Shown: positions 1 to 64,000 of the stretch, in pieces
How positions within the stretch are numbered: the first letter of the stretch is position 1
Layout: the number at the start of each line of letters is the position of its first letter
Assembly: GCA_035528575.1 (NCBI GenBank)
Contig: DATKYK010000036.1
Location: forward strand, 1 to 64,000
Direction of reading: 5' to 3'
DNA length: 64,000 nt
Source: Dehalococcoidia bacterium
GTDB lineage: Bacteria; Chloroflexota; Dehalococcoidia; E44-bin15
Program-made: the position numbers and the translations under genes
The notes under the pieces: model-generated
Told to the model about the DNA's origin: nothing
Database searches by the model: none
Seen by the model: the letters and a program-made list of their open reading frames with translations, nothing else

Positions 1-1
1 C

Positions 2-901
2 ATAATTGTGACCTCCATAACTCCCTTTGGCCAGACTGGTCCGTATGCTCGCTACCAGAGCACCGATCTTGTCGGCTGTGCCATGGGAGGCCTGGTACGC
101 ATTCTGGGCGAATTGGGCCGCCCGCCCGTGCGCATGAGCTGTGACCCACAGGCCTATTTCCAGGCTAGCGTCCACGCCGCCCTGGGCTCGATGGTGGCCC
201 ACTACCACCGTGTGCTTACCGGGGAGGGGCAGCACGTCGATGTTTCCATGCAGGAGGCGGTGTCATTGAGCACTATGACCGCTGCCGAAGTGTACGATCT
301 GATGAAGGTCAACGTCATCGGTACGGGACAGTTCTTCATAAACCCCAGGCCGGAGCCCTATGGCCTGCTCTTCCTGCGCTTCGTCTTTCCCTGCAAGGAC
401 GGGCATGTGGTGATCTATTACGTTGGTGGGGCCGCTGGTCTGATCCAGTCCTCCCAGGCTCTATTGGACTGGGCCAACGAGGAAGGGATGGCCCTGGAGC
501 TTAAGGGCTATGACTTCAGGCAGTGGGACGGATCGACCATGGCACAGCAGGAATTGGACCCGCAATATAAGGCCATCATCGAGTTCCTTATGACCAAGAC
601 TAAAGATGAGCTGTTTGAGGAGGCGATCAAGAGGGGCATCAAGCTCGCTCCCTGCGCCATCACTGAGGACATAGGCAGGAACCCCCATCTCCAGGCCAGG
701 GGATTCTGGGAGGAGGTAGACCACCCAGAGCTGGGGGAAACCATAGCCTATCCTGGAGCCCCGGTGAGGATGGAAAAGGCTCCCTGGAGAATCCAGTGTC
801 GCGCCCCACTCGCAGGCGAGCACAACGAGGAAGTGTACGGAAAGGAGCTGGGATTCTCCAGAGAACAGATGGCCATTATGAAGGCCCGAAACATAATTTG
901 A
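2..901 (+). CDS. CoA-transferase family III (CaiB/BaiF), 5' end outside window
   Basis: C-terminal ~299 residues of a family III CoA-transferase, which would move CoA from one acyl-CoA to a free carboxylic acid in the cytoplasm. The frame is open to the window edge and begins inside the family block ending SITPFGQTGPYA, so roughly the first 100-130 residues of a ~400-residue protein are missing; the GTG at 8 is not a real start. The segment VRMSCDPQAYFQASVHAAL holds the Asp that aligns with the catalytic aspartate of the family, and VLTGEGQHVDVSMQEA is the usual core block. The C-terminus ends with the family-typical HNEEVYGKELGFSREQ. The next gene encodes a second CoA-transferase 35 bp downstream; adjacent non-identical pairs in this family can form heteromers (BbsEF of benzylsuccinate activation is the known case). 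Substrate unknown. Confidence 0.93.
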   Translation: MIVTSITPFGQTGPYARYQSTDLVGCAMGGLVRILGELGRPPVRMSCDPQAYFQASVHAALGSMVAHYHRVLTGEGQHVDVSMQEAVSLSTMTAAEVYDLMKVNVIGTGQFFINPRPEPYGLLFLRFVFPCKDGHVVIYYVGGAAGLIQSSQALLDWANEEGMALELKGYDFRQWDGSTMAQQELDPQYKAIIEFLMTKTKDELFEEAIKRGIKLAPCAITEDIGRNPHLQARGFWEEVDHPELGETIAYPGAPVRMEKAPWRIQCRAPLAGEHNEEVYGKELGFSREQMAIMKARNII

Positions 902-936
902 CACTCTAAGAATAACTCTGGATGTAGGAGAGAAGA

Positions 937-2178
937 ATGACAAGGCAGGTATTCGAGGGCATAAAAGTGTTTGATTTCGCCTGGGCTGCGGTTGGGCCTC
1001 AGGTAGGTCGCGAGCTTGCTGAGCATGGAGCCACGGTGATTCGGGTGGAGAGCCATCGACGTCTTGATTCGCTGAGAACGAGTGGCCCCTTCAAGGATGG
1101 CAAGCCCGGCATCAACCGCAGCGCTATGTACACAGCATACAACACCAACAAATACGGGATCAGCCTGGACCTGAATAACCCCAAGAGCAAGGAGGTGGCC
1201 AGGAGGCTGGTGGCATGGGCTGATATCATCGCTGACAGCATGGCCGTGGGAACGATGGCCAAGTTGGGGCTGGACTATGAAAGCTGCCGCAAGATAAATC
1301 CAGGAGTCATCTACTTCAGCACCACCCAGCAGGGACAATACGGCCCGCACAGTGGCTTTAAGGGGTTTGGGCACCACGCCAACGCTTTACTCGGCCTTTG
1401 CACTGCCACCGGCTGGCCGGACAGCGAGCCGACCCTGCCCTTCACCCCCTACTGCGATTACATCGCCCCGTGGTATTTAATCATAGCCGTAATCGGAGCT
1501 CTTTTACGGCGGCATCAGACGGGGAAGGGAATGTACATCGAGCAGTCACAGTTCGAGGCAGGACTGAGCTTTATAGCGCCCCATCTGCTGGACTACACGG
1601 TCAATGAGCACGCCGTCACCCGCATGGGAAACCGTGACCGCTACATGTCCCCTCACGGCGTTTATCCCTGCCGCGGCGCAGACCGCTGGGTGGCCATTGC
1701 CGTAGCTAACGAAGAACAGTGGCAATGCTTTTGCCCGGTAATAGGCCATCCCGACTGGACTAGGGACCCCAGGTTCGCCACCATCCTCAGCCGGAAGGAG
1801 AACGAAGACGAGCTAGACAGGCTCATCGGCGAGTGGACTAAGGACTACGCGCCGGAGCAGGTGATGACTATGATGCAGGATGCCGGGGTGCCGGCGGGGG
1901 TGGTACAGACAGGTGAAGACCTCCTCAATGACCCGCAACTAAAGCACCGTCAGCATTTTCGAGTGCTTGACCATCTTGAAATTGGTCCCCATTCTTATCA
2001 TGCCCCGGCTTATCGCCTTTCACAAACCCCCTGTGATATAAAAAGGCCGGCGCCATGTCTGGGTCAGCACAACGATTATGTCTATAAAGAGATCCTGGGT
2101 TTTTCCGACGATGAGATAGCTGACATGCTGGTGGAGGGGGTGATAACCGCTGATGCTGATGCTCCCACAAAGATGTAG
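937..2178 (+). CDS. CoA-transferase family III (CaiB/BaiF)
   Basis: Full-length (413 aa) family III CoA-transferase. The N-terminus FEGIKVFDFAWAAVGPQ and GATVIRVE is the typical Rossmann-like start; NPGVIYFSTTQQGQYGPH is the conserved mid block. The probable catalytic Asp is residue 174 in TPYCDYIAPWYL, followed by GALLRRHQTGKGMYIEQSQ. The C-terminal LGQHNDYVYKEILGFSDDEI matches the family end. ATG at 937 follows GGAGAG at a normal distance. It sits 35 bp after another CoA-transferase and about 95 bp before an alcohol dehydrogenase, all on one strand, so it is probably part of one operon. It may pair with the upstream protein as a two-subunit enzyme or act alone. The acyl substrate cannot be read from sequence. 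Confidence 0.95.
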   Translation: MTRQVFEGIKVFDFAWAAVGPQVGRELAEHGATVIRVESHRRLDSLRTSGPFKDGKPGINRSAMYTAYNTNKYGISLDLNNPKSKEVARRLVAWADIIADSMAVGTMAKLGLDYESCRKINPGVIYFSTTQQGQYGPHSGFKGFGHHANALLGLCTATGWPDSEPTLPFTPYCDYIAPWYLIIAVIGALLRRHQTGKGMYIEQSQFEAGLSFIAPHLLDYTVNEHAVTRMGNRDRYMSPHGVYPCRGADRWVAIAVANEEQWQCFCPVIGHPDWTRDPRFATILSRKENEDELDRLIGEWTKDYAPEQVMTMMQDAGVPAGVVQTGEDLLNDPQLKHRQHFRVLDHLEIGPHSYHAPAYRLSQTPCDIKRPAPCLGQHNDYVYKEILGFSDDEIADMLVEGVITADADAPTKM

Positions 2179-2273
2179 AGGTAGTACTTGACATAACTGT
2201 GTACAACACTGGCCACCTGCATTGCCGGGGTGTTTTTCCGAAGAAGCATAAAGCAAGAAGTGAGGAGGGTGTC

Positions 2274-3368
2274 ATGAAAGCGGCGGTACTATATGAAGTG
2301 AATAGCCCCTTCCGTGTAGAAGAGGTGAGTCTGGATGAGCCAGGTGACCAGGAAGTACTGGTCAAAATGGTAGCTACGGGATTGTGCTACTCTGATGTTC
2401 ACTATATCCACGGCGACGCGCCCTGTATCATGCCTGTCGTATTGGGGCACGAGGGAGCCGGAATTGTGGAAAAGGTGGGCCCTGGCGTAACCACACTCCA
2501 GCCTGGTGACCATGTGGTGCTTATGGCGGCCTGGTCATGCGGGAAATGCCGCTTCTGTGTTGAGGGGCGGCCCGGCATGTGCTGCAGCCAATGGATAGTG
2601 TACAACTTGATGGGTACGCTGCCCAGCGGAGCCAAGCGTTTGCGTAAGGGCAACCAAGAGCTGAACCACTTCTTTTGCCAGTCCTCCTTTGCCGAGTATG
2701 CTGTGGTTCACGAGCGCACCGCGATAAAGGTCAGAGAGGATGCTCCTCTGGAGGTAGTGTGCCTTTTGAGTTGCGGTACCACCACCGGCATAGGCTGTGT
2801 GCTCAACAGGGCAAAGCTAAGGCCCGGCGAAAGCATAGTTATCTACGGCTGCGGCGGTGTGGGACTAAGTGCCGTGATGGGGGCCAAGCTGGCTGGAGCC
2901 GGGAAGCTCATAGCTGTGGATACGCTGGACCGGAAACTGGAAAAGGCCAAAGAGCTTGGGGCCGACTACGTTATCAATGCATCGCAGGAGGACCCGCCAC
3001 AGCGTGTTATGGAGATAACCGGAGGGGGAGCGGACTATTCAGTTGAGTGTATCGGAAATGTAGATGTTGTGGCCCAGGCCTTGGCCTCGATTCACAACGC
3101 AGGGACCTGCGTCGTAGCCGGAATGGCTCCTATAGACAAAGTGATTTCTATTGCCCCCTTTGAATTCCTCATAGGGAAAACCATCACCGGAACTCTCCAG
3201 GGGAACATACGTCCGCCGGTGGATGTGCCCAAGTATGTCGATTTGTTCATGACAGGGAAGCTCCCCATTGATAAGCTGATCACCCGGAACTACAGCCTGG
3301 ACCATATCAATGAGGCCTTTCAGGCTTTTGAAAAGGGAGAGGTAATACGCAGTGTAATTCGATTTTAA
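2274..3368 (+). CDS. Zinc-dependent alcohol dehydrogenase (MDR family)
   Basis: 364-residue medium-chain zinc alcohol dehydrogenase, NAD(P)-linked oxidation of an alcohol or reduction of a carbonyl. Catalytic zinc ligands are Cys38 (GLCYSD) and His59-Glu60 (LGHEGAG); the structural zinc site has four cysteines at 89, 92, 95 and 103 (CGKCRFC...GMC). The nucleotide-binding motif GCGGVGLSA begins at about residue 192 with an acidic residue at the end of the next strand (IAVDTLD), suggesting NAD preference. I chose ATG 2274 because AGGAGGGT lies just upstream; the frame extends 25 codons further without homology. In this setting it could oxidise a hydroxyacyl-CoA, as zinc MDR enzymes do in anaerobic benzoyl-CoA breakdown, or handle a simple aldehyde; the sequence does not decide. 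Confidence 0.93.
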   Translation: MKAAVLYEVNSPFRVEEVSLDEPGDQEVLVKMVATGLCYSDVHYIHGDAPCIMPVVLGHEGAGIVEKVGPGVTTLQPGDHVVLMAAWSCGKCRFCVEGRPGMCCSQWIVYNLMGTLPSGAKRLRKGNQELNHFFCQSSFAEYAVVHERTAIKVREDAPLEVVCLLSCGTTTGIGCVLNRAKLRPGESIVIYGCGGVGLSAVMGAKLAGAGKLIAVDTLDRKLEKAKELGADYVINASQEDPPQRVMEITGGGADYSVECIGNVDVVAQALASIHNAGTCVVAGMAPIDKVISIAPFEFLIGKTITGTLQGNIRPPVDVPKYVDLFMTGKLPIDKLITRNYSLDHINEAFQAFEKGEVIRSVIRF

Positions 3369-3430
3369 CGCTTGCTTTCCAAAGGCTGGTCATTGCCTAA
3401 AGATACTAAATTTCTTGAAAGGAGGTAGTG

Positions 3431-5146
3431 GTGCCCGATGCAACGTATGATGCGGTAATAATTGGAGGGGGGACTAAGGCTCTATTCCTTGCCATGTATC
3501 TGATCAAGTACGGTGGCATGAGCGTTGGTATATTTGAGAGGAGGCATGAGGTTGGCGGCTGCCTGGCTACTGAGGAGACCTCGGCACCAGGTTTTCGTGG
3601 CAATACCCATGCTACCATAATCACCCCTCTCTACTACGCGCCGCTCTATCGTGATTTTCCTAAATTCTGGGAGTATGGGGCCCAGAGCGACCAGTATCTT
3701 GTTGCCGAAGGTGCCGTTTTCAAAAACAACAACACCTGCCTGACTATCTACAGCGAAAAGCACGATCCAACGCAGGAGAGGACTGCCAGGGAAATCGCCC
3801 GGTTCTCGCCGAGGGACGCCGAAAAGTGGCTCAAGTGCTGGGAGTTATTGCAGAGTGACGAGGCGAAGAGGGTGGTCGTAGACAGTCTGTTCAGCCCCGC
3901 TGAGATGCGTAGCGCCCCTGAGGTGCTGGAACGGCAAATGGCTGTATACCCAAAACTTGTAGAAGCTGGCTTTGAACCTGACTCCCTGGTCCTGGCAGCC
4001 AGCTATCTGCGTTGCGCAAAGGAATTCTTTGAAAGCAAGGAGTTGCAGTATTGCATTATGCGATTCGTACTTACACAAAGGGATGTCAGTGAGACCGGAG
4101 TCGGGGCAGAGATGTTCAGTTGGACAGCCAATCTGCCGACCATCGGCTTTGCCCGGGGAGGGACTCACCAGATAGCTCATGCTGCCCATCAGATATTGGT
4201 GCAGAGTGGGTGCAAGTTCTTTACCCATTGCCAGGTAGACAAGGTTATCATAGAGAACGGAACCGCCACAGGCATCCGCCTCGCCGATGGTTCTCGGATT
4301 GCAGCCAGGAAGCTGGTGGTGAGCACCTTAAACCCAGCCCAACTTTGCTTCGATTTGATAGGCAGAGAGTATCTGGACGACCGGACTGTGCGTCGTGTGG
4401 AGGCTTTGGAAAGCGGCTTCCTGTGCTTAATGTGGTACTCCTTTGCTTTGCGTGAGGCTCCTAAGTATGAGGCGGCAGCCTTTAATACTGATATAAAAGA
4501 GACCTTCTGGCTCGGGCTGGCAGAGGACGCTGACCCAGAACATATAGCCAGGGAGTGCCACTATCAGAAACTAGGCAGGTTTCCTCCGCTAGAGGACTAC
4601 TGCCCTGCTATTACGTGCAACAGTCTGGTTGACCCTGCCTATGCACCTGCGGGGATGCATGTTGCCCACAGCGAACAGCTCGGCCTACCCGCCCCTACCT
4701 ATACCGAGAGGCAATGGCTGGAAATAAAGAGGAAGTATCTTCAGGACCTGCTTGCCGTCTGGCAGAGGCATGCGCCCAATATGACCTGGGACAATATCAT
4801 CGGCGTGGACACTAACAGTCCCTACGACGCCTTGCGGATGAAGAACCTCGGGCCCAACGGGAACATGGCCGTTCTTGATTGTTCGCTTTACCAGCGTGAT
4901 GCCAACAGGCCTACCCCTGAGTTGGCCAACCACAGAACTCCTATAAAGAATCTTTATGCTACAGGATCAGCTTGGTCTCCTGGGGGGTGGGCTGCCTCAT
5001 CGGAATCTTACAATTGCTACAAAATCGTTGCTGGTGACCTGGGGCTGGGCAAGCCGTGGGAGGAGCCGGGGAAAGAGGAACCGGATTCCCTGGTTCAGGA
5101 GGTCCGAGCCGTGGGTAAGAGGATACGAGACTTGTTCAAAGCGTAA
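3431..5146 (+). CDS. FAD-dependent oxidoreductase, phytoene desaturase/CrtI-like family
   Basis: 571-residue flavoprotein of the NAD(P)/FAD-dependent amine-oxidase/phytoene-desaturase superfamily (COG1233 type). The N-terminal dinucleotide fold is DAVIIGGGTKALFLAMYL (residues ~7-25) ending in IFERR; TIGFARGGTHQIAHAAHQIL at ~240 is the substrate-domain block where these enzymes continue to GxxxL; the C-terminal FAD motif is NLYATGSAWSPGGW. GTG 3431 is preferred over GTG 3428 because GGAGG (3421-3425) leaves five bases to it. Members desaturate, isomerise or saturate isoprenoid or other apolar chains; the carotenoid-specific neighbours are absent, so here it more likely oxidises or reduces an intermediate of the CoA-ester pathway. 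That role is inference. It lies 62 bp after the alcohol dehydrogenase. Confidence 0.88.
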   Translation: MPDATYDAVIIGGGTKALFLAMYLIKYGGMSVGIFERRHEVGGCLATEETSAPGFRGNTHATIITPLYYAPLYRDFPKFWEYGAQSDQYLVAEGAVFKNNNTCLTIYSEKHDPTQERTAREIARFSPRDAEKWLKCWELLQSDEAKRVVVDSLFSPAEMRSAPEVLERQMAVYPKLVEAGFEPDSLVLAASYLRCAKEFFESKELQYCIMRFVLTQRDVSETGVGAEMFSWTANLPTIGFARGGTHQIAHAAHQILVQSGCKFFTHCQVDKVIIENGTATGIRLADGSRIAARKLVVSTLNPAQLCFDLIGREYLDDRTVRRVEALESGFLCLMWYSFALREAPKYEAAAFNTDIKETFWLGLAEDADPEHIARECHYQKLGRFPPLEDYCPAITCNSLVDPAYAPAGMHVAHSEQLGLPAPTYTERQWLEIKRKYLQDLLAVWQRHAPNMTWDNIIGVDTNSPYDALRMKNLGPNGNMAVLDCSLYQRDANRPTPELANHRTPIKNLYATGSAWSPGGWAASSESYNCYKIVAGDLGLGKPWEEPGKEEPDSLVQEVRAVGKRIRDLFKA

Positions 5147-5274
5147 TGGGGCAGGGAACCGTCAGCCATAACCAAAGAAAAACGTAGCTATCCGGTTATG
5201 GCGTTGATCAAGCAATCCTACAGCTTGAAGACGATATACACTCCAAATGAGGCATGTACATAGGAGGTCATATC

Positions 5275-6483
5275 ATGATGCCGCTAGAAGGAATCAGAGT
5301 CGTAGATTGGTCCGCATGGCAGCAGGGGCCGGTGGCCAGTATGATGTTGGGAGACCTAGGAGCTGATGTGATTAAAATCGAAAATCGTGAAGGTGGCGAC
5401 CCCGGTCGGGGAATCATCGGTACGGGTGGGAATTCGTTCAATCTCGCCGAGGGCCGCCATGCCTATATCGAAGCGCATAACCGCAATAAACGAGGCATCA
5501 CGCTGGATGTAAGGAAGGACAAGGGCCGTGAAATAATGTACCAGTTGGTAAAGCAGGCCGATGTCTTTGTCCAGAACTTCCGTCAGGGAGTTGCTGCCCG
5601 GTGGGGCCTTGACTATCAAACGCTTTCCGGTATTAATCCACGCCTTGTCTATGCTACAGCTTCGCCCTGGGGGCCTGAAGGACCTGAGAGTAACCGGCGC
5701 GGCTACGATTACATGGGCCAAGCACGCTCCGGTTTCATGTCGGCCGTAGGTGAGCCTGATATGCCACCGTTGCTGGCTGCCAGTCCCATCGCTGATCAGA
5801 TGGGGGCCATTATGCTGGCGTACGGGATCTTGGCGGCGTTATTTGCCCGCGATCGTCTTGGTGTGGGACAGGAAGTCAACGCGTCACTGCTTGGCAGTAT
5901 GATATGGCTTCAGTGCCTTAGCATCAACACGAGCCTTCTAGCAGGATGGGAGATGCCTCGGCAAGCTAAATCGCAGGTATGGAATCCAGTGTATTGTCAC
6001 TACAAGTGCTCCGACGGTAAGTGGATAGCATTAGGCCTTCTTCAATCAGACAGATATTGGGCGGATTTCTGCAAGGCGATGGAGCTGGAGAAACTGGAGA
6101 ACGACCCCCGATTCGAAAACCTGGTTCGGCGGGCTATCAACAGCAAAGAGCTGGTGCCAATCCTGGAATCGCGCTTTGCCTCAAAGCCCAGTGACGAGTG
6201 GGTCGAGGTTCTCCAACAAGCAGAGTTGCTATTCTGTCGCGTAAATTCCATTTCCGACCTCATCAATGACCCTCAGGTCACTGCCAATGACTATATCACT
6301 GAGCATGATCACCCCGCACTGGGCAAAGTGAACATGGTGGGCTTTCCTATACATATGAGCGAGACGCCTTTATCGGTGAGAATGCCTGCTCCTGAATTGG
6401 GTCAGCATACCGAAGAAGTGCTGCTTGAATTGGGGTATTCCTGGGAGGACATCGTTAAGCTTAGAGAGGAGGAGGTCATCTAG
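5275..6483 (+). CDS. CoA-transferase family III (CaiB/BaiF)
   Basis: 402-residue family III CoA-transferase, the third in the cluster. N-terminus LEGIRVVDWSAWQQGPVAS, then GDLGADVIKIE, VFVQNFRQGVAARWGLDY and RLVYATASPWGPEGP are all family blocks. The probable catalytic Asp is residue 174 in ASPIADQMGAIMLAYGILAAL, followed by GVGQEVNASLLGS; the C-terminus has APELGQHTEEVLLELGYSW. TAGGAGGT at 5261-5268 fixes the start at ATG 5275 (or ATG 5278). The stop codon TAG (6481-6483) directly abuts the ATG of the following dehydratase-family subunit, so the two are probably co-translated. That coupling makes this the likely activating enzyme for the dehydratase/reductase, as with HadA/HadBC or FldA/FldBC. 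Confidence 0.95.
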   Translation: MMPLEGIRVVDWSAWQQGPVASMMLGDLGADVIKIENREGGDPGRGIIGTGGNSFNLAEGRHAYIEAHNRNKRGITLDVRKDKGREIMYQLVKQADVFVQNFRQGVAARWGLDYQTLSGINPRLVYATASPWGPEGPESNRRGYDYMGQARSGFMSAVGEPDMPPLLAASPIADQMGAIMLAYGILAALFARDRLGVGQEVNASLLGSMIWLQCLSINTSLLAGWEMPRQAKSQVWNPVYCHYKCSDGKWIALGLLQSDRYWADFCKAMELEKLENDPRFENLVRRAINSKELVPILESRFASKPSDEWVEVLQQAELLFCRVNSISDLINDPQVTANDYITEHDHPALGKVNMVGFPIHMSETPLSVRMPAPELGQHTEEVLLELGYSWEDIVKLREEEVI

Positions 6484-7620
6484 ATGACTATCTCTAGCCG
6501 AGGGCTGGAGCGTGCCTGGGAATTATGTCAGGACCGTATGGGTTATGCCCGTGTGATGGCAGCCAAAGGCAAAAAGGTCATCGGGTACTTCTGCTGCTAT
6601 ACCCCTGTGGAACTCATGACAGCTTCAGACTTGGTCCCGTACCGGATAGGCGGACGAATAGACGAGCCTGTTAAAGAAGCAGATGCCTATCTGGAGACTT
6701 GTGTTTGCTCATACGTCCGTAGTGCTTTCGATCTGGCTATTCGTGGCGAGTACGATTTTCTACATGGCCTGGTAGTACCGCATACATGTGACGCCATGTG
6801 GCGCATCCTTGACATATGGAAGTTACATAGGCCATTGGATTACACCTATTTCATCGAGGTGCCTCACATGGTAGGGCCTTCCTCCTGCCACTTCTTGGAA
6901 CAAGAACTGAAGCTCTTCAAGAAAAGCTTGGAGCAACTCGTAGGTAGGAAAGTTACCGATGACGCGCTGAAAGAGGCCATTGACACCCATAATCGTGCTC
7001 GAGCCCTACTCCGGGAGATATACCAGTACCGCAAAGCAGATCCTCCGCTGATTTCAGGTACGGAGATCGCCCGAGTACTGGCAGCAGGGAGAGGACTTCC
7101 AGCGGGGGAATTCAACGAGTTGCTACTTCAGGTGATACATGAGATCCAGACCCGCGAAAGTAAACCCCGCAAAAAGAAGCCACGTGTGCTGATCTATGGT
7201 GGAGAGGTCGATGACCCTGCAATCATAGAGCTCATCGAGGAATGCGGTGCTGCGGTGGTAATGGATGATCTCTGCACCGGTTCACGTTCCTTCTGGGAAC
7301 TAGTGAAGCCACAAGAGAATGCCATGGAAAGTCTGGCCGCTCATTATGTCGATGATATGCGTTGTCCCCGCACGTTCCGTCCCGGCAAGGCTGAAGAGCG
7401 CTTCCTATATCTCGTAGACTTTGCACGAGAGTTCAATGTTCGAGGGATCATTCTGTACTTGTATCGGTTTTGCGATGGCCATGCACTGGAAGCCCCTGGT
7501 CTTAAAGCGTATCTCAATCGGGAAGGCTTCCCGGTATTGCACCTTGAGGAGGAATATACTCTACTTACCAAGGGCCAGCTCAGAACGCGATTTCAGGCCT
7601 TTGTCGAGACGCTTGGCTAG
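6484..7620 (+). CDS. 2-hydroxyacyl-CoA dehydratase / benzoyl-CoA reductase family subunit (HgdB/BcrC-like)
   Basis: 378-residue member of the HGD-D family, subunits that bind a [4Fe-4S] cluster and use a low-potential electron for ketyl-radical chemistry on CoA esters. KKVIGYFCCYTPVELMTAS near residues 30-50 is the hallmark N-terminal block; cysteines in ETCVCS and VVPHTCDAMWRI are placed as cluster or structural ligands in the family; RVLIYGGEVDDPAIIELIEE opens the second domain with VVMDDLCTGSR; the end block HLEEEYTLLTKGQLRTRFQA matches other members. GGAGGAGG lies 8 bases before ATG 6484. The second subunit starts immediately downstream, giving the usual heterodimer. Dehydratase and aryl-CoA reductase members cannot be told apart by eye. 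The required ATP-dependent activator (HgdC/BcrA/BadF family) is not encoded in the window. Confidence 0.92.
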   Translation: MTISSRGLERAWELCQDRMGYARVMAAKGKKVIGYFCCYTPVELMTASDLVPYRIGGRIDEPVKEADAYLETCVCSYVRSAFDLAIRGEYDFLHGLVVPHTCDAMWRILDIWKLHRPLDYTYFIEVPHMVGPSSCHFLEQELKLFKKSLEQLVGRKVTDDALKEAIDTHNRARALLREIYQYRKADPPLISGTEIARVLAAGRGLPAGEFNELLLQVIHEIQTRESKPRKKKPRVLIYGGEVDDPAIIELIEECGAAVVMDDLCTGSRSFWELVKPQENAMESLAAHYVDDMRCPRTFRPGKAEERFLYLVDFAREFNVRGIILYLYRFCDGHALEAPGLKAYLNREGFPVLHLEEEYTLLTKGQLRTRFQAFVETLG

Positions 7621-7629
7621 GTGACATAT

Positions 7630-8931
7630 ATGGTAGATAACACGGATAAAAAGAAGGAAAAAAGAACCCAGAGCGCACGAAACGTCCGTCCTCTTGTTGA
7701 GTCTATGTACCTTCGGGCTTATCAGGCTAGGGAGCGAGGACAGAAGGTCGCTTATTGCATGGTGATGAGCCAGTATGACGAAATATTGGCAGCTATGGAC
7801 ATAGTGCCAGTTTGGACTGAGAATTATGGTGGCTTGTGCGCTGCCCTGGGTACCGCCCAGCCGTTTCTTGAGAAAGCCGAGGAGGAAGGCTACTCGAATC
7901 TGATCTGTGGCTATGCTCGCACCGGAATTGGCTTCGATGCTCTCCGTGCCGAGATGGGGGAAGCTCCCCAAACACCTGATGGGGGGATGCCGATGCCTGA
8001 TATGTTCTTGGGAAGTAGTATCGGATGTGATACGCGCTTTAAATGGTACCAAGCACTGGATCACTATATGGATGTCCCCATCTATTGTATTGATGTCATC
8101 GTACCACCCGTTGATAGGGATTTGCACGAAATCAAGGATTTCTATGTCAAATACCAGGCTGAGCAGCTCCGAGGACTGGTTAAATTTCTGGAGAAGACAA
8201 CCGGATGCCGGCTGGATCACGATCGGCTGATGAGCATCATCCATCGTGCTGAGGAGGCGCGCCATTGGTGGTGGAAAGCTCAACAGCTATGCAGGGCAAT
8301 TCCCGCGCCCATGTCGGCCCGAGATCACTTCAACATCTTCGTACCCCACCATTTCATGATCGGTGAGGAAGCCACTCTGGACTTCTATAAAGAGCTTTAT
8401 CAAGAGCTTAAGGACCGGGTGGACTCTGGAATAGGAGTAGTGGATAATGAGCGGTATCGATTACTCTTTGCTGGCGGGCTTCCCCCCTGGCATAGCATGG
8501 GTATCTTCAGCTATTTCGGCAGTCTGGGGGCAGTATTTCCAGCTCAATTGGCTTACCCCCCACCAGATCCTTTTATCATCCCGGACAACATTAACGATCC
8601 TATTGAGCTAATGGCGTTGCGAAGCTTCGAACGCTTTACATACCGATGGGAACAAGCTCATAGGGGATGTGGTGATTTCTGGGTGCAACACATCTTGGAT
8701 CTGATACCTGAGTTTAATATCGATGGGCTGGTAATGCATGGTGTCATGTCGTGCCGGGCTACCAGCATGGGGCAGATATACTACCAGCACGCTGTTCAGA
8801 AATATGCCAAATTAAGGACCCTGTTCATAGGGAGTGACATCGTGGATATACGAACATACTCAGAGACTCAAACGAAAATCCAGATAGACATCTTCCTGGA
8901 GACAGTAGAGACATATAAAAGTAATAAGTAA
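7630..8931 (+). CDS. 2-hydroxyacyl-CoA dehydratase / benzoyl-CoA reductase family subunit (BcrB/HgdA-like)
   Basis: 433-residue partner subunit of the preceding gene. Family blocks include GQKVAYCMVMSQYDEILAAM, the segment VWTENYGGLCAALG (position of the conserved PE/EN and cluster-binding Cys), MFLGSSIGCDTRFKWYQAL, and YRLLFAGGLPPWHSMGIF opening the second domain; DGLVMHGVMSCRATSMGQIY near the end matches the family region that contacts the cluster. ATG 7630 is favoured because TAGGTGA sits six bases upstream; GTG 7621 is in the same frame. It starts nine bases after the previous stop. Together the two form a heterodimer reducing or dehydrating a CoA ester with electrons from ferredoxin, which the next genes could supply. 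Confidence 0.9.
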   Translation: MVDNTDKKKEKRTQSARNVRPLVESMYLRAYQARERGQKVAYCMVMSQYDEILAAMDIVPVWTENYGGLCAALGTAQPFLEKAEEEGYSNLICGYARTGIGFDALRAEMGEAPQTPDGGMPMPDMFLGSSIGCDTRFKWYQALDHYMDVPIYCIDVIVPPVDRDLHEIKDFYVKYQAEQLRGLVKFLEKTTGCRLDHDRLMSIIHRAEEARHWWWKAQQLCRAIPAPMSARDHFNIFVPHHFMIGEEATLDFYKELYQELKDRVDSGIGVVDNERYRLLFAGGLPPWHSMGIFSYFGSLGAVFPAQLAYPPPDPFIIPDNINDPIELMALRSFERFTYRWEQAHRGCGDFWVQHILDLIPEFNIDGLVMHGVMSCRATSMGQIYYQHAVQKYAKLRTLFIGSDIVDIRTYSETQTKIQIDIFLETVETYKSNK

Positions 8932-8962
8932 GAAACTGAGTCTAATGTAGCGGGAGGAGAAA

Positions 8963-9211
8963 GTGGCCAAAGGAGAGATAGTAATAGATGAGACGCTGTG
9001 CCAGGCATGTGGCTTCTGCGTCGAGTTCTGTAACAAAAAGTGCATTACGATCCCTGAGAATCGCCTGGGGCCCAAAGGCTTCCCGGTAGCAGTGTTCTCA
9101 GCGCCGGAGAAATGCTCCGCCTGTGGCATCTGTGGATGGATGTGCCCTGATTTTGCCATCCAGGTGTACAAGTATGTCGAAAGTGAAGCGAACATCCATC
9201 AAGGCAGCTAA
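8963..9211 (+). CDS. 2x[4Fe-4S] ferredoxin, delta subunit of 2-oxoacid:ferredoxin oxidoreductase
   Basis: 82-residue ferredoxin-type protein with two CxxCxxCxxxC sets, CQACGFCVEFC and CSACGICGWMC, separated by a short beta hairpin. Size and position, directly before the alpha subunit gene, fit the separate delta subunit of four-subunit 2-oxoacid:ferredoxin oxidoreductases. The start is GTG 8963 after GGGAGGAGAAA. It would carry electrons from the thiamine-diphosphate subunit to free ferredoxin or directly to the dehydratase activator. It could also act as a stand-alone ferredoxin. Confidence 0.93.
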   Translation: MAKGEIVIDETLCQACGFCVEFCNKKCITIPENRLGPKGFPVAVFSAPEKCSACGICGWMCPDFAIQVYKYVESEANIHQGS

Positions 9212-9225
9212 GGAGGAAGAGTCTT

Positions 9226-10305
9226 ATGGCAGATAGGCGTTTGTTATCAGGAAATGAGGCAATCGGATGGGGAGCGATTCTTGGAGAGTGCAAGGCTTTC
9301 TTTGGCTATCCGATAACCCCGCAAAGCGAGATCCTGGAATTTCTGGCAACTGAACTGCCTAAGGTGGGTGGTGTATTCCTCCAAACTGAGGATGAGATCG
9401 CTGCTGTAAGCATGGTCTATGGCTCGTCCATGACCGGCACTCGAACAATGTCTGCTACCTCCTCCCCGGGCATAAGCTTGATGCAGGAGACCGTTTCCCT
9501 GATGGCTTATTTAAAGGTGCCATCAGTAATCGTTGATGTTTGCCGGTTCGGTCCGGGCAGCGGAATGGCACAGACATCACAGACCGACTATCGGCAAGTT
9601 ACCAAAGGAGGCGGGCACGGCGGGTATCGTTGTATTGTACTCGCCCCGTCATCAAGCCAGGAATGCTGTGATCTGGTACAGCTGGCTTTATGGCTCGCCG
9701 ATAGGTACCAGATGACGGTTTATGTTCTCACCGATGCCACCATAGGTCAATCCTGCGAACTAGTAGATCTAAAAACCAGGGATTTCGGCGCACTTCCTGA
9801 TAAGGACTGGGTCATTAGGGGGCTAGATGCGCGTGGAGGGGTGCGCCAGAGAATCCACCAGCACATGTGGGATTATGTAGGTTATCATCAGGACATGAAC
9901 GAAAAATATCAGGAGATCGCCGAAAACGAAATAAAGTATGAAGCTTATTGCGCGGATGATGCTGAAGTGATCCTGGTAGCATACGGCTACGTTTCTCGAA
10001 TGGCAAAAGGAGCGGTGGACCTTGCTCGAGAAGAGGGCCTGAAAGTGGGACTGCTGAGACCAATAACCCTTTGGCCCTTCCCAACGAATATGCTCCGCGA
10101 GTTGGGCTCCCGAGCCCGTCGTGTACTAGTGGTGGAACACAGCTCTGGTCTTCTGGTCGAGGACGTGGAATGTGCTCTCCAAGGAAAGGTGCCGGTTCAC
10201 TTACTTGGTATTTGGGGTACCCATAGGCGCGATAGTTCGGGAATCATCTATCCAGAGAGGATAGTCGAGGAGATAAAACAAATGGAAAGCGTGGCTAAAT
10301 TGTGA
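9226..10305 (+). CDS. 2-oxoacid:ferredoxin oxidoreductase, alpha subunit (KorA/VorB-like)
   Basis: 359-residue alpha subunit containing domains I and II of the oxoacid:ferredoxin oxidoreductase family. GNEAIGWGAILGECKAFF, then the signature GYPITPQSEILEF, then FLQTEDEIAAVSMVYGSS and TMSATSSPGISLMQE are diagnostic. AAGGAGGAAGAGTC precedes ATG 9226, 14 bases after the ferredoxin stop. The length (~360 aa) and separate subunits resemble archaeal and clostridial 2-oxoisovalerate or 2-oxoglutarate enzymes more than the fused pyruvate enzyme, but the substrate cannot be assigned. The reaction is oxidative decarboxylation of a 2-oxoacid to acyl-CoA and CO2 with reduction of ferredoxin. Confidence 0.94.
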   Translation: MADRRLLSGNEAIGWGAILGECKAFFGYPITPQSEILEFLATELPKVGGVFLQTEDEIAAVSMVYGSSMTGTRTMSATSSPGISLMQETVSLMAYLKVPSVIVDVCRFGPGSGMAQTSQTDYRQVTKGGGHGGYRCIVLAPSSSQECCDLVQLALWLADRYQMTVYVLTDATIGQSCELVDLKTRDFGALPDKDWVIRGLDARGGVRQRIHQHMWDYVGYHQDMNEKYQEIAENEIKYEAYCADDAEVILVAYGYVSRMAKGAVDLAREEGLKVGLLRPITLWPFPTNMLRELGSRARRVLVVEHSSGLLVEDVECALQGKVPVHLLGIWGTHRRDSSGIIYPERIVEEIKQMESVAKL

Positions 10306-10354
10306 GAGGGGTAATAGCATTCGATCGTATCGGCAATGTCAGGAGGTGCGCATA

Positions 10355-11176
10355 ATGGGAAAAGGAGCAGTGATAAAGCAACAAGTCGTAGGCAAGCCCA
10401 AGGCAGTGCAATTGGATTTCATGCCGTTCAAATTCTGTCCGGGCTGTCATGAGTCTTTAGTTTGGCGGGCTCTCGGCGAGGTTATCGATGAACTCGACAT
10501 CCAGGGTAAAGCTATTGCCTGCCTGGACATTGGGTGCAGCGGAGTATTAATGGTCGGCTTGGCCGTTGATGGTCTCCACTGCCTTCACGGACGTTCCACT
10601 GCAGTAGCGGCAGGTGTCAAGCGCGTGCTGCCTCAGGCGATTTGTTTCAATATCGGAGGCGACGGCTCTTTGGGTGCTATTGGCGCCGGACATATGGTTA
10701 ACGTTATGATGCGCTCCGATCCCATAACGACCATCTTTCTTAACAACTCCGGATATGGCATGACCGGAGGGCAAGTTGCTCCCACCTCGCTTATTGGGTT
10801 GCGAACTACTACGACTCCTGAAGGCCGCGATGTGCAAAGCACTGGATTCCCTCTCCACCTAAGCGAGATCGCTGCCACCATGCTGGGCACTGCCTATGTG
10901 TCTCGAGTGAGCGTGCACACGCCGGCCAACTACCAGAAGGCTAGGAAAGCGATCAAGACCGCTTTCCAGAAACAGATGGATGGAGTGGGCTATAGTTTAG
11001 TGGAAATTCTCTGCGCCTGCCCCCCCAACTGGGGCCTGAGTCCGCTAGCTGCCAATAGTTTCGTAGAAGAGAAACTCATCGGCGAGTTCCCACTCGGCGA
11101 GTTTAAGAATGTAGACAAAATAGAGTATACGGTCGACCCGGAAATCAACAGAGTCGGCCGTGTCAAACGCGGATAA
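10355..11176 (+). CDS. 2-oxoacid:ferredoxin oxidoreductase, beta subunit (thiamine diphosphate binding)
   Basis: 273-residue beta subunit. The N-terminal FKFCPGCHESLVWRAL has the conserved CPGC; DIGCSGVL and HGRSTAVAAGVKRVLP follow as in the family; the thiamine-diphosphate/Mg motif GDGSLGAIGAGHMVN ends in FLNNSGYGMTGGQ. AGGAGG at 10341-10346 is the ribosome site for ATG 10355; the in-frame GTG at 10346 lies inside that site and is not the start. Located 49 bp after the alpha gene and 13 bp before gamma. Functions with alpha, gamma and the ferredoxin-like delta subunit. Confidence 0.94.
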   Translation: MGKGAVIKQQVVGKPKAVQLDFMPFKFCPGCHESLVWRALGEVIDELDIQGKAIACLDIGCSGVLMVGLAVDGLHCLHGRSTAVAAGVKRVLPQAICFNIGGDGSLGAIGAGHMVNVMMRSDPITTIFLNNSGYGMTGGQVAPTSLIGLRTTTTPEGRDVQSTGFPLHLSEIAATMLGTAYVSRVSVHTPANYQKARKAIKTAFQKQMDGVGYSLVEILCACPPNWGLSPLAANSFVEEKLIGEFPLGEFKNVDKIEYTVDPEINRVGRVKRG

Positions 11177-11189
11177 TCGGGGGTGATCA

Positions 11190-11753
11190 GTGCAAGAGAA
11201 GGATCCAAATCGCTTTTCGGTTCTTATGAGCGGCCTTGGAGGTCAGGGGTTGCTCACCATGGGCAAGGTCTTGGCACAAGCGGGTAGCTCACACTATCGA
11301 TATGTGACTTACCATCCGAATTATGGTCCTTCTATGCGCGGAGGTGAATGCGAGTGCACAGTGACGTTGTCCAATAAAGAGAACACCTCTATTGCGTCTA
11401 GGAATCCCTCGGCCGCCATCCTAATGGGGGCCGGAGCCTGGATGCTGCACGAAGCACAAGTTAAACCGGGGGGGCTATTGCTGGTGGACAGCTCAATTGT
11501 TGCTGAGCGGACTACTCGGGACGATGTGACGGTGCACTATATCCCGGCAACACAGATGGCCCTCGAGTTAGGCGCAGCTATGGTATCTAACCTGATCCTG
11601 CTCGGTGCATACTTAGAGGTAACCAAAGCTCTGCCCCTCGAGGCGATTGAGAAAGCCCTTAAGGACAGGTATACAGGAACCAAGGGAGAGCGTTTTCTTT
11701 CCATCGATCTAGAGGCTATCAAGCTTGGGGCCGAGTTTATAACCGATTCATAA
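11190..11753 (+). CDS. 2-oxoacid:ferredoxin oxidoreductase, gamma subunit
   Basis: 187-residue gamma-domain protein of the oxoacid:ferredoxin oxidoreductase family. SVLMSGLGGQGLLTMGKVLA at residues ~8-28 is the signature start and YHPNYGPSMRGGECECTVTL is the matching second block; ALELGAAMVSNLILLGAYLE is the usual helix near the C-terminus. The GTG start at 11190 follows GGGGTGA. It completes a delta-alpha-beta-gamma order in one operon. The gamma domain shapes the CoA and substrate access site; it has no separate activity. Confidence 0.93.
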   Translation: MQEKDPNRFSVLMSGLGGQGLLTMGKVLAQAGSSHYRYVTYHPNYGPSMRGGECECTVTLSNKENTSIASRNPSAAILMGAGAWMLHEAQVKPGGLLLVDSSIVAERTTRDDVTVHYIPATQMALELGAAMVSNLILLGAYLEVTKALPLEAIEKALKDRYTGTKGERFLSIDLEAIKLGAEFITDS

Positions 11754-11766
11754 ACTGGAGGGAGAC

Positions 11767-12774
11767 ATGGGACCTAAGATCGTTTGCACTATGCCGATTC
11801 TGAGTACTCCCTACCACGATGAAGTTGCCGAGAGTCTGGGTGGCGAGATAATAAGAGTACAGTGCGCCACCGAAGAAGAAGTCATAAATGCCTGTCATGA
11901 TGCTGATGCAGCGATGGGGGCAATAGAGCCCTTTAGCAAACGGGTCATCGACGAACTTGATAAGTGCCAAATAATAGCCCAGTTTTCTGTTGGCCATGAC
12001 CATGTTGACGTTGGGGCAGCTACTGAGCGTGGCATCATTGTTGCCAATGTTCCTGATTATTGTATCGATGAGGTATCTGAACAAGCCCTTACATTCATAC
12101 TCGCCCTCAATCGCAAGATATTTCGCCTCGATAAGGCTGTGCGGAATGGCAAGTGGACAGGGGATGCTATGGGAATTGTGTTCCCGCTTTCCAACATCCG
12201 GGGACAGACACTGGGGCTGGTAGGCTTCGGTCGTATCGCTCGTGCGCTGGCATCGAAAGCACACGCTTTAGGTATGAAAATAATCACCTATGATCCCTAC
12301 ATTCAAGCAGACATGGTCCAGGAGCAAGGGGCTGAGCTAGTAGATTTGAACCAACTCCTCGCCAATTCGGATTTCATTTCCGTTCATGTGCCATATACAG
12401 AGGAGACTCACCACCTATTCGGTTTGGAGCAGTTCAAAGAGATGAAATCCAATGCGTACTTTATAAACACTGGACGTGGTGGACTGGTGGATGAGGCTGC
12501 CCTTCATACAGCTCTCACCGAAGGTTTTATCCAGGGAGCAGCAATCGACGTAATGGAGGAAGAGCCACCCGATTCCAATAATCCGCTATTCGGACTGGAC
12601 AACATCATTATTACCCCTCATACGGGAGCAATGTCCAATACCTCAATGTCGGAGTTAATGCAGCGACCCATCGAAGAGGTGGCCCGCGTCTTTAGAGGTC
12701 AGTGGCCCAATGGCTTTGTGAACCCTGAGGTTAAAGAGCGTTTCATCGCCCGCTGGGGAAAGACTATGGAATAA
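11767..12774 (+). CDS. D-2-hydroxyacid dehydrogenase, NAD-dependent (3-PGDH/CtBP-like)
   Basis: 335-residue D-isomer-specific 2-hydroxyacid dehydrogenase. The nucleotide-binding motif is GLVGFGRIARALASKA with an Asp ending the second strand (ITYDPY). The catalytic Arg is in NTGRGGLVDE, the Glu in IDVMEEEPP and the His in ITPHTGAMSN. TGGAGGGAGAC precedes ATG 11767, 13 bp after the gamma-subunit stop, so it belongs to the same operon. It would reduce a 2-oxoacid to the (R)-2-hydroxyacid, the step before CoA transfer and dehydration in reductive amino-acid fermentation. The 2-oxoacid is then at a branch point, to be oxidised by the upstream oxidoreductase or reduced here. 3-Phosphoglycerate dehydrogenase activity is the alternative, though no ACT domain is present. 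Confidence 0.92.
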   Translation: MGPKIVCTMPILSTPYHDEVAESLGGEIIRVQCATEEEVINACHDADAAMGAIEPFSKRVIDELDKCQIIAQFSVGHDHVDVGAATERGIIVANVPDYCIDEVSEQALTFILALNRKIFRLDKAVRNGKWTGDAMGIVFPLSNIRGQTLGLVGFGRIARALASKAHALGMKIITYDPYIQADMVQEQGAELVDLNQLLANSDFISVHVPYTEETHHLFGLEQFKEMKSNAYFINTGRGGLVDEAALHTALTEGFIQGAAIDVMEEEPPDSNNPLFGLDNIIITPHTGAMSNTSMSELMQRPIEEVARVFRGQWPNGFVNPEVKERFIARWGKTME

Positions 12775-12820
12775 CCAGCCGCAGAGCCAGCAGGGAAGAG
12801 TCTCATGTAGGGTTTAAGTC

Positions 12821-13045
12821 ATGATGATGTGTGATATTAGAAGCGGAACCAACGAGGATTGCTTTGTTAAAAGGGTAGTGGACTACTGGCTGCGCAGGAC
12901 ACAAGAGGTGCTGGAGAGGGTGGAAGGATAACTGAAGAAAGAGTCACATATACATCACATCCACATCGCAGATATTGCAGAAAATGATATCAATGTTATA
13001 ATAAGCATGGTCGAGAGTCTAAGTGATGAGTCCCTGACTGGTTGA
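12821..13045 (+). pseudogene. Short reading frame with one internal stop, unknown
   Basis: A 36-codon frame starts at ATG 12821 (two further ATGs follow directly) and ends at TAA 12929. The same frame stays open for another 37 codons to TGA 13043-13045. The first part includes a helix-like segment DYWLRRTQEVLERVE and the second ADIAENDINVIISMVESL. One stop inside an otherwise open ~75-codon frame could be a decayed small gene or chance. No family recognised. It lies between the catabolic operon and the tRNA scar. Confidence 0.25.
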
Positions 13046-13129
13046 AATCCAGGAGTATAAGAAATAGCGAGTTAGGGAGTTAAAATCAGGATTTTAGGCT
13101 CCTCCAGCTACGGAAATACCCCTCAATAA

Positions 13130-13174
13130 CTTTTAATCAGGGTGTCGCGGGTTCGAAACCCGCACGGCTCACCA
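13130..13174 (+). pseudogene. 3' half of tRNA-Lys(TTT), attachment-site scar
   Basis: The sequence from the anticodon loop (CTTTTAA, 13130-13136, anticodon TTT) to CCA is intact: 3' anticodon strand TCAGG, variable loop, a perfect five-pair T stem (13147-13151 with 13159-13163) around TTCGAAA, acceptor 3' strand ACGGCTC, discriminator A and encoded CCA (13172-13174). The five bases before the loop, AATAA, cannot pair with TCAGG, and no D arm or GAGCCGT acceptor strand lies upstream. This is therefore half a tRNA gene, as left at one end of an element that integrated by crossover in the anticodon loop. Confidence 0.85.
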
Positions 13175-13396
13175 GCTATAAAATCACCTTTGTTTGAAGC
13201 CTTTTTCCTCTCAATTTTTACCTAACCAGGCAGTCTTTGTTGCGGAAATCCTTTTGCCGAATCAGGCACTTACTACTTGGGCTTTCGACCATGCTCGTTA
13301 TAGAGATTGTCGGCATTTTTTACAGTATCCGTGGTGTGGGTGTGATGTTTGTGTGATGCGGAAATCTGGTGAAGCGATAGGATAGTTCTCCCGCCA

Positions 13397-13530
13397 TAAA
13401 TCTGCCTGGCTGGGCAATAAAAGCACATATATGCCTGTTACAAAGTGCCTAGTATGCTTTTTATAGTTGGGTGGGAGTTGATCAAAGCAAGGTAACACCA
13501 TGACTATCAAAGACCTGGACCGGTGGGAAT
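13397..13530 (+). repeat. Direct repeat left of FkbM gene, copy 1
   Basis: This segment recurs, slightly diverged and with an indel near its left part, at 14722-14882. Both contain AAGCACAT.TATGCCTGTT, the string CTAGTATGCT and the block AGCAAGGTAA followed by ATGAC.ATCAAAGACCTG. The two copies bracket the FkbM methyltransferase gene. Copy 1 runs directly into the recombinase stub at 13500. Confidence 0.8.
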
Positions 13531-13610
13531 CATTGGAAATGGTGCAGCGGTATACGAGGTCTGTGCGCTTAAGTGATAGCCTGAAATTTCGTAAGCCGCC
13601 ACTGGGTTGA
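13500..13610 (+). pseudogene. Tyrosine recombinase (integrase) C-terminal stub
   Basis: 36 codons from ATG 13500 to TGA 13608-13610 encode the last part of a phage-type integrase. SLEMVQRYTRSVRLSDSLKF corresponds to the block that contains the nucleophilic tyrosine and C-terminal tail of XerC/D-like recombinases. The catalytic Arg-His-Arg portion is missing, so it is not functional. It lies 326 bp after the tRNA-Lys scar, as expected for an integrase next to its attachment site. Confidence 0.75.
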
Positions 13611-13771
13611 AAGCTGTCGTTCTGGGGAACTTTTAAAAAGGGATTTGGCGGTTGGGGGTAAACATAAAAATACGCTACAAAATGCAATCTACGGAGATTC
13701 TTGACATTAGATTAGCCAATAATCTATTCTACATTCAAAAGGAGTAGACTAACGCAAGCATATTATATGAA

Positions 13772-14599
13772 ATGTTTTACTGTGGCAACTTTAGGATTTC
13801 TGGCTATCAGAAGGTTAAAGTGAAAATACGGTCGTTGCTTCGGACATTATTAGAACTAATACCAAAGTCGTTGCTTCGGACATTATCCAAACTATTACCA
13901 AAACGGTTCCGCCTCCCTGCCAGATATGGTTATCACCGTGTATTTGGAAAAATAGAAGAGGAACTCTTTATGCTACAAGATTTGATTGGCACGGGACAGA
14001 CAGCCATTGATGTGGGGGCAAATTTCGGCATATGGAGCTATAAACTTTCGAAGCTGTTTCAAAGAGTGGAGGTATTCGAGCCTCTTGTGGATTGCACTGC
14101 TGAAATAAAGGCTTTTCGTGCAAAAAACATTACTGTTCACGATGTCGCTCTGTCCTCTGCAGAGGGATTTAATGAACTGCATATATCTGTTGCTAAGGGT
14201 AGACTTCAACATGGTCTTGCAACATTTAGCAATGTCGTAGGGGAGCATAGGACTATACTCGTACCAGTACGTACTTTGGACAGTTATAATTTCTCTAATG
14301 TTGCATTTATTAAGATTGATGTAGAGGGCCATGAGCTCGAGGTGATAAAAGGCGCAGAAATAACAATAGCTCGTGAAAAACCATTGATGCTTGTAGAGAT
14401 AGAGCAAAGACACCTTAACTTTGCGATGGACATCGTGATTGAGAAGGTCCTCGGATTTGGATACGAGGCTTTTTTCCTTTACGGTGGTCAATGGCGTCCG
14501 TACGTGGAATTTTCATATGAAGTTCATCAAGAGCCGTTCTTGAGCGATGTTTACACTAAGTGCTATGTCAATGACTTCCTGTTCAAACCACGAGTGTAG
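13772..14599 (+). CDS. FkbM family SAM-dependent methyltransferase
   Basis: 275-residue FkbM-type methyltransferase, likely O-methylating a sugar hydroxyl. The SAM motif is TAIDVGANFGIWSYKLSKL with the acidic VEVFEPL; AFIKIDVEGHELEVIKGAE is the second FkbM signature. The N-terminus carries a basic amphipathic stretch with a 12-residue tandem duplication (SLLRTLLELIPK then SLLRTLSKLLPK). ATG 13772 has no clear ribosome site; GTG 13820, after AGAAGG, may be the true start. It is isolated between two copies of a direct repeat, with about 390 bp of gene-free sequence after it, and is visibly AT-richer than the catabolic operon. Confidence 0.9.
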   Translation: MFYCGNFRISGYQKVKVKIRSLLRTLLELIPKSLLRTLSKLLPKRFRLPARYGYHRVFGKIEEELFMLQDLIGTGQTAIDVGANFGIWSYKLSKLFQRVEVFEPLVDCTAEIKAFRAKNITVHDVALSSAEGFNELHISVAKGRLQHGLATFSNVVGEHRTILVPVRTLDSYNFSNVAFIKIDVEGHELEVIKGAEITIAREKPLMLVEIEQRHLNFAMDIVIEKVLGFGYEAFFLYGGQWRPYVEFSYEVHQEPFLSDVYTKCYVNDFLFKPRV

Positions 14600-14721
14600 G
14601 CTTGGCCGTCACGTGCTTCAAAACGCCTGTCAAAAAGGTAGACATATTGACTCTCCCGACCAGTCTCAGTATATATTAAGCTTCTCTTGTTTTAGTCTTG
14701 GCCATTAATGCCTGCCCTCCT

Positions 14722-14882
14722 CCAAATCCGCCTGGCTTGGCTCTTTTCGCCCATTATAGCGCTTAAGCAGTAACAAGCACATGTATGCCTGTTGCAGAGT
14801 GTCTAGTATGCTCTTTACAGTTAGGGGGGAGTTGATACGAAGCAAGGTAATACTATGACAATCAAAGACCTGGGCAGGTGGC
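14722..14882 (+). repeat. Direct repeat right of FkbM gene, copy 2
   Basis: Second copy of the repeat at 13397-13530. After the shared ATGACAATCAAAGACCTG the frame diverges and stops within a few codons, so the recombinase tail is absent here. The rest of the 14600-15005 gap holds no recognisable gene. Confidence 0.75.
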
Positions 14883-15005
14883 AATGCCTATAGGTTATCC
14901 TTATACTAATCTAGCTAACAGGAAAGGTTTATGGTATCATGGCTATAGCTAGCTTAGCTGTCTATTATGTAAAAGACAGTTACCCTTGGCATGAGAGGAA
15001 GTGCG

Positions 15006-15686
15006 ATGAAAGAGGTCTCCATAATCTTCCCCGCACTGAATGAGGAGGACACGATCGGGAAGGTCATCGATGAAGTTCCTATGGAGGGGCTGGAAAGGAA
15101 GGGCTATCGGGCTGAGATCATAGTGGTTGATAATGGGAGCACCGATAAGACCAGGGAGATCGCCGAAGCAAAGGGAGCGCGGGTTATAACGGAACCACGC
15201 AGGGGGAAAGGCAGGGCGATGAGGACAGCCTTTGAATCGGTTAGTGGGGACTACGTATTCATGATAGATGCCGACTTCACCTATCCCGCTACCTATATCC
15301 CTCTAATGCTTAAGCTCTTGGAGGGAAAATACGATGTGGTGCTGGGGTCACGGATCAAGGGGCAGAGGGAAGAAGGAGCGATGACAAGGTTGAATATGGT
15401 AGGAAACCTTCTGCTTGCTTTACTGGCCGATCTCTTATACAGAACAAGGATAAGCGACCCCTGTACCGGTTACTGGGGGTTTAGGGGGGAAGTGGCCAGA
15501 GGCTTAAAGCTGGATGCCGTCGGATTCGAGCTTGAGGTTAGCATGCTAGTAGAGATCGCCAAGAAGGGTTATCGCATTGGTGAAGTACCTATTTATTACA
15601 GAAGAAGGCCAACCCCTACCAAGCTCCGTGCACTAAGAACTGGCTTTAAAATAGGGCGAACGCTTGTAAGGAAGCGGTTTCACTGA
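15006..15686 (+). CDS. Family 2 glycosyltransferase, dolichol-phosphate-mannose/glucose synthase-like
   Basis: 226-residue GT2 enzyme of the polyprenyl-phosphate sugar synthase type, transferring a sugar from a nucleotide donor to a lipid phosphate at the inner membrane face. VSIIFPALNEEDTIGKVIDE opens the GT-A fold; VVDNGSTDKT binds the nucleotide; MIDADFTYP carries the DxD; SDPCTGYWGFRGEVARGL and GFELEVSMLVEIAKKGY are the characteristic acceptor-side blocks of DPM1-like proteins. No C-terminal membrane domain, as in DPM1. ATG 15006 is preferred over ATG 14991 because GAGAGGA lies six bases before it. It is the first of a run of sugar-transfer genes. Confidence 0.9.
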   Translation: MKEVSIIFPALNEEDTIGKVIDEVPMEGLERKGYRAEIIVVDNGSTDKTREIAEAKGARVITEPRRGKGRAMRTAFESVSGDYVFMIDADFTYPATYIPLMLKLLEGKYDVVLGSRIKGQREEGAMTRLNMVGNLLLALLADLLYRTRISDPCTGYWGFRGEVARGLKLDAVGFELEVSMLVEIAKKGYRIGEVPIYYRRRPTPTKLRALRTGFKIGRTLVRKRFH

Positions 15687-15719
15687 GGGAACGGGCGTCG
15701 TTAAGATAATAAGGTCACC

Positions 15720-16649
15720 ATGCTTGTATCCATTATAGTATGCACCCACAGCTTGGATAACTTCCAGAATCTTATTGATGCGGTTGATAGCCTGCTGAAT
15801 CAGACTCATAAGGAGATCGAGATTATCATAGTTGTTGATGGCAATAAGGAACTATACGAGAGGCTCGTGAAAATCTATGATGCCCAGGGCAACGTAAAGA
15901 TTATGTTAACTGAGGAGAGCTTGGGAGCATTTGGCGCTGGGAATGTCGGTGTGAAAGCGGCGCAGGGCGATGTCATTGCCTTTCTAGATGATGATGCGGT
16001 TGGTGAAAGAAGATGGATAGAGAATCTGGTCGACATCTACGAAAAAAGCGATGCTATCTCGGTCGGAGGGAAAATCCTGCCTATCTGGCTCTCCAAGAAA
16101 CCGGATTATTTCCCTGAGGAGCTTGGCTGGCTGGTCGGAATAACACATGAAGGGTTTGCCGATGAAAAAGTCGCAGAAGTCCGCAACACCTTTGGGCCAA
16201 ACATGAGTTTTAGAAGGGGGGTCTTCGAAGAAATAGGCCTGCTCAACGAAAAACTCGGGTTTGCCAAGGGAGGAACCACTTATATGCAAGGGGCAGAACC
16301 GGAGTTTGCCTTAAGGATGAAAAACGAGCTGGGCAAGGGTGTAATCTACAACCCTGATGCCGTAGTTTATCACAAAATCCCCCCATCGAAGACAAGACCG
16401 CGAACACTCCTGAGAAGGGCCTTTTATCAGGGATACTCCAAGGCACTAATGAGAAGGCGTAGTCCGTCGCATGAGACCTTAGCGACCGAGGAATCCTACC
16501 TCAAGGATTTGCTCTTTAAATACATCCCCCGCAGGGTAAAAGGAATCTTTTCATCAAATGCTTCAAAGGAGATGAAACAGCTTTCCTTCTTGGCTATAAC
16601 CATCATCAGCGTTGGCCTAGGGTTTCTATATGGATATGTGAAGAGGTGA
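15720..16649 (+). CDS. Family 2 glycosyltransferase
   Basis: 309-residue GT2 enzyme. LVSIIVCTHSLDNFQNLIDA starts the fold, IAFLDDDAVGERRWIENL has the DxD-type DDD, and ISVGGKILPIW plus NTFGPNMSFRRGVFEEIGL form the acceptor region. A single hydrophobic segment near the C-terminus (FLAITIISVGLGFLYGY) could anchor it in the membrane. This architecture resembles glycosyltransferases of archaeal and bacterial protein N-glycosylation. Donor and acceptor unknown. Its start lies 33 bp after the preceding gene. Confidence 0.9.
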   Translation: MLVSIIVCTHSLDNFQNLIDAVDSLLNQTHKEIEIIIVVDGNKELYERLVKIYDAQGNVKIMLTEESLGAFGAGNVGVKAAQGDVIAFLDDDAVGERRWIENLVDIYEKSDAISVGGKILPIWLSKKPDYFPEELGWLVGITHEGFADEKVAEVRNTFGPNMSFRRGVFEEIGLLNEKLGFAKGGTTYMQGAEPEFALRMKNELGKGVIYNPDAVVYHKIPPSKTRPRTLLRRAFYQGYSKALMRRRSPSHETLATEESYLKDLLFKYIPRRVKGIFSSNASKEMKQLSFLAITIISVGLGFLYGYVKR

Positions 16650-16656
16650 GGGGGTT

Positions 16657-16764
16657 ATGGCGAAGAAAATCCTCCAGGTATGCCCCGGATACTTCTCAGC
16701 CATTGGTGGGCTGGAAGAACACGTGAGAAAAATAAACGCCCCTGGGGAAAAGAGCCATGAATAA
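16657..16764 (+). pseudogene. N-terminal stub of a GT4 glycosyltransferase
   Basis: 35 codons encode KKILQVCPGYFSAIGGLEEH and VRKIN, clearly the N-terminal donor-domain start of a GT4 enzyme. It resembles the beginning of the intact GT4 gene at 17555 (KVLQVCPKYYPAIGGVEQHV) at protein and DNA level. The frame then ends within a few codons, overlapping the start of the next gene at 16757. It looks like the remains of a gene replaced by, or duplicated around, the inserted 16757-17554 segment. Confidence 0.8.
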
Positions 16765-17554
16765 GGCAGTGGATGTCATAGTCGGTAGCCCAATTTGCCG
16801 TCGGGGGGCATTTATCATAGATAAATTTCTAGCAAATCAAAAAGAGATTCAGCAAAACTATCCTCAATCCGAGCTGGTTCTTGCTACCGAGGAAAGTGAT
16901 TTCGTCGAGGAACTGGAAAAGCGTCTCAGTTTCTACGAGCTTAGGGGAAGGGTCATACTATTTGAAGTTATAAAGCCGGATTATGCACGAAGTAGACTAT
17001 GGAACATAGCATGTGGCAGAGAAGCAATACGCCAATATGTTTTATTCCAAACTACGGCCAGATACCTTTTATCCCTGGATTCAGATATTACCTTTGACCC
17101 CTCCATCATACAGATAATGAAGAAGGAGATTCAAGGTAGCGATGTTGCTATTAGTGGAGTTGCCCATAGCCTACGGGCACTACGGGGAGGCCGTGTTACA
17201 ACCCTTAGTCCGGTGAGTTGCTCACTGCTCATCAGGGGTACGCTCGAAAAGATTAAACTTAGATGCTATGAATTCAAGAATGGCGAAGTGCTAGATGATG
17301 GACATGCACTTGAAATGGATTTGGCCCGACTTAGGCTGAAAATCAAAAGGGGCTATTTCCTCTCAATCTGCCACTATAAAAATGAAAATGAGGCTGTATG
17401 TATTGATCCTCACCCATTGGGATTCCAAAGAATAACCAGCTCCTCATTTGCCAGGTATGCACTCATTAAAGCCAGCATCATGGTCAGGCATGATATATCA
17501 TACAGACTACAGGTCCTTCTTTACAGGTTCCTTGGTGCCGTTAAAAGGACATAA
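16757..17554 (+). CDS. Putative GT-A-fold glycosyltransferase-like protein
   Basis: 265-residue protein of uncertain family. It begins DVIVGSPICRRGAFIIDKFL, has a central YLLSLDSDITFDPSIIQIMK that reads like the DxD strand of a GT-A glycosyltransferase, and later VLDDGHALEMDLARLRLK and CHYKNE. No membrane segment. It starts inside the GT4 stub and ends directly before ATG 17555, so it is co-transcribed with the following glycosyltransferase. Assignment rests on the DSD motif and context only. Confidence 0.7.
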   Translation: MNKAVDVIVGSPICRRGAFIIDKFLANQKEIQQNYPQSELVLATEESDFVEELEKRLSFYELRGRVILFEVIKPDYARSRLWNIACGREAIRQYVLFQTTARYLLSLDSDITFDPSIIQIMKKEIQGSDVAISGVAHSLRALRGGRVTTLSPVSCSLLIRGTLEKIKLRCYEFKNGEVLDDGHALEMDLARLRLKIKRGYFLSICHYKNENEAVCIDPHPLGFQRITSSSFARYALIKASIMVRHDISYRLQVLLYRFLGAVKRT

Positions 17555-18610
17555 ATGAAGGTCCTCCAGGTATGCCCTAAATACTACCCCGCCATCGGCG
17601 GGGTAGAGCAGCACGTGAGGAACATAAGCGAGCGGATGTCTCGCGAGCATGAGGTCACCGTGTTTGCCACTGATCCCTCCGGGGAATTTCCCAAAGAAGA
17701 GACTATAAATGGGGTTCTGGTCCGGCGATTCAAGAGCTTCTCCCCCAGCGATGCCTATCACGTCTCCTTTGATATGCTGAGGGAGCTCAGGAGGTCCGAG
17801 TTCGATATAGTTCACGGTCATAGCTATCATGCCTTTCCCCTCTTCTTTTCCCGATATGGCAAGAAAAAAAGGTTTATAGTTTCTCCTTATTATCATGGGC
17901 ATGGGCATACTCCCGTTCGAGATTCTCTTATAAGATTGTACAAACCCTTTGGGAAAAAGATATTCCAGGAAGCGGATATGGTAATCGCGGTTTCAAATTA
18001 TGAAAAAGACCTCATAGCCAAGGATTTCAAAATAGCTGATGATAAAATTGCCGTAATCCCTATAGGGATTGATCTTGAGGAATTCAATAACTTGGAAAAG
18101 GGGGAGGGAAAGCATAAAACAATTCTATATGTAGGGAGATTAGAGGATTATAAAGGGGTGCAATATGTAATCCACGCCCTGCCCATGCTTAATGCAGGCT
18201 TTCGCCTGGAAATAGTAGGCAATGGACCATACAGAGAGCACCTTATAGGACTTAGCAGGGAGCTTGGACTTGAAAGCAGGATCGACTTTTATCAAGACCT
18301 GCCCAGGGAGGAGATACTCAATAGGTACGCCGCAGCAGGCCTCCTGGTGCTGCTCTCAAAATACGAGTCCTTCTCCATCGTAGTCGCCGAAGCCCTGGCA
18401 TCCAGGACCCCCTGCATCGTTGCCGATACCTCGGCCCTAACAGAGTGGGTTGACAATAAGAACTGCTTCGGGGTTGATTATCCAGTAAATATTGCCCAGT
18501 TAGCAAAGTCGATATACGAAGTCATTGGCAGGGAAGTTGGAGAAGTGAAGCTCTGGGACTGGGACGAGGTTGTTGAGGAGACGGTCAGCATTTATAAGGG
18601 AAAAGAATGA
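17555..18610 (+). CDS. Family 4 glycosyltransferase
   Basis: 351-residue retaining GT-B enzyme. The N-terminal domain starts KVLQVCPKYYPAIGGVEQHV with the glycine-rich acceptor loop; the C-terminal domain has TILYVGRLEDYKGVQYVIHA and the E-x7-E motif in KYESFSIVVAEALASRTPCI that binds the nucleotide sugar. AAAGGA precedes ATG 17555, which abuts the previous stop. The stop (TGA 18608-18610) overlaps an ATG that opens a 35-codon frame. Acts in the cytoplasm on a lipid-linked glycan; sugar not predictable. Confidence 0.93.
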   Translation: MKVLQVCPKYYPAIGGVEQHVRNISERMSREHEVTVFATDPSGEFPKEETINGVLVRRFKSFSPSDAYHVSFDMLRELRRSEFDIVHGHSYHAFPLFFSRYGKKKRFIVSPYYHGHGHTPVRDSLIRLYKPFGKKIFQEADMVIAVSNYEKDLIAKDFKIADDKIAVIPIGIDLEEFNNLEKGEGKHKTILYVGRLEDYKGVQYVIHALPMLNAGFRLEIVGNGPYREHLIGLSRELGLESRIDFYQDLPREEILNRYAAAGLLVLLSKYESFSIVVAEALASRTPCIVADTSALTEWVDNKNCFGVDYPVNIAQLAKSIYEVIGREVGEVKLWDWDEVVEETVSIYKGKE

Positions 18611-18714
18611 AAATAAAGATGTTGACCGCGAAGCCGTATGCTTGCGGTATCAGAATCTACTCGCGAAATTTGGTCGAAGGATTGAGAGATTTTTCCCAGA
18701 TGGTGGTCAAATAA
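18607..18714 (+). pseudogene. Short frame coupled by ATGA, probable gene stub
   Basis: 35 codons starting at the ATGA overlap with the preceding glycosyltransferase. The product begins KIKMLTAKPYACGIRIYSRN and LVEGLRD, which reads like the first strand and helix of a GT-B glycosyltransferase, then ends at TAA 18712-18714. Most likely a truncated sugar-transferase gene. About 130 bp of unassigned sequence follow before the next gene. Confidence 0.4.
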
Positions 18715-18844
18715 ATCTACTATCTATCTGAATGAGATCTCTCCACCAGACCAAAGAGGAAAGATCCACCTTTTTTAAAAGCCAATTGCTTTATAGCACT
18801 CGCGTGTCTACAATATTGCTAATACTAGAGGGGGTAACTATACA

Positions 18845-19795
18845 ATGAAGAGGGCACTGATAACCGGGGTAACAGGTTTTGTAGGGAGTCATCTGGCTGA
18901 ATATTTATTGAAAGAGGGAGTGGAGGTGTATGGGATAGCGCGCTGGAGAAGCAAGCTAGACAATATTGAACACATCACAAACAACATACAGTTGATCAAT
19001 GCCGACATAAGAGACGGCCATTCATTAGAAAGGGTAATAGGGGAGTCAAAGCCAGACTATGTTTTCCACTTGGCTTCACAATCCTTCGTTCCGATGAGTT
19101 GGTGGGCGCCGGCGGACACCATGGAGACCAATTCAATAGGGACAATACACCTGTTTGAGGCGATTAGGAAATCGGAGATAGACCCCAAAATTCAGGTTGC
19201 AGGTACTTCAGAGGAATACGGGATGGTTTATCCCAACGAGCTGCCTATTAAGGAAACGAATCCTTTGAGACCTCTCTCCACTTACGGAGTATCAAAGGTA
19301 GCCCAGGATAAACTGTCCTATCAATATCACAAATCCTATGGCTTAAAGATTGTGGTCACCCGTGCCTTCAATCACACCGGGCCGAGAAGGGGAGAGGTGT
19401 TTGTAACCTCGAACTTCGCCAAGCAAATCGCAGAGATCGAGAAAGGAAAAGAGCCGGTAATATGTGTTGGCAACCTGGATGCTCGAAGGGACTTCTCCGA
19501 TGTCAGAGATGTGGTAAGGGCATATTGGTTGGCACTGGAAAAATGCGAATTTGGCGAGGTGTATAATATCTGCTCTGAAAAAACGAGGACGATACAAGAG
19601 GTTTTAAATCTACTTTTATCCATGACCAATAAAAATATTGAGGTAAGACAGGAACTCTCTCGGATGAGACCTTCCGATGTCGAGATACTACAGGGAGACT
19701 GTTCAAAATTCAAACAGCAGACCGGCTGGAAGCCAACGATACCTTTTGAGAGAACAATGGAAGATCTACTTAATTACTGGAGAGGAAGGGTATGA
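18845..19795 (+). CDS. NAD-dependent nucleotide-sugar dehydratase/epimerase, GDP-mannose 4,6-dehydratase-like
   Basis: 316-residue extended SDR enzyme. The cofactor motif is ALITGVTGFVGSHLAEYLL; HLASQSFVPMSWWAPADT and the catalytic AGTSEEYG and STYGVSKVAQ (Tyr-x3-Lys) follow; AFNHTGPRRGEVFVTSNFAK matches the GDP-mannose dehydratase / GDP-6-deoxy-4-keto-mannose reductase group. It is shorter than the canonical Gmd at 34225 and lacks the GQDGSYLAE loop, so it may be the 4-keto reductase (Rmd) or a variant dehydratase. GAGGGGG upstream supports ATG 18845. It makes or modifies a GDP-6-deoxyhexose for the glycan. Confidence 0.88.
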   Translation: MKRALITGVTGFVGSHLAEYLLKEGVEVYGIARWRSKLDNIEHITNNIQLINADIRDGHSLERVIGESKPDYVFHLASQSFVPMSWWAPADTMETNSIGTIHLFEAIRKSEIDPKIQVAGTSEEYGMVYPNELPIKETNPLRPLSTYGVSKVAQDKLSYQYHKSYGLKIVVTRAFNHTGPRRGEVFVTSNFAKQIAEIEKGKEPVICVGNLDARRDFSDVRDVVRAYWLALEKCEFGEVYNICSEKTRTIQEVLNLLLSMTNKNIEVRQELSRMRPSDVEILQGDCSKFKQQTGWKPTIPFERTMEDLLNYWRGRV

Positions 19796-19864
19796 GAAGA
19801 ATCTCCGTTTTAGTATTTCAGAATCGACTAGGAGGGGGCAGTTAGAGACTATGAGGAGGGAGAC

Positions 19865-21073
19865 GTGAAGATCCTCATGTTAGCAGATTTCTATCCACCA
19901 ATCCTAGGGGGGATGGAAAGGCATGTTCAATCACTAAGCAGCGCGCTAAGCAGAAGGGGCCATCAGGTCACCGTTTGCACCACGGCGATTCAGGGTCTTC
20001 CCCAATATGAAGAGCAAGGAGGAGTGAAAATACACAGGTTAAATGGTCTCTTCCAGAAAATCCCCTTTTTATACAAAGACCCTGCCAAGAGATATCATCC
20101 TCCCGCCCAAGATTGGTTGATTACCAGAAGCGCAGCGCAAATAATCGAGCGAGAGAAGCCGGATATTATGCACGTTCACGGATGGATCCTTTATTCCGCC
20201 CTCACCTTGAAAGAGAGATTTGGAATACCTCTAGTGACTACCATTCATGACTATGCACTTATTTGTCCTACAAAAACATTGATGAATAAGAACGCTATAT
20301 GTAATGAGCCTCTCACTAAAGATTGCATAGCTTGCGGTAGGGGTTCCTATGGCCTGGCAAAGTCTATAGCTACCTATGTGGCCGCAAGGACGTGCAAGAA
20401 AGAGCTGAGGTTGGTCGACAAGTTCATAGCGGTAAGCTCCTTTGTCAAAGAGGTTTACTGCAAGTATCTGGGGTTGAGCCAAGAAGATGTGGAAATGATC
20501 CCCAACTTCTATGACGCTGACAAAGAGGAACAGTGGGAACAGTCGGCATTAGCTTTCCCTTCGGATTTCATGTTGTTTGTTGGCACTGTCTCTGCGCACA
20601 AAGGGGTAAATATATTACTTGAAGCTTACCAAAAATTTAATCCACAGACGAAGTTGGTTTTAATCGGCAGCACGCACCCAGATTATCGCTATGAAAGCAC
20701 GGAAGGAATCAAGGTGATTAAGGATGCCCCGCATGAAGTTGTGATGCAAGCGATGTCAAGATGCAGATTTGCGGTCTTCCCTTCAATATGGCCAGAGCCT
20801 TGTCCCACGGTTGCTTTTGAGGCGATGAGCCAGAGCAAGGCGGTAATTGCTTCGGATATTGGGGGATTAAAGGATATAGTACTGGATGGGGAGACCGGCC
20901 TCCTTGTTCCCCCTAATGATTCTAACAAACTGGCCGAAGCCATCTCTCACCTGCTGGAGAGGCCAGAGTTGGCCGCCGAAATGGGTGAGCGGGGATATGA
21001 AAGATTTAAGGAGCATTACACCCCTGATGTTGTCATCCCTAGAATTGTAGATGTATACGAGAGCTTGGTTTGA
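19865..21073 (+). CDS. Family 4 glycosyltransferase
   Basis: 402-residue GT-B glycosyltransferase. Start block KILMLADFYPPILGGMERHV; a Cys-rich insertion (ALICPTKTLM, then CNEPLTKDCIACGRG) of a type seen in some GT4 enzymes; DFMLFVGTVSAHKGVNILLE opens the C-terminal domain; the nucleotide-sugar E-x7-E lies in WPEPCPTVAFEAMSQSKAVI. GTG 19865 is placed after GAGGAGGGAGAC. The four cysteines could bind a metal, which is inference. A MITE-like element lies ~115 bp downstream. Confidence 0.92.
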   Translation: MKILMLADFYPPILGGMERHVQSLSSALSRRGHQVTVCTTAIQGLPQYEEQGGVKIHRLNGLFQKIPFLYKDPAKRYHPPAQDWLITRSAAQIIEREKPDIMHVHGWILYSALTLKERFGIPLVTTIHDYALICPTKTLMNKNAICNEPLTKDCIACGRGSYGLAKSIATYVAARTCKKELRLVDKFIAVSSFVKEVYCKYLGLSQEDVEMIPNFYDADKEEQWEQSALAFPSDFMLFVGTVSAHKGVNILLEAYQKFNPQTKLVLIGSTHPDYRYESTEGIKVIKDAPHEVVMQAMSRCRFAVFPSIWPEPCPTVAFEAMSQSKAVIASDIGGLKDIVLDGETGLLVPPNDSNKLAEAISHLLERPELAAEMGERGYERFKEHYTPDVVIPRIVDVYESLV

Positions 21074-21187
21074 AGGAGGGGATGGATTGGAAATACAGGT
21101 TACGCGGAACAGAGGTCACCTCTCCAGCAGCGAGGTAAAAAGCTGCTAAAAAGTGGTCGCCTTACAGACAGGAGAGAGCTACTAAAG

Positions 21188-21309
21188 GAGACCGCTGAAA
21201 AAGAGGTGCAGGATACTTCCTAACGGGGGTCTGGGGGTGTCCCCCAGCTTTAAAAAGTCCCCCAAGATTGGGGGATTAGGGGGTTGATTGAGAATATTTC
21301 AGCAGTCTC
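21188..21309 (+). mobile_element. MITE-like element, full copy A
   Basis: 122 bp with 13-bp imperfect terminal inverted repeats (GAGACCGCTGAAA ... TTTCAGCAGTCTC) flanked by a perfect 5-bp duplication TAAAG (21183-21187 and 21310-21314). The interior holds palindromic G/C runs around CCCCCAGC and CCCCCAAGATTGGGGG. No coding capacity. Other copies are at 37496 (inverted), 50904, and partial at 45198 and 46299. Confidence 0.85.
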
Positions 21310-21334
21310 TAAAGGATTAGCAAAGCACAAAAAG

Positions 21335-22357
21335 ATGAACGAAAACATTGCCAATGAGATAAAGCCTCTGGTTGAAAGAATATCAAGCTGCTATGGGAGT
21401 AGATTGCTTGCCATCGCGGTTATGGGCGCCGCCGCCAGAGGAGAGGAGACCTGGCTAAATGGGAAGATGGTCAGCGATGTGGACCTGGCCTTAATCACCA
21501 GGCGTTTTGACCCCTTCTTCCCCGCTAAGCTCAAGGCGGTGACCGATAGATACTTCGGCAGTATCCCTTTTAGGATAGATGTAGGGTGCATACCTCTGAG
21601 AAACCTGAGGAATCACAGAAGTAAAGAATATTACGAAGCAAGAGAGACCGCCCATATTCTATGGGGCGACAAAGATATCTTCAGATATGTACCCATCAAG
21701 CGCCCTGAGGAAATACCTCAGTGGGAGGGGGTTCGGTTACTGTTTAACAGGGCATTTGATTTGTTGCAGGCGTTCTATGGGGGTGACAACCCGGAATATT
21801 GCATTGCCAAGACATATCTGGCGATAGGGGAGGCCTATTTGGTGTTCGAGGGGAGGTATCGCTGCTCATATAAAGAGCGGCTGGAGGAAATTCGACCCGG
21901 ATGCGAGCTGGAAGCCGTGGAGCATTTCACCGACAAGTTCGAGCGCGCTACCCATTTTAAGCTTGGCCAGAGCAGCGAAGTTGCACTGCCACCGAACGAA
22001 GCCAAACAAGACCTGCTCCAGGCGCTGGAACACTTTCTGGCGATATACACCGAGAGCGAGGGGACACTGGAGCAGAATATAGATGTCCTGTCGAGAAAAT
22101 TCTATCATCCGTATCATGCCCTAACATATAGCCTTACAAGACTGAAGAAAAGGGAGTTTCGCATTAGATCTCTCTTTGAAGAGCCCTGCTTCACTATCTG
22201 GAAGGAGATCATAAGCTTGCTTAGAGCACCCAGCCCACAAACAAGGTTCGAGGAGATCTCCGAGCGATTCTGGCAGACCCCTCAATTTCTGGAGACGGAC
22301 AGCAGCTTGGAGAGGGCGTTATTTAAGCTAAATGGCATCAGAAGATGGTTGGCATGA
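21335..22357 (+). CDS. Nucleotidyltransferase-domain protein (DNA pol beta/MNT fold)
   Basis: 340-residue protein. An N-terminal nucleotidyltransferase motif is visible: AVMGAAARGEETW followed by VSDVDLALITRRF, the G-x-x-x-RG ... SDxDL arrangement, with a third acidic position in FRIDVGCIPL. The remaining ~220 residues are helical with no recognised domain. I use ATG 21335; the frame also runs back through the end of the MITE to TTG 21284. It could transfer a nucleotide to a sugar or protein, or be an orphan antitoxin-like NTase; no toxin partner is adjacent. Position beside a phosphodiesterase-fold gene and a sugar kinase suggests sugar metabolism, as inference. Confidence 0.75.
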   Translation: MNENIANEIKPLVERISSCYGSRLLAIAVMGAAARGEETWLNGKMVSDVDLALITRRFDPFFPAKLKAVTDRYFGSIPFRIDVGCIPLRNLRNHRSKEYYEARETAHILWGDKDIFRYVPIKRPEEIPQWEGVRLLFNRAFDLLQAFYGGDNPEYCIAKTYLAIGEAYLVFEGRYRCSYKERLEEIRPGCELEAVEHFTDKFERATHFKLGQSSEVALPPNEAKQDLLQALEHFLAIYTESEGTLEQNIDVLSRKFYHPYHALTYSLTRLKKREFRIRSLFEEPCFTIWKEIISLLRAPSPQTRFEEISERFWQTPQFLETDSSLERALFKLNGIRRWLA

Positions 22358-22417
22358 CTATAAGATTAGACCCAAGCCCATGGTTCGCCCTCATATTGAT
22401 ATGCTTCTGACAAAGCC

Positions 22418-23569
22418 ATGAAAACCAAACTTTTAATATTTTTAATCGATGCCCTGGGCTATGATTATCTGCAGGAGGTCAGTTTCCTGGAGAGCTTCGG
22501 TGCCAAGTTCGTCCCGGCTACGTCGCTCCTGGGCTACAGCTCTACGATAATACCCGCAATCTGGAGCGGCAGGTATCCCGAGGAGACTGGGGTTTGGACC
22601 GAGTTCTTCTATTCGCCGAGACAGCCTTATAAGCTGATGAAAATATTTGGCAGAATACCCAATAAACACATAAAAATCCTTATGAAGCGGGCATTTTTGC
22701 GCTTTGCACAGAGGCGAGGCCACTGGGTAGAGACCTTGCCTGGGATTCCGGAATCAGTAGAGCACATGTTTAGCCGGAATCCTATCCAATACTGGAAATT
22801 CCCCCCGATTGAGCTAGACCACTCGTTTGATGAATTGTTAGAAAAACGCGACATCCCCTACTATTTCGATTTCCATAAGTTCGAAATCGATGAGGGTGGA
22901 ATTCTAACAAATCTGGAAAAATTGAGTGACTCCAAGAGTGTTTTTATCTACTATTTTGGGACGATTGATGCCCTGGGGCATATCGAGGGCCCAAGACCCC
23001 TCAAATTCAAGGACAAGCTAGAGGTCTTAGAGAGAGTTATAGTGAATGCCTATAGCACTCTGTCCAGGCATCACGACGTCGACCTGATCGTGTTCTCCGA
23101 CCACGGCATGACCGAGGTGAGGGGACAATGTGATCTATTGTCGAAGCTAAGGCCCTATAGGATGGGAAAGGATTACCTTCTATTTCTCGACAGCACGCTG
23201 GCACGCTTCTGGTTCTTCGATGCTAAAGCAAGAGAGGAAATTATTGCCATATTAAACAGCATGGAATGTGGACATGTGCTCGGCGAGGAGGAGATTGGAA
23301 GATATAAATTGAGGTTTAAGGACAACAGGTATGGGGAGCTCATCTTCGTGGCCGACCCGGGGATAGAATTCTATCCCAATTTCATGAAACCGCTTACCTT
23401 CCCCCTTATCGATCGTGAGACCAAGGGAATGCACGGCTATATTCCTGAAGAGCCCTCAACCCGGGGAATATTTATGTATCACGGCTCGAAAAAGCTGGAA
23501 CTAAAGGACAAAATGTCGGTTACAGATATTCTAGATGTACTAAAACGCGTTCTCGAGGGATCGCATTAG
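22418..23569 (+). CDS. Type I phosphodiesterase / alkaline-phosphatase-superfamily hydrolase
   Basis: 383-residue protein of the phosphodiesterase/nucleotide pyrophosphatase family. Metal and nucleophile positions are visible: LLIFLIDALGYDYL (first metal Asp), LGYSSTIIPAIWSGRYPEET (Ser/Thr nucleophile region), YFGTIDALGHIEG (Asp and His) and IVFSDHGMTEV (Asp-His), with KGMHGYIPEE near the end for the last His. No signal peptide, so it is probably cytoplasmic. It may hydrolyse a nucleotide sugar, sugar phosphate or glycan phosphodiester. It ends convergently with the PfkB-type kinase, the stops overlapping by four bases. Confidence 0.85.
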   Translation: MKTKLLIFLIDALGYDYLQEVSFLESFGAKFVPATSLLGYSSTIIPAIWSGRYPEETGVWTEFFYSPRQPYKLMKIFGRIPNKHIKILMKRAFLRFAQRRGHWVETLPGIPESVEHMFSRNPIQYWKFPPIELDHSFDELLEKRDIPYYFDFHKFEIDEGGILTNLEKLSDSKSVFIYYFGTIDALGHIEGPRPLKFKDKLEVLERVIVNAYSTLSRHHDVDLIVFSDHGMTEVRGQCDLLSKLRPYRMGKDYLLFLDSTLARFWFFDAKAREEIIAILNSMECGHVLGEEEIGRYKLRFKDNRYGELIFVADPGIEFYPNFMKPLTFPLIDRETKGMHGYIPEEPSTRGIFMYHGSKKLELKDKMSVTDILDVLKRVLEGSH

Positions 23570-24474
23570 GGTTTTTGCAGCCTCGGGCCTAACACTGCAA
23601 CTGCCTTCGCCGCGACATTGGAGGCATAGTTCCCCACCTTCTCCTCTCCCCATCCCCGGCAAAGGCCATGGATAAAGGCTGCAGCATAGGCATCGCCAGC
23701 ACCCGTAGTATCTACCACCTCTGTCGGATGAGCCTCGATAGTGTACACGCCTTTCCCGGTTATGATGCTGCTTCCTTCCTGACCCCTGGTTAAGACGATC
23801 GTCTCAAGACCCAGGGTTTGAAGAAATTTGGCCACCTCCAGCTCTACGACACTACCTATCAGGCTTTGCGCCTCTGCCCTGTTGAGAATGAGGATATCTA
23901 CATATCGTCTTATGATCTCGGTATAGAACTCCCTAAACTTCGCTGCGAGGTTAGGTGCGCCTGGATTGAAAACCAGGCTCACTTCACCGCTAGAAACTTC
24001 TTGGATAACCCTTTGAATAGTCTTAGAGGTGATATCGTCTTGAAAGGAATAGCCTGAAAAGTAGAGAAAACGCGAGTTTCTTATAACGTCTTGATCCACG
24101 TCGCTGTAGCGCAGTTCCGCATTGGCGCCGCGGTCTGAGATGAAGGATCTCTCGCCATCGGGGCGCACCAGGGTGAACGCCAGCCCCGTTAAGTGGGTCT
24201 GGCTGAGGGAAACGTTCTTCATCACCCCGGTCTGCTCAAGCGTATCATGGAAAAGCTGGCCAAAGGGGTCGTCTCCCACCCGGCCGATGAAGGCTGCCTG
24301 GCCCCCGAGTTGAGAGATATTTATGGCCACATTTGCCGTGCCTCCGGCATACAGTGTGGCCTTGGTGTTCACCACACCGTCGAGAGTGATCTCGTCTATA
24401 TCCTTCGATAGTGGCAGGATGACATCCACCATCGCATCCCCGAGCGCGGTGCAGTCAAGCTTTTCCATTTTCAT
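23566..24474 (-). CDS. PfkB-family carbohydrate kinase
   Basis: 302-residue ribokinase/PfkB-fold sugar or nucleoside kinase. The N-terminal signature GGTANVAINISQLGGQAAF and VGDDPFGQLF are seen, and the C-terminal catalytic signature is VVDTTGAGDAYAAAFIHGL with the base Asp in GAGD. It would phosphorylate a sugar with ATP. The start ATG at 24474 has no good ribosome site; the internal ATG two codons later is an alternative. It is the first minus-strand gene of the island and is convergent with the phosphodiesterase-fold gene. Confidence 0.92.
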   Translation of the reverse strand: MKMEKLDCTALGDAMVDVILPLSKDIDEITLDGVVNTKATLYAGGTANVAINISQLGGQAAFIGRVGDDPFGQLFHDTLEQTGVMKNVSLSQTHLTGLAFTLVRPDGERSFISDRGANAELRYSDVDQDVIRNSRFLYFSGYSFQDDITSKTIQRVIQEVSSGEVSLVFNPGAPNLAAKFREFYTEIIRRYVDILILNRAEAQSLIGSVVELEVAKFLQTLGLETIVLTRGQEGSSIITGKGVYTIEAHPTEVVDTTGAGDAYAAAFIHGLCRGWGEEKVGNYASNVAAKAVAVLGPRLQKP

Positions 24475-24634
24475 ATCTGGGTCTATCTTAGTCCCTTTCA
24501 GCCAAGACGACTACAGCCTTTTGAGGATTGGGTAAATGCATAAATGTTTCCATACAAAGATATGTAAAGCAACGTAAAGGTAAACGAGCCCATGCCGGCG
24601 ATCCCGACATAGTCAGGGAGAATTATACCACTTT

Positions 24635-24907
24635 TTACATAATAAAATAGCTTCCTAGAAGCGTGGCAAGGGTTACGAAGCTACAGAGCGCGGCCAGCTC
24701 CTTGATCTTGCATTGCACTCGCAGTATGGTATAGCAAACACTGTTCATCCCCATAAATACGTTTGAAAAGCTTAAAAAGATTTGTATAAGATATTCATAC
24801 GGGCAATTTTTAAAGGAATAGGTGATAACCGAGGATATCCTACTAAAAACGAATTCAATCAGCAAAGAAGGTAGATCAAAAAGGTATTTCCCCCCTCTCT
24901 TAATCAT
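24635..24907 (-). pseudogene. Decayed Wzx-type oligosaccharide flippase, remnant 1
   Basis: A 90-codon open frame whose product matches only the middle of a polysaccharide flippase: a helix IQIFLSFSNVFMGMNSVCY, then TILRVQCKIKELAALCSF and VTLATLLGSYFIM. This helix-loop-helix with the RVQ-IKEL loop is typical of PST/Wzx transporters, which are 400-500 residues long. No neighbouring frame extends it. Similar DNA, with more stops, lies at 29190-29585, also upstream of a paralogous GT2 gene. The rest of 24475-25334 shows no gene. Confidence 0.65.
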
Positions 24908-25334
24908 TATGAAGTTGAAATGCAGCCAGACATGTCAGCACACAGACGATCGGGAAGCTGCGGATAATAGCTAACCCTTCATTTGTTATGTGGGCATTTA
25001 TTTGGAGCCAGCATTATAGTTCAGTGTTGATATACTATGAAGGCAAAAAGCTCTCTCAATAAAATACTTATTGCGATACATTAAGTGTCTTCTTCTTGGC
25101 TTAGGTGATGGCGCAGCATTGTCAGTTGAATCCTATAATAAGTTGAGATCGCGGAAATAATCCGTTAAACTATTGAGGCTACCCCTTACCTATTCTAGGA
25201 TCTGGAGGTTGCGTCACAAATGCGGCAGAACGGATATATGAGCATCATAAAGAATTATAACCTAATGCTATTATCACCCCGACCATGAGTATATAGGAGA
25301 GCATGCTTTGGCCGCAGGTAAAAGTGGAGGAGAT

Positions 25335-26336
25335 ATGACAAATCTTGCCGGAAAACGGTTCTCGGTACAAGAGCCTCCTGAACTCTCAGTAATCATCGTT
25401 AACTGGAATACCAGGGATTTACTTCGTGATTGCCTCAACTCTGTCTATGCTGAGACCAAGGCGACCTCGTTCGAGATCCTTGTTGTGGATAATGCCTCTT
25501 CTGATGGCAGCGCTGAGATGGTAAAAAGGGAGTTCCCACAGGCCAAGCTGACTGAGAATCAGGAGAATCTGGGCTTCGCCAGAGCCAGTAATCAAGCCAT
25601 CATGCAAAGTGTTGGCAATTATGTTCTTTTACTCAATCCAGATGCTGTCGTTCTGTCAAGTGCCCTGGACAAAATGGTCATTTTTATGAGGGAGCATCCC
25701 GCTGTTGATGCATCGGGGCCAATGATATTAAACCCTGCTGGGATACTACAGCCATCTACACGGATGTCGAATATGTTCCGATGCATCAGCATCTTTTTAC
25801 CTGGGGACTGGTTAGCTACTTACCCTCTAAGAATGTTAGTAAAGAAACTGATTATGAAATTTGGCAAAAAGGAGACCTATAGCACTAATCCCTACCAAGT
25901 GGGTTCGTTAAGCGGGGCTTGTATTATGATGACAAGGCAGGCAGTAGACAAAGTGGGTTTGCTTGATGAACGATATTTTATCTACGCGGAAGAAGTCGAC
26001 TGGTTTTATAGACTTAAGCAACTGGGAGGGAAAGCCTACTTTGTTCCGAATGCGCGGATAACCCACCATCATGGACAAAGTACTAAGCAAACTAACGACA
26101 ACTATAAATACTTTTTACAAAGTAAGTACCTGTTCATAAAGAAGCACCACGGGAAAAGGGCGGCGTATTTTTTCAGAATCACGTTTGCAATTGATTCCCT
26201 TGTTACAATTTGTGCCTTTTTACTGCTACAGGTATTGGCCAAAGGAGAGAGGCGTAACGAAGTAAAAGGCACAGTGAGGTCTCTCTGGCGAGCATTACTA
26301 TGGGGGATAGGGAGCAACAAAGGCGGTGCTAATTAA
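25335..26336 (+). CDS. Family 2 glycosyltransferase, rhamnosyltransferase (WbbL)-like
   Basis: 333-residue GT2 enzyme. ELSVIIVNWNTRDLLRDCLN, VVDNASSDGSAEMV, ENLGFARASNQAI and VLLLNPDAVV (DxD equivalent) are the rhamnosyltransferase-type blocks; SGACIMMTRQAVDKVGLLDE and YAEEVDWFYRLKQLG follow; a C-terminal hydrophobic helix (SLVTICAFLLLQVLA) may tether it to the membrane. ATG 25335 follows GTGGAGGAG. It is a paralogue of the gene at 29782; the two share long stretches of near-identical DNA and the same upstream flippase relic. Confidence 0.92.
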   Translation: MTNLAGKRFSVQEPPELSVIIVNWNTRDLLRDCLNSVYAETKATSFEILVVDNASSDGSAEMVKREFPQAKLTENQENLGFARASNQAIMQSVGNYVLLLNPDAVVLSSALDKMVIFMREHPAVDASGPMILNPAGILQPSTRMSNMFRCISIFLPGDWLATYPLRMLVKKLIMKFGKKETYSTNPYQVGSLSGACIMMTRQAVDKVGLLDERYFIYAEEVDWFYRLKQLGGKAYFVPNARITHHHGQSTKQTNDNYKYFLQSKYLFIKKHHGKRAAYFFRITFAIDSLVTICAFLLLQVLAKGERRNEVKGTVRSLWRALLWGIGSNKGGAN

Positions 26337-26399
26337 AAGGCTTGACCTTGTCCAGTTAAGGATGGTGATAGAGATCTTGGGGTGATTCATGTTTTTCCC

Positions 26400-26504
26400 C
26401 CAGGCAAACTGATGTTACGGACGTTAGATAAGGTATCCTCCTGGATTGCTTATGCTAGCGTTCTTTGTAAGGGTAGGTCACTAAAGGGCGAACAGAGCCC
26501 CTAA
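26400..26504 (+). pseudogene. C-terminal stub of a SAM methyltransferase
   Basis: About 34 codons ending at TAA 26502 encode PGKLMLRTLDKVSSWIAYAS and VLCKGRSLKGE, matching the last residues of the intact methyltransferase at 53123-54055 (PGKLISRILDCISPWIAC, then VGRSLKGE). The match continues into the 3' flank up to the pyruvyltransferase gene. It shows that this segment and 54.0 kb derive from one ancestral arrangement. Confidence 0.8.
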
Positions 26505-26535
26505 GCTAATGTTCCTTTTAATAACGTCGATTCTA

Positions 26536-27789
26536 TTATCCTGTAGTATCAATTCTCCATCCAAGTTGTACTAGCTTATCCACTACTATTCTAGTCGTCT
26601 TTCTGGAGTCCTCTTTTAATATTGGATTTATGGCTCTGAGCCGCTGCTTAACTATGTCATAGTTTTGTTCCAAGATTTTGAATGTGTTGATAATCTCGCC
26701 TGCGCTTATGCTTTCAACATGTATGGAGAAATCTGTGAAGCCCACCTTTCGGGCGAATCCCTGAGCTTTGTGCTCGTAATATATGGATATAAATGGGGTA
26801 TTTCCCTTAGCAGCAAATACAACCGGGTGATATCTCATACTTATAAGGCAAAACAGCTTGGAAATTAATATTTGCTGTCCGTAAGAATCAATATCTGGAG
26901 GGCAAATGTGTATTCGCTCTTTATCCAACTCCCGGATGCTCTCCAGTAGCTGAGTATCGTTAACTTCTCCAAAAAGCTGAGGTATAAGCAATACGGAATA
27001 TCCTTTTTCAATCAGGTAGTTAGCAACCTCCGAGCAACTGGCCATTATCCTCTCCGCCATTCCTTCAACATCTCTATACCTGTTATGCCATTTTAGATCT
27101 GTTACTACCATGCCAATCGTTCTTTTCCCATTAATCAATTCCAATATCTCCGAAATACCGTCATACTTCTCTAAGTAATTTTCGGGTATGTCATTTTGGA
27201 AAGCAGAGTCCAAAGTTGCTCGCGCTTCCAATCCCAGCTGGTCCTTTAGGTATCCCAGAGAAATCTCTTCCCTGAGTATTATGGCGTCTGCCTTCTTGAG
27301 TATGAATCTTCTAGCTGTATTCCTGAATCTATCCACGAATGGCCCCATCGAAGGTGCATAGAAGAACAACGGCTTTTTCTTAAACACCTTCGCCACCAGT
27401 AGCCAGTACAGAGAACATGAGTCACCTAGCAACCCGCCACCATACAAATCGCCAATGCTCGGACCACCCGGAGCATGAATCACTATGTCAGCTTCATTTA
27501 CCGCCTGGAGGAATCTCCTCCCTCGCTTGATAAGCGATAATCTCCCACATGTTAAGATATTGAATACGGCATCTACAAGGTCCACTGTACGGTGCCGCCC
27601 TAACAAGACCATTGGGTAAGGCTCAAGTATTTCTATATCATCGTAAGGGAACCACGCATCTCTTGCTGCCAGAAGCATGATGCTCATTTTCTGAACGGGA
27701 ATTTCTGCTCTTAAGGACTCAATCATCGCCCTTATCGCGGCTTCGTCACCTCGATTGTACCAGTTAGCGCGCAAGATTAGAATGTTCAA
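26536..27789 (-). CDS. Polysaccharide pyruvyl transferase family protein, copy 1
   Basis: 417-residue protein of the pyruvyltransferase (CsaB/WcaK-type) family, which ketalises glycans with pyruvate from phosphoenolpyruvate. It begins ILILRANWYNRGDEAAIRAM (the N-x-GDEA start of the family), with DIVIHAPGGPSIGDL as the conserved glycine-rich block, LFFYAPSMGPF, and near the end CLISMRYHPVVFAAKGNTPF, where the R-H pair is conserved. The start is TTG 27789, and the paralogue at 57233 also uses TTG behind a similar site. Ten base pairs separate it from the upstream F420-type gene, so they are co-transcribed. Two further copies exist: 57233 (intact) and 54110 (broken). Confidence 0.92.
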   Translation of the reverse strand: MNILILRANWYNRGDEAAIRAMIESLRAEIPVQKMSIMLLAARDAWFPYDDIEILEPYPMVLLGRHRTVDLVDAVFNILTCGRLSLIKRGRRFLQAVNEADIVIHAPGGPSIGDLYGGGLLGDSCSLYWLLVAKVFKKKPLFFYAPSMGPFVDRFRNTARRFILKKADAIILREEISLGYLKDQLGLEARATLDSAFQNDIPENYLEKYDGISEILELINGKRTIGMVVTDLKWHNRYRDVEGMAERIMASCSEVANYLIEKGYSVLLIPQLFGEVNDTQLLESIRELDKERIHICPPDIDSYGQQILISKLFCLISMRYHPVVFAAKGNTPFISIYYEHKAQGFARKVGFTDFSIHVESISAGEIINTFKILEQNYDIVKQRLRAINPILKEDSRKTTRIVVDKLVQLGWRIDTTG

Positions 27790-27799
27790 TGTATTTCAC

Positions 27800-29152
27800 T
27801 TAATATTTATCAAAATCCTTATTTATCACCCTGTGGTACAGAATACGGAAATAACCTACATACATACGTAAAACCCGGAGAGGGATATTTCTCAGCAGAA
27901 ACTTGCCTAACTCGCAAGAGGTGAGACGACTGTTTGTAAACGCTATTGCTCCTATAAGTATATTCGGCAGGCTAGCCCCTGTCCTTGAACACGTATATGT
28001 TTCCCTTTTCCAGAACTTCGGCAACCCCTTACGCCAGTTGAGATTCACCTTTTTAAAATGCAGGAATACCTTTTGTGATCTGATGACATCCCTGGCATTT
28101 GATACCTCCAATTCAACTGCCCCCGCAGAATTTGCTGCATGTAGTAGTGCTTCACCTCGCTCTGACCTAGATATCACTACAGATTTACCCTTGTGCTCCG
28201 CTTTTATTATCTCCGGCAGCCAGGGATCGCCAAAGGAAATATCAGCCAGTTCATTGGTCACGTCACCGCATGAAAGGCAGCATGATGGGGTAAAGAAAAA
28301 ACCGCCGAAAATATTGTTCCATAAAGAACCTCGGTTAGGGAGAAACCTCTCGCCTCCATTTTTCAACCTTATCCCTATTCCTCCGGGCCACCCTCCTCCG
28401 CGATAGGATATTTCTATAAACTCTTCACTTCTGATGCCGAGCTTCCTCAGCAGGAATTCGGTGCCATCAAAGCTGACCGTATGCGAACAGAAAATCCCCA
28501 AATGGAGGCTTATTCTCTCTCTTAGCGTCTTGCTAACTGCTTCGGCCTTTCTAATACCATAAATGTGACAAGGGAGCCCTACAACCGCATATTTCCCATC
28601 TTTTTGGAGAATTTCCCTGATAGCAATGTTTGCCGGTACAGGACAGTATTTGGAGCCTAAGGCCAGAAGTATATCTTCTCTCGTTCTCGCTATAAAGGGC
28701 TCGGGGGCCAAAGGATTATCTTTCTTCATCCTCGTCACCAGCGCGCCATCAATGAAGCCCTGCTCTAGGGCAAAGATCAACAATGAAGTCACCAGTCCAC
28801 CTGATGCTGAATTGTACCTGATCTCGGAATCAGTGGCATGAGCGAGGTAACAGCCGATGTAGTTGCCCAGCAGGCTGTCTTTCGGCTCTTTACCAAATAC
28901 CTCTAGGTTCAGCCCGGCCAGGTTAACGAAATATCCGGGGCAGGCCTTAACACAAATCCCACATTGGTTACACTCGCCCTCAATCAATTCCGGCAAATAT
29001 ATACCTTTTCGTATATCATATCTCATGCGGATAGCCGAAGTAGGGCAAATACCCACACAGGTTCCGCAGCCGGTGCAAAGACCGCTTTTCATTACCTGCT
29101 TAACAGTGCCAGATACTTTAATTGCTGTCCTTTCCTGCTCCGTACGTGGCAA
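27800..29152 (-). CDS. Coenzyme F420 hydrogenase/dehydrogenase beta-subunit family protein, copy 1
   Basis: About 450-residue iron-sulfur flavoprotein-like enzyme. Two N-terminal [4Fe-4S] sets are CTGCGTCVGIC and CNQCGICVKAC; the FrhB N-domain follows (YNSASGGLVTSLLIFALEQG, VVGLPCHIYGIRKAE), then the C-domain with CCLSCGDVTNELADISFGDP. Family members oxidise or reduce F420 or related flavins; those inside glycan loci, next to pyruvyltransferases, have no proven role and are thought to alter a sugar redox state. The start is uncertain (TTG at 29152 is the frame opening). Paired with the pyruvyltransferase just downstream; the same pair recurs at 57-60 kb. Confidence 0.9.
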   Translation of the reverse strand: MPRTEQERTAIKVSGTVKQVMKSGLCTGCGTCVGICPTSAIRMRYDIRKGIYLPELIEGECNQCGICVKACPGYFVNLAGLNLEVFGKEPKDSLLGNYIGCYLAHATDSEIRYNSASGGLVTSLLIFALEQGFIDGALVTRMKKDNPLAPEPFIARTREDILLALGSKYCPVPANIAIREILQKDGKYAVVGLPCHIYGIRKAEAVSKTLRERISLHLGIFCSHTVSFDGTEFLLRKLGIRSEEFIEISYRGGGWPGGIGIRLKNGGERFLPNRGSLWNNIFGGFFFTPSCCLSCGDVTNELADISFGDPWLPEIIKAEHKGKSVVISRSERGEALLHAANSAGAVELEVSNARDVIRSQKVFLHFKKVNLNWRKGLPKFWKRETYTCSRTGASLPNILIGAIAFTNSRLTSCELGKFLLRNIPLRVLRMYVGYFRILYHRVINKDFDKY

Positions 29153-29189
29153 TCATCTACCAATTACCATGGTTAGTCCGACGAGCCTG

Positions 29190-29585
29190 CCCTGTATAAA
29201 TAATGTGACCTCCAAGTAAAAGCAACATAATCGCTAACCAGCCACTCGCCATTATAGAGTAATAACATCAATAATTCTAATTGATCGCATCTAGATAAAC
29301 CCCTAAAAGCGCGACAAGCATTGCGGACTGGGCGATGATTACCAGTTATTGTATCTGCGCTATACCTGTAGTATGGCAAAGCAAACAATGTTCACACTTA
29401 TAAATACGTTTGAAAAGCTTGGAAGATCTGCATAATATACTAACATGGTTTGTTTATAACAGAGGAGATAATAACCGGGGACACCACGCCTTTAAATTGA
29501 TTCAATCATGCTTAGAAGCAAGAGGGTAAAGAGGTTTTTTCTCTCGTCTGTCAATCACTATGAAACTGGAAATCATGCCAGAAAA
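29190..29585 (-). pseudogene. Decayed Wzx-type flippase, remnant 2
   Basis: Homologous DNA to remnant 1 but with several stops and frameshifts. On the minus strand SFSNVFISVNIVCFAILQ (aligned to SFSNVFMGMNSVCYTILR) is followed, in other frames, by LVALLGVYLDAI and SGWLAIMLLLLGG, which read like transmembrane helices of the same transporter. The upper part (29440-29585) aligns with 24780-24940 without clear coding. The rest of the 29153-29781 gap shows nothing else. Confidence 0.6.
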
Positions 29586-29781
29586 TCTAAATCCAGGGGT
29601 GTTACAATAATCCGGGGGCAGGTCAACTTTTTTATATTAGGCTGTTACGGATTGTTTCTAAAAAATTCGCTAAAAGATATATGAGAGAAATTTCCTTAGG
29701 ATTATGCCCTGATGCTGTGATATCTATTGTATAATATGTATCATAAAGCATGATTTGACCGCAGGTAAAGTAGGAATAGGT

Positions 29782-30777
29782 ATGACCAATCTTGCTCCAC
29801 AAAGGTCCTCAGTAAAAGACCATCCTGAACTCTCAGTAATAATCGTTAACTGGAATACCAGGGATTTACTTCGTGATTGCCTGAACTCTGTCTATGCTGA
29901 GACCAAGGCGACCTCGTTCGAGACCCTTGTTGTGGATAATGCCTCTTCTGATGGCAGCGCTGAGATGGTAAAAAGGGAGTTCCCACGGGCCAAGCTGATT
30001 GAGAATAAAGAGAATCTGGGCTTTGCGAGAGCCAACAATCAAGCCATCAGGCAGAGTAGTGGCAGATTCATTCTATTACTTAATTCAGATACTGTTGTTC
30101 TCTCAGGTGCCCTGGACAAAATGGTAGCCTTTATGAAGGCGCACCGTGCTGTCAGTGCATCGGGACCAATGCTATTAAACCCTGACGGATCACTCCAGCA
30201 ATCCACTTTAGGTAGTTTGGGTAATTTCAACTTCGTCCGCTTTCTAATTATTGGTAGTGATTTTTTGGTTGCCTATCTTCCAAAATTGCTGTTAAGGAAA
30301 ATAGGTAAAAAGGAAACTTATAGCCCTCAACCCCGACAAGTGGGTGGAGTATCTGGGGCTAGTATGATGATAACCAGAGAGGCAATAGATAAAGTAGGTT
30401 TACTCGATGAGCAATACTTTTTCTTTATGGAAGAGGTCGACTGGTTTTATAGGCTTCAGCAATTAGGTGGGGTAGTATACTTTGTCCCTGAGGCACAAAT
30501 AATCCACCATTTTGCTCAAAGTATAAACCAGACTGATAACAGGTCCAAATATTTACACGAAAATAGGTACCGGTTTATAAATAAATACTATGGGAAAATG
30601 CGCGGGTGCTTTTTCAGAATCATGCTGGTAATTGACTCCTTTTTTATAATTTGTGCCTTTTTGCTGCTACAAGCATGGGTTAGAGGAGATAAGCGCAAGG
30701 AAATAAACTGGAGATTGAGGTGTCGCTGGAGAACATTACTTTGGGCTATTGGAAGCAACAAAGGCGGTTCTAATTAA
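29782..30777 (+). CDS. Family 2 glycosyltransferase, rhamnosyltransferase (WbbL)-like, paralogue
   Basis: 331-residue paralogue of the gene at 25335. The N-terminal 120 residues are almost identical (SVIIVNWNTRDLLRDCLN, VVDNASSDGSAEMVKREFP, ENLGFARANNQAI, LLLNSDTVVL), while the middle (residues ~140-190, GSLGNFNFVRFLIIG region) differs strongly, as expected if acceptor specificity has changed. C-terminal hydrophobic helix FFIICAFLLLQAWV. ATG 29782 follows TAGGAATAGG; the frame also opens at TTG 29755. Confidence 0.92.
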   Translation: MTNLAPQRSSVKDHPELSVIIVNWNTRDLLRDCLNSVYAETKATSFETLVVDNASSDGSAEMVKREFPRAKLIENKENLGFARANNQAIRQSSGRFILLLNSDTVVLSGALDKMVAFMKAHRAVSASGPMLLNPDGSLQQSTLGSLGNFNFVRFLIIGSDFLVAYLPKLLLRKIGKKETYSPQPRQVGGVSGASMMITREAIDKVGLLDEQYFFFMEEVDWFYRLQQLGGVVYFVPEAQIIHHFAQSINQTDNRSKYLHENRYRFINKYYGKMRGCFFRIMLVIDSFFIICAFLLLQAWVRGDKRKEINWRLRCRWRTLLWAIGSNKGGSN

Positions 30778-30866
30778 AAGGCTTAAAATCAGCCAGTGAT
30801 AGGAACTGGAGCCTCAAACCACACTCTCATTCCAGTCTCTGAGGATAGAGACCTTGGAGATGGACG

Positions 30867-31811
30867 TCATTCCCTCGACCACCAGCCTCGGATTTTTTGG
30901 TAACTATCTATAGTCTTGCTACAAGGCCATTGACCAAACAAAGAGATAAAAGCGAGTAATAAAAACTTGATATTTAGCGGGTATGTAACGATAGCTTTTA
31001 TGATGTAACTCCTCGCTGGCCTGACTTCCCCATTTACACAAAGAAGAGCGCCAATACCGAAATAATGCCTCGCTAGTATTTTTCTATCTTTCTTGATATC
31101 TTCAAAGTGCTTTTCTAGGATTAACTTCCGTGCCGTAATATCGGCCTCTCTGTTCAAAGATATGCTGCTAGTGGTTGTAAAATAATTCACCAATGGCTCT
31201 TCAATGTGATAAAAGTAATAGTATCTTGACATTCGAATAAGGAGTTCGGTATCTATGAAGTTGGGAAGTTTTTCATCGAATAGTCCAGCCTTATTAAAGC
31301 ACTCTCCTTTTATAACTAATGTTTGAGTGCCTATGTACGCAACTCGATAGCCTAAAGCGTCCCTATATACTATACCCTCCTCCGGCATTATTCTAGGCGA
31401 GTGCCAATACTTCTTCTTTCCATCCTCAGTAACCCTCCACATATCTGTGTAAACAATCCCGACTCTTGCTGATGCATTATCGAAAACTTGCATCTGCTTC
31501 TCAAGCTTCCCGGGCAACCATTCGTCATCACTATCTTGAATCGCTATATATTCGCCGCGGGCAGCCTTGATTCCTGTATTGGTTGGAGCAGCAGGACTTC
31601 CCGAGCTTTGGTTACGCCGAATATACCTGATCCTGTCGTCGCCAAAGCGTGCCACGATTTCCTCTGTATTATCGGTCGAACCATCATCCACAACAATGAG
31701 CTCAAAGTCTTGGTAAGTCTGATCCAAAACGCTTCGGATAGATCGCTCTATGAGATGAGCCCTATTGTAGGTCGGTATTATCACGGTCACCGTTGGATTT
31801 CTCAAAGCCAT
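30867..31811 (-). CDS. Family 2 glycosyltransferase
   Basis: 314-residue GT2 enzyme with a textbook GT-A start: VTVIIPTYNRAHLIERSIRS, VVDDGSTDNTEEIVARFGD, then IAIQDSDDEWLPGKLEKQM with the DSDD metal motif. The C-terminus has a hydrophobic stretch (IKFLLLAFISLFGQW) that may sit on the membrane. It is transcribed opposite to the upstream paralogue gene and stands alone, with ~340 bp on its 5' side that show no gene. Sugar unknown. Confidence 0.92.
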   Translation of the reverse strand: MALRNPTVTVIIPTYNRAHLIERSIRSVLDQTYQDFELIVVDDGSTDNTEEIVARFGDDRIRYIRRNQSSGSPAAPTNTGIKAARGEYIAIQDSDDEWLPGKLEKQMQVFDNASARVGIVYTDMWRVTEDGKKKYWHSPRIMPEEGIVYRDALGYRVAYIGTQTLVIKGECFNKAGLFDEKLPNFIDTELLIRMSRYYYFYHIEEPLVNYFTTTSSISLNREADITARKLILEKHFEDIKKDRKILARHYFGIGALLCVNGEVRPARSYIIKAIVTYPLNIKFLLLAFISLFGQWPCSKTIDSYQKIRGWWSRE

Positions 31812-32150
31812 TTTATATCATTCTAGAATCACAGCAATTATTATTGAACTACAAGTCGTCCATAAAAATAGAATGTAATATCTGACGAAGCTTGCTCATT
31901 TATTAATTATTGCTGTAAATCTGTTATGGGTATAACGTCACTTTGCAGGGCGCAGTCTAATCTTGATTGAATTAGCTGTTGCTAGCAACACTGCCCCATG
32001 ATTGAGACAAGTTATCCCCCTGACAGCCTTTTAATATTGTTAATATATTGTAGCATCTCTGGGTTTTGGCATTCTGCTACTCCTACAATTGTCATGGAAG
32101 TTGCAGGAATACTGTTCACTTCAACCTAGAGGATATCATCCATGTTAGAG
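31812..32150. other. Gene-free AT-rich spacer
   Basis: No reading frame, RNA or repeat recognised. It lies between two minus-strand glycosyltransferases and should contain the promoter of the gene at 30867-31811, but no clear -10/-35 pair stands out. Confidence 0.5.
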
Positions 32151-33080
32151 TTATAGGAATTTTCTCCAGAAGATTCGCGCTATTGGCCTGAATGGCCGAA
32201 GAAAAGGAGAGCGGGATATCCGACTAATTTTTCTATTCAATTCAAAATAATCGTTCATTAATTGACTAATGTCCTTAATAGCAAAATGCTCATAACCATG
32301 GCGAATCTGAAGCAAGATAATCTCAGCACACATCTGCCCCCATGCTCTTTGTGTCTTCGCATCTTTGTGAACATGATCGGCTGCAATTACATCGTCTACC
32401 TTCTTAATAGAGAGCGCTTTTGCAATCTTAAGCCATAGGTCAAAGTCCATCGCATAGTGCAAGGTTTCATCTAAAGGACCACATTCCTGCCACGCCTTCC
32501 TTGAGAAAAAGCACGCTGACTGTGAAAAGTGATTCACAAACCACTGAGCAAGTCCGTCCAACTCCAAGCGCTTGGGTGATTCAACCGACAGCAGCTTACC
32601 ATCTGCGTAAACGCGCATACAATCACCGCACCACGCTCCAGCTTCCGGTGAGATACTATATGCCATGGCTATGTTTCTTAGCGCATTTTCCAATAAATAA
32701 TCATCAGAATTCAACCACGTATAGATTTCGCCGCTTGCTTTCTTGAAGCCTTTATTTATGGCGTCGCTCTGGCCTCGATCTGGTTCTGAGACCCAGTATG
32801 TAAGCCATTTCTCATATTGTTTAATGATATCAACAGAGCCATCGGTCGACCCACCATCTATGATGATGTATTCCAGGTCGGGATAGCCCTGAAGCAAAAC
32901 GGAGCGAATAGTCTCTTCAATAAATCGCCCCTGGTTGTAGCTAGGAGTGACTATGCTAATCTTTGGCCACGGATGGCCATCTGGCATAGCGTCCGGAAGC
33001 TGCGGGCTTTCTTCCGTCCAGGGCCAGCCTTTCTTTCCTCGCGGAGGTGCCGGAAGCTGTGATAAAACTGGGCAACGCAT
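32151..33080 (-). CDS. Family 2 glycosyltransferase
   Basis: 309-residue GT2 enzyme. PKISIVTPSYNQGRFIEETI, EYIIIDGGSTDGSVDIIK, EPDRGQSDAINKGFKKASG and YTWLNSDDYLLENAL (NSDD metal motif) are the hallmark blocks of a widespread bacterial subgroup that also carries an N-terminal proline-rich lead (LPAPPRGKKGWPWTEESP). AMDFDLWLKIA is the acceptor-side block. No membrane helix. Minus strand, upstream of nothing on the same strand within 190 bp; function in glycan assembly by context. Confidence 0.92.
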   Translation of the reverse strand: MRCPVLSQLPAPPRGKKGWPWTEESPQLPDAMPDGHPWPKISIVTPSYNQGRFIEETIRSVLLQGYPDLEYIIIDGGSTDGSVDIIKQYEKWLTYWVSEPDRGQSDAINKGFKKASGEIYTWLNSDDYLLENALRNIAMAYSISPEAGAWCGDCMRVYADGKLLSVESPKRLELDGLAQWFVNHFSQSACFFSRKAWQECGPLDETLHYAMDFDLWLKIAKALSIKKVDDVIAADHVHKDAKTQRAWGQMCAEIILLQIRHGYEHFAIKDISQLMNDYFELNRKISRISRSPFLRPFRPIARIFWRKFL

Positions 33081-33277
33081 ATTTACCTATACCAATACTG
33101 ACTGAATTGCGAGCTGTCCGAAGTTCTTTATAATTTCAACTTTCTGGATCTCCCCCTAAGGCAATTCCTCACTTAGCGAGCATCCCTTCCACTACAATAC
33201 AAGTCTCCATATCTCTTCACTTGAGACCAAAGGTAATTCCTTAAACGCTAAGACCTCCATTTTTATAACCTCGAATT

Positions 33278-35292
<2,015 letters not shown>

Positions 35293-35398
35293 CTTTTTCC
35301 TCCTACCCACCGGCTGGGTAAAAATCTAAAGCAGGAAGCCTCCTCAAATACTATAACTTCTCCTCACCTAAGGTCAAGCTTATTCTCAAGCTTTCATA

Positions 35399-35430
35399 GT
35401 GGTTGGCCTATTATAAGCTAATTGCAGGCA
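35399..35430 (+). repeat. 32-bp direct repeat, copy 1 (3' side of methyltransferase)
   Basis: GTGGTTGGCCTATTATAAGC followed by TAATTGCAGGCA; identical except one base to 36345-36376. The two copies bracket the methyltransferase gene almost exactly, one ending six bases before its stop and the other just upstream of its ribosome site. Confidence 0.85.
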
Positions 35431-35435
35431 TTAGA

Positions 35436-36329
35436 TTACTTTGTTTGAATCCAAAAAGATGCTCCCGCCGTTATTACCTCATTTGTTTCTATTTCATTCC
35501 AAAGAGGTTGCAATATCCCCCCCAACTCCTTATCAAAACTAATGAAAAAGTTCGGCATAACGATGTCGAATTTGTTACCTTCTGCCAACATGTAAACCGC
35601 TAGCATATATTGTTCAGAATAGTAACGCTCTTTCCACTCAAGGGGATAATCAGAGGGTAAAAAAATATCATGAAACTCGACCATCACACCAGCTCTTAAT
35701 CGGGGTAAAATATCTAGAAAAACGACAGTAACATCGGAGTTCATGCAGCAACGGTGTGAGCTGTCAACAAAGAGGATATCCCCAGATTCCAGTTCATCAA
35801 ATATGCCTAAGTCCACATCTTCAACAGGCTTATAAATGATATTGTCACAGATAGAATCAATTTCTACTCTGGGTGAAGGGTCAATGGAAACTATCCTAGT
35901 GCGAAGACCATAATGAGATATAGCTCTCCTTGCGAACTTTGTCGAAAAGCCTGAGCCTATTTCAAAGTATGTCTTTGGATTGTTGATGATTAGAAATGAA
36001 GAGAGAGCAACTATGTCCAACGCCGGTAGCCATGTACAAGCCCAATAGGGTTCTTCAGAATTTGTCGGCCTTCTTATAGGGATACTCACAAAATATTCTT
36101 TCAAATCCAAGAAGCTCTTTAGGGTATGCTTATAGGCTGTTCGATTCGTATCAATTATTTCATATAGCCGACGATGTGGGGGCTTACCTTGTCCATACCT
36201 AGGAACGGGTTTGACTGGATATTCTAGGTATGGATTTGGAGGTGATGGATTTGGAGGTGGCCGCCAACCTGTTACCCTTGCAATTCTCCCAATCAAGCCG
36301 AGGTACGTTGATCTGTCTACTAGATTCAT
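35436..36329 (-). CDS. Class I SAM-dependent methyltransferase
   Basis: 297-residue protein with a class I Rossmann methyltransferase core in its second half: KTYFEIGSGFSTKFARRAIS (motif I), TRIVSIDPSPRVEIDSI (acidic residue of motif II), SGDILFVDSSHRCC and RAGVMVEFHDIFLPSDYP. The N-terminal ~75 residues contain a proline-rich segment (RPPPNPSPPNPYLEYPV). ATG 36329 follows GAGGAGGTG; the frame opens two codons earlier at GTG inside that site. It is flanked by a 32-bp direct repeat and looks like an inserted single-gene cassette. It probably methylates a sugar of the glycan. Confidence 0.85.
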   Translation of the reverse strand: MNLVDRSTYLGLIGRIARVTGWRPPPNPSPPNPYLEYPVKPVPRYGQGKPPHRRLYEIIDTNRTAYKHTLKSFLDLKEYFVSIPIRRPTNSEEPYWACTWLPALDIVALSSFLIINNPKTYFEIGSGFSTKFARRAISHYGLRTRIVSIDPSPRVEIDSICDNIIYKPVEDVDLGIFDELESGDILFVDSSHRCCMNSDVTVVFLDILPRLRAGVMVEFHDIFLPSDYPLEWKERYYSEQYMLAVYMLAEGNKFDIVMPNFFISFDKELGGILQPLWNEIETNEVITAGASFWIQTK

Positions 36330-36344
36330 AGACACCTCCTCTGA

Positions 36345-36376
36345 GTGGTTGGCCTACTATAAGCTAATTGCAGGCA
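36345..36376 (+). repeat. 32-bp direct repeat, copy 2 (5' side of methyltransferase)
   Basis: Second copy of the repeat at 35399-35430, with C for T at one position. The remaining 36377-36728 interval has no gene I can recognise. Confidence 0.85.
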
Positions 36377-36728
36377 GAAGATATCAGGAGAACCGGGCAC
36401 GTTATCCTTTTCATCAAATGCAGCGTGATTGCTTCTCCAGGTCACTTTCACATCTGTATGGGGGTGCATTCCTTCATAGCATATCATATTACCCGCCATC
36501 ATTAAATAATCAATTTCAGTGGCATATTTTTATAGAAGTTATTTAGTAGACCCCTTCTTCTTCCATATCTTTTAAAGGCGGATTGTTGTCGATACAGGGG
36601 AAAGGGTAGACGCTCAAAGAAGGCGTTGTGTGTAATTGCAGGTAGTAATTAGCGTGTTTGCGAAGTTCGGAAAGGATCTAGCGAAGTGTAGCAAATATAT
36701 GGTTAGGCGACGTCATAGTAGATTGATT

Positions 36729-37475
36729 CTATTTCCTGATGAATATGCTATCTTGCTGAAGAGGGGCACCGTCAAGTGGACTTTTCAACTCCCCCCAGCT
36801 ACCTGCGTAGATAAAACCGTTTTCGTGTAGCAGTTCATAGATATCCGAAAACAGCGGTTGACCCTTGTACAGCTCATTAAATGATGTTTCTATGATGATT
36901 ACCTTAACCCTGCCTAAAATGCTTCTAGAACCCATTATCACCCTGTCTTCGTACCCCTGCACGTCTATCTTTAGTAGAATGTTGTTTTCTAAGTCGAGTT
37001 CCTGCGCGATATTATCAAGAGTCCTCACATCGGCAGTTTCCAATGTATAACCTGCCGAGAAGGGGAATGTTTCTTCGTGTAGTTTTGCCATTTTCAGTGG
37101 CGAAGAGCTAGGAGAAAACTCACTACGGTGTATTTGTAGTCTCCCTTCTTTATCACCCAGAGCTAAATTGAAAGATCTGAAATCTGGCACTTTCTTCATA
37201 GCATCATTCAACTGCATGTAACAATCGTGCAAGGGCTCAAAAGAATATATTTTGGCATTGGGGAATAATTCATGAAACTGTAGTGCAGATTCACCGATAT
37301 GCGCTCCAACATCGATAATAGTCTTGATATTCATGTTTTGAATCCATTTGAACTTGTCTTCTTGTGATGGTGCAAACTTATATTCATCCCCTGCAATTAC
37401 TTCATCAGTTCGTGTTATCCTGAAGCCTATGAGCGAGAATAACTTCTTAATAAATTCTTTAATTAGCGATTTCAT
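36729..37475 (-). CDS. FkbM family SAM-dependent methyltransferase
   Basis: 248-residue FkbM methyltransferase, normal length. KTIIDVGAHIGESALQFHEL is the SAM motif, AKIYSFEPLHDCYMQL the acidic partner, VRTLDNIAQELDLENNILLK then IDVQGYEDRVIMGSRSIL the FkbM signature, and VIIIETSFNELYKGQPLFSD the C-terminal block. GGAGAA precedes ATG 37475. Single gene, minus strand, with a MITE-like element 20 bp upstream of the start. Likely sugar O-methyltransferase. Confidence 0.92.
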   Translation of the reverse strand: MKSLIKEFIKKLFSLIGFRITRTDEVIAGDEYKFAPSQEDKFKWIQNMNIKTIIDVGAHIGESALQFHELFPNAKIYSFEPLHDCYMQLNDAMKKVPDFRSFNLALGDKEGRLQIHRSEFSPSSSPLKMAKLHEETFPFSAGYTLETADVRTLDNIAQELDLENNILLKIDVQGYEDRVIMGSRSILGRVKVIIIETSFNELYKGQPLFSDIYELLHENGFIYAGSWGELKSPLDGAPLQQDSIFIRK

Positions 37476-37495
37476 TTTTGGTTCTCCATTTATCT

Positions 37496-37620
37496 GAGAC
37501 TGCTAAAATAGTCTCAGTCAACCCCCTAATCCCCCAATCTTGGGGGACTTTTTAAAGCTGGGGGACACCCCCAGAACCCCCGTCCCGATTATATCGGGGC
37601 ACCTCTTTTTCAGCGGTCTC
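37496..37620 (-). mobile_element. MITE-like element, full copy B (inverted)
   Basis: 125 bp, same element as copy A in the opposite orientation, ending in GAGACTGCTAAAA and TTTTTCAGCGGTCTC, with a perfect 5-bp target duplication TATCT (37491-37495 and 37621-37625). It differs from copy A by a substituted palindromic block, CCCGATTATATCGGG. The 37621-37823 remainder shows no gene. Confidence 0.85.
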
Positions 37621-37823
37621 TATCTCAATATATACAGGGATTTCACATATTTAACCCTTGCGTCTTCAGTATGACGGAATCTTGTAAGCCTAAAACGGTC
37701 CACCTTTGCCATTTCTATTTTGTAACAACGCCAAGTCATCCAGATAGTATTAACTTTAGCAGTACAAAGATAATATCACGGCACACCATTGAAGGATCCT
37801 TAAGTGATTTCCAACAGTAGCCT

Positions 37824-38789
37824 TCATGATAGCTTGCTCTTACGCATCTTACCGATTACCGCCCTTACCAACCTGAACCTGCGGTTTCCAAGCAAGAACC
37901 CCAGCAAAATCATCCATCCAGCAACAGCGAACGGGTTATTCCACGCGAGGGCTACGTACTTCTTGAGTGCGTCGCCTCTTCGTCCTCTCTCAAACGCCGC
38001 TTGCGCTTCAAGTAGAAGAAGTATAGCGAACACTTTTCTTTTCACATCTTTGCGGTCTCTCGCCGAAAGGTTTTGAAGTAAATGGCGATTTCTCTCATAG
38101 GTCATCTTCATTGTGCTAATATGAAGATCCCTGCTTGATATCATGGAGATTCCCTTAGGATGTTGCCGGTATTCAACCAAGGGGATAGGACAATAAGCGA
38201 CCGTGAATCTGCTGGTAAAGCGAATCCTCATGTCCCAGTCCTCCCATATGTGAAGCTCTTCATCATAGAAGCCCACTTGCTCCAGGGCATCACGAGTCAT
38301 AAGTTCATTCCTATATGTATGGCCCTTAGGCCAGTCAAGGCTAAAGGTTTCTTTTAAAACGTATCCACTAGGAGGGGCATCGCGTTCGGCCCAGAGGCCT
38401 GTTCTCTGCCCATGCTCATCAATGTAGTAGATGTTTGAGAAGACCGTACTAGCCTCTGGATGTCGCTGCAGTGTCTCAAGCTCCAACTCGAGTTTGCTAG
38501 GCAAGAACCTATCATCACCGTCTAGGAAAGAGATCAAATCCCCTCGCACTTGCCTCAGGGCAAAATTGCGGTTCTTCGGAATGCCCAGTCCTTTTTCGTG
38601 GCAGAATGCTATTATTAGGTCGGGATAGCGCCTGGCATAATCCAGAATCATATCCTGGGAACCATCGGATGAGCAATCATCGACGATAATGATTTCGTAG
38701 GGTAAGAGCGTCTGTTTCAGAACAGATTCAATCGCCTCGCGCAGGTAATTCTTCTGGTTATATGATGTGATAATAACCGAGATCTTCAA
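37824..38789 (-). CDS. Family 2 glycosyltransferase
   Basis: 321-residue GT2 enzyme. ISVIITSYNQKNYLREAIES, IIVDDCSSDGSQDMILDY, IPKNRNFALRQVRGD and ISFLDGDDRFLPSKLELE (DGDD metal motif) are clear; YDEELHIWEDWDMRIRF is the acceptor-side block. The C-terminal third is basic and helical. The start is TTG 38789 behind GAGGA. Isolated minus-strand gene between the MITE-bearing spacer and a methyltransferase. Confidence 0.92.
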   Translation of the reverse strand: MKISVIITSYNQKNYLREAIESVLKQTLLPYEIIIVDDCSSDGSQDMILDYARRYPDLIIAFCHEKGLGIPKNRNFALRQVRGDLISFLDGDDRFLPSKLELELETLQRHPEASTVFSNIYYIDEHGQRTGLWAERDAPPSGYVLKETFSLDWPKGHTYRNELMTRDALEQVGFYDEELHIWEDWDMRIRFTSRFTVAYCPIPLVEYRQHPKGISMISSRDLHISTMKMTYERNRHLLQNLSARDRKDVKRKVFAILLLLEAQAAFERGRRGDALKKYVALAWNNPFAVAGWMILLGFLLGNRRFRLVRAVIGKMRKSKLS

Positions 38790-38942
38790 AGCAAGTCCTC
38801 AATCGCGTTTGGATTAGTCCTTTGACTTAAGGTATCTTACGGCCAGTTGAACATAAACATGGATTTGCCCCACCCAATTTTGCCATAGACCTGACGAACG
38901 AACTGGGTATAATGGGTGTAATTGATTCGGAATCCAGGCCCC

Positions 38943-39473
38943 CTATTTACCCCTTCTTGGCCAAGCATCCACGATGAGACTGCTATATGATAGGGGAACC
39001 TCCCTATTCCTAAGACCGTAATCGGCAGAGCGTACTACAAATCCATCGCTTGTCTCCCATGGTGAGCGATGAAATTGCCCCGCTTCGTCGAAATACTCCA
39101 GCAGGTTGTGATCGTACTGCTCCTCGGATAGGACACGCGTAATCGTGACGTGATTATAAAGGACCTTATGGTCGTCAGCACCGATCCCGCTCCCCCCTGG
39201 CTTCACAAAGTCTATGTAAGACGGATCAGGATGAAAACCATCGGGGACGGCTATTCTTATGAACCCTTCCTTGGTCAGAAGCGGTTGGACGTTCCTCAAG
39301 AACAAGCGAAAACTGTCTTCGGTCCAGTGCTCAATAACGTGCTCTGCCAGAATCCGGTCTATACCGCCTCGCGGGAAGATACTCCTCCAGTGTGCTGGAT
39401 TCAAAGCATCTAAGACGGGAAGATCAGTGTATAGCCAGTCCTCGTATGTTCGAGTAGCAGATCCTATAACCAC
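38943..39473 (-). CDS. SAM-dependent methyltransferase, possibly 5'-truncated
   Basis: 176-residue methyltransferase of the group that starts with a G-S/C-G motif and lacks a long N-terminal lead: VVIGSATRTYEDWLYTDLPV, then RILAEHVIEHWTEDSFRLFL (the H-V-x-EH block), VQPLLTKEGFIRIAVPDGFH and HRSPWETSDG. The start is GTG 39473. Translating further upstream in the same frame gives RQRAKTLCREGRPVK, which reads like the usual lead, but a TAG cuts it 18 codons before the GTG. The gene may thus have lost its 5' end, or simply start at GTG. Confidence 0.75.
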   Translation of the reverse strand: MVIGSATRTYEDWLYTDLPVLDALNPAHWRSIFPRGGIDRILAEHVIEHWTEDSFRLFLRNVQPLLTKEGFIRIAVPDGFHPDPSYIDFVKPGGSGIGADDHKVLYNHVTITRVLSEEQYDHNLLEYFDEAGQFHRSPWETSDGFVVRSADYGLRNREVPLSYSSLIVDAWPRRGK

Positions 39474-39609
39474 CTTTACCGGCCTACCTTCGCGACAAAG
39501 CGTCTTAGCACGCTGTCGCAGAACATAGCGCTACTTACGGTTTTCGATACCCCTCCTCAAGATGTACCGTAACGCGTTCAGTTTTCGTCGTGGGCGGGTC
39601 ACTGGCCAA

Positions 39610-39950
39610 CTAGTCGCCACGACCCCTCGCTTTCAGCCCCGGGCATCGGTTAAATAGTCGACGTAGGAGCGCTGGACAGTCTGTGTTCATAATTAGGATT
39701 TCGTTGACTCTATTGCCCTCACCGAACAAGTCCGTCCGGTAATCGAGCCTGGGCGTCTCCTGAGAGGATAAACTGCTTAGCTTCGGAGACAACTATCGAT
39801 GCGAGAGACCGGAATAAACCAACATTGGAATAAGGCTCGAGACTACCTTTTCGCAGGTCAAAGCCAGTCTTCAAGTCCAATCTAATAATTTCTTGCCCTT
39901 CTGACTTCAATTTGCTGCTTGAGCCAGCCCCATCTAGAACTCGGTTTTTT
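39610..39950 (-). pseudogene. Fragmented methyltransferase-like remnant
   Basis: Minus-strand frames between the two neighbouring genes encode KNRVLDGAGSSSKLKSEGQE and IIRLDLKTGFDL, which resemble motif I and II of a class I methyltransferase, then drift between frames, with SRVNEILIMN-type sequence (NRVNEILIMNTDCPALLRRL) in a different frame at the 3' end. No continuous gene. Overlaps the 3' end of the next glycosyltransferase by a few bases. Confidence 0.35.
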
Positions 39951-40920
39951 TCAGCAACCATACTCTTTCCTGTACCTGGATTTCCTGTGTGTCCGCCAGC
40001 CCCCACTGGGGGCCGTTTTGATATGGCAGGTTTCCGTAGATGTCGAAGCTCTCACCATGATGCGGCTTCACCCCATGAACTATCGATTCCGGATGGTCGA
40101 GATGAAAATATGAACCGATATACCGCGGTTTCACGCCCAAGTGATACAACTGGGCCAATCCGCGCCGATCGCATCCGCTTCGTCTGCCGGTCAGCGATTC
40201 GTCATAGCCACGCGCCTTATACCACGCATCTCTATGAGCAAGCAGGAAATCCCCTATATAGTTGTGTTCCTTATTCATTATATATGTTAACCGGTGCAGT
40301 TTGCGATTGGCAAGTGTACGAAGAGACAGTCTCCGGCCACCCCACTTAAACTCGGTTCTGTTTGTGCCATACAGATATTCTTTTTGCAAACGGTGCAGAC
40401 GATTGGTTATCTCGGGCCCCAACACGACATCTGGATTCATAACGCAGACCCATGGCGTCCTTGCTCTCCTGATGCCAACATTCTTGGCAAAGTATTCCAT
40501 CACCGGGATGTCAGGATTGGTAGAGAGACTATCATGTATTTCCGGCGGCACTACGTATACGCGCAGATTGGGGAATCGCTTCACCAGCCAGCCTGCATCT
40601 GATCGTTGCTCCGGCAAACGGTTCCACTCTACGTAGATTACCTCTCCGTCTATGTAGCGAAGGTTCCATGACAGTGTGGCCTCAATCCTGGATCTGAGGT
40701 CCCCGTGATAGAGGTCACTACGTCCAATAAGAACAATCGTGATCTCCGGTTTGCCACAAACGGCTATAATCACTAGGTGCCATAGTCGGAACAGCGTCAA
40801 CTCGAGCAACCATTTTACGTAGTACCTCGAAACTTCCAAGCCATATCGATAAAACCATCCGGCGGCTGCCCTAGGATGAGTAATGGCCCGGTAAAGCTTA
40901 GCCTTGATGTGCCATTCCAT
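39934..40920 (-). CDS. Glycosyltransferase-like protein (GT-A type)
   Basis: 328-residue protein. ITIVLIGRSDLYHGDLRSRI starts a GT-A-like domain; EYFAKNVGIRRARTPWVCVM then NPDVVLGP supplies the DxD-equivalent NPD; YIGDFLLAHRDAWYKARGYD and RRGLAQLYHLGVKPRYIG are acceptor-side elements. An N-terminal segment WLLELTLFRLWHLVIIAVCG is hydrophobic and could anchor the protein. ATG 40920 (after GGGTGAC) is preferred to the frame opening at 40959. Probably a membrane-associated GT2-like enzyme; specificity unknown. Confidence 0.8.
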   Translation of the reverse strand: MEWHIKAKLYRAITHPRAAAGWFYRYGLEVSRYYVKWLLELTLFRLWHLVIIAVCGKPEITIVLIGRSDLYHGDLRSRIEATLSWNLRYIDGEVIYVEWNRLPEQRSDAGWLVKRFPNLRVYVVPPEIHDSLSTNPDIPVMEYFAKNVGIRRARTPWVCVMNPDVVLGPEITNRLHRLQKEYLYGTNRTEFKWGGRRLSLRTLANRKLHRLTYIMNKEHNYIGDFLLAHRDAWYKARGYDESLTGRRSGCDRRGLAQLYHLGVKPRYIGSYFHLDHPESIVHGVKPHHGESFDIYGNLPYQNGPQWGLADTQEIQVQERVWLLKKTEF

Positions 40921-41058
40921 AATAGTCACCCGGTGCGGCGAAGCGCTCTTGCAGACCAACTAATGGATCTAATGAGTTCTGATTTTCTACTCCATATTTC
41001 GGCCTTGAGAGTCCTTGTATCAGGGATCGCTTGATGAAAGTGGATCGGTTAGCAGGCG

Positions 41059-42879
41059 CTAGATTTCTTCCTCTTGCCTGCTGTAAAGCTCCCAATATTT
41101 CCCTTTTTTATTGAGCAGTTGGTCATGTGTGCCGCTCTCCACAACCCTCCCCCCATCGAGAACATATATCGCATCTGCGTTCCTGATAGTTGACAGCCTG
41201 TGGGCAACTACCAGTGTTGTGCAGCTCTCGGATACCTTGTCGATCGCCTTCTGGACGACCCTCTCCGAGATATTATCCAAGGCGCTTGTGGCTTCATCCA
41301 GCACCAATATTTGTGGCCTTCGAATCATGGCCCTTGCGATGGCGATACGTTGTCTTTCGCCGCCGGAAAGCCTCACTCCACGATCGCCAACAACGGTATC
41401 ATAGCCCGCATCAAGCTGCTGGATAAACTCATGAGCGCCGGCCACTTGCGTTGCTTCCATTATCTTGTCCAAATCATACTCAGTTCCGAATTCGATATTA
41501 TCCTTTACCGATGCGTTGTAGATAAACGTCTCCTGCCCTACGAACCCAACTGCGCTCTGAAGTGAAGACAGCTCGTAATCTTTGATATCCACACCATCGA
41601 TCAGTATGACGCCGTTGTCTACATCGTACAGTCGTAGGAACAGGTCCACAATGGTTGACTTGCCGGCGCCGGACGGACCGACTATTGCGGTCACCTTGTC
41701 CTTATCTACTCTGAGTGAGATGTCACTCACAGTGACACTCTCTTTGTTCTTGTGAGTGAAGCTGACGTTTCTCAACTCGATTCCCGACCGAAGCCCGGAG
41801 AACCCCCTGGTTCCATTTATAATCTTGCTATAGGTTTTATCCTCCAGAAGCTCATAAGTTACCTCCAGATTTGGCAGTGCATTCATGATCCCCATTATCT
41901 GGGAACCGAGACCTGACACGCGGGGAAGCAATCTAAATGCCGCATAACCGAATGTACCGATCAACGGAAGCAGGGAAGCGAAACTATAGGGCCATACCCA
42001 CCAGACCACAATTATAAAGATTGCAATTGAAAGATACATCAGCATGTCCAGAACTCGTGTAGGTATCGCTGTCCACACTGCATTCTTTACCCAAAACCGC
42101 CACCGAGTCATTACCGCTTCGTTAAACCGTTGTTGCCATCTCGAAAACGTCCCGGTAGTGATAATCTGCTTGGCTCCGGTTATGTACTCGTTTAACACCA
42201 CATTTTCGTCCTGACTGGCCAACAGCATTCCCTTTCCCGCGACATAGGAAACCTTAACACTCAGGTACCTGGTAAAGTAGGAGTAGGCTATACCGCCAAG
42301 CAACACACCGATCGTGGCCTTCCAGGAGAGGGAGAAGAGCAGGGCCAGCACCGATATTAACAGTACGATTGCAGCGAGAGATGTCGTCATTGCCATTAAT
42401 ATAGTCGCTATGGATTCAGGTGCTCCTTTAGCCTTGTACAGTAGGTCGCCCTGTCTATTATCGACAAAGAACTGGTAGTCGAACTGGGTATACTTCTGGA
42501 ATACCTTTTTTTTGTAGTCTGTCGACACCTTCGCAGTCGTTCTCGCAGATAGATTGATATACACCAACATGACCAGAAAGACCAGGAGCGTCAATATAAT
42601 AAACACGATGGAGTTCGCTACCAGGACGCTATCAACCGGGATAATTCCTGCTATATGGCTTAGGACGATAAAGAAGGGGTTACCACTCAGGTAGCTTGGC
42701 TGATCTAAGGTTGCCTGCAGTATGGGGAACAAAACAGCCATTAGCAGAGTTTCGAGGTAGCCAGCAATTATAGCAAGGCCCAGCAGCATGAACAATCGGC
42801 CCTTATAGTTCCTGAGGAAGAACCAGATCGTTCTCAGTCTGCTGGTCTTTGCCTCACCCTCAGATCGCTGTTGTTTCAT
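41059..42879 (-). CDS. ABC transporter, fused permease/ATPase, lipid-linked glycan flippase (PglK/MsbA-like)
   Basis: 606-residue half-transporter. Residues ~20-330 form the exporter membrane domain with six predicted hydrophobic helices (for example LFMLLGLAIIAGYLETLLMA, IVFIILTLLVFLVMLVYI, IAIFIIVVWWVWPYSF). The ATPase domain has Walker A GPSGAGKST, signature LSGGERQRIAIARAM, Walker B ILVLDEATSALD and switch His in VVAHRLSTIRN. In this locus it is the only intact candidate for flipping the lipid-linked glycan across the membrane, since both Wzx genes are decayed. Homodimer expected. ATG 42879; single gene on the minus strand. Confidence 0.9.
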   Translation of the reverse strand: MKQQRSEGEAKTSRLRTIWFFLRNYKGRLFMLLGLAIIAGYLETLLMAVLFPILQATLDQPSYLSGNPFFIVLSHIAGIIPVDSVLVANSIVFIILTLLVFLVMLVYINLSARTTAKVSTDYKKKVFQKYTQFDYQFFVDNRQGDLLYKAKGAPESIATILMAMTTSLAAIVLLISVLALLFSLSWKATIGVLLGGIAYSYFTRYLSVKVSYVAGKGMLLASQDENVVLNEYITGAKQIITTGTFSRWQQRFNEAVMTRWRFWVKNAVWTAIPTRVLDMLMYLSIAIFIIVVWWVWPYSFASLLPLIGTFGYAAFRLLPRVSGLGSQIMGIMNALPNLEVTYELLEDKTYSKIINGTRGFSGLRSGIELRNVSFTHKNKESVTVSDISLRVDKDKVTAIVGPSGAGKSTIVDLFLRLYDVDNGVILIDGVDIKDYELSSLQSAVGFVGQETFIYNASVKDNIEFGTEYDLDKIMEATQVAGAHEFIQQLDAGYDTVVGDRGVRLSGGERQRIAIARAMIRRPQILVLDEATSALDNISERVVQKAIDKVSESCTTLVVAHRLSTIRNADAIYVLDGGRVVESGTHDQLLNKKGKYWELYSRQEEEI

Positions 42880-43243
42880 CCGCTTTCAACCCGATGCTTC
42901 TAGGTCTATACCGTCCCAGGATATTAGACTAGCACTGATGCCGCGCACGGTCAAGCGCCAAGCCAGCTCGGCTATGGCCTACCGCTCGTGCGACCTCTAG
43001 CGCATTAATTCCCCTTTTCCCTTTAGTCATTATGAGTTCTCGCGCACCGCCGCGGTCAAGGAGATGAATCCAGCCCCCGCACATATAGACCGTCACCACC
43101 GCGGCCACTCCCACATTGTGTTCTTAAACCTACCAGGAACCCGTTATCAAGACGTCCATTAGTATTATCTTCACTTCTAAACCAGATGATGATTAAGCTG
43201 GATGTCCTTAGTTGACCCATCCTTTCTGTAAGTTGGCCTATAT
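42880..43243. other. Gene-free spacer, GC-rich in its first half
   Basis: A 61-codon minus-strand frame at 42929-43114 shows no family resemblance and no ribosome site. The stretch separates the ABC transporter from the tandem glycosyltransferase array. Nothing else recognised. Confidence 0.5.
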
Positions 43244-44179
43244 TTACTTGCTTTGCCTATTGACTAGCCCCGCCAAGATCCCTCCAGCCATATTAAGCGC
43301 CCATAGAAAGCACCTGAGCTTCATTTTCACAAAGACGGACAACTTCCGGGGCCGCGGTTTCACAAACAAGAACTTGGGGCTAGGTTCCAATAAAGCCCTG
43401 ACTAGAGTGCGGGTTATATCTAACGTATACCAAAGCAGCACCTTCGGTAAATATCTCGGGTAATACTTCTTAAGTATCAGAATATGATTTCTACAGAGTA
43501 AGTAGTTAACCTCCATCCGTGGTATGCTTGGCTCCAGATAATGCGCAACCAGTTTTTCGGGAAACATACATGCTTTATAATCCGTTTCAGCCTGGAGTCT
43601 CAGGCCAAACTCAACATCTTCGTGGTACATACGGTAGTTCTCGTCAAAAAGCCCTATCCGGTCAAAAACATCCTTCCTATAAAAGGGGGCAGTTCCGGCA
43701 ATCCAATCTACCGGGCGTATTCCCTGAAAATCATCCGTCAGGTTCACCGGAAGCCCCCCTTTAAAACTCCCTCCGGTGAACCAGTTATCTCCATCCTGAT
43801 CTACCATGATACAGGATAATACACCTATGGAACCGTCGGCATCCAGGATTTCGACGTTTCTCTCCACAAAATTGCTTTTCACCTCAGTGTCTGCATTCAG
43901 CAGGCAGATATATTCTCCCTTTGCCAGTCCGATCCCTTTGTTGCAGGTTTTAATGAAACGCATGTTTTCGGTGTTTTCAACCAGGCGCATGTTTCTATGG
44001 TCTTTGATAAATGTTTCAATGTACTCCACTACTGACCTGTCCGGCGTGGCATCGTCTATGATTATGACCTCATAATCACCAAATGTCTGATCTGTAATGC
44101 TCGGCAGCAGTCTTTTTAAATATTCCTTCTGATTGTAGTGTGGGATTATGATGCTAACCTTACACATGCTGTTTTCCAT
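43244..44179 (-). CDS. Family 2 glycosyltransferase, tandem paralogue 1
   Basis: 311-residue GT2 enzyme, one of four tandem copies. KVSIIIPHYNQKEYLKRLLP, IIIDDATPDRSVVEYIETF, ENTENMRFIKTCNKGI and YICLLNADTEVKSNFVERN (DxD region) lead to GDNWFTGGSFKGGLPVNLTD and the block NYRMYHEDVEFGLRLQ. The C-terminus is shared with the other copies and ends LVNRQSK. Copy 1 shares its N-terminal allele with copy 2 but has its own segment YLEPSIPRMEVNYLLCRNH around residue 225. ATG follows AAGGGGCAGA. All four transcribe leftward and are separated by 40-140 bp. Confidence 0.93.
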   Translation of the reverse strand: MENSMCKVSIIIPHYNQKEYLKRLLPSITDQTFGDYEVIIIDDATPDRSVVEYIETFIKDHRNMRLVENTENMRFIKTCNKGIGLAKGEYICLLNADTEVKSNFVERNVEILDADGSIGVLSCIMVDQDGDNWFTGGSFKGGLPVNLTDDFQGIRPVDWIAGTAPFYRKDVFDRIGLFDENYRMYHEDVEFGLRLQAETDYKACMFPEKLVAHYLEPSIPRMEVNYLLCRNHILILKKYYPRYLPKVLLWYTLDITRTLVRALLEPSPKFLFVKPRPRKLSVFVKMKLRCFLWALNMAGGILAGLVNRQSK

Positions 44180-44216
44180 TCTGCCCCTTGCAGTTTTCGC
44201 TTCATTTAGCCCATGT

Positions 44217-45155
44217 TTACTTGCTTTGCCTATTGACTAGCACTGCCAAGATCCCTCCAGCCATATTAAGCGCCCATAGAAAGCACCTGAGCTTCATTTT
44301 CACAAAGAGGAACAACTTCCAGGGCCGCGGTTTCACAAACAAGGACAAATTGGGGGTAGGTTCCAATAAATCCCTGACTAGAGTGCGGGTTATATCTAAC
44401 GTGTACCAGAGCAGCACCTTCGGCAAATATCTCGGGTAATACTTTTTAAGCATCAGAATATGATTTCTACGGGCTAAGTCGTACATTTCACGCAATGGTA
44501 TGCTCCCCGCTAAATAGTGCGCGACCAGTTTTTCGGGAAACATACATGCTTTATAATCCGTTTCAGCCCGGAGTCTCAGGCCAAACTCAATATCTTCGTG
44601 GTACATACGGTAGTTCTCGTCAAGAAGTCCTATCCGGTCAAAAACATCCTTCCGGTAAAAGGGGGCAGTTCCAGCGACGAAATCTACCGGGCGTATTCCC
44701 TGAAAATCGTCTTTCAGGTTCACCGGAAGCCCCCCTTTGAAACTCCCTCCGGTGAACCAGTTATCTCCGTCCTGGTCGACTATCACGCAGGATAACGCAC
44801 CTATGGAACCGTCGGCATCCAGGATTTCGACGTTTCTCTCCACAAAATTGTTTTTCACTTCAGTGTCTGCATTCAGCAGGCAGATATATTCTCCCTTTGC
44901 CAGTTCGATCCCTTTGTTGCAGGTTTTGATGAAACGCATGTTCTCGGTGTTTTCGACCAGGCGCATGTTTCCATGGTCTTTGATAAATGTTTTGATGTAC
45001 TCCACTACTGACCTGTCCGGCGTGGCATCGTCTATGATTATGACTTCATAATCAGCGAATGTCTGATTTGCAATGCTCGGCAGCAGTCTTTTCAAATATT
45101 CCTTCTGATTGTAGTGTGGGATTATGATGCTAACTTTACACTTGCTGTTTTCCAT
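44217..45155 (-). CDS. Family 2 glycosyltransferase, tandem paralogue 2
   Basis: 312-residue GT2 enzyme, nearly the same as copy 1 over residues 1-220 (KVSIIIPHYNQKEYLKRLLP, YICLLNADTEVKNNFVERN, HEDIEFGLRLRAETDYKACM). It differs in the short segment YLAGSIPLREMYDLARRNH and in a few positions near the C-terminus. Start is ATG 45155 after CAGGGGGCAGA, aligned with copy 1; the upstream frame extension to 45173 is not used. Between copies 2 and 3 lies a partial MITE-like element. Likely adds a sugar to the same kind of acceptor as its paralogues. Confidence 0.92.
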   Translation of the reverse strand: MENSKCKVSIIIPHYNQKEYLKRLLPSIANQTFADYEVIIIDDATPDRSVVEYIKTFIKDHGNMRLVENTENMRFIKTCNKGIELAKGEYICLLNADTEVKNNFVERNVEILDADGSIGALSCVIVDQDGDNWFTGGSFKGGLPVNLKDDFQGIRPVDFVAGTAPFYRKDVFDRIGLLDENYRMYHEDIEFGLRLRAETDYKACMFPEKLVAHYLAGSIPLREMYDLARRNHILMLKKYYPRYLPKVLLWYTLDITRTLVRDLLEPTPNLSLFVKPRPWKLFLFVKMKLRCFLWALNMAGGILAVLVNRQSK

Positions 45156-45197
45156 TCTGCCCCCTGCAATCACGCCGGCTTGCCCCGCCTGCAGCCA

Positions 45198-45235
45198 CCC
45201 CGATAAAATCGGGGCACCTCTTTTTCAGCAGTCTC
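45198..45235 (+). mobile_element. MITE-like element, partial copy D
   Basis: Only the outer end of the element is present: CCCCGATAAAATCGGGG hairpin, then CACCTCTTTTTCAG and the terminal GCAGTCTC. It sits in the spacer between GT2 copies 2 and 3, with the same flank (GGATGAGGATTAAGCCGTAG) as partial copy E. Confidence 0.75.
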
Positions 45236-45296
45236 CGGATGAGGATTAAGCCGTAGAACCTGGGATGACCCGTATTTCGCTTCAGTTAGCCCATGT

Positions 45297-46259
45297 TTAC
45301 TTGCTTTGCCTATTGACTAACCCCGCCAAGATCCCTTCAGCCATATTAAGCGCCCATCGAAAGCACCTGAGCTTCATTTTCACAAAGAGGAACAACTTCC
45401 AGGGCCGCGGTTTCACAAACAAGGACAAATTGGGGCTAGGTTCCAATAAAGCCCTGACTAGAATGCGGCTTATATCTAACGTGTACCAGAGCAGCACCTT
45501 CGGCAAATATCTCGGGTAATACTTCTTAAGTGTCAGAATATGATTTCTACAGCCTAAGTAATACACTTCCTTAATTATTATGCGCATCTCTTCTGAACAG
45601 TCCACACTTGGTTTATTGTGTACAACCAGTTTTTCGGGAAACACACATACTTTATAATCCGTTTCAGCCCGAAGTCTCAGGCCAAACTCAATATCTTCGT
45701 GGTACATATGGTAGTTCTCGTCAAAAAGCCCTATCCGGTTAAAAACATCCTTCCTGTAAAAGGGTGCAGTTCCAGCGACGAAATCTACCGGGCGTATTCC
45801 CTGGAAATCATCCGTGAGGTTCACCGGAAGCCCCCCTTTAAAACTTCCTCCGGTGAACCAGTTATCTCCATCCTGGTCGACTATTACGCAGGATAACGCA
45901 CCTATGGAACCGTCGGCATCCAGGATTTCGACGTTTCTCTCCACAAAATTGCTTTTAACCTCAGTGTCCTGGTTCAGCAGGCAGATATATTCTCCGTTTG
46001 CCAGTCTAATTCCTTTATTGCAGGTCTTCACAAAACCCAGGTTCTCTCCATTCTCAATCAACCGCATGTTTCTATAGTCTTTGATAAATGTTCTTACATA
46101 TTCCAACACTGACTCATCCGGTGAAGAATCATCTATGATGATAACTTCGTAATCGTTAAATGTCTGATTTGCAATGCTTGGCAACAGCCTTTTTAAATGT
46201 TCCTTTCCATTATAGCTCGGGATTATTACACTGACTTTGTTCCCGCCTTGTTCCATCAT
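45297..46259 (-). CDS. Family 2 glycosyltransferase, tandem paralogue 3
   Basis: 320-residue GT2 enzyme. N-terminal allele differs from copies 1-2 and matches copy 4: ENGENLGFVKTCNKGIRLA and YICLLNQDTEVKSNFVERN. The middle (DADGSIGALSCVIVDQDGDN, GGSFKGGLPVNLTDDFQGIR) is common to all four. It carries the longest variant segment, HNKPSVDCSEEMRIIIKEVY then YLGCRNH, about nine residues longer than in the other copies. C-terminus again LVNRQSK. ATG follows GGAGGGAT. Confidence 0.92.
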   Translation of the reverse strand: MMEQGGNKVSVIIPSYNGKEHLKRLLPSIANQTFNDYEVIIIDDSSPDESVLEYVRTFIKDYRNMRLIENGENLGFVKTCNKGIRLANGEYICLLNQDTEVKSNFVERNVEILDADGSIGALSCVIVDQDGDNWFTGGSFKGGLPVNLTDDFQGIRPVDFVAGTAPFYRKDVFNRIGLFDENYHMYHEDIEFGLRLRAETDYKVCVFPEKLVVHNKPSVDCSEEMRIIIKEVYYLGCRNHILTLKKYYPRYLPKVLLWYTLDISRILVRALLEPSPNLSLFVKPRPWKLFLFVKMKLRCFRWALNMAEGILAGLVNRQSK

Positions 46260-46298
46260 ATCCCTCCACGGCCACGCCGGCTCACTATTCCTGCAGCC

Positions 46299-46337
46299 AC
46301 CCCGATTTTATCGGGGCACCTCTTTTTCAGCAGTCTC
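46299..46337 (+). mobile_element. MITE-like element, partial copy E
   Basis: CCCCGATTTTATCGGGG hairpin followed by CACCTCTTTTTCAG and GCAGTCTC, as in partial copy D, in the spacer between GT2 copies 3 and 4. The shared flanks show that it was duplicated together with the glycosyltransferase gene. Confidence 0.75.
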
Positions 46338-46398
46338 CAGATGAGGATTAAGCCGTAGACCCCGGGATGACCCGTACTTCGCTTCAGTTAGCCCATGT

Positions 46399-47334
46399 TT
46401 ACTTGCTTTGCCTGTTGACTAACCCCGCCAAGATCCCTTCAGCCATGTTAAGCGACCATGAAAGCCACAAGCGCTTCCATTTCACAAAGAGGAACAACTT
46501 CCACGGCTGCGGTTTCACAAACAGGAACCTGGGGCCAGGTTTCGATATAAAACTGACTAGAAAACGGCTTATTTCTAACGTATACCAAAGCAGCACCTTC
46601 GGCAAATATCTCGGGTAATACTTCTTAAGTATCAGAATATGATTTCTACAGCTAAAGTAGTATACTTCACTCCTTGGTATGCTCCCCGCTAAATAGTGCG
46701 CGACCAGTTTTTCGGGAAACATACATGCTTTATAATCCGTTTCAGCCCGGAGTCTCAGGCCAAACTCGATATCTTCGTGGTACATACGGTAGTTCTCGTC
46801 AAAAAGCCCTATCCGGTCAAACACCTCCTTCCTGTAAAAGGGGGCAGTTCCAGCGACGAAATCTACCGGGCGTATTCCCTGAAAATCGTCTTTTAGGTTC
46901 ACCGGAAGCCCCCCTTTGAAACTCCCTCCGGTGAACCAGTTATCTCCGTCCTGGTCGACTATCACGCAGGATAACGCACCTATGGAACCGTCGACATCCA
47001 GGATTTCGACGTTTCTCTCCACAAAATTGCTTTTAACCTCAGTGTCCTGGTTCAGCAGGCAGATATATTCTCCGTTTGCCAGTCTAATTCCTTTATTACA
47101 GGTCTTCACAAAACCCAGGTTCTCTCCATTCTCAATCAACCGCATGTTTCCATGGTCTTTGATAAATGTTTTGATATACTCCAGTACTGACCTATCCGGT
47201 GAAAAATCATCTATGACTATGACTTCATAATCAGCGAATGTCTGATTTGCAATGCCCGGCAGCAGCCTTTTCAAATATTGCTCTCCATTGTAGTGTGGGA
47301 TTATGATGCTAACCTTACAACTGCTGTTTTGCAT
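46399..47334 (-). CDS. Family 2 glycosyltransferase, tandem paralogue 4
   Basis: 311-residue GT2 enzyme. It combines the copy-3 type N-terminal allele (ENGENLGFVKTCNKGIRLA, LLNQDTEVKSNF) with a copy-2 type segment after residue 220 (HYLAGSIPRSEVYYFSCRNH) and a C-terminal part of its own (EISRFLVSFISKPGPRFLF, WKRLWLSWSLNMAEG) before the common LVNRQSK. The patchwork points to recombination among copies. ATG follows CAGGAACTAGA. First gene of the leftward array. Confidence 0.92.
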   Translation of the reverse strand: MQNSSCKVSIIIPHYNGEQYLKRLLPGIANQTFADYEVIVIDDFSPDRSVLEYIKTFIKDHGNMRLIENGENLGFVKTCNKGIRLANGEYICLLNQDTEVKSNFVERNVEILDVDGSIGALSCVIVDQDGDNWFTGGSFKGGLPVNLKDDFQGIRPVDFVAGTAPFYRKEVFDRIGLFDENYRMYHEDIEFGLRLRAETDYKACMFPEKLVAHYLAGSIPRSEVYYFSCRNHILILKKYYPRYLPKVLLWYTLEISRFLVSFISKPGPRFLFVKPQPWKLFLFVKWKRLWLSWSLNMAEGILAGLVNRQSK

Positions 47335-47387
47335 TCTAGTTCCTGCGGCTATTTAGGCTGCTCTGACATGGGCCTACAACGTGGTGG

Positions 47388-47600
47388 CTACGTAGGATCC
47401 ATGAATATCCGTAGAGTCTCAATCCTAATGTCATTAGGCCCACAGGCTACGGCGGCGATGAGGCAGCCACCTTGTAGAGGAGACGTTAGCATGGGCGGTC
47501 CAATACTTGCCTCTGTCAAGCAAGCATCATGTCCGTCACATTCTACTTTCGCATAGCCATCTTCGGGCCTGAACGTCGCTACGTGTCGCCAGGTTTTCAA
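47388..47600 (-). CDS. Small protein coupled to the radical SAM gene, unknown
   Basis: 70-codon frame whose TTG start overlaps the TGA stop of the radical SAM gene (TTGA), suggesting translational coupling. The product is Cys-containing and uncharged in the middle (KVECDGHDACLTEASIGPPM, LQGGCLIAAVACGPNDIRIE), with no family recognised. It may be a real small protein, a substrate peptide of the radical SAM enzyme, or a C-terminal leftover of a broken gene. No ribosome site is obvious. Confidence 0.35.
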   Translation of the reverse strand: MKTWRHVATFRPEDGYAKVECDGHDACLTEASIGPPMLTSPLQGGCLIAAVACGPNDIRIETLRIFMDPT

Positions 47601-48700
47601 ATACGCTGTCTGATTTGGAGAGTGCTTTCTTCAATTGACATCGTATTTGCCTTTCTATACCTTCTACTTGAGAATTCGCTCCTCAAGCCATCGACAGCTA
47701 CCTTGGGATGATACGGAGGATAGCGAATCCACGCTTCCTTAATCATTTCGGCCATCACCGATGAAGCAGAACCTTTCGTACTTGATATTTGTCCTTGATA
47801 AATCAGAGGACAAGTGCACATTCGTACCGGACATGGTTTAGGGTGTTCGTCGAAATAGTATTTCCCGGTGAAGAAGTTTCCATACCTCTTTTGCGATGAC
47901 AGACAACGACCCAGGTTGCCCATATAGTCCATGTGGAAGGAATACGTACCAGTACCGCACAGTCTTCCAAAGGCATTGAGGTGCATCATATCAATTTCAC
48001 GTGTGTCCCAAGCGCGTGATTTTAGCAATATCTTTTCTTCTTCGGTGTAAGAGGCCGGGTATGTTGCTCCCGCGTATATGCCTTGAAATGGCCTGAAGAA
48101 AAAGGAGTCTATCCCTCGCGATGTGAAATACTCCATGTCCTTCAGTGCTCGAGGAATGAGAGGGGGATAGACAACATACTGCACACTGACATTGAAACCC
48201 TTGTCCTGAAGACATATGACCTTATCGATGAATTCCTCGACACCGTTTCTCCTTTTCTCCCTCTCCATGATATGAAGGGATGCAACAACCCTCAGGACTT
48301 TTTGCGATGGAATGACATCGGCGAACTGGTAGACATTGGGCGTTGAGAGATTTGTTGCTACCTCGACGTAGTGTATCTGAGTCAAGGCCCTGACCAGTTC
48401 TACAAATTGTGGGTACAGAAAACACTCACCCCCGCCCATCAGCAAGATTTTCCAAACCTTGCCTGTGCTGTCGAAACACCTTGCTATATGCTCTGGGCTA
48501 TACTTACCGACTGCCGGTTGTTCCCTTCGTCGAGGTTGTGGTTCCGTTTCGGCACAATCCTTTGAGAATATTTGGCATGAGGCAGAGCAATAGACGCAAT
48601 TGTAGTTGCATAACATATTGGTGACCCAGAGCATCGAATAGTCTGGCTTTGCCCTAGCACTGGTACTCGACGGTTGTGAATGCGTATCCAAGGTGCTCAC
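47597..48700 (-). CDS. Radical SAM protein, SPASM-like C-terminus
   Basis: 367-residue radical SAM enzyme. MLCNYNCVYCSASCQIF holds the CxxxCxxC that binds the [4Fe-4S]/SAM cluster; ILLMGGGECFLYPQFVEL is the GGE motif; VEVATNLSTPNVYQF and VVASLHIME follow the barrel. A C-terminal group of cysteines (GRCLSSQKR, CPVRMCTCPLIYQG) suggests a second cluster. The 50 residues before the cluster are Ser/Pro-rich. GTG start at 48700 is weakly supported. Radical SAM proteins occur in surface-glycan loci with unknown reactions, possibly sugar deoxygenation or epimerisation. Followed at once by a small overlapping frame. Confidence 0.88.
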   Translation of the reverse strand: MSTLDTHSQPSSTSARAKPDYSMLWVTNMLCNYNCVYCSASCQIFSKDCAETEPQPRRREQPAVGKYSPEHIARCFDSTGKVWKILLMGGGECFLYPQFVELVRALTQIHYVEVATNLSTPNVYQFADVIPSQKVLRVVASLHIMEREKRRNGVEEFIDKVICLQDKGFNVSVQYVVYPPLIPRALKDMEYFTSRGIDSFFFRPFQGIYAGATYPASYTEEEKILLKSRAWDTREIDMMHLNAFGRLCGTGTYSFHMDYMGNLGRCLSSQKRYGNFFTGKYYFDEHPKPCPVRMCTCPLIYQGQISSTKGSASSVMAEMIKEAWIRYPPYHPKVAVDGLRSEFSSRRYRKANTMSIEESTLQIRQRI

Positions 48701-48977
48701 CTAGTTCAAAACTAAACGTATCCTTCAAGTTCGGTTATATGGCGTTTTCTTTTTTGCTACGTTTATTTTCCCTATTTCCAATCCCTCCACGGCCAAGCCG
48801 GCTCGCTCTGCCTGTAGTCACGTTTAGCTGGCTCATAACGGCTACGCCAGAGGCTCCCTATCGAGACACCAACGTTGATATCCGTGGCTGTTAGGTATTC
48901 TACGCTACCGGCGGTGCTTTTTCAACTTGGGTGCAGCAACAAGGCTCCGTCACAGATGACAGCACCATATATCTAGG

Positions 48978-49048
48978 GATTGCCACGTCCCCCGACCCCG
49001 ATCTATCGGGGGACGCTTCGGCTCACGTCGGGGGTCCTCGCAATGACA
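48978..49048. repeat. Palindromic interspersed repeat (ATTGCCACG...CGCAATGAC type)
   Basis: An imperfect inverted repeat running from GATTGCCACGTCCCCC to TCCTCGCAATGACA, with an internal hairpin CCCCGATCTATCGGGG. Related units lie at 60201-60267 and 60488-60578. The whole 48701-49267 gap between the divergent radical SAM and epimerase genes otherwise holds only repeat scraps (for example CGGCCAAGCCGGCTCG, also near 46270) and should contain both promoters. Confidence 0.7.
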
Positions 49049-49267
49049 TATGGTTGCAACCGCTCCTCGTGATGGAGTTTAATTGGCTCAGAATTAGTAT
49101 AACTGGATGGGAACAAACGCTTGAAGTTAAATATATAGTGCGTTAAAATGCAGTCAATTAAAGATGCTATAGCTTATTACCCAATTAAAAGGGCGTATTT
49201 ATCAGCCCACCTTTATTGAAATCTCAAAATATCCACGTTGGTCAACTGATAAGGAGAGAGAGGCACC

Positions 49268-49840
49268 ATGGAATTATCGATTGAAAAAACGCCAATTAAA
49301 GATCTTGTTGTAATAGTACCTGAGGCATTTGAAGACGAGCGGGGCTTTTTCACCGAGATCTATAGGCAGGACAAGTTCAGGGAGTCAGGGCTTCCGGAGG
49401 TTTTTGTTCAGTTGAATCATTCAGGTTCTGTCAGGAACGTGTTGCGTGGCCTTCATTTTCAGTGGGACCCGCCTATGGGTAAGGCCATGCGCGTGACGCG
49501 CGGGAAAGCGTTTCTTGTGGCTGTCGACATTCGGAAAGGGTCCCCGACCCTGGGCAAGTGGTTTGGGATTGAGGTCTCTGCCGAAAGCAGGTTGCAGGTC
49601 TGGGCACCCGCAGGGTTTGCCCGCGGGTTTTGTGTGCTAAGCGATTATGCCGAGATCCAGTACTTATGCACCGGCATATATAATAACAAGGGCGAGTCAG
49701 GGGTCCTGTGGAATGACCCTGAAATCGGTATCGAGTGGCCCATTAAAGGCCCTATTGTATCTCAGAAAGATCAGACAGCTCAAACACTGGCGGCATGGCT
49801 CGAAAGGGAGGAATCCAATTTCTTCACCTATGAGGGGTAG
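49268..49840 (+). CDS. dTDP-4-dehydrorhamnose 3,5-epimerase-like (RmlC family)
   Basis: 190-residue cupin of the RmlC family, epimerising C3/C5 of an NDP-4-keto-6-deoxyhexose. VPEAFEDERGFFTEIYRQDK, SGSVRNVLRGLHFQWDPP (catalytic His in GLHFQ), GKAFLVAVDIRKGSPTLGKW and WAPAGFARGFCVLSDYAEIQ (with the usual P-GFARGF) are family blocks, and LWNDPEIGIEWP ends the barrel. GAGAGAGG precedes ATG 49268. First of three sugar-nucleotide genes, with a NAD-epimerase and a 4-ketoreductase after it. RmlA and RmlB are not in the window, so the NDP-sugar precursor must come from elsewhere. Confidence 0.93.
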   Translation: MELSIEKTPIKDLVVIVPEAFEDERGFFTEIYRQDKFRESGLPEVFVQLNHSGSVRNVLRGLHFQWDPPMGKAMRVTRGKAFLVAVDIRKGSPTLGKWFGIEVSAESRLQVWAPAGFARGFCVLSDYAEIQYLCTGIYNNKGESGVLWNDPEIGIEWPIKGPIVSQKDQTAQTLAAWLEREESNFFTYEG

Positions 49841-49918
49841 CGGGTGGGAAACGCATTTACCTAATGGCATCGTCCATTCTTCGTCTGGTAAAAAATCTAT
49901 GAGTAAATGGAGGTTCAG

Positions 49919-50893
49919 ATGAGAATTCTCGTTGCGGGTGGCGCAGGTTATATTGGGTCCGTGCTGGTTCCTCATCTCTTAGAACGTGAGTACGATGTCG
50001 ATGTGCTCGACCTGCTCTGGTTCGGAAATCACCTGCCGGATGGGGTCAGGGTCATCGAAAAGGATATCATGTCCATTACAGAAGATGACGTCAAGGGCTA
50101 CGATCAGGTCATATTCATAGCGGGGCTTTCCAATGACCCAATGGCGGAGTATTCTCCTATGCGTAATTTCGTGGGCAATGCCGCAGCGCCCGCATACCTT
50201 GCCTATGTTGCAAAGCGCGCAGGGGTAAAACGATACATTTTTGGCTGTTCATGCTCGGTGTACGGATACACGGTCAACGAGCTCTACGACGAGACCTCCC
50301 CTGCCATATCGAGTTATCCATATGGCATTTCCAAGCTTCAGGGTGAGTTCAGCTGCCTCCAGCTACAAGACCGAAACTTCTCCGCAATTTCGCTGAGACA
50401 GGGTACGGTGTCTGGCTACAGTCCGAGGATGCGCCTTGACCTTGTAGTAAACACGATGTTCAGGTATGCTATAAAAGAGAAGGTGATCACGGTCAACAAC
50501 CCCGCAATCTGGAGGCCGATTCTGGACATTCGGGACGCAGCCTCTGCATACATACGGGCTATTGAAGCGCACCCTGAGATTTCAGGTGTGTTCAATGTCG
50601 CATCCGGGAATTATACCGTCGGTGAAATCGCCGACTACGTGAAAGAGGGCGTAAAGGAGCATCTGGGCATCAAGGCGAAACTGAACATCAAGAATATGAC
50701 GGATTACAGGAACTACAAGGTCAGCATCGAGAAAGCGCGAAACGTTCTGAGCTTCAAGCCTCGACACGAAATTGCTGATATTGTTACAAGCCTCATCGAA
50801 AATATGGATAGATTCCAGGATATAGAGAATCCAGCATACTATAACATTCAGGTCTTCAAGATGTTAGACGATGCCAAAGCCGTTCCCCACTAG
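49919..50893 (+). CDS. NAD-dependent epimerase/dehydratase (extended SDR)
   Basis: 324-residue extended SDR. RILVAGGAGYIGSVLVPHLL binds NAD with an Asp at the second strand end (VDVLDLLWFG); IFIAGLSNDPMAEYSPM, the catalytic FGCSCSVYGYTVNELYDE and SYPYGISKLQGEFS (Tyr-x3-Lys), and LRQGTVSGYSPRMRLDLVVN are visible. Such proteins act as 4-epimerases, dehydratases or 4-ketoreductases on NDP-sugars. ATG 49919 follows GGAGGTTCAG; the frame opens four codons earlier. It sits between the RmlC-like and RmlD-like genes, so it likely acts on the same NDP-deoxysugar. Confidence 0.9.
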   Translation: MRILVAGGAGYIGSVLVPHLLEREYDVDVLDLLWFGNHLPDGVRVIEKDIMSITEDDVKGYDQVIFIAGLSNDPMAEYSPMRNFVGNAAAPAYLAYVAKRAGVKRYIFGCSCSVYGYTVNELYDETSPAISSYPYGISKLQGEFSCLQLQDRNFSAISLRQGTVSGYSPRMRLDLVVNTMFRYAIKEKVITVNNPAIWRPILDIRDAASAYIRAIEAHPEISGVFNVASGNYTVGEIADYVKEGVKEHLGIKAKLNIKNMTDYRNYKVSIEKARNVLSFKPRHEIADIVTSLIENMDRFQDIENPAYYNIQVFKMLDDAKAVPH

Positions 50894-50903
50894 GATAAGT
50901 CAT

Positions 50904-51026
50904 GAGACCGCTGAAAAAGAGGTGCAGGATACTTCCTGCCAGGGGTCTGGGGGTGTCCCCCAGCTTTAAAAAGTCCCCCAAGATTGGGGGATATAGGGGG
51001 TTGATTAAGACTATTTCAGCAGTCTC
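50904..51026 (+). mobile_element. MITE-like element, full copy C
   Basis: 123 bp, same orientation as copy A and nearly identical to it. Terminal repeats GAGACCGCTGAAA and TTTCAGCAGTCTC; flanking pentamers GTCAT and GTTAT differ at one base, consistent with an aged 5-bp target duplication. It lies in the spacer of the deoxysugar operon and separates the epimerase from the RmlD-like gene. Confidence 0.85.
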
Positions 51027-51059
51027 GTTATGTTTAAGACCAGATACTGGAGTGGACCT

Positions 51060-51938
51060 ATGAAAGTTCTTGTTATCGGAGCCAACGGCCAGCTGGGTTG
51101 CGATGTCTGCACGGCGTTTTCGGATAGTGGACGCGAGGTCATCCAATTGAATCATGACGTCCTGGATATAACGGATTTCGAATCCACCAGAGCCAGGCTT
51201 GCGGAAGCCAGTGCTGATGTAATCGTAAATACCGCAGCCATGCATAATTTGGACGTTTGTGAAGACGAGCCGGCGAAGTCCTTTGCCGTCAACGGTATAG
51301 GGGCCAGGAACCTGGCCATCCTGTCCAACGAGCTAGATTTTGTGCTGTTTCATATCAGCACCGATTACGTCTTTGACGGCGCCAAACGGACACCCTATAT
51401 CGAAACCGACTGCCCCATGCCCCTTAATATTTACGGGAACACTAAACTTGCTGGCGAGCACTTCGTGCGCGCTATCGCAAAGAAACATTTCGTTCTCAGG
51501 GTATCGGGATTGTACGGCACTAATCCCTGCCGTGCCAAGGGTGGGAGCAATTTCGTAAAACTAATGCTGAAATTGGCGAAGGAAAGGGACGAGGTGCGAG
51601 TTGTAGATGACGAGGTGCTCACTCCAACGTTTACCGAAGACATCGCCAGGCAGATCGTTTCCATGAGCGATGTGGATGACTACGGCCTCTATCATGTCAC
51701 TGCCCGGGAAAGCTGTTCATGGCACAAATTCGCGTCAAAGATCTTTGAGCTCTCCGGGGCGAAAGTCAAACTTTCGGTGGCAGACCCTTCCGAGTTCCCC
51801 TCAAAGGTGCAAAGGCCCAAGTACTCGGTTTTGGAAAATGCTGGACTGAAGTCCTTGAACCTGGATATTATGCCTCATTGGGAAGATGGACTACGGCGCT
51901 ATCTGGAGAAGATCGGGGCGCTTCTCGATGTGTCCTAG
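51060..51938 (+). CDS. dTDP-4-dehydrorhamnose reductase-like (RmlD family)
   Basis: 292-residue SDR of the RmlD family, reducing an NDP-4-keto-6-deoxysugar. KVLVIGANGQLGCDVCTAF, the helix VIVNTAAMHNLDVCEDEP, the diagnostic FHISTDYVFDGAKRTPYIE and NIYGNTKLAGEHFVRA (Tyr-x3-Lys) are all present; normal length. ATG 51060 follows GGAGTGGACCT; the frame opens 10 codons earlier within the MITE flank. With the RmlC-like protein it would give an L-sugar such as L-rhamnose or a stereoisomer, with the middle SDR adding or replacing a step. Confidence 0.94.
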   Translation: MKVLVIGANGQLGCDVCTAFSDSGREVIQLNHDVLDITDFESTRARLAEASADVIVNTAAMHNLDVCEDEPAKSFAVNGIGARNLAILSNELDFVLFHISTDYVFDGAKRTPYIETDCPMPLNIYGNTKLAGEHFVRAIAKKHFVLRVSGLYGTNPCRAKGGSNFVKLMLKLAKERDEVRVVDDEVLTPTFTEDIARQIVSMSDVDDYGLYHVTARESCSWHKFASKIFELSGAKVKLSVADPSEFPSKVQRPKYSVLENAGLKSLNLDIMPHWEDGLRRYLEKIGALLDVS

Positions 51939-52183
51939 GGAGTGAATTGCTGACCCTAAATCTATTAAGACACCAATGAATTGAGGTGTGGCGTAGGATC
52001 TGATTTTGCTCCCATTCTTTGATGAGAGGATAGATTCTTTCGTCAGCTCCTCCTCATAGTGGATAATGAACCAGGGATTGCCATTAAAGGTAAAACTGAT
52101 CTAAAAAACGGGCTACACGTCACAAATTGAAGTAAAGAGTTGCCCGGATGCGTGTTTGATCTACCAATTTGCGAACAGGAAAA

Positions 52184-52921
52184 ATGAAAACTGTAAAATC
52201 CAGCCTGGTGCACTTGCGCGCTAAGTCGTATAAAAAGTTTTGTATTATTAGTAAAATTATATCTACATTATCTAGGAGACTTCGCAGTTTACCGCACCTT
52301 GGCTATGCCAAATTGCACTATTGGCTGTTCTTCAGCAGGCACGTGGAATTCATCGGAGAAGCTGGTGCCAGAATACATCCTTCTACTATCCTTCTCGCGA
52401 ACAACTCAAAAATAATAGTAGAGAACGGTATTCTGTCTATAGGTTATCTATCTTACCTACTTTGTTGGAACGTGAGAGATAACTGTCGCATTAGTCTATA
52501 TAATTCTACATTGCATATCATAGGTAATGTTGATCTGAGACCTGGCTTGAGCGTTTGGGCAATGAACTCGAAGGTGGTTATCCATGACGGAACAGTCATA
52601 AATGGCCCCACAGGGATCGTGTCAAAAGCCGGGGTTGAAATTGGGGCGCATTATCTAATTTCTGCGGGAGTTCAGATACTAGACTGTGACCTCCACAAAC
52701 ACGCGGTTGCGGGAGAAGAGCCGAAGGATATCGCGAAGCCGGTCATTATCAAAGACCGCTGCTGGATTGGGCTGAGAGCAAGTATCCTAAAAGGTGTAAT
52801 TGTTGGCGAGGGAGCCATGATCGGAGAGGGATCCGTTGTTACGAAGAATGTCGATGAACGCACTATGGTTGCCGGGGTGCCGGCAAGAAAAATAAGAGAT
52901 AACATTATATGGGAGCCGTGA
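52184..52921 (+). CDS. Hexapeptide-repeat (left-handed beta-helix) acyltransferase
   Basis: 245-residue acyltransferase of the LbH family, likely O- or N-acetylating a sugar with acetyl-CoA. The C-terminal half has the hexapeptide rungs, ending VIIKDRCWIGLRASILKGVI, GEGAMIGEGSVVTKNV and VAGVPARKIRDNI; the conserved W-IG and GVPAR motifs match maltose/galactoside acetyltransferases. The N-terminal ~90 residues are basic and may contact membrane or substrate. The catalytic His probably lies in LDCDLHKHAVAG. ATG 52184 follows CAGGAAAA. AT-rich gene; isolated on the plus strand. Confidence 0.9.
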   Translation: MKTVKSSLVHLRAKSYKKFCIISKIISTLSRRLRSLPHLGYAKLHYWLFFSRHVEFIGEAGARIHPSTILLANNSKIIVENGILSIGYLSYLLCWNVRDNCRISLYNSTLHIIGNVDLRPGLSVWAMNSKVVIHDGTVINGPTGIVSKAGVEIGAHYLISAGVQILDCDLHKHAVAGEEPKDIAKPVIIKDRCWIGLRASILKGVIVGEGAMIGEGSVVTKNVDERTMVAGVPARKIRDNIIWEP

Positions 52922-53122
52922 CAATCCATCTTAGTATTAGGCTATTCTGGTCTGCTTCTATCGGCGAAGGCCGTCTGTTACGAAGGTCAGAAGTTAGCTT
53001 CTTATTCAGCTAATAATTCCAGAAGCGTTAAAGCCCTTCTATATACCAGCAATTCTAACTCTAGAAGTGGTTACAATAATTCGGAATGCGTCAGGAACAC
53101 AATAAAGTAGGTTCGAAGCAAT

Positions 53123-54055
53123 ATGCAGATGCTATTTTACTTTGATAACAACCCCGAATGCACGATATGGGATGGTATGTGGACTGTGAGGACCATTGAA
53201 CAGGAACTGGAGGCTTGTGACATAGAATCGCCTCCAAGAGAGCTGTTTCTATCCTATCTGCCTAAAGAAGGCAAGATTGTGGACGCCGGCTGTGGGCTGG
53301 GCAAATGGGTTAATTATCTTAAACAGCGGGGGTATGACATCGTAGGTATAGATAACAGCGAGCTTGCTGTTGCCAAACTTAAAAATTTCGATGAGTCCCT
53401 CCAGGTGGAATTGGGGGACATACTGGATATCCATTATCCCGATAGCTCTCTGGATGCGTACATATCTATGGGAGTAGTTGAGCATTTTGAAGACGGCCCG
53501 ACCCCGGCCTTGAAGGAAGCTTATAGAGTCCTGAAACCAGGTGGGTTAATATTCGTCTCTGTACCAACTGTAAATGTCATCAGGAAGCTTGTCAGGCGGC
53601 CGCTTCGAAATGCAATCAACACGGTTCCCAGGTCACTTATGGTGAAACTCAGGTTGTGTTGGGGGGGGTTGAAGCGCCATTCGATTCGTGCCGCAATAAA
53701 CGCTATTCTACCGGAGACAGTAAAGGGCCTATTGCTGGGGAAAAGAAGTAGAGGTAAAGTAAGTATAGGTAAATATTACCATTTTATAGAGTACAGGTAT
53801 TCAAAGGCTGAGTTGGAAGACTTCCTGAAGCAGACCGGTTTCGAGGTAATCGAAACGATACCTCATGATTTCTATGATTCAAAAGATCATGCAATAGGAT
53901 TGGTGGTGGATTTCCCGTTCCTGGGAGCCCGCAACGGGGTTAATTTCCAGCTTACTCCTCCCGGCAAACTGATATCAAGAATTTTAGATTGCATATCTCC
54001 CTGGATTGCCTGTAATAGCGTTATCTGCGTAGGTAGGTCACTGAAGGGCGAATAG
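53123..54055 (+). CDS. Class I SAM-dependent methyltransferase
   Basis: 310-residue methyltransferase. GKIVDAGCGLGKWVNYLKQR is motif I and YDIVGIDNSELAVAKL motif II; DAYISMGVVEHFEDGP and EAYRVLKPGGLIFVSVPTVN are motifs III-IV. The C-terminal ~120 residues form an extra domain. The last 30 codons and the 3' flank are duplicated at 26400-26530, next to an intact pyruvyltransferase; here the flank leads into a broken pyruvyltransferase. Probably methylates a glycan sugar or lipid intermediate. Plus strand, no strong ribosome site at ATG 53123. Confidence 0.9.
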   Translation: MQMLFYFDNNPECTIWDGMWTVRTIEQELEACDIESPPRELFLSYLPKEGKIVDAGCGLGKWVNYLKQRGYDIVGIDNSELAVAKLKNFDESLQVELGDILDIHYPDSSLDAYISMGVVEHFEDGPTPALKEAYRVLKPGGLIFVSVPTVNVIRKLVRRPLRNAINTVPRSLMVKLRLCWGGLKRHSIRAAINAILPETVKGLLLGKRSRGKVSIGKYYHFIEYRYSKAELEDFLKQTGFEVIETIPHDFYDSKDHAIGLVVDFPFLGARNGVNFQLTPPGKLISRILDCISPWIACNSVICVGRSLKGE

Positions 54056-54109
54056 AACCCCTAAGATAATGTTCTTTTTAATGAAATTGATCGTATTCTA
54101 TTATCGTAT

Positions 54110-54467
54110 CAATTCTACATCCAAGTTGTACTAGCTTATCCACTATGATTCTGGTCGTCTTTCTAGCCTCCTCTTTTAGTGCTGGATTCATGGCTCCGAG
54201 CCGCTCTTTGACCGTGTCGTAGTTTTACTCCAGGACTTCGAATCTGTTGGTAATCTCGCCTGCGCTTATATCTTCTACATTGATCGTGAAATCTGTGACG
54301 CCCACCTTTTGTGCGAATCCTTCAGCTTTGTGCTCGTAAGGTATGGATATAAATGGCGTATTTACTTTGGCAGCAAGTACAACCGGATAATATCTCATAC
54401 TTATGAGGCAAAACAGCTTGGAAATTAATACCTGCTGCCCGTAGGAATCTACATTCGGGGGCAGGTC
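54110..54467 (-). pseudogene. Broken polysaccharide pyruvyl transferase, copy 3
   Basis: Minus-strand DNA closely matching the 3' third of the pyruvyltransferase genes at 26536 and 57233. A TAA replaces the CAA codon in the motif FEVLEQNYDTV (on the plus strand TTTTACTCC against TTTTGTTCC), and homology ends abruptly at about 54467 where GGGGGCAGGTCAC joins unrelated sequence. It lacks the N-terminal two thirds and cannot be functional. Confidence 0.9.
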
Positions 54468-54518
54468 ACTTGGGCTTCAGGAATTTTTAATCTGACTGGA
54501 TAATATTTTTTAATTGTT

Positions 54519-55100
54519 CTACTGTTTTTTAAAAAAAGCGATACATTTGCCTGGAATTGCGATGTATAAAGGCCTCATAGTTATAATTCTCGGGGCTACC
54601 GCAACAATTCTCTCTTCCGATATCCCTAACTTGGATTTATTTTTTGATATTTTTTTTATGACTTCAGCATCTTCCATCGCCGTCCAATCTTCTATCACGT
54701 AATAACCACCGGGAGCAACATAATTCCATAAAACATTAAAGCAATTTTCAGTTTCCTTTTTTTTATGGAAACCATCATCAATTATAATATCGAATGCCCC
54801 ATATTTTTCAGCAATATTCTTTAATCCATCGCTATCGTTCTGATTACATTTACACATTACAACTTTATTATGGAAAGAACCGTCGGGAAGATTTATGTCA
54901 ATTCCAATAATCTTTGTTTCAGGATTCTTGAAAAAATGTGCCCAGTATCTAAGGGAGTCGCCCTTCCAAATTCCAATCTCTAAAAGAGTCAATTTATTAT
55001 GCCTAATTTTTTCTATAATAGGCCAATAATCAAAAATTAACCTCTGCCTCACCTTATCGATATAGCAATACCTAATTAAATCATATATTTTATAAAACAT
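54519..55100 (-). CDS. Class I SAM-dependent methyltransferase
   Basis: 193-residue methyltransferase. LTLLEIGIWKGDSLRYWAHF is motif I, KIIGIDINLPDGSFHNKVV motif II, DIIIDDGFHKKKETENCF and APGGYYVIEDWTAMED follow, a layout shared with macrocin-type and CmcI-type sugar O-methyltransferases. It is the most AT-rich gene in the window, suggesting separate acquisition. ATG 55100 overlaps the stop of the upstream CmcI-like gene by one base (TAATG), so the two are translated together. Confidence 0.85.
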   Translation of the reverse strand: MFYKIYDLIRYCYIDKVRQRLIFDYWPIIEKIRHNKLTLLEIGIWKGDSLRYWAHFFKNPETKIIGIDINLPDGSFHNKVVMCKCNQNDSDGLKNIAEKYGAFDIIIDDGFHKKKETENCFNVLWNYVAPGGYYVIEDWTAMEDAEVIKKISKNKSKLGISEERIVAVAPRIITMRPLYIAIPGKCIAFFKKQ

Positions 55101-55834
55101 TAATATATCCTTTTAAGAAAGCCTCCGGGGAAACCGGTATAGAGGAACTTCTCCCTCGTTCCATCTGGCACAAAATCTTGCCTATTGCGCAGAAATTCCT
55201 TCACAGCCCGGCTGGGGCCGGGACCCCGGGCTCCCGTATCTTCTACCACCAGGTAATTCCCGACGGAAACGAATTCGCTATATAGTTCCATTTCCCGCAA
55301 AACATGATCTTTACTATGGCCAGAATCCAGGGACACCATTGCGGTTTGGCTGCCGACGATTTGTCGAACCTGACTGATGACTCCATCGGAAACAGAACTC
55401 CCCACGATTGTCGTTATTCGAGGATGGGAAAGGGTGCGGGAGGCAAGATCATCAACATCGATGGTGACAACCTTCCCTTCCCCAATTAGATCACAAATAG
55501 AAGCAAAAAACAGAGCACTGCCTCCAGAATATGACCCCGTTTCGATGATAAACTGAGGCCTGGTTTCCCAGATTATTTCCTGATACACCCAGAAATCGAG
55601 GGGGATTTTCATGGCCGGTACTCCCAACCAATAGGTGCGTCCCCATACGTGGGAATAACCATAGAGTTTCCTAAACCTTCGGATGAAGAAGCCCGGGGCA
55701 ACTACAGAGATGTATTTGTCAGGGAATTCCAATGCGATTTCCCACCACTTGCTCCCGGCACATATATTAGCCCCCTGGTAAGACGATCCATGAATCGCAT
55801 TCTTATCTTCTCCTGTTCCAAATGGCGATCTCAA
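55100..55834 (-). CDS. CmcI-family sugar O-methyltransferase (rhamnosyl O-methyltransferase-like)
   Basis: About 244-residue protein of the CmcI/cephalosporin-hydroxylase family, many members of which are SAM-dependent rhamnosyl O-methyltransferases. MKIPLDFWVYQEIIWETRPQ then FIIETGSYSGGSALFFASI is the characteristic SAM block; VTIDVDDLASRTL, ISQVRQIVGSQTAMVSLDSG and NYLVVEDTGARGPGPSRAVK (the ED-T motif) complete it. The start is unclear: TTG 55834 opens the frame but the first ~25 residues show no homology, so translation may begin later. Coupled to the following methyltransferase by a one-base overlap. Confidence 0.85.
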   Translation of the reverse strand: MRSPFGTGEDKNAIHGSSYQGANICAGSKWWEIALEFPDKYISVVAPGFFIRRFRKLYGYSHVWGRTYWLGVPAMKIPLDFWVYQEIIWETRPQFIIETGSYSGGSALFFASICDLIGEGKVVTIDVDDLASRTLSHPRITTIVGSSVSDGVISQVRQIVGSQTAMVSLDSGHSKDHVLREMELYSEFVSVGNYLVVEDTGARGPGPSRAVKEFLRNRQDFVPDGTREKFLYTGFPGGFLKRIY

Positions 55835-56149
55835 GCATTATATCAAAACCTTTTAGGCAAGGAAATACTACGTGGAATATCTAGCTGGTCGAGGAAGAGC
55901 ACACAACACGTCTTACGCTTGCTAACCCCCTAAATCGCCAGACTCTCATTGAGGTCTGTCTATAGCTGGGAATAGATGTTAAGCATCGCCACATTGGCTG
56001 ATATATTAAATCTCCATATCATGAAGGAAGCTCGGTTAGCTTTTGGAAGGGCGTCATGGTGGTTTTCTTAATCGCCTATAAGGCTTCCAATCCCATAGGC
56101 TTACCAAAGATGGTTCTGATAATTCCAATTGGTTTATGACGCGTATACG
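55835..56149. other. Gene-free spacer
   Basis: No minus- or plus-strand frame with family resemblance. Presumed promoter region for the CmcI-type gene. Nothing else recognised. Confidence 0.45.
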
Positions 56150-57055
56150 TTATTTGTTCTCATCCTCAGGATAATAGGCCCAATACCCTGACATAGTCTT
56201 TCGGGTATATGCTACAGCCATTGGTTTTTGCAACGGGTGGTTTATGAGCGACGACCAGCCTGACCAGGGACCGATATAGTGTTGACCTAAAGGTAACCCT
56301 GTGCCAGCCCCAATGAGACCAGGAGGAGTCCTATTGAAGTATTTGCGCCACCACTTCTCAGAAAAGAATAGAGCGACATAGTCTGTAAATAAGGATTCGT
56401 CTGTGAACATATAACCCTGATCGACCAGGTTTGGCCAGATGTATATAACACAAGTATGTAAACTTGCTTCCCAGTCCACGTCAATAAAAGCCAACAATAT
56501 TGGCGAATCCAATTGTGGAAGGGTGTCTTTGAACCATCCTTTGACGAACTCACAGCATTCTATTGCGCCATATCGCTGAATATTTGACTTGACTTCATCA
56601 AGTGTTCCTAGATAGGTGCCTCTGGCAGATGGCTTTGCTTGTCGATCACCAGGTTCAGCCTCAGGCAGCCCCTCAAAAGAATCGTACACCTTCAATTTAC
56701 GATTAACTATTTTGCAAACGAGTGATAAATTCGCAGAAGCACCACCTTTCCACGTTCCACACTCGATGACATCACCCGGTACATCCGGCGGAGTCTCCAG
56801 TATCTTCAAAGCCATAGCTAGATGCGCTTTGTACGACGTACCAGTTGAAATGCGGCGGGTGTTAAGGTACATTTTAAAACCTAATTTGAACTTCCTGAGT
56901 TCTGACATCCTGTACGTATTATGAATATCTGTGGAGTACAAGATGAGGTAGATATCGACGGGTACCAAGAGCAAATAGTAGCCCTTCAGCATCAGCGCCC
57001 AAAGCACCAGGTATACCTTTCTGATGGGCGCTTTGAGCACGGGGTAGACCTTCAT
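56150..57055 (-). CDS. TylF/MycF-type macrocin O-methyltransferase family protein
   Basis: 301-residue sugar O-methyltransferase. VPGDVIECGTWKGGASANLS is the TylF signature block; LKVYDSFEGLPEAEPGD, the metal-binding region in LLAFIDVDWEASLHTCVIYI and GYMFTDESLFTDYVALFFSE follow. Members need Mg2+ and SAM and methylate deoxysugars. The N-terminal 45 residues are hydrophobic (VYLVLWALMLKGYYLLLVPV) and suggest membrane attachment, unusual for the antibiotic-pathway members. GGAGG lies before ATG 57055. Fourth methyltransferase within 4 kb. Confidence 0.9.
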   Translation of the reverse strand: MKVYPVLKAPIRKVYLVLWALMLKGYYLLLVPVDIYLILYSTDIHNTYRMSELRKFKLGFKMYLNTRRISTGTSYKAHLAMALKILETPPDVPGDVIECGTWKGGASANLSLVCKIVNRKLKVYDSFEGLPEAEPGDRQAKPSARGTYLGTLDEVKSNIQRYGAIECCEFVKGWFKDTLPQLDSPILLAFIDVDWEASLHTCVIYIWPNLVDQGYMFTDESLFTDYVALFFSEKWWRKYFNRTPPGLIGAGTGLPLGQHYIGPWSGWSSLINHPLQKPMAVAYTRKTMSGYWAYYPEDENK

Positions 57056-57232
57056 ATTTGAGCCTCCATGTGTTTTTCCAGTGGCAGTTAACAGCTATTT
57101 TACGGAAGGGCTGTTTTATCAATAAGGACAGCGCGGCGGCTCGATAATAGCTTATCGTATTTGAAACATTCTAGAAATATCGTTGCCAAGAATTACATCC
57201 AAGTTCTCACTAACCTGTAATTTTTCCCTTAT

Positions 57233-58477
57233 CTAATTAATCTTCCATCCAAGTTGTACTAGCTTATCCACTATGATTCTTGTTGTCTTTCTGGACTCCT
57301 CTTTCAGTAGTGGATTTATGGCGATGAGCCGCTCTTTGACCGTGTCGTAGTTTTGTTCCAAGACTTCGAATCTGTTGATAATCTCGCCTGCGCTTATATC
57401 TTCTACATTAAGCATAAAATCCGTAAAGCCCACCTTTCGGGCGAATCCCTCAGCTTTGTGCTCGTAATATATGGATATAAATGGCGTGTTTCCTTTGACA
57501 GCAAATACAACCGGATGATATCGCATACTTATGAGACAAAACAGCTTAGAAATTAATACCTGTTGCCCGTAGGAATCTACATTCGGGGGGCAGATATATA
57601 CCTGCCCTTTGCTTTTCTCGCGGATTCTCTCAAGTAATCTAATGTCCATACCCTGGATCACCGGGTGTTTCCCAAACATCTGTGGTATGAGCAATATGGA
57701 ATATCCTTTCTCAAGCAGATAATTAACAATCTCCGAGCAACAGGCCATTATGTTCTCCGCCAGACCTTCAGAGTGTCTATACCTGGGATGCCATTTTAGA
57801 TTCGTTACCACCATACCAACCGTTTTCTTTCCTTCAAGCAGCTCTAACGTATCTTTGAGATTATCATATCTTTGTATATAGTCTTCGGATACGTCGTTTT
57901 GGAGAGCAGAGTCCAGGGTTACCCATGCTTCCAACCCCAATTGATCCCTTAAATAGCCATAAGAGATTTCATCCCTGAGTATTGTGGCGTCTGCTCTCCT
58001 GAGCACAAATTTTCTGGCCCGGTTCCTGAGTCTCCCTGAAAACGGACCCATTGAAGGGGCATAGAAGAACAGCGGCTTCTTCTTGAACACCTTTGCTACC
58101 AGCAATCGATACAGATAGCCAAGGTCGCCCATCGCATTCAAATCGCCGATGGTTGGACCGCCCGGGGCATGAATCACCACATCTGCTTCATTCACCGCCC
58201 GGATAAATCTTCTGCCCCGCCTGGTAAGCGAAAACTTCCCGAATGTTAACATATTGAATACGGCGTCCAGACGCTCCACTAGACGGGCCAACCCTAACCA
58301 AGTTGGATAAAGCTCAAGCATTTCAATATCACCGTAAGGGAACTGCTCAGACAAGCCCACGATCATGATCCACATCTTCTCGACGGGAAGCTCTGCTCTC
58401 AAAGAATCGATCATCGCCCTTATGGCGGCTTCGTCGCCCCGATTACTCCAGTGAGCGTGCAAGATTAGAATTTTCAA
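57233..58477 (-). CDS. Polysaccharide pyruvyl transferase family protein, copy 2
   Basis: 414-residue paralogue of the gene at 26536. The same blocks are present: ILILHAHWSNRGDEAAIRAM, DVVIHAPGGPTIGDLNAMGD, LFFYAPSMGPFSGRLRNRAR and CLISMRYHPVVFAVKGNTPF. It also starts at TTG (58477), behind AAGGTGAAATGCA. It ends at LGWKIN, near-identical in DNA to copies 1 and 3. Six bases separate it from the F420-type gene upstream, so the pair is co-transcribed. Two intact, diverged copies suggest different acceptor sugars. Confidence 0.92.
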   Translation of the reverse strand: MKILILHAHWSNRGDEAAIRAMIDSLRAELPVEKMWIMIVGLSEQFPYGDIEMLELYPTWLGLARLVERLDAVFNMLTFGKFSLTRRGRRFIRAVNEADVVIHAPGGPTIGDLNAMGDLGYLYRLLVAKVFKKKPLFFYAPSMGPFSGRLRNRARKFVLRRADATILRDEISYGYLRDQLGLEAWVTLDSALQNDVSEDYIQRYDNLKDTLELLEGKKTVGMVVTNLKWHPRYRHSEGLAENIMACCSEIVNYLLEKGYSILLIPQMFGKHPVIQGMDIRLLERIREKSKGQVYICPPNVDSYGQQVLISKLFCLISMRYHPVVFAVKGNTPFISIYYEHKAEGFARKVGFTDFMLNVEDISAGEIINRFEVLEQNYDTVKERLIAINPLLKEESRKTTRIIVDKLVQLGWKIN

Positions 58478-58483
58478 TGCATT

Positions 58484-59815
58484 TCACCTTGATTTGTCGA
58501 AGTACTTATTTATGACCCTGGAGTAGTATTTATAGAAAGAGTTGGTATACATACGCAAAACCTTGAGCGGGATATATCTCAATAGGAACCTGCCTGCCCT
58601 GGAGGAGCCGATACGGCTGTTTATAAGTGTTGAAGATGCTATCAGTCTATTGGAGAAGCAGGCCCCTGTCCTTGAAGACGTATCAACTCGGTTCTCAGAG
58701 ACATGCGATGGCCCCTTACGCCAGTTGATATTCACCTTCTTGAAATGCAAGAATACCCGCTGTGATCTGATGACATCCTTGGCATCCACGGCCTCTAATC
58801 CGATTGCCCCCTTTGAGCCTGCAGCATGCAGTAGGGCTTCACCCCGCTCCGACCTGGATATTACAACCGATTTACCTTCACGTTCCACTTTAACTATCGC
58901 CGGCAGCCAGGGGTCGCCGAAGGAGATATCAGCCAATTCATTGGTCACGTCACCGCATGACAGGCAGCAGGATGGGGTAAAGAAAGAACTGCTGAAAATA
59001 CTGTTCCATAACGGACCCAGGTTAGGTATGAACCTCTCGCTTCCATTTTTCAACCTGATCCCCAGTCTTCCGGGCCACCCACCTCCGCGGTAGGATATTT
59101 CTGCCAACTCTTCACTTCTGATGCCGAGCTTCCTCAGCAGGTATTCGGTGCCATCGAAACTGACCGTATGGGAACAGAAGATGCCGAAATGGAGGTCTAT
59201 TCTTTCCCTCAGTGTTTCGTCGCCAGCTTCGGCCTTTCTAATACCATTAATGTGGCAGGGAAGCCCTACAACCGCATATTTCCCATCTCTTTCGAGAATT
59301 TCCCTGAGAGCAATGTTTGCCGGCACAGGACAGTACTTGGAGCCCATGGACAGAAGGATATCCTCTCTTGTTCTGGCTATGAAGGGCTCAGGCTCTAGAG
59401 GGCTGTATTTATTCATCCTCGTCACCAGTGCGCCATCGATGAGGCCCTGCTCGAGGGCAAAGATCAGCAGCGATGTCACCAGTCCACCCGATGCTGAGTT
59501 GTATCTAATCTCGGAATCAGTGGCGTGGGCGAGGTAACAGCCTATGTAGTTACCCAGCAGGCTGTCTTCCGGCTCTTTGCCGAATACCTCCAGGTTCAGC
59601 CCGGCCATGTCAACGTAATAGCCAGGGCAGGCCTCAAGGCATATCCCACATTCATCGCATTTCTCATTATCTAGCTGTGGAAGGTAGGTCCCCTTGGACT
59701 CGTCTCTTACCATCTCTGGCGCCGAGCTGGGGCAGATGGCCACGCAGGTTCCGCATCCGGTACAGAGACCATTTCTCACAACCCGTTCTATTGTTTGACG
59801 GATTTCAGATTTCAT
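58484..59815 (-). CDS. Coenzyme F420 hydrogenase/dehydrogenase beta-subunit family protein, copy 2
   Basis: 443-residue paralogue of the gene at 27800. [4Fe-4S] sets CTGCGTCVAIC and CDECGICLEAC; the FrhB blocks YNSASGGLVTSLLIFALEQG, VVGLPCHINGIRKAE, the CCLSCGDVTNELADISFGDP motif and a variable C-terminal ~100 residues that differ from copy 1. I chose ATG 59815 because copy 1 aligns from there; the frame opens 30 codons earlier at 59905. Paired with the pyruvyltransferase copy 2. Role in glycan redox chemistry is inference. Confidence 0.9.
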   Translation of the reverse strand: MKSEIRQTIERVVRNGLCTGCGTCVAICPSSAPEMVRDESKGTYLPQLDNEKCDECGICLEACPGYYVDMAGLNLEVFGKEPEDSLLGNYIGCYLAHATDSEIRYNSASGGLVTSLLIFALEQGLIDGALVTRMNKYSPLEPEPFIARTREDILLSMGSKYCPVPANIALREILERDGKYAVVGLPCHINGIRKAEAGDETLRERIDLHFGIFCSHTVSFDGTEYLLRKLGIRSEELAEISYRGGGWPGRLGIRLKNGSERFIPNLGPLWNSIFSSSFFTPSCCLSCGDVTNELADISFGDPWLPAIVKVEREGKSVVISRSERGEALLHAAGSKGAIGLEAVDAKDVIRSQRVFLHFKKVNINWRKGPSHVSENRVDTSSRTGACFSNRLIASSTLINSRIGSSRAGRFLLRYIPLKVLRMYTNSFYKYYSRVINKYFDKSR

Positions 59816-60104
59816 ATGGTTTCGGCAGCAAATCACGCTTATGGGCAATTGCTCAGCATTAGACCATAAAATTGCCTTACTCGAACTCCCATTCTCTATC
59901 GGCATCTATATCGTAGGCCCCCTTATTTCCCCTTTATTCACTATTTGTTCTTTCACCCGGCAGTGGTCGAGGAGGTAAATTAGCTCTGCAACATTGAAAA
60001 CGTCACCAAAGCTACAAGTATACTGGAATTATATCACAGACACAGACAACCATTATAACTTAGTATCACGACCATGTATCTGCGAGCGCCCATAAGAAAT
60101 CACC

Positions 60105-60590
60105 GCTTTTCATGTCATTCCGAACTTGTTTCGGAATCTCAAGATTAAAACAATGGAACAATTTGCAGGGGGATGAAGTACGCCCCGGTGGTGAGACGCT
60201 GAGATTGCCACCCCCGAGGCCGACAGGTCGGCCGACCCTTCGGCCTAAATCAGGGTCGCAATGACAAGGGGCGAGTTATGAAAATGGTGCATGTTTGAAC
60301 CGGCTTTGTCTGTCAGTACTATGGAAGCAGGGCAACGGAGACCGATGGGCCTGGATTCCCGCCTGCGCGGGAATGACAGGGGTTGCGCGGGAATTACAGG
60401 GGTGTAGAGTCTGTCCATACATATCAGGGCGCTATTTTCATGGCAATGACGGTTGTGTTGCGCGCCGCAGGCAGTCCCTAGATTTTCCCGTCATTGCGAG
60501 GCACGAAGTGCCGTGGCAATCCCCAGATATGTATGCTTTATGCAATGAGGAGATTGCCACGCTGCGCTCGCAATGACTAGGGGTGATTTA
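60105..60590. repeat. Cluster of palindromic interspersed repeats
   Basis: The 59816-60895 gap has no credible gene; the 93-codon frame at 60295 lies wholly in repeats. Units seen are TCATTCCGAACTTGTTTCGG at 60114, GAGATTGCCACCCCCGAGG to GGGTCGCAATGACAAGG (60201-60267, with nested hairpins around GGCCGACAGGTCGGCC), GATTCCCGCCTGCGCGGGAA (60353), and CGTCATTGCGAGGCACG to CGCTCGCAATGACTAGG (60488-60578). Repeats with CGTCATTGCGAGG cores are common in intergenic DNA of many bacteria. Confidence 0.7.
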
Positions 60591-60895
60591 CCTCGTTTGT
60601 GCCAGGGATGAATCGCCAATTTAAATTAGCAGGCCCCGGGGCGGGCAAAGGCTTCCTTAGTCGGACAAAAAGGTATATATCCAGGATTGGGAGAGCAAGT
60701 GTATGTGTAGGGCTCTTGTTGATTCTTGATAGCACTTAATGGTAGTAAGAATAAGATTAAGTAAGTTGACATTAGTCATCTTATATGATATCTGTATAAG
60801 GGGGATTCCGTCGCCCGGACTAACTGCTCGACATTCAGGACAGAAGGAAAATCATCGTTTATGAGGAAGATATCATAGAGAAGCTGGCTAAGACG

Positions 60896-63163
60896 ATGCT
60901 GGGAAAAAGAGGCTACTACATATCAAGAGTAGCGGTTGTACTTTTTGTACCAATATTGTTTTTCGTAGCAATTATAGGATTGGGTCAACCGGCTTCTACC
61001 AGCGCGGGCGGCGTGCAGACCCAACTATGCTTCATCCTAGATGGGTCGGGCAGTATCTCCGATGATGGCTGGACTCTGATAGTAAACGGGCTGGCCGCTG
61101 CAGTCGAGAATCCTGACTGCTTTCCACGAGACGGCACAGTGGAGCTGACGATTATTCAGTTCGGATGGTGGATTGGTACAACCCCCAATAACCTGCCAAA
61201 GGCTGAAGTCGAGCTATACCCGACGATTATTGACGCGACCAATGTAGGCAGCGTAGCATCATTTATCAGGGATATTAATCAGGCAAAAGGTGGCACGCCC
61301 ATAGCCTGCGGGATCAATCTGGCTGCTTACACCGTGTTTAACTCGCCGAATTTTAACCCCAGTATCAAGCAGGCCATCAATCTGGTCACGGATGGCGATG
61401 CTCGTCAGGCTTGCGATGGCTACGAGGCAATAGGTAATATCGGTTGTACAGAACCCGCTTGCCTACAAGCTGCCAGAGATAGTGCCGTGGCAGCCCGTAA
61501 CTATGCTCTAGACCTATTAGATATGTCTCCCGATCAAGATGAGTTCGATGCCGAGTTCATCGGCATCGAGGGTGCACCCAGCGAATGGTTGCGGGCTAGT
61601 ATTGTGTGGCCCGGCAGCTACATCGCCCCTCCCTTCAATGGAGGTGGCTGGGTGCGTGTGGTACCCGACGCTCAGGCGTTTGCGGACACGGTCTGCGAGA
61701 AAATAGAGGTTGTTATTGCCCCTACTCCCACACCAACCCCAACACCAACGCCAACCCCCACTCCCACTCCCACTCCCACCCCCACTCCCACTCCCACGCC
61801 TACACCTACGCCTACGCCTACGCCTGTACCTACGTGTGGCGTTCCAGATAGGCAGCTTGCAGTGCTACTGGATGGGTCGGGCACTATTGACGCGCAAGAG
61901 TGGAACACCGAGATAAACGGGCTCTACGACGCTATCATTGACCCCGGTTGCATGCCCGATCACTGCGTGGAGCTAACGGTGATCCAGTTCGCCGGTGACT
62001 TGCCCGGCGGAGCCAGGACGGAAATCCCCCCCATTGTCATCACCAACAGCAACCGTTATAGCGTTGCTGCTGAAGTCCTGAATATCATCCAGGTTGAAGG
62101 GATAACGCCTATAGAAGCCGGTATAGACCTGGCTGTGGTGAAACTCACCAACTCTCCGTATTTCTCCACTACTCCGAGACAGATTATCAATATCAGCGGT
62201 GACGTTGGACATATTATGGTTGATTACGACGCCACAGAGATAGCACGGGGTAACGCTATAGCAAATATAGAGCACGGAATTCATCAGCTTGAGATCAGCT
62301 CTGAGGGCGTCGGCGATATAATACCCGCGGACATAAATTGGTTGCGGGATGAAATTGTATGGCCCCAGCCCGGTACCATAGCCCCACCATTCGCACCCGG
62401 GTGGGTGTATAAGGTTGGACTTAATACTGTCATGTTCAAGGAAGCCATCTGCCAGAAGATTGCGTTTAAACCTACCCCTACCCCTACACCCACACCTACG
62501 CCCACTCCCACACCCACACCCATACTTGCATCGAGCACCTCGGTAGCTATTGATTGCGCCAGTGCGCCAGAGGGCCAGACTGACGATGTCGAAATTACAA
62601 TAGATACGGATGACCCGCAGGGCATAGGTTCAGCTACCATAACGCTTGCAGTCGATACCTCTTCTACCGAAGTAGTCCATATCGCAGATGGAGACCTTGG
62701 CACAGTTTATTCTAATACGGTGGGCGGCATCACCACCATGTCAGCAGCCGTAGGGTATTCACCCGGGCCAACAGGCACTCTAACATTTGCGACAGTGACG
62801 TTACTGAATAAGGGAGGCGCTGGAGAGTGCAGCGACCTAGATATCGAGGTCATATCAATGTTTGATGGGACGTTAGGCTTTCCCCAGCCAATAACCCCAT
62901 TTCCGGTTACCGATTGTATTTGTATTGCGGACAGACTGGAGGGTGATGTTCACCCGCTGGGTGCTGGCAATGATATAATTGATTCGGCAGACTCTCAGTT
63001 GATAGCCCAGCATATAATGGGGGCTATAACGCTGAGCGGCGATGACCTCCTAGCCGCTGACGTAAATGACTACGGCAGTGTTGACGTAGCAGACCTGCAG
63101 TTGTTGGCGCAGTACCTTGTCGGTACGATTACAGCATTCCCCGGGGGAGAATATATTCCATAA
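60896..63163 (+). CDS. Secreted two-VWA-domain protein with cohesin-like domain and dockerin
   Basis: 755-residue exported protein. An N-terminal signal or anchor ([19 protein letters not shown]) is followed by two related DUF1194/von Willebrand-like domains, residues ~40-275 and ~312-525, with metal-site motifs [14 protein letters not shown] and [14 protein letters not shown] and matching VELTIIQFG / VELTVIQFA strands. Pro-Thr linkers (from ~276 and ~525) follow each. Residues ~540-678 look like a cohesin fold ([20 protein letters not shown]). The end has two dockerin calcium repeats, [18 protein letters not shown] and [23 protein letters not shown] 60896 has a weak ribosome site. It could self-associate or recruit partners at the surface through cohesin-dockerin pairing. 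Not obviously a glycan biosynthesis gene. Confidence 0.9.
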
Positions 63164-63332
63164 GCAAGAATGGTCAGTCCAGGAGGCTTACACCTCCGAT
63201 GCCGATAGCGGCGCTGGCGCCCTGGGCATTTATGGTCTGGATGCCAATCAGGCATATATCATAACGCACACAGGCTGTGTCTGCGCCGACTGGGAGATGT
63301 GTCAGTAAGACCCTCAGTTTACCAAGCTTGCA

Positions 63333-63551
63333 CTAAGCTGCCACCAACCCTTTGTTTACTTTTCGCCCGTTCCTGCCCCCGGTTCTACCAGTCCGTCCAA
63401 GCCTCACCCTCCCCGGATTCATCTTGTCCATAGGCGAAAACTTCCTGTGCTGAACCCTGACCTGGGCTGAGGCTAGAGTTACATACCTTCTCACCATCTC
63501 CAGGCTGGTGTGGCCAAGGAGCTGCTGAAGTGAGAAGAAATCGCCGCCGTC
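63333..63551 (-). pseudogene. Tyrosine recombinase (integrase) C-terminal stub
   Basis: From D/N-GGD at 63551 leftward to TAG 63333-63335 the minus strand encodes GGDFFSLQQLLGHTSLEMVR then RYVTLASAQVRVQHRKFSPM, the standard C-terminal part of a phage-type integrase with the LGHTS His and the nucleophile Tyr in MVRRYV. An in-frame TAA precedes it and no catalytic N-terminal part exists. It is a different lineage from the stub at 13500. The rest of the 63164-63617 interval has only a 47-codon frame with no homology (63168-63308). Confidence 0.8.
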
Positions 63552-63617
63552 TTATGTTATCCCCACTCGCCACACACTGGTAGCTTGACAATAGTAAACT
63601 CCGCTTGCTAGAATCGA

Positions 63618-64000
63618 ATGCTACATTGTGATAGGGGGGAATGCAAAATACCAGGTGACATTTACGAGCGGCTAAAAAACGGCCTATTAGAGCTTGACAT
63701 GGATGCTGCAGTCGATGCTGCTAAGTCGGTAGCGCAGACAGGCGACCCCCAGGCTGTTAAAGGTGCTGTAGATGCGGTTACCGAGGCGTTACAAACTGTG
63801 GGTAAAAGGTTTCAAGACGGGGAGTGGTATCTGGCTGAACTGGTATATGCAGGTGAGATATCCAAGGAGACGATGAATATCCTGTCGCCCCTGATGGAGG
63901 CCGGAGCGATGGAGACAGCAGGGACCATAGTGATAGGCACTGTAGCGGGCGATTTGCACGACCTTGGCAAGAACATCTTCATAACCTATGCGAAGAGCGC
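63618..64000 (+). CDS. Corrinoid (B12-binding) methyltransferase carrier protein, 3' end outside window
   Basis: First ~127 residues of a MtbC/MtaC-type corrinoid protein. The helical cap domain IYERLKNGLLELDMDAAVDA ... YLAELVYAGEISKETMNILS precedes the B12 domain start IVIGTVAGDLHDLGKNI, which carries the DxHxxG motif whose His ligates cobalt. The window ends about 15 residues after it. ATG 63618 opens the frame but has no clear ribosome site. Such proteins shuttle methyl groups between a substrate-specific methyltransferase (methanol, methylamines, aryl ethers) and a second enzyme. The partner genes are outside the window. Confidence 0.88.
   Translation, partial: MLHCDRGECKIPGDIYERLKNGLLELDMDAAVDAAKSVAQTGDPQAVKGAVDAVTEALQTVGKRFQDGEWYLAELVYAGEISKETMNILSPLMEAGAMETAGTIVIGTVAGDLHDLGKNIFITYAKS

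What the first reader, a model, noticed from the sequence alone, without database searches (positions are those of the whole stretch)
13130..13174. Half a tRNA-Lys gene marks the left edge of a genomic island
Sequence from the anticodon loop to encoded CCA is a perfect tRNA-Lys(TTT) 3' half, but the 5' half is missing and the bases before the loop cannot pair. Tyrosine recombinases of many islands cross over exactly in the anticodon loop, leaving one full and one half tRNA. Gene content changes from a catabolic operon to a glycan locus at this point.
Basis: partly seen in the sequence, partly recalled or inferred. Interest (0 to 1): 0.72.

Follow-up and report, generated by a model that had tools for sequence, protein, structure and literature searches.

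The report
Displaced tRNA-Lys fragment at island end
The half tRNA-Lys gene is real and is the kind of fragment that mobile DNA islands leave behind when they insert into tRNA genes; it most likely closes an island on its left side rather than opening one on its right, and a family of the same island ends is scattered through this Dehalococcoidia genome and its relatives.

Summary
Confirmed: 13130-13174 is a tRNA-Lys(TTT) 3' half from anticodon loop to CCA (41 of 43 bases equal the intact G004 gene; next best match in the window 24). No tRNA is called in the window. It is not isolated: a conserved ~190-bp block (12943-13129) runs into it, and copies of that block in this genome and three relatives run into 3' halves of Lys(TTT), Arg(TCT) or Gly(TCC), some decayed. 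Intact examples in relatives show the parent system: those three tRNA genes, followed by four TCAC repeats at exact 11-bp spacing and a tyrosine integrase gene; the block carries the same repeats. So this is an attR-type end of an anticodon-loop integrating island (known kind, apparently undescribed family). Right of the half lie an inverted block and a 37-aa integrase tail, so a second element remnant touches the site; the glycan locus is not shown to be an island. No intact tRNA-Lys(TTT) is in the assembly, but neither is mfd, its neighbour in two relatives, so that locus is probably unassembled.

The parts
13130..13174 (+). tRNA-Lys(TTT) 3' half: anticodon loop CTTTTAA (13130-13136), variable region, T arm, acceptor 3' strand, CCA; displaced fragment (B' side of the attachment site)
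   Evidence: sequence; 41/43 identity to the intact G004 gene; matches to relatives' intact tRNA-Lys(TTT); no complete tRNA called
13119..13146 (+). Inferred attachment core CCCCTCAATAACTTTTAATCAGGGTGTC region; crossover inferred within the anticodon loop
   Evidence: conserved across copies; similarity of the shared right flank of G009:C52 and G001:C185 becomes continuous from here; crossover point inferred, not shown
12943..13129 (+). Conserved dispersed block, read as the P arm (right end) of the integrating element
   Evidence: nhmmer hits to the block in own genome, G001, G004 and G009
12944..12969 (+). Three arm-type repeats at 11-bp spacing: TCAC 12944, TCAC 12955, TCGC 12966 (third decayed)
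   Evidence: TCACx3 arrays occur 20 times at 11-bp period and never at periods 8-10 or 12-15 in all DNA held
12975..13002 (+). Promoter-like pair TTGCAG-N16-TATAAT reading towards the half; weak candidate only
   Evidence: conserved in most block copies, but the consensus scan of this region gives no excess over shuffles and does not list it
12870..12928 (+). Detached 3' tip of a TPR regulator-like gene (..YWLRRTQEVLERVEG*), a dispersed repeat just before the block
11767..12774 (+). D-2-hydroxyacid dehydrogenase gene, last gene of the catabolic operon and last intact gene on the inferred element side
   Evidence: Pfam PF00389/PF02826
13254..13356 (-). Inverted partial copy of the block: end of a second, oppositely oriented element or remnant
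   Evidence: nhmmer 48 bits; 75% over 95 bp
13500..13610 (+). Detached C-terminal tail (37 aa, with the catalytic-tyrosine motif QRYTRS) of a tyrosine integrase
   Evidence: 81-86% identical to the C-termini of the 377-aa integrase at own C21:37.4-38.5 kb and of a G002 integrase
13412..13466 (+). Short dispersed repeat found on its own at many sites and fused to the integrase tail here and elsewhere

Best explanation
The site is an attR-type junction left by an integrative element (genomic island) of a tyrosine-integrase family that crosses over in the anticodon loop of tRNA genes with loop CTTNNAA (Lys-TTT, Arg-TCT, Gly-TCC). Integration at the native tRNA-Lys(TTT) gene, or at an earlier displaced fragment, restores a whole tRNA at the integrase end with sequence carried by the element, and leaves the old 3' half at the far end. 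The conserved block left of the half is the element's P arm (TCAC repeats at 11-bp spacing, read as integrase arm-binding sites). Shown: the half, the block family, matching intact tRNA - TCAC array - integrase loci in relatives, exchange of flanks around this kind of junction. Inferred: binding of integrase to the TCAC array, crossover within the loop, extent of the element (left of 13130, with the catabolic operon as likely cargo), loss of mobility here. The inverted block and integrase tail on the right are remnants of a second element.
For: tRNA half confirmed. Block copies run into 3' halves of Lys, Arg and Gly tRNAs. Intact counterpart loci: G001:C205 mfd - tRNA-Lys(TTT) - TCACx4 - integrase; G001:C129 tRNA-Arg(TCT) - TCACx4 - integrase; G006:C35 tRNA-Gly(TCC) - TCACx4 - truncated integrase frame; own C14 tRNA-Gly(TCC) - TCACx4 with no integrase seen: the same three tRNAs as the halves. 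TCAC triplet arrays: 20 at 11-bp period, none at seven other periods. Flank exchange: G009:C52 and G001:C185 share the right flank at about 90% while left flanks differ; G009:C52 and G001:C75 share the left gene while right flanks differ. Left-side operon is 91-96% identical at DNA level in G001 and 93% in G004, other genera, against 77-82% for a syntenic stretch of C22 and G001:C75. G034:C58 shows the complete arrangement in the same class: intact tRNA-Lys, 7.7 kb with an integrase gene, 3' half.
Against: No intact tRNA-Lys(TTT) and no integrase are linked to this half in the assembly, so the other end of the element was not seen. G004 and G009 carry block copies but only one or two integrases, which look like Xer type, so many blocks must be remnants. 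The pseudo-halves of several copies are decayed. In G001 the same operon is followed by a different block variant, so block and operon are not a fixed unit. The promoter-like pair is not above chance. Other shared stretches between these genomes reach 87-92%, so the operon's identity is only modest evidence of transfer.
Confidence: 0.8

Rival explanations
1. The half marks the left (integrase-proximal) end of an island on the right, carrying the glycan genes; for example an internal junction of two tandem islands, with island 1 on the left and island 2 on the right.
For: In intact sites the order is tRNA, arm repeats, integrase, all on one strand, and in the window an integrase C-terminal tail on the + strand lies 330 bp right of the half. 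The glycan region has few close matches in relatives. Tandem islands are known in Dehalococcoides (PMC3146451).
Against: The right-hand arm repeats are an inverted P-arm block, not the direct-orientation arm that follows intact tRNAs. The integrase tail belongs to another integrase type (like C21) and recurs as a detached repeat elsewhere. No further tRNA-Lys half closes the right side.
Confidence: 0.2
2. The block plus half is only a dispersed repeat spread by homologous or illegitimate recombination, with no element end at this place today.
For: Blocks lie in intergenic regions, mostly without a nearby integrase; decayed halves are copied along with the block; gene tips (TPR, integrase) recur as detached repeats; the same operon is followed by different block variants in the window and G001:C86.
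Against: The half here is undamaged and base-paired, and halves of three different tRNAs follow homologous blocks, each cut at the anticodon loop, which fits site-specific exchange; intact tRNA - TCAC array - integrase loci exist for exactly those three tRNAs.
Confidence: 0.15
3. A functional split tRNA-Lys gene (halves transcribed apart and joined) or an intron-interrupted gene.
For: No intact tRNA-Lys(TTT) in the assembly; the half keeps CCA and a paired T stem; a conserved sequence precedes it.
Against: Relatives in the same family carry ordinary intact tRNA-Lys(TTT) genes; no consensus fold in the upstream block (RNAalifold about -0.9 kcal/mol); no Rfam hit; the same block precedes halves of Arg and Gly tRNAs whose intact genes are present in this genome; mfd is missing as well, which points to an assembly gap.
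Confidence: 0.02

Closest known systems
tRNA-gene genomic islands with anticodon-centred attachment sites (type A of the Islander database, PMC4383910)
   Same: 3' tRNA fragment starting in the anticodon loop, tyrosine integrase, arm repeats, intact tRNA restored at the integrase end (seen in relatives)
   Different: One family with related integrases and arms uses three tRNA genes (Lys, Arg, Gly), and many ends are left behind without an integrase
ssrA genomic islands of Dehalococcoides (PMC3146451)
   Same: Same bacterial class; repeated integration at an RNA gene leaving a series of 3'-end repeats; cargo of catabolic genes
   Different: Those use serine recombinases (DsiA/DsiB) and a 20-bp ssrA repeat; here tyrosine integrases and tRNA anticodon loops
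ICEclc (intB13, tRNA-Gly; promoter Pcirc at the far end of the element, PMC2892462)
   Same: Tyrosine integrase, tRNA target; possible outward promoter at the end distant from the integrase
   Different: The promoter here is only a weak candidate and no conjugation genes were found

Membership tests
tRNA-targeted tyrosine-integrase genomic islands | Displaced 3' tRNA fragment starting at a known subsite (anticodon loop) | tested here: met
tRNA-targeted tyrosine-integrase genomic islands | Cognate intact tRNA on the same replicon, upstream and in the same orientation | tested here: inconclusive
   Not found in the own assembly, but mfd, its neighbour in two relatives, is missing too
tRNA-targeted tyrosine-integrase genomic islands | Integrase gene within the island interval | tested here: inconclusive
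   The window starts at the contig end, so the left end of the interval is not seen; only a 37-aa integrase tail lies right of the half. Homologous sites in relatives carry the integrase
tRNA-targeted tyrosine-integrase genomic islands | Repeated integrase arm sites near the core | tested here: met
   TCAC repeats at 11-bp period in the block and in the arms next to integrase genes; binding itself not testable
tRNA-targeted tyrosine-integrase genomic islands | Excision and integration activity | not testable with these tools
   No reads or cultures; only flank exchange between species
Dehalococcoides ssrA islands | Serine recombinases DsiA/DsiB and ssrA 3' repeat | tested here: not met
   The fragment is tRNA-Lys, and the linked integrases in relatives are PF00589 tyrosine recombinases
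Split or trans-spliced tRNA | Conserved structure joining the halves and no ordinary gene in the lineage | tested here: not met
   No consensus fold; ordinary tRNA-Lys(TTT) genes in relatives

The most novel reading that the evidence does not exclude
The blocks are not just debris: they act as portable attachment modules, so that same-strand genes or operons with a block at their 3' side move as cassette-like units between tRNA-derived sites, mobilised in trans by a few integrases, somewhat like integron cassettes with attC. In every copy checked the block follows a gene on the same strand, and in G009:C24 a three-gene operon lies between two blocks in the same orientation.
Probability: 0.12. 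Interest if true: 0.75.

Novelty: new member of a known kind. Interest (0 to 1): 0.38.

Why it matters
It identifies a family of mobile-island ends in subsurface Dehalococcoidia, with its core, arm repeats and linked integrases, that can be searched for by sequence and explains a series of odd tRNA fragments in these genomes. It also corrects the direction of the island: the catabolic operon, not the glycan locus, is on the element side. The fact that homologous sites exist for Lys, Arg and Gly tRNAs makes it possible to study how an integrase lineage changes its tRNA target.

Tried and rejected
Split tRNA or structured RNA: RNAalifold on 12 block copies gave about -0.9 kcal/mol, single fold z -1.0, no Rfam match. 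Promoter or terminator function: scan not above shuffles. Viral origin: two exact patterns (arm array, core) found nothing in the viral contigs. Second Lys half in the own genome: none within 3 mismatches over 35 bases. Integrase within the element in this window: none, only a tail right of the half. Own-genome integrases near TCAC arrays: none in the loci checked. An initial reading of the right-hand inverted block as the P' arm of a complete attP was dropped, because P' arms next to intact tRNAs have the repeats in direct orientation.

Full report
Observation. Positions 13130-13174 read CTTTTAATCAGGGTGTCGCGGGTTCGAAACCCGCACGGCTCACCA: anticodon loop with TTT, T arm with a perfect 5-bp stem, acceptor 3' strand and CCA. 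No tRNA is called in the window by ARAGORN and Rfam gives nothing. The best match of the intact G004 tRNA-Lys(TTT) 3' half in the window is here with 41 of 43 bases; the next best place has 24. The T stem differs from that gene by a compensated pair, so the piece comes from a working tRNA-Lys. Pfam confirms catabolic genes to the left and sugar-coat genes to the right.

The surroundings are the real finding. The 190 bp before the half is a conserved block. Copies exist in the own genome (C14, C9, C24, partial C22, C40) and in relatives G001, G004 and G009. Most run, at the anticodon loop, into a tRNA 3' half, but not always the same one: Lys(TTT)-type in the window, C14 and several G001 and G009 copies, Arg(TCT) in C9, Gly(TCC) in C24, G001:C182 and G009:C24. 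Several Lys-type halves are decayed; the one in the window is not. In the copies listed with a gene upstream (about 14) the block lies on the same strand as that gene, 3' of it. The first titled relatives are Dehalococcoidia MAGs.

Mechanism. In G001:C205 an intact tRNA-Lys(TTT) next to mfd is followed by four TCAC repeats with exact 11-bp spacing and then by a tyrosine integrase gene. G001:C129 shows the same with tRNA-Arg(TCT) and G006:C35 with tRNA-Gly(TCC), there with a truncated integrase frame; own C14 has tRNA-Gly(TCC) with the array but no integrase seen. These are the same three tRNAs whose halves follow the blocks, and their loops share CTTNNAA. Arrays of three TCAC at 11-bp period occur 20 times in the DNA held, and none at periods 8-10 or 12-15; the held set was chosen around these sites, so this shows the regularity, not a genome-wide frequency. 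The block carries the same array (window 12944, 12955, 12966 with the third decayed). The block is therefore best read as the far arm of the element, and the half as the displaced B' fragment. Binding and crossover themselves are inferred.

Which side is the island? Integration moves a 3' fragment downstream, so the island lies 5' of it (Islander, PMC4383910). Relatives agree: G009:C52 and G001:C185 have the same right flank at about 90% from the core onward but unrelated left flanks beyond the block, and G009:C52 and G001:C75 share the left gene but not the right flank. In the window the left side holds the operon, which is 91-96% identical at DNA level in G001 and 93% in G004, two other genera, against 77-82% in a syntenic stretch; other shared stretches reach 87-92%, so this is modest support. 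In G004 and in L134 the operon ends without a block; in G001 it is followed by a different block variant. G034:C58 gives a complete example in the same class: intact tRNA-Lys, 7.7 kb with an integrase gene, then a 3' half.

Right of the half. An inverted partial block (13254-13356) and a detached 37-aa integrase tail (13500-13610) separate the half from the glycan genes. The tail belongs to a different integrase type (own C21, 377 aa) and is fused to a short dispersed repeat that occurs in other places too. So another element has touched the site, but this is not enough to call the glycan locus an island; it has few close matches in relatives.

Missing intact gene. The own assembly (45 contigs, 96% complete) has Lys(CTT) but no Lys(TTT) and no second copy of the 35-mer within 3 mismatches. 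Because mfd, the neighbour of tRNA-Lys(TTT) in G001 and G004, is also absent, the native site is probably in an assembly gap. The window begins at the contig start, so the left end of the element cannot be seen.

Known or new. The kind is known: anticodon-centred tRNA islands are 2083 of 3919 in Islander. Dehalococcoides has a comparable system at ssrA with serine recombinases (PMC3146451). I did not find this tyrosine-integrase family described in the few searches made, which is weak evidence that it is undescribed. An outward promoter in the arm, as Pcirc of ICEclc (PMC2892462), is possible but the scan gives no support.

Verdict. A real, well-explained feature: the trace of a site-specific island, on the opposite side from the one proposed, and a member of a family of such ends. 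Interest is moderate.

Noticed in passing
window 21188-21309 (also 37496-37620 inverted, 50904-51026): A ~120-bp repeat with long self-complementary G/C runs occurs in many copies in the own genome and in G004; it looks like a miniature mobile repeat.
   Followed up: no
window 12870-12928: The last ~17 codons of a TPR regulator-like gene recur as a detached repeat at C24, C40, C41 and C22 as well as at the ends of real genes.
   Followed up: partly
window 13412-13620 and 14767-14885: A short dispersed repeat fused to the last 37 codons of a tyrosine integrase recurs in the own genome and in G001 and G007, partly truncated.
   Followed up: partly
L172:6463-7596 (own C21) and L198:904-1998 (G002): Open frames of tyrosine integrases that read, at their start, through the reverse complement of a tRNA 3' half (Phe, Arg), so the gene abuts or overlaps its attachment site.
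   Followed up: no
own C22:40090-40199 (L004): A hybrid half: Lys-type core joined to the 3' end of another tRNA (CACCCCGACCA, Pro-like), as if two neighbouring halves had recombined; G001:C75 keeps both apart.
   Followed up: partly
window 43182-47334: Four tandem, 88-98% similar copies of a ~310-aa gene at 976-1101 bp spacing.
   Followed up: no
window 25300-30777 and 53956-59905: Repeated glycan-locus genes: 25300/29747 pair (about 90%) and 26396-29152 against 53956-59905 (73-85%).
   Followed up: no
own C16:95509-98661 (L130): Intact tRNA-Arg(TCT) followed by two tandem integrase genes without the TCAC arm array.
   Followed up: no

Follow-up and report, generated by a model that had tools for sequence, protein, structure and literature searches.

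Results

The tandem glycosyltransferase genes

The window, by which we mean the whole analysed stretch of 64,000 nt, encodes four GT2 glycosyltransferases in tandem at 43244-47334, as the initial annotation had proposed. All four ORFs are intact, full-length and have starts. They are arranged head-to-tail on the minus strand and flanked by genes for a radical-SAM protein (47597-48700) and an ABC exporter (41059-42879). The copies are numbered c1 to c4 by position (Table 1), and transcription runs from c4 to c1. Each of the four products scores 97-104 bits against the Pfam domain PF00535 (Glycos_transf_2), far above the cut-off of 23.3, and the proteins of the other copies share 80-89% identity with that of c1. 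The protein c2 has 312 aa if counted from the ATG that matches the start of the other copies. The DxD-like, xED and C-His residues, namely N95-x-D97, H186-E187-D188 and H213, are invariant in the array; D97, H186-D188 and H213 are also kept in all three outgroup homologues described below, and N95 in all of them except G208b. We found no fifth close copy and no silent cassettes in the 2.3 Mb genome (45 contigs), where the best match after the four copies has an identity of 29%.

The alignment bears out most of what had been read from the sequence at first. The N-terminal alleles are LLNADTEV in c1 and c2 (type A) and LLNQDTEV in c3 and c4 (type B), the copies have a common LVNRQSK end, and a segment near residue 225 is indeed distinct in each copy, the differences starting after about aa 214. 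The C-terminal part of c4 is unique as claimed, c4 being the divergent copy at aa ~261-303. The insertion and the middle need correction. The insertion in c3 is present but has a net length of seven residues, not about nine. The middle was described as near-identical, which is true of c2 and c4 (mostly 99-100% in DNA) but not of c1 and c3 (~90%), and the DNA identity of the middle is about 87-100% depending on the pair.

Table 1. Features of the glycosyltransferase array, with positions counted from the first nucleotide of the window
Feature	Position	Strand	Remark
c1, GT2 glycosyltransferase	43244..44179	-	311 aa, N-terminal type A
c1, variable segment (aa 214-229)	43493..43540	-	directly after C-His H213
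c2, GT2 glycosyltransferase	44217..45173	-	318 aa from GTG, N-terminal type A
c2, variable segment	44469..44516	-	
c3-c2 intergenic spacer	45174..45296	-	94% identical over 109 nt to c4-c3 spacer
Hairpin CCCCGATAAAATCGGGG in c3-c2 spacer	45198..45214	+	terminator-like on + strand
c3, GT2 glycosyltransferase	45297..46259	-	320 aa, N-terminal type B, 7-residue net insertion after C-His
c3, variable segment	45549..45617	-	insertion included
c4-c3 intergenic spacer	46260..46398	-	
Hairpin CCCCGATAAAATCGGGG, second copy, in c4-c3 spacer	46300..46316	+	
c4, GT2 glycosyltransferase	46399..47334	-	311 aa, type B within finer c2/c3 mosaic, divergent C-terminal part
c4, divergent C-terminal part (about aa 261-311)	46402..46554	-	predicted helices
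c4, variable segment	46648..46695	-	
c4, c2-like tract (about aa 102-220)	46675..47029	-	about 98-99% identity
c4, c3-like tract (aa 62-102)	47030..47150	-	1 mismatch in 121

Spacers and repeats

The c4-c3 and c3-c2 spacers, of 139 and 123 nt, are so similar that the duplicated unit is a gene together with its spacer. The c2-c1 spacer has just 37 nt. Both longer spacers hold a 38-nt repeat (45199-45235 and 46301-46337), which consists of a CCCCGAT-NNN-ATCGGGG hairpin followed by CACCTCTTTTT. This repeat also occurs at 37584-37620 and has about 30 copies in the genome; it is possibly a dispersed REP-like element that is terminator-like on one strand. The repeats found around the array are the GT2 genes, their spacers and dispersed elements. 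Promoter and terminator scans gave no excess over the shuffled expectation, and no RNA families or tRNAs were found in the 64-kb window. Two further repeats were observed here. A 58-nt inverted repeat pair (37522-37579 and 50942-50999, 93% complementary, 13.4 kb apart), itself rich in short palindromes, encloses the array, and the 41 nt upstream of c3 (46260-46300) are 85% identical to 48781-48821 upstream of the radical-SAM gene.

Mosaic structure of the four copies

There are 54 sites at which the copies divide two against two. The partition 12|34 prevails at nt 49-300 and 13|24 at nt 387-447, with mixed support beyond. The order of these sites is non-random (runs test, p=5e-5 to 1e-4), and the incompatible sites are clustered (PHI, p=2e-4), third positions alone giving the same outcome. 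The shared-fragment permutation test is significant for c1-c4, c2-c3, c2-c4 and c3-c4 (p<=4e-4). In models with none, one, two, three and four breakpoints, the AICc falls from 4868 to 4786, 4733, 4694 and 4666, respectively. We also painted each copy with a copying model that already permits fast and slow regions before any switching of donors. Donor switching improves the fit of c2 by 136, of c3 by 87 and of c4 by 126 log units, where column shuffles yield no more than 52, 39 and 53, respectively; for c1 the improvement is marginal (24.6 vs 17.6).

The synonymous divergence provides the best evidence of a mosaic, because it is little influenced by protein constraint. The dS between c3 and c4 drops from 0.95 in aa 1-60 to 0.04 in aa 61-105 (Fisher p=8e-6), and that between c2 and c4 from 1.10 in aa 61-105 to 0.08 in aa 106-208 (Fisher p=4e-7). 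Given the clustered incompatible sites, the gain of ~200 AICc units and these jumps of dS along the gene, the mosaic is not a product of chance.

A further correction concerns c4, which is itself a finer patchwork in its N-terminal part. Its painting is c1/c2-like up to aa ~16, alternates between c2-like and c3-like up to aa ~62, and is then c3-like at aa 62-102 and c2-like at aa 102-227. The c3-like tract has a dS of about 1 to c1 and c2.

The breakpoints expected by the initial annotation are strongly supported, but a single topology, ((c1,c2),(c3,c4)), forced on the three-breakpoint model with free branch lengths loses only 3.8 log units within the four copies. Among these copies alone, the signal is mostly one of segment-wise divergence, and the change of topology is weak. 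As the PHI and runs tests react to changes of divergence as well as of topology, outgroups are required.

Outgroups and the age of the N-terminal types

Of the 393 genomes of the class that we searched, only two, which belong to other families, contain close homologues. One of them, G208, encodes two homologues 3.7 kb apart (G208a and G208b, 64% and 58% to c2), and the other, G213, encodes one (55%). The orders of G208 and G213, a sample of the phylum and a second search of the class gave no further homologues, and viral contigs, GTDB r220 genome contigs and plasmids gave no useful close one.

In the best tree of aa 1-95, G208a joins c1 and c2, and G208b and G213 join c3 and c4. A tree that holds the four copies together in this block is at best 12 log units worse, and their monophyly is rejected (AU test, 0.035 for protein and 0.028 for DNA). 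In aa 96-215 the four copies are monophyletic, and here the A/B split is 12-15 units worse and is rejected (AU 0.007 for protein and 0.025 for DNA). Only with these outgroups does the conflict of topologies show clearly. These trees use three homologues and block limits picked after inspection of the alignment, and significance is lost when the N-terminal block is shortened (AU 0.05-0.24). The motif ENMRF of type A versus ENLGF of type B shows the same dimorphism, G208a and G208b differing likewise. The grouping of the N-termini across families has moderate support. Since types A and B differ in which homologue of the other families they are nearest to, both are probably older than the array, whether by descent or by import. 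The pairing of the N-termini as 1+2 and 3+4, which had been attributed to shuffling within the array, would then be an older dimorphism. As the copies are monophyletic in aa 96-215 but not in aa 1-95, it is the shared middle that appears to be the homogenised part.

The variable segment after the C-His

From the order of the motifs, H213 would be at the position of the GT-A C-His. We mapped the variable segment on a structure model of c4, as the initial annotation had envisaged. The model is a GT-A domain with a mean pLDDT of 82, reaching 94 at the last strand and falling to 68-70 at aa 211-230. This strand (202-213) ends at H213 and is followed by a loop, a helix (221-239) and two further helices. 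The differences between the copies (aa 214-233) and the c3 insertion map to the loop and the start of the helix, with a model pLDDT below 50 for the insertion loop of c3. In GT-A enzymes, the tail that follows the final core strand is the hypervariable region HV3, whose family-specific motifs serve acceptor specificity (PMC7185993). The variable segment begins where this region begins in the model, suggesting that it may lie at the acceptor site.

The synonymous divergence is raised in the variable segment in five of the six pairs (p 0.0007-0.046, uncorrected), so that most of its variation should be old. The segment seems to preserve old variation, either retained or imported, which was not homogenised, rather than fresh variants made in place. 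Only the pair c2-c4, with 9.5 non-synonymous versus 0.5 synonymous differences, resembles a recent protein change, on very few sites. We do not claim positive selection, as the sites are too few and dS is high in most other pairs. No origin of the variable segments was found elsewhere in the 64-kb window.

Gene cluster and predicted function

The cluster around the array encodes rmlC, rmlD, gmd and a GDP-fucose-synthase-like gene, the last below its curated cut-off, along with several methyltransferases (one matching a rhamnosyl O-methyltransferase), pyruvyl transferases and other glycosyltransferases. Among solved structures, those of RmlT, a TDP-rhamnose enzyme, and WrtF, a fucosyltransferase, have the closest folds, with sequence identities of about 20%. 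Together with the nearby rmlC and rmlD, RmlT as best fold match provides a context for possible transfer from dTDP-L-rhamnose. It is likely that c1-c4 are enzymes of a rhamnose/fucose surface glycan. Our best guess is that they are deoxyhexosyl transferases acting on different positions of this one glycan, a role we take as a working hypothesis because the copies score 57-78 bits against the rhamnosyltransferase model TIGR01556, below its cut-off of 200.55.

Three other observations were made in the window. A second duplicated GT2 pair (25308-26336 and 29755-30777) is 94-98% identical in DNA at aa 31-90 and 42-79% in the rest; this uneven similarity may be another partial conversion. A two-gene unit, encoding a polysaccharide pyruvyl transferase and an FrhB/ferredoxin-like protein, is duplicated at 26536-29152 and 57233-59905 with about 69% protein identity. 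Two ORFs (38943-39473 and 39934-40959) between a GT2 gene (37824-38789) and the ABC exporter gene have no Pfam or NCBIfam match.

Discussion

Our data are best explained, with a probability of roughly 70%, by tandem duplicates of pre-existing N-terminal types whose core was homogenised by recombination between the copies and whose acceptor segments stayed distinct. A GT-A (GT2) glycosyltransferase gene would have been duplicated in tandem within a rhamnose/fucose surface-polysaccharide cluster, types A and B being older than the present form of the array. RecA-type homologous recombination between the copies, in patches of ~30-375 nt and either non-reciprocal or by unequal crossing-over, would then have evened out the middle, along with most of the tail, and built the fine patchwork of c4. 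It would have spared the N-terminal half and the ~20-residue segment directly after the metal-binding C-His, c4 additionally retaining its distinct C-terminal part. With a catalytic core in common, the four enzymes would attach similar sugars at different sites of a single glycan, each with a linkage set by its own acceptor segment; the sugar would probably be a deoxyhexose, for instance L-rhamnose. Breakpoints together with segment-wise synonymous divergence, the marks of gene conversion, are both seen in the array, and in the converted part, though not elsewhere, the copies are nearer to one another than to their relatives, as in concerted evolution, with moderate support from three outgroups. 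Gene conversion or an equivalent homologous exchange among the copies, the former being the process first suggested for this array, is in this respect well supported as the probable molecular mechanism, unequal crossing-over or exchange after the import of a divergent homologue fitting equally well.

We speculate, with considerable doubt, that selection keeps the donor-side N-terminal dimorphism and the four acceptor segments distinct while homogenisation of the common catalytic core continues. The array would then be modular, with two donor types and four acceptor types re-assorted by conversion.

It is somewhat less probable still that the dimorphism is simply an import, i.e. that a divergent homologue was acquired horizontally, underwent one or two recombinations with a resident pair and has exchanged little since. 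The grouping of the c3 and c4 N-termini with G208b and G213 would fit this, as would the sporadic occurrence of homologues, in two other genomes among the 393 of the class. The multiple switches in c4 and the pair-specific tracts nevertheless require more than one or two events. Such an import is otherwise compatible with homogenisation between tandem duplicates, the sole difference being the origin of type B.

The array had also been seen as a possible generator of glycan diversity. The copies would then be mutual donor cassettes, hybrids would keep arising in the population, and the surface glycan would be altered as a result. We consider this improbable, even though at least three copies are mosaic, c4 contains several short tracts and the hypervariable segment adjoins the active site. 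The demonstrable effect of recombination is a homogenised middle and tail, which is the opposite direction. The N-terminal types seem to predate the array, and the variable segment, given its high synonymous divergence in most pairs, is not freshly made. All four copies are open and full-length with starts, the genome has no donor cassettes elsewhere, and the repeats of the region are accounted for by genes, spacers and dispersed elements. We see no sign of a dedicated variation machine here.

An assembly artefact is unlikely. The source is a metagenome bin assembled from short reads into 45 contigs, and exact repeats between the copies reach 103 nt, so strain variants of one or two genes could in principle have been merged into four. 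These repeats are however below the common short-read length, and the contig that surrounds the array is at least 131 kb long. Between the copies, the proteins differ by 11-20%, and the three spacers, of 139, 123 and 37 nt, are distinct. In addition, the switch of c4 from c3-like to c2-like is confined to a stretch where c2 and c3 match, and within this stretch c4 has a private SNP at 46994 (Ala to Val), a base that a chimera of other copies would lack. A chimera of this kind is thus very improbable. Weakest of all is a single tree without recombination, in which constraint merely varies along the protein: the small loss under one topology with branch lengths free per segment is in its favour, but the synonymous divergence shifts more than 10-fold between adjacent segments of one pair and the outgroup topologies conflict between blocks.

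The enzymes resemble RmlT of L. monocytogenes and WrtF, their best fold matches, in having the NxD, HED and C-His motifs and in being encoded with pathway genes of the TDP-rhamnose and GDP-fucose type. They differ from these in their low identity, in missing the TIGR01556 cut-off and in having a substrate that is predicted. The array is similar to gonococcal pilE/pilS in being a patchwork of alleles with conserved flanks. That system however uses silent truncated donors and a single expression locus, and here there is neither, but four full-length copies; the silent partial donor copies typical of cassette-type antigenic variation are absent from the array.

In Neisseria, lgtB and lgtE are similar and exchange with each other. 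The lgtABCDE genes are tandem LOS glycosyltransferase genes (PMC10327513) and, like ours, adjacent homologues for one glycan that are capable of recombining. Their diversity arises mainly by phase variation, whereas we noticed no phase-variable tract here and the copies are closer to each other. Concerted evolution and gene conversion of bacterial paralogues are already known (PMC6053082), a further example coming from an outbreak of M. tuberculosis (PMC12046097). As in those cases, the paralogues are over part of their length more alike than they are to relatives, with segment-wise divergence. Unlike in those cases, the process is partial, stopping at the N-terminal half and at the segment after the C-His, and the gene is a surface-glycan GT2. 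In the open library of literature we came across no direct precedent for such conversion between tandem glycosyltransferase genes of bacteria, although this does not prove that none exists.

By itself the array reveals no new variation system. It is rather a clean natural experiment that separates the exchangeable parts of a GT-A enzyme from those that are kept distinct, the core being homogenised and the segment after the C-His not. This segment directly offers candidate residues for acceptor specificity. In more general terms, partial concerted evolution can disguise old paralogues as recent copies.
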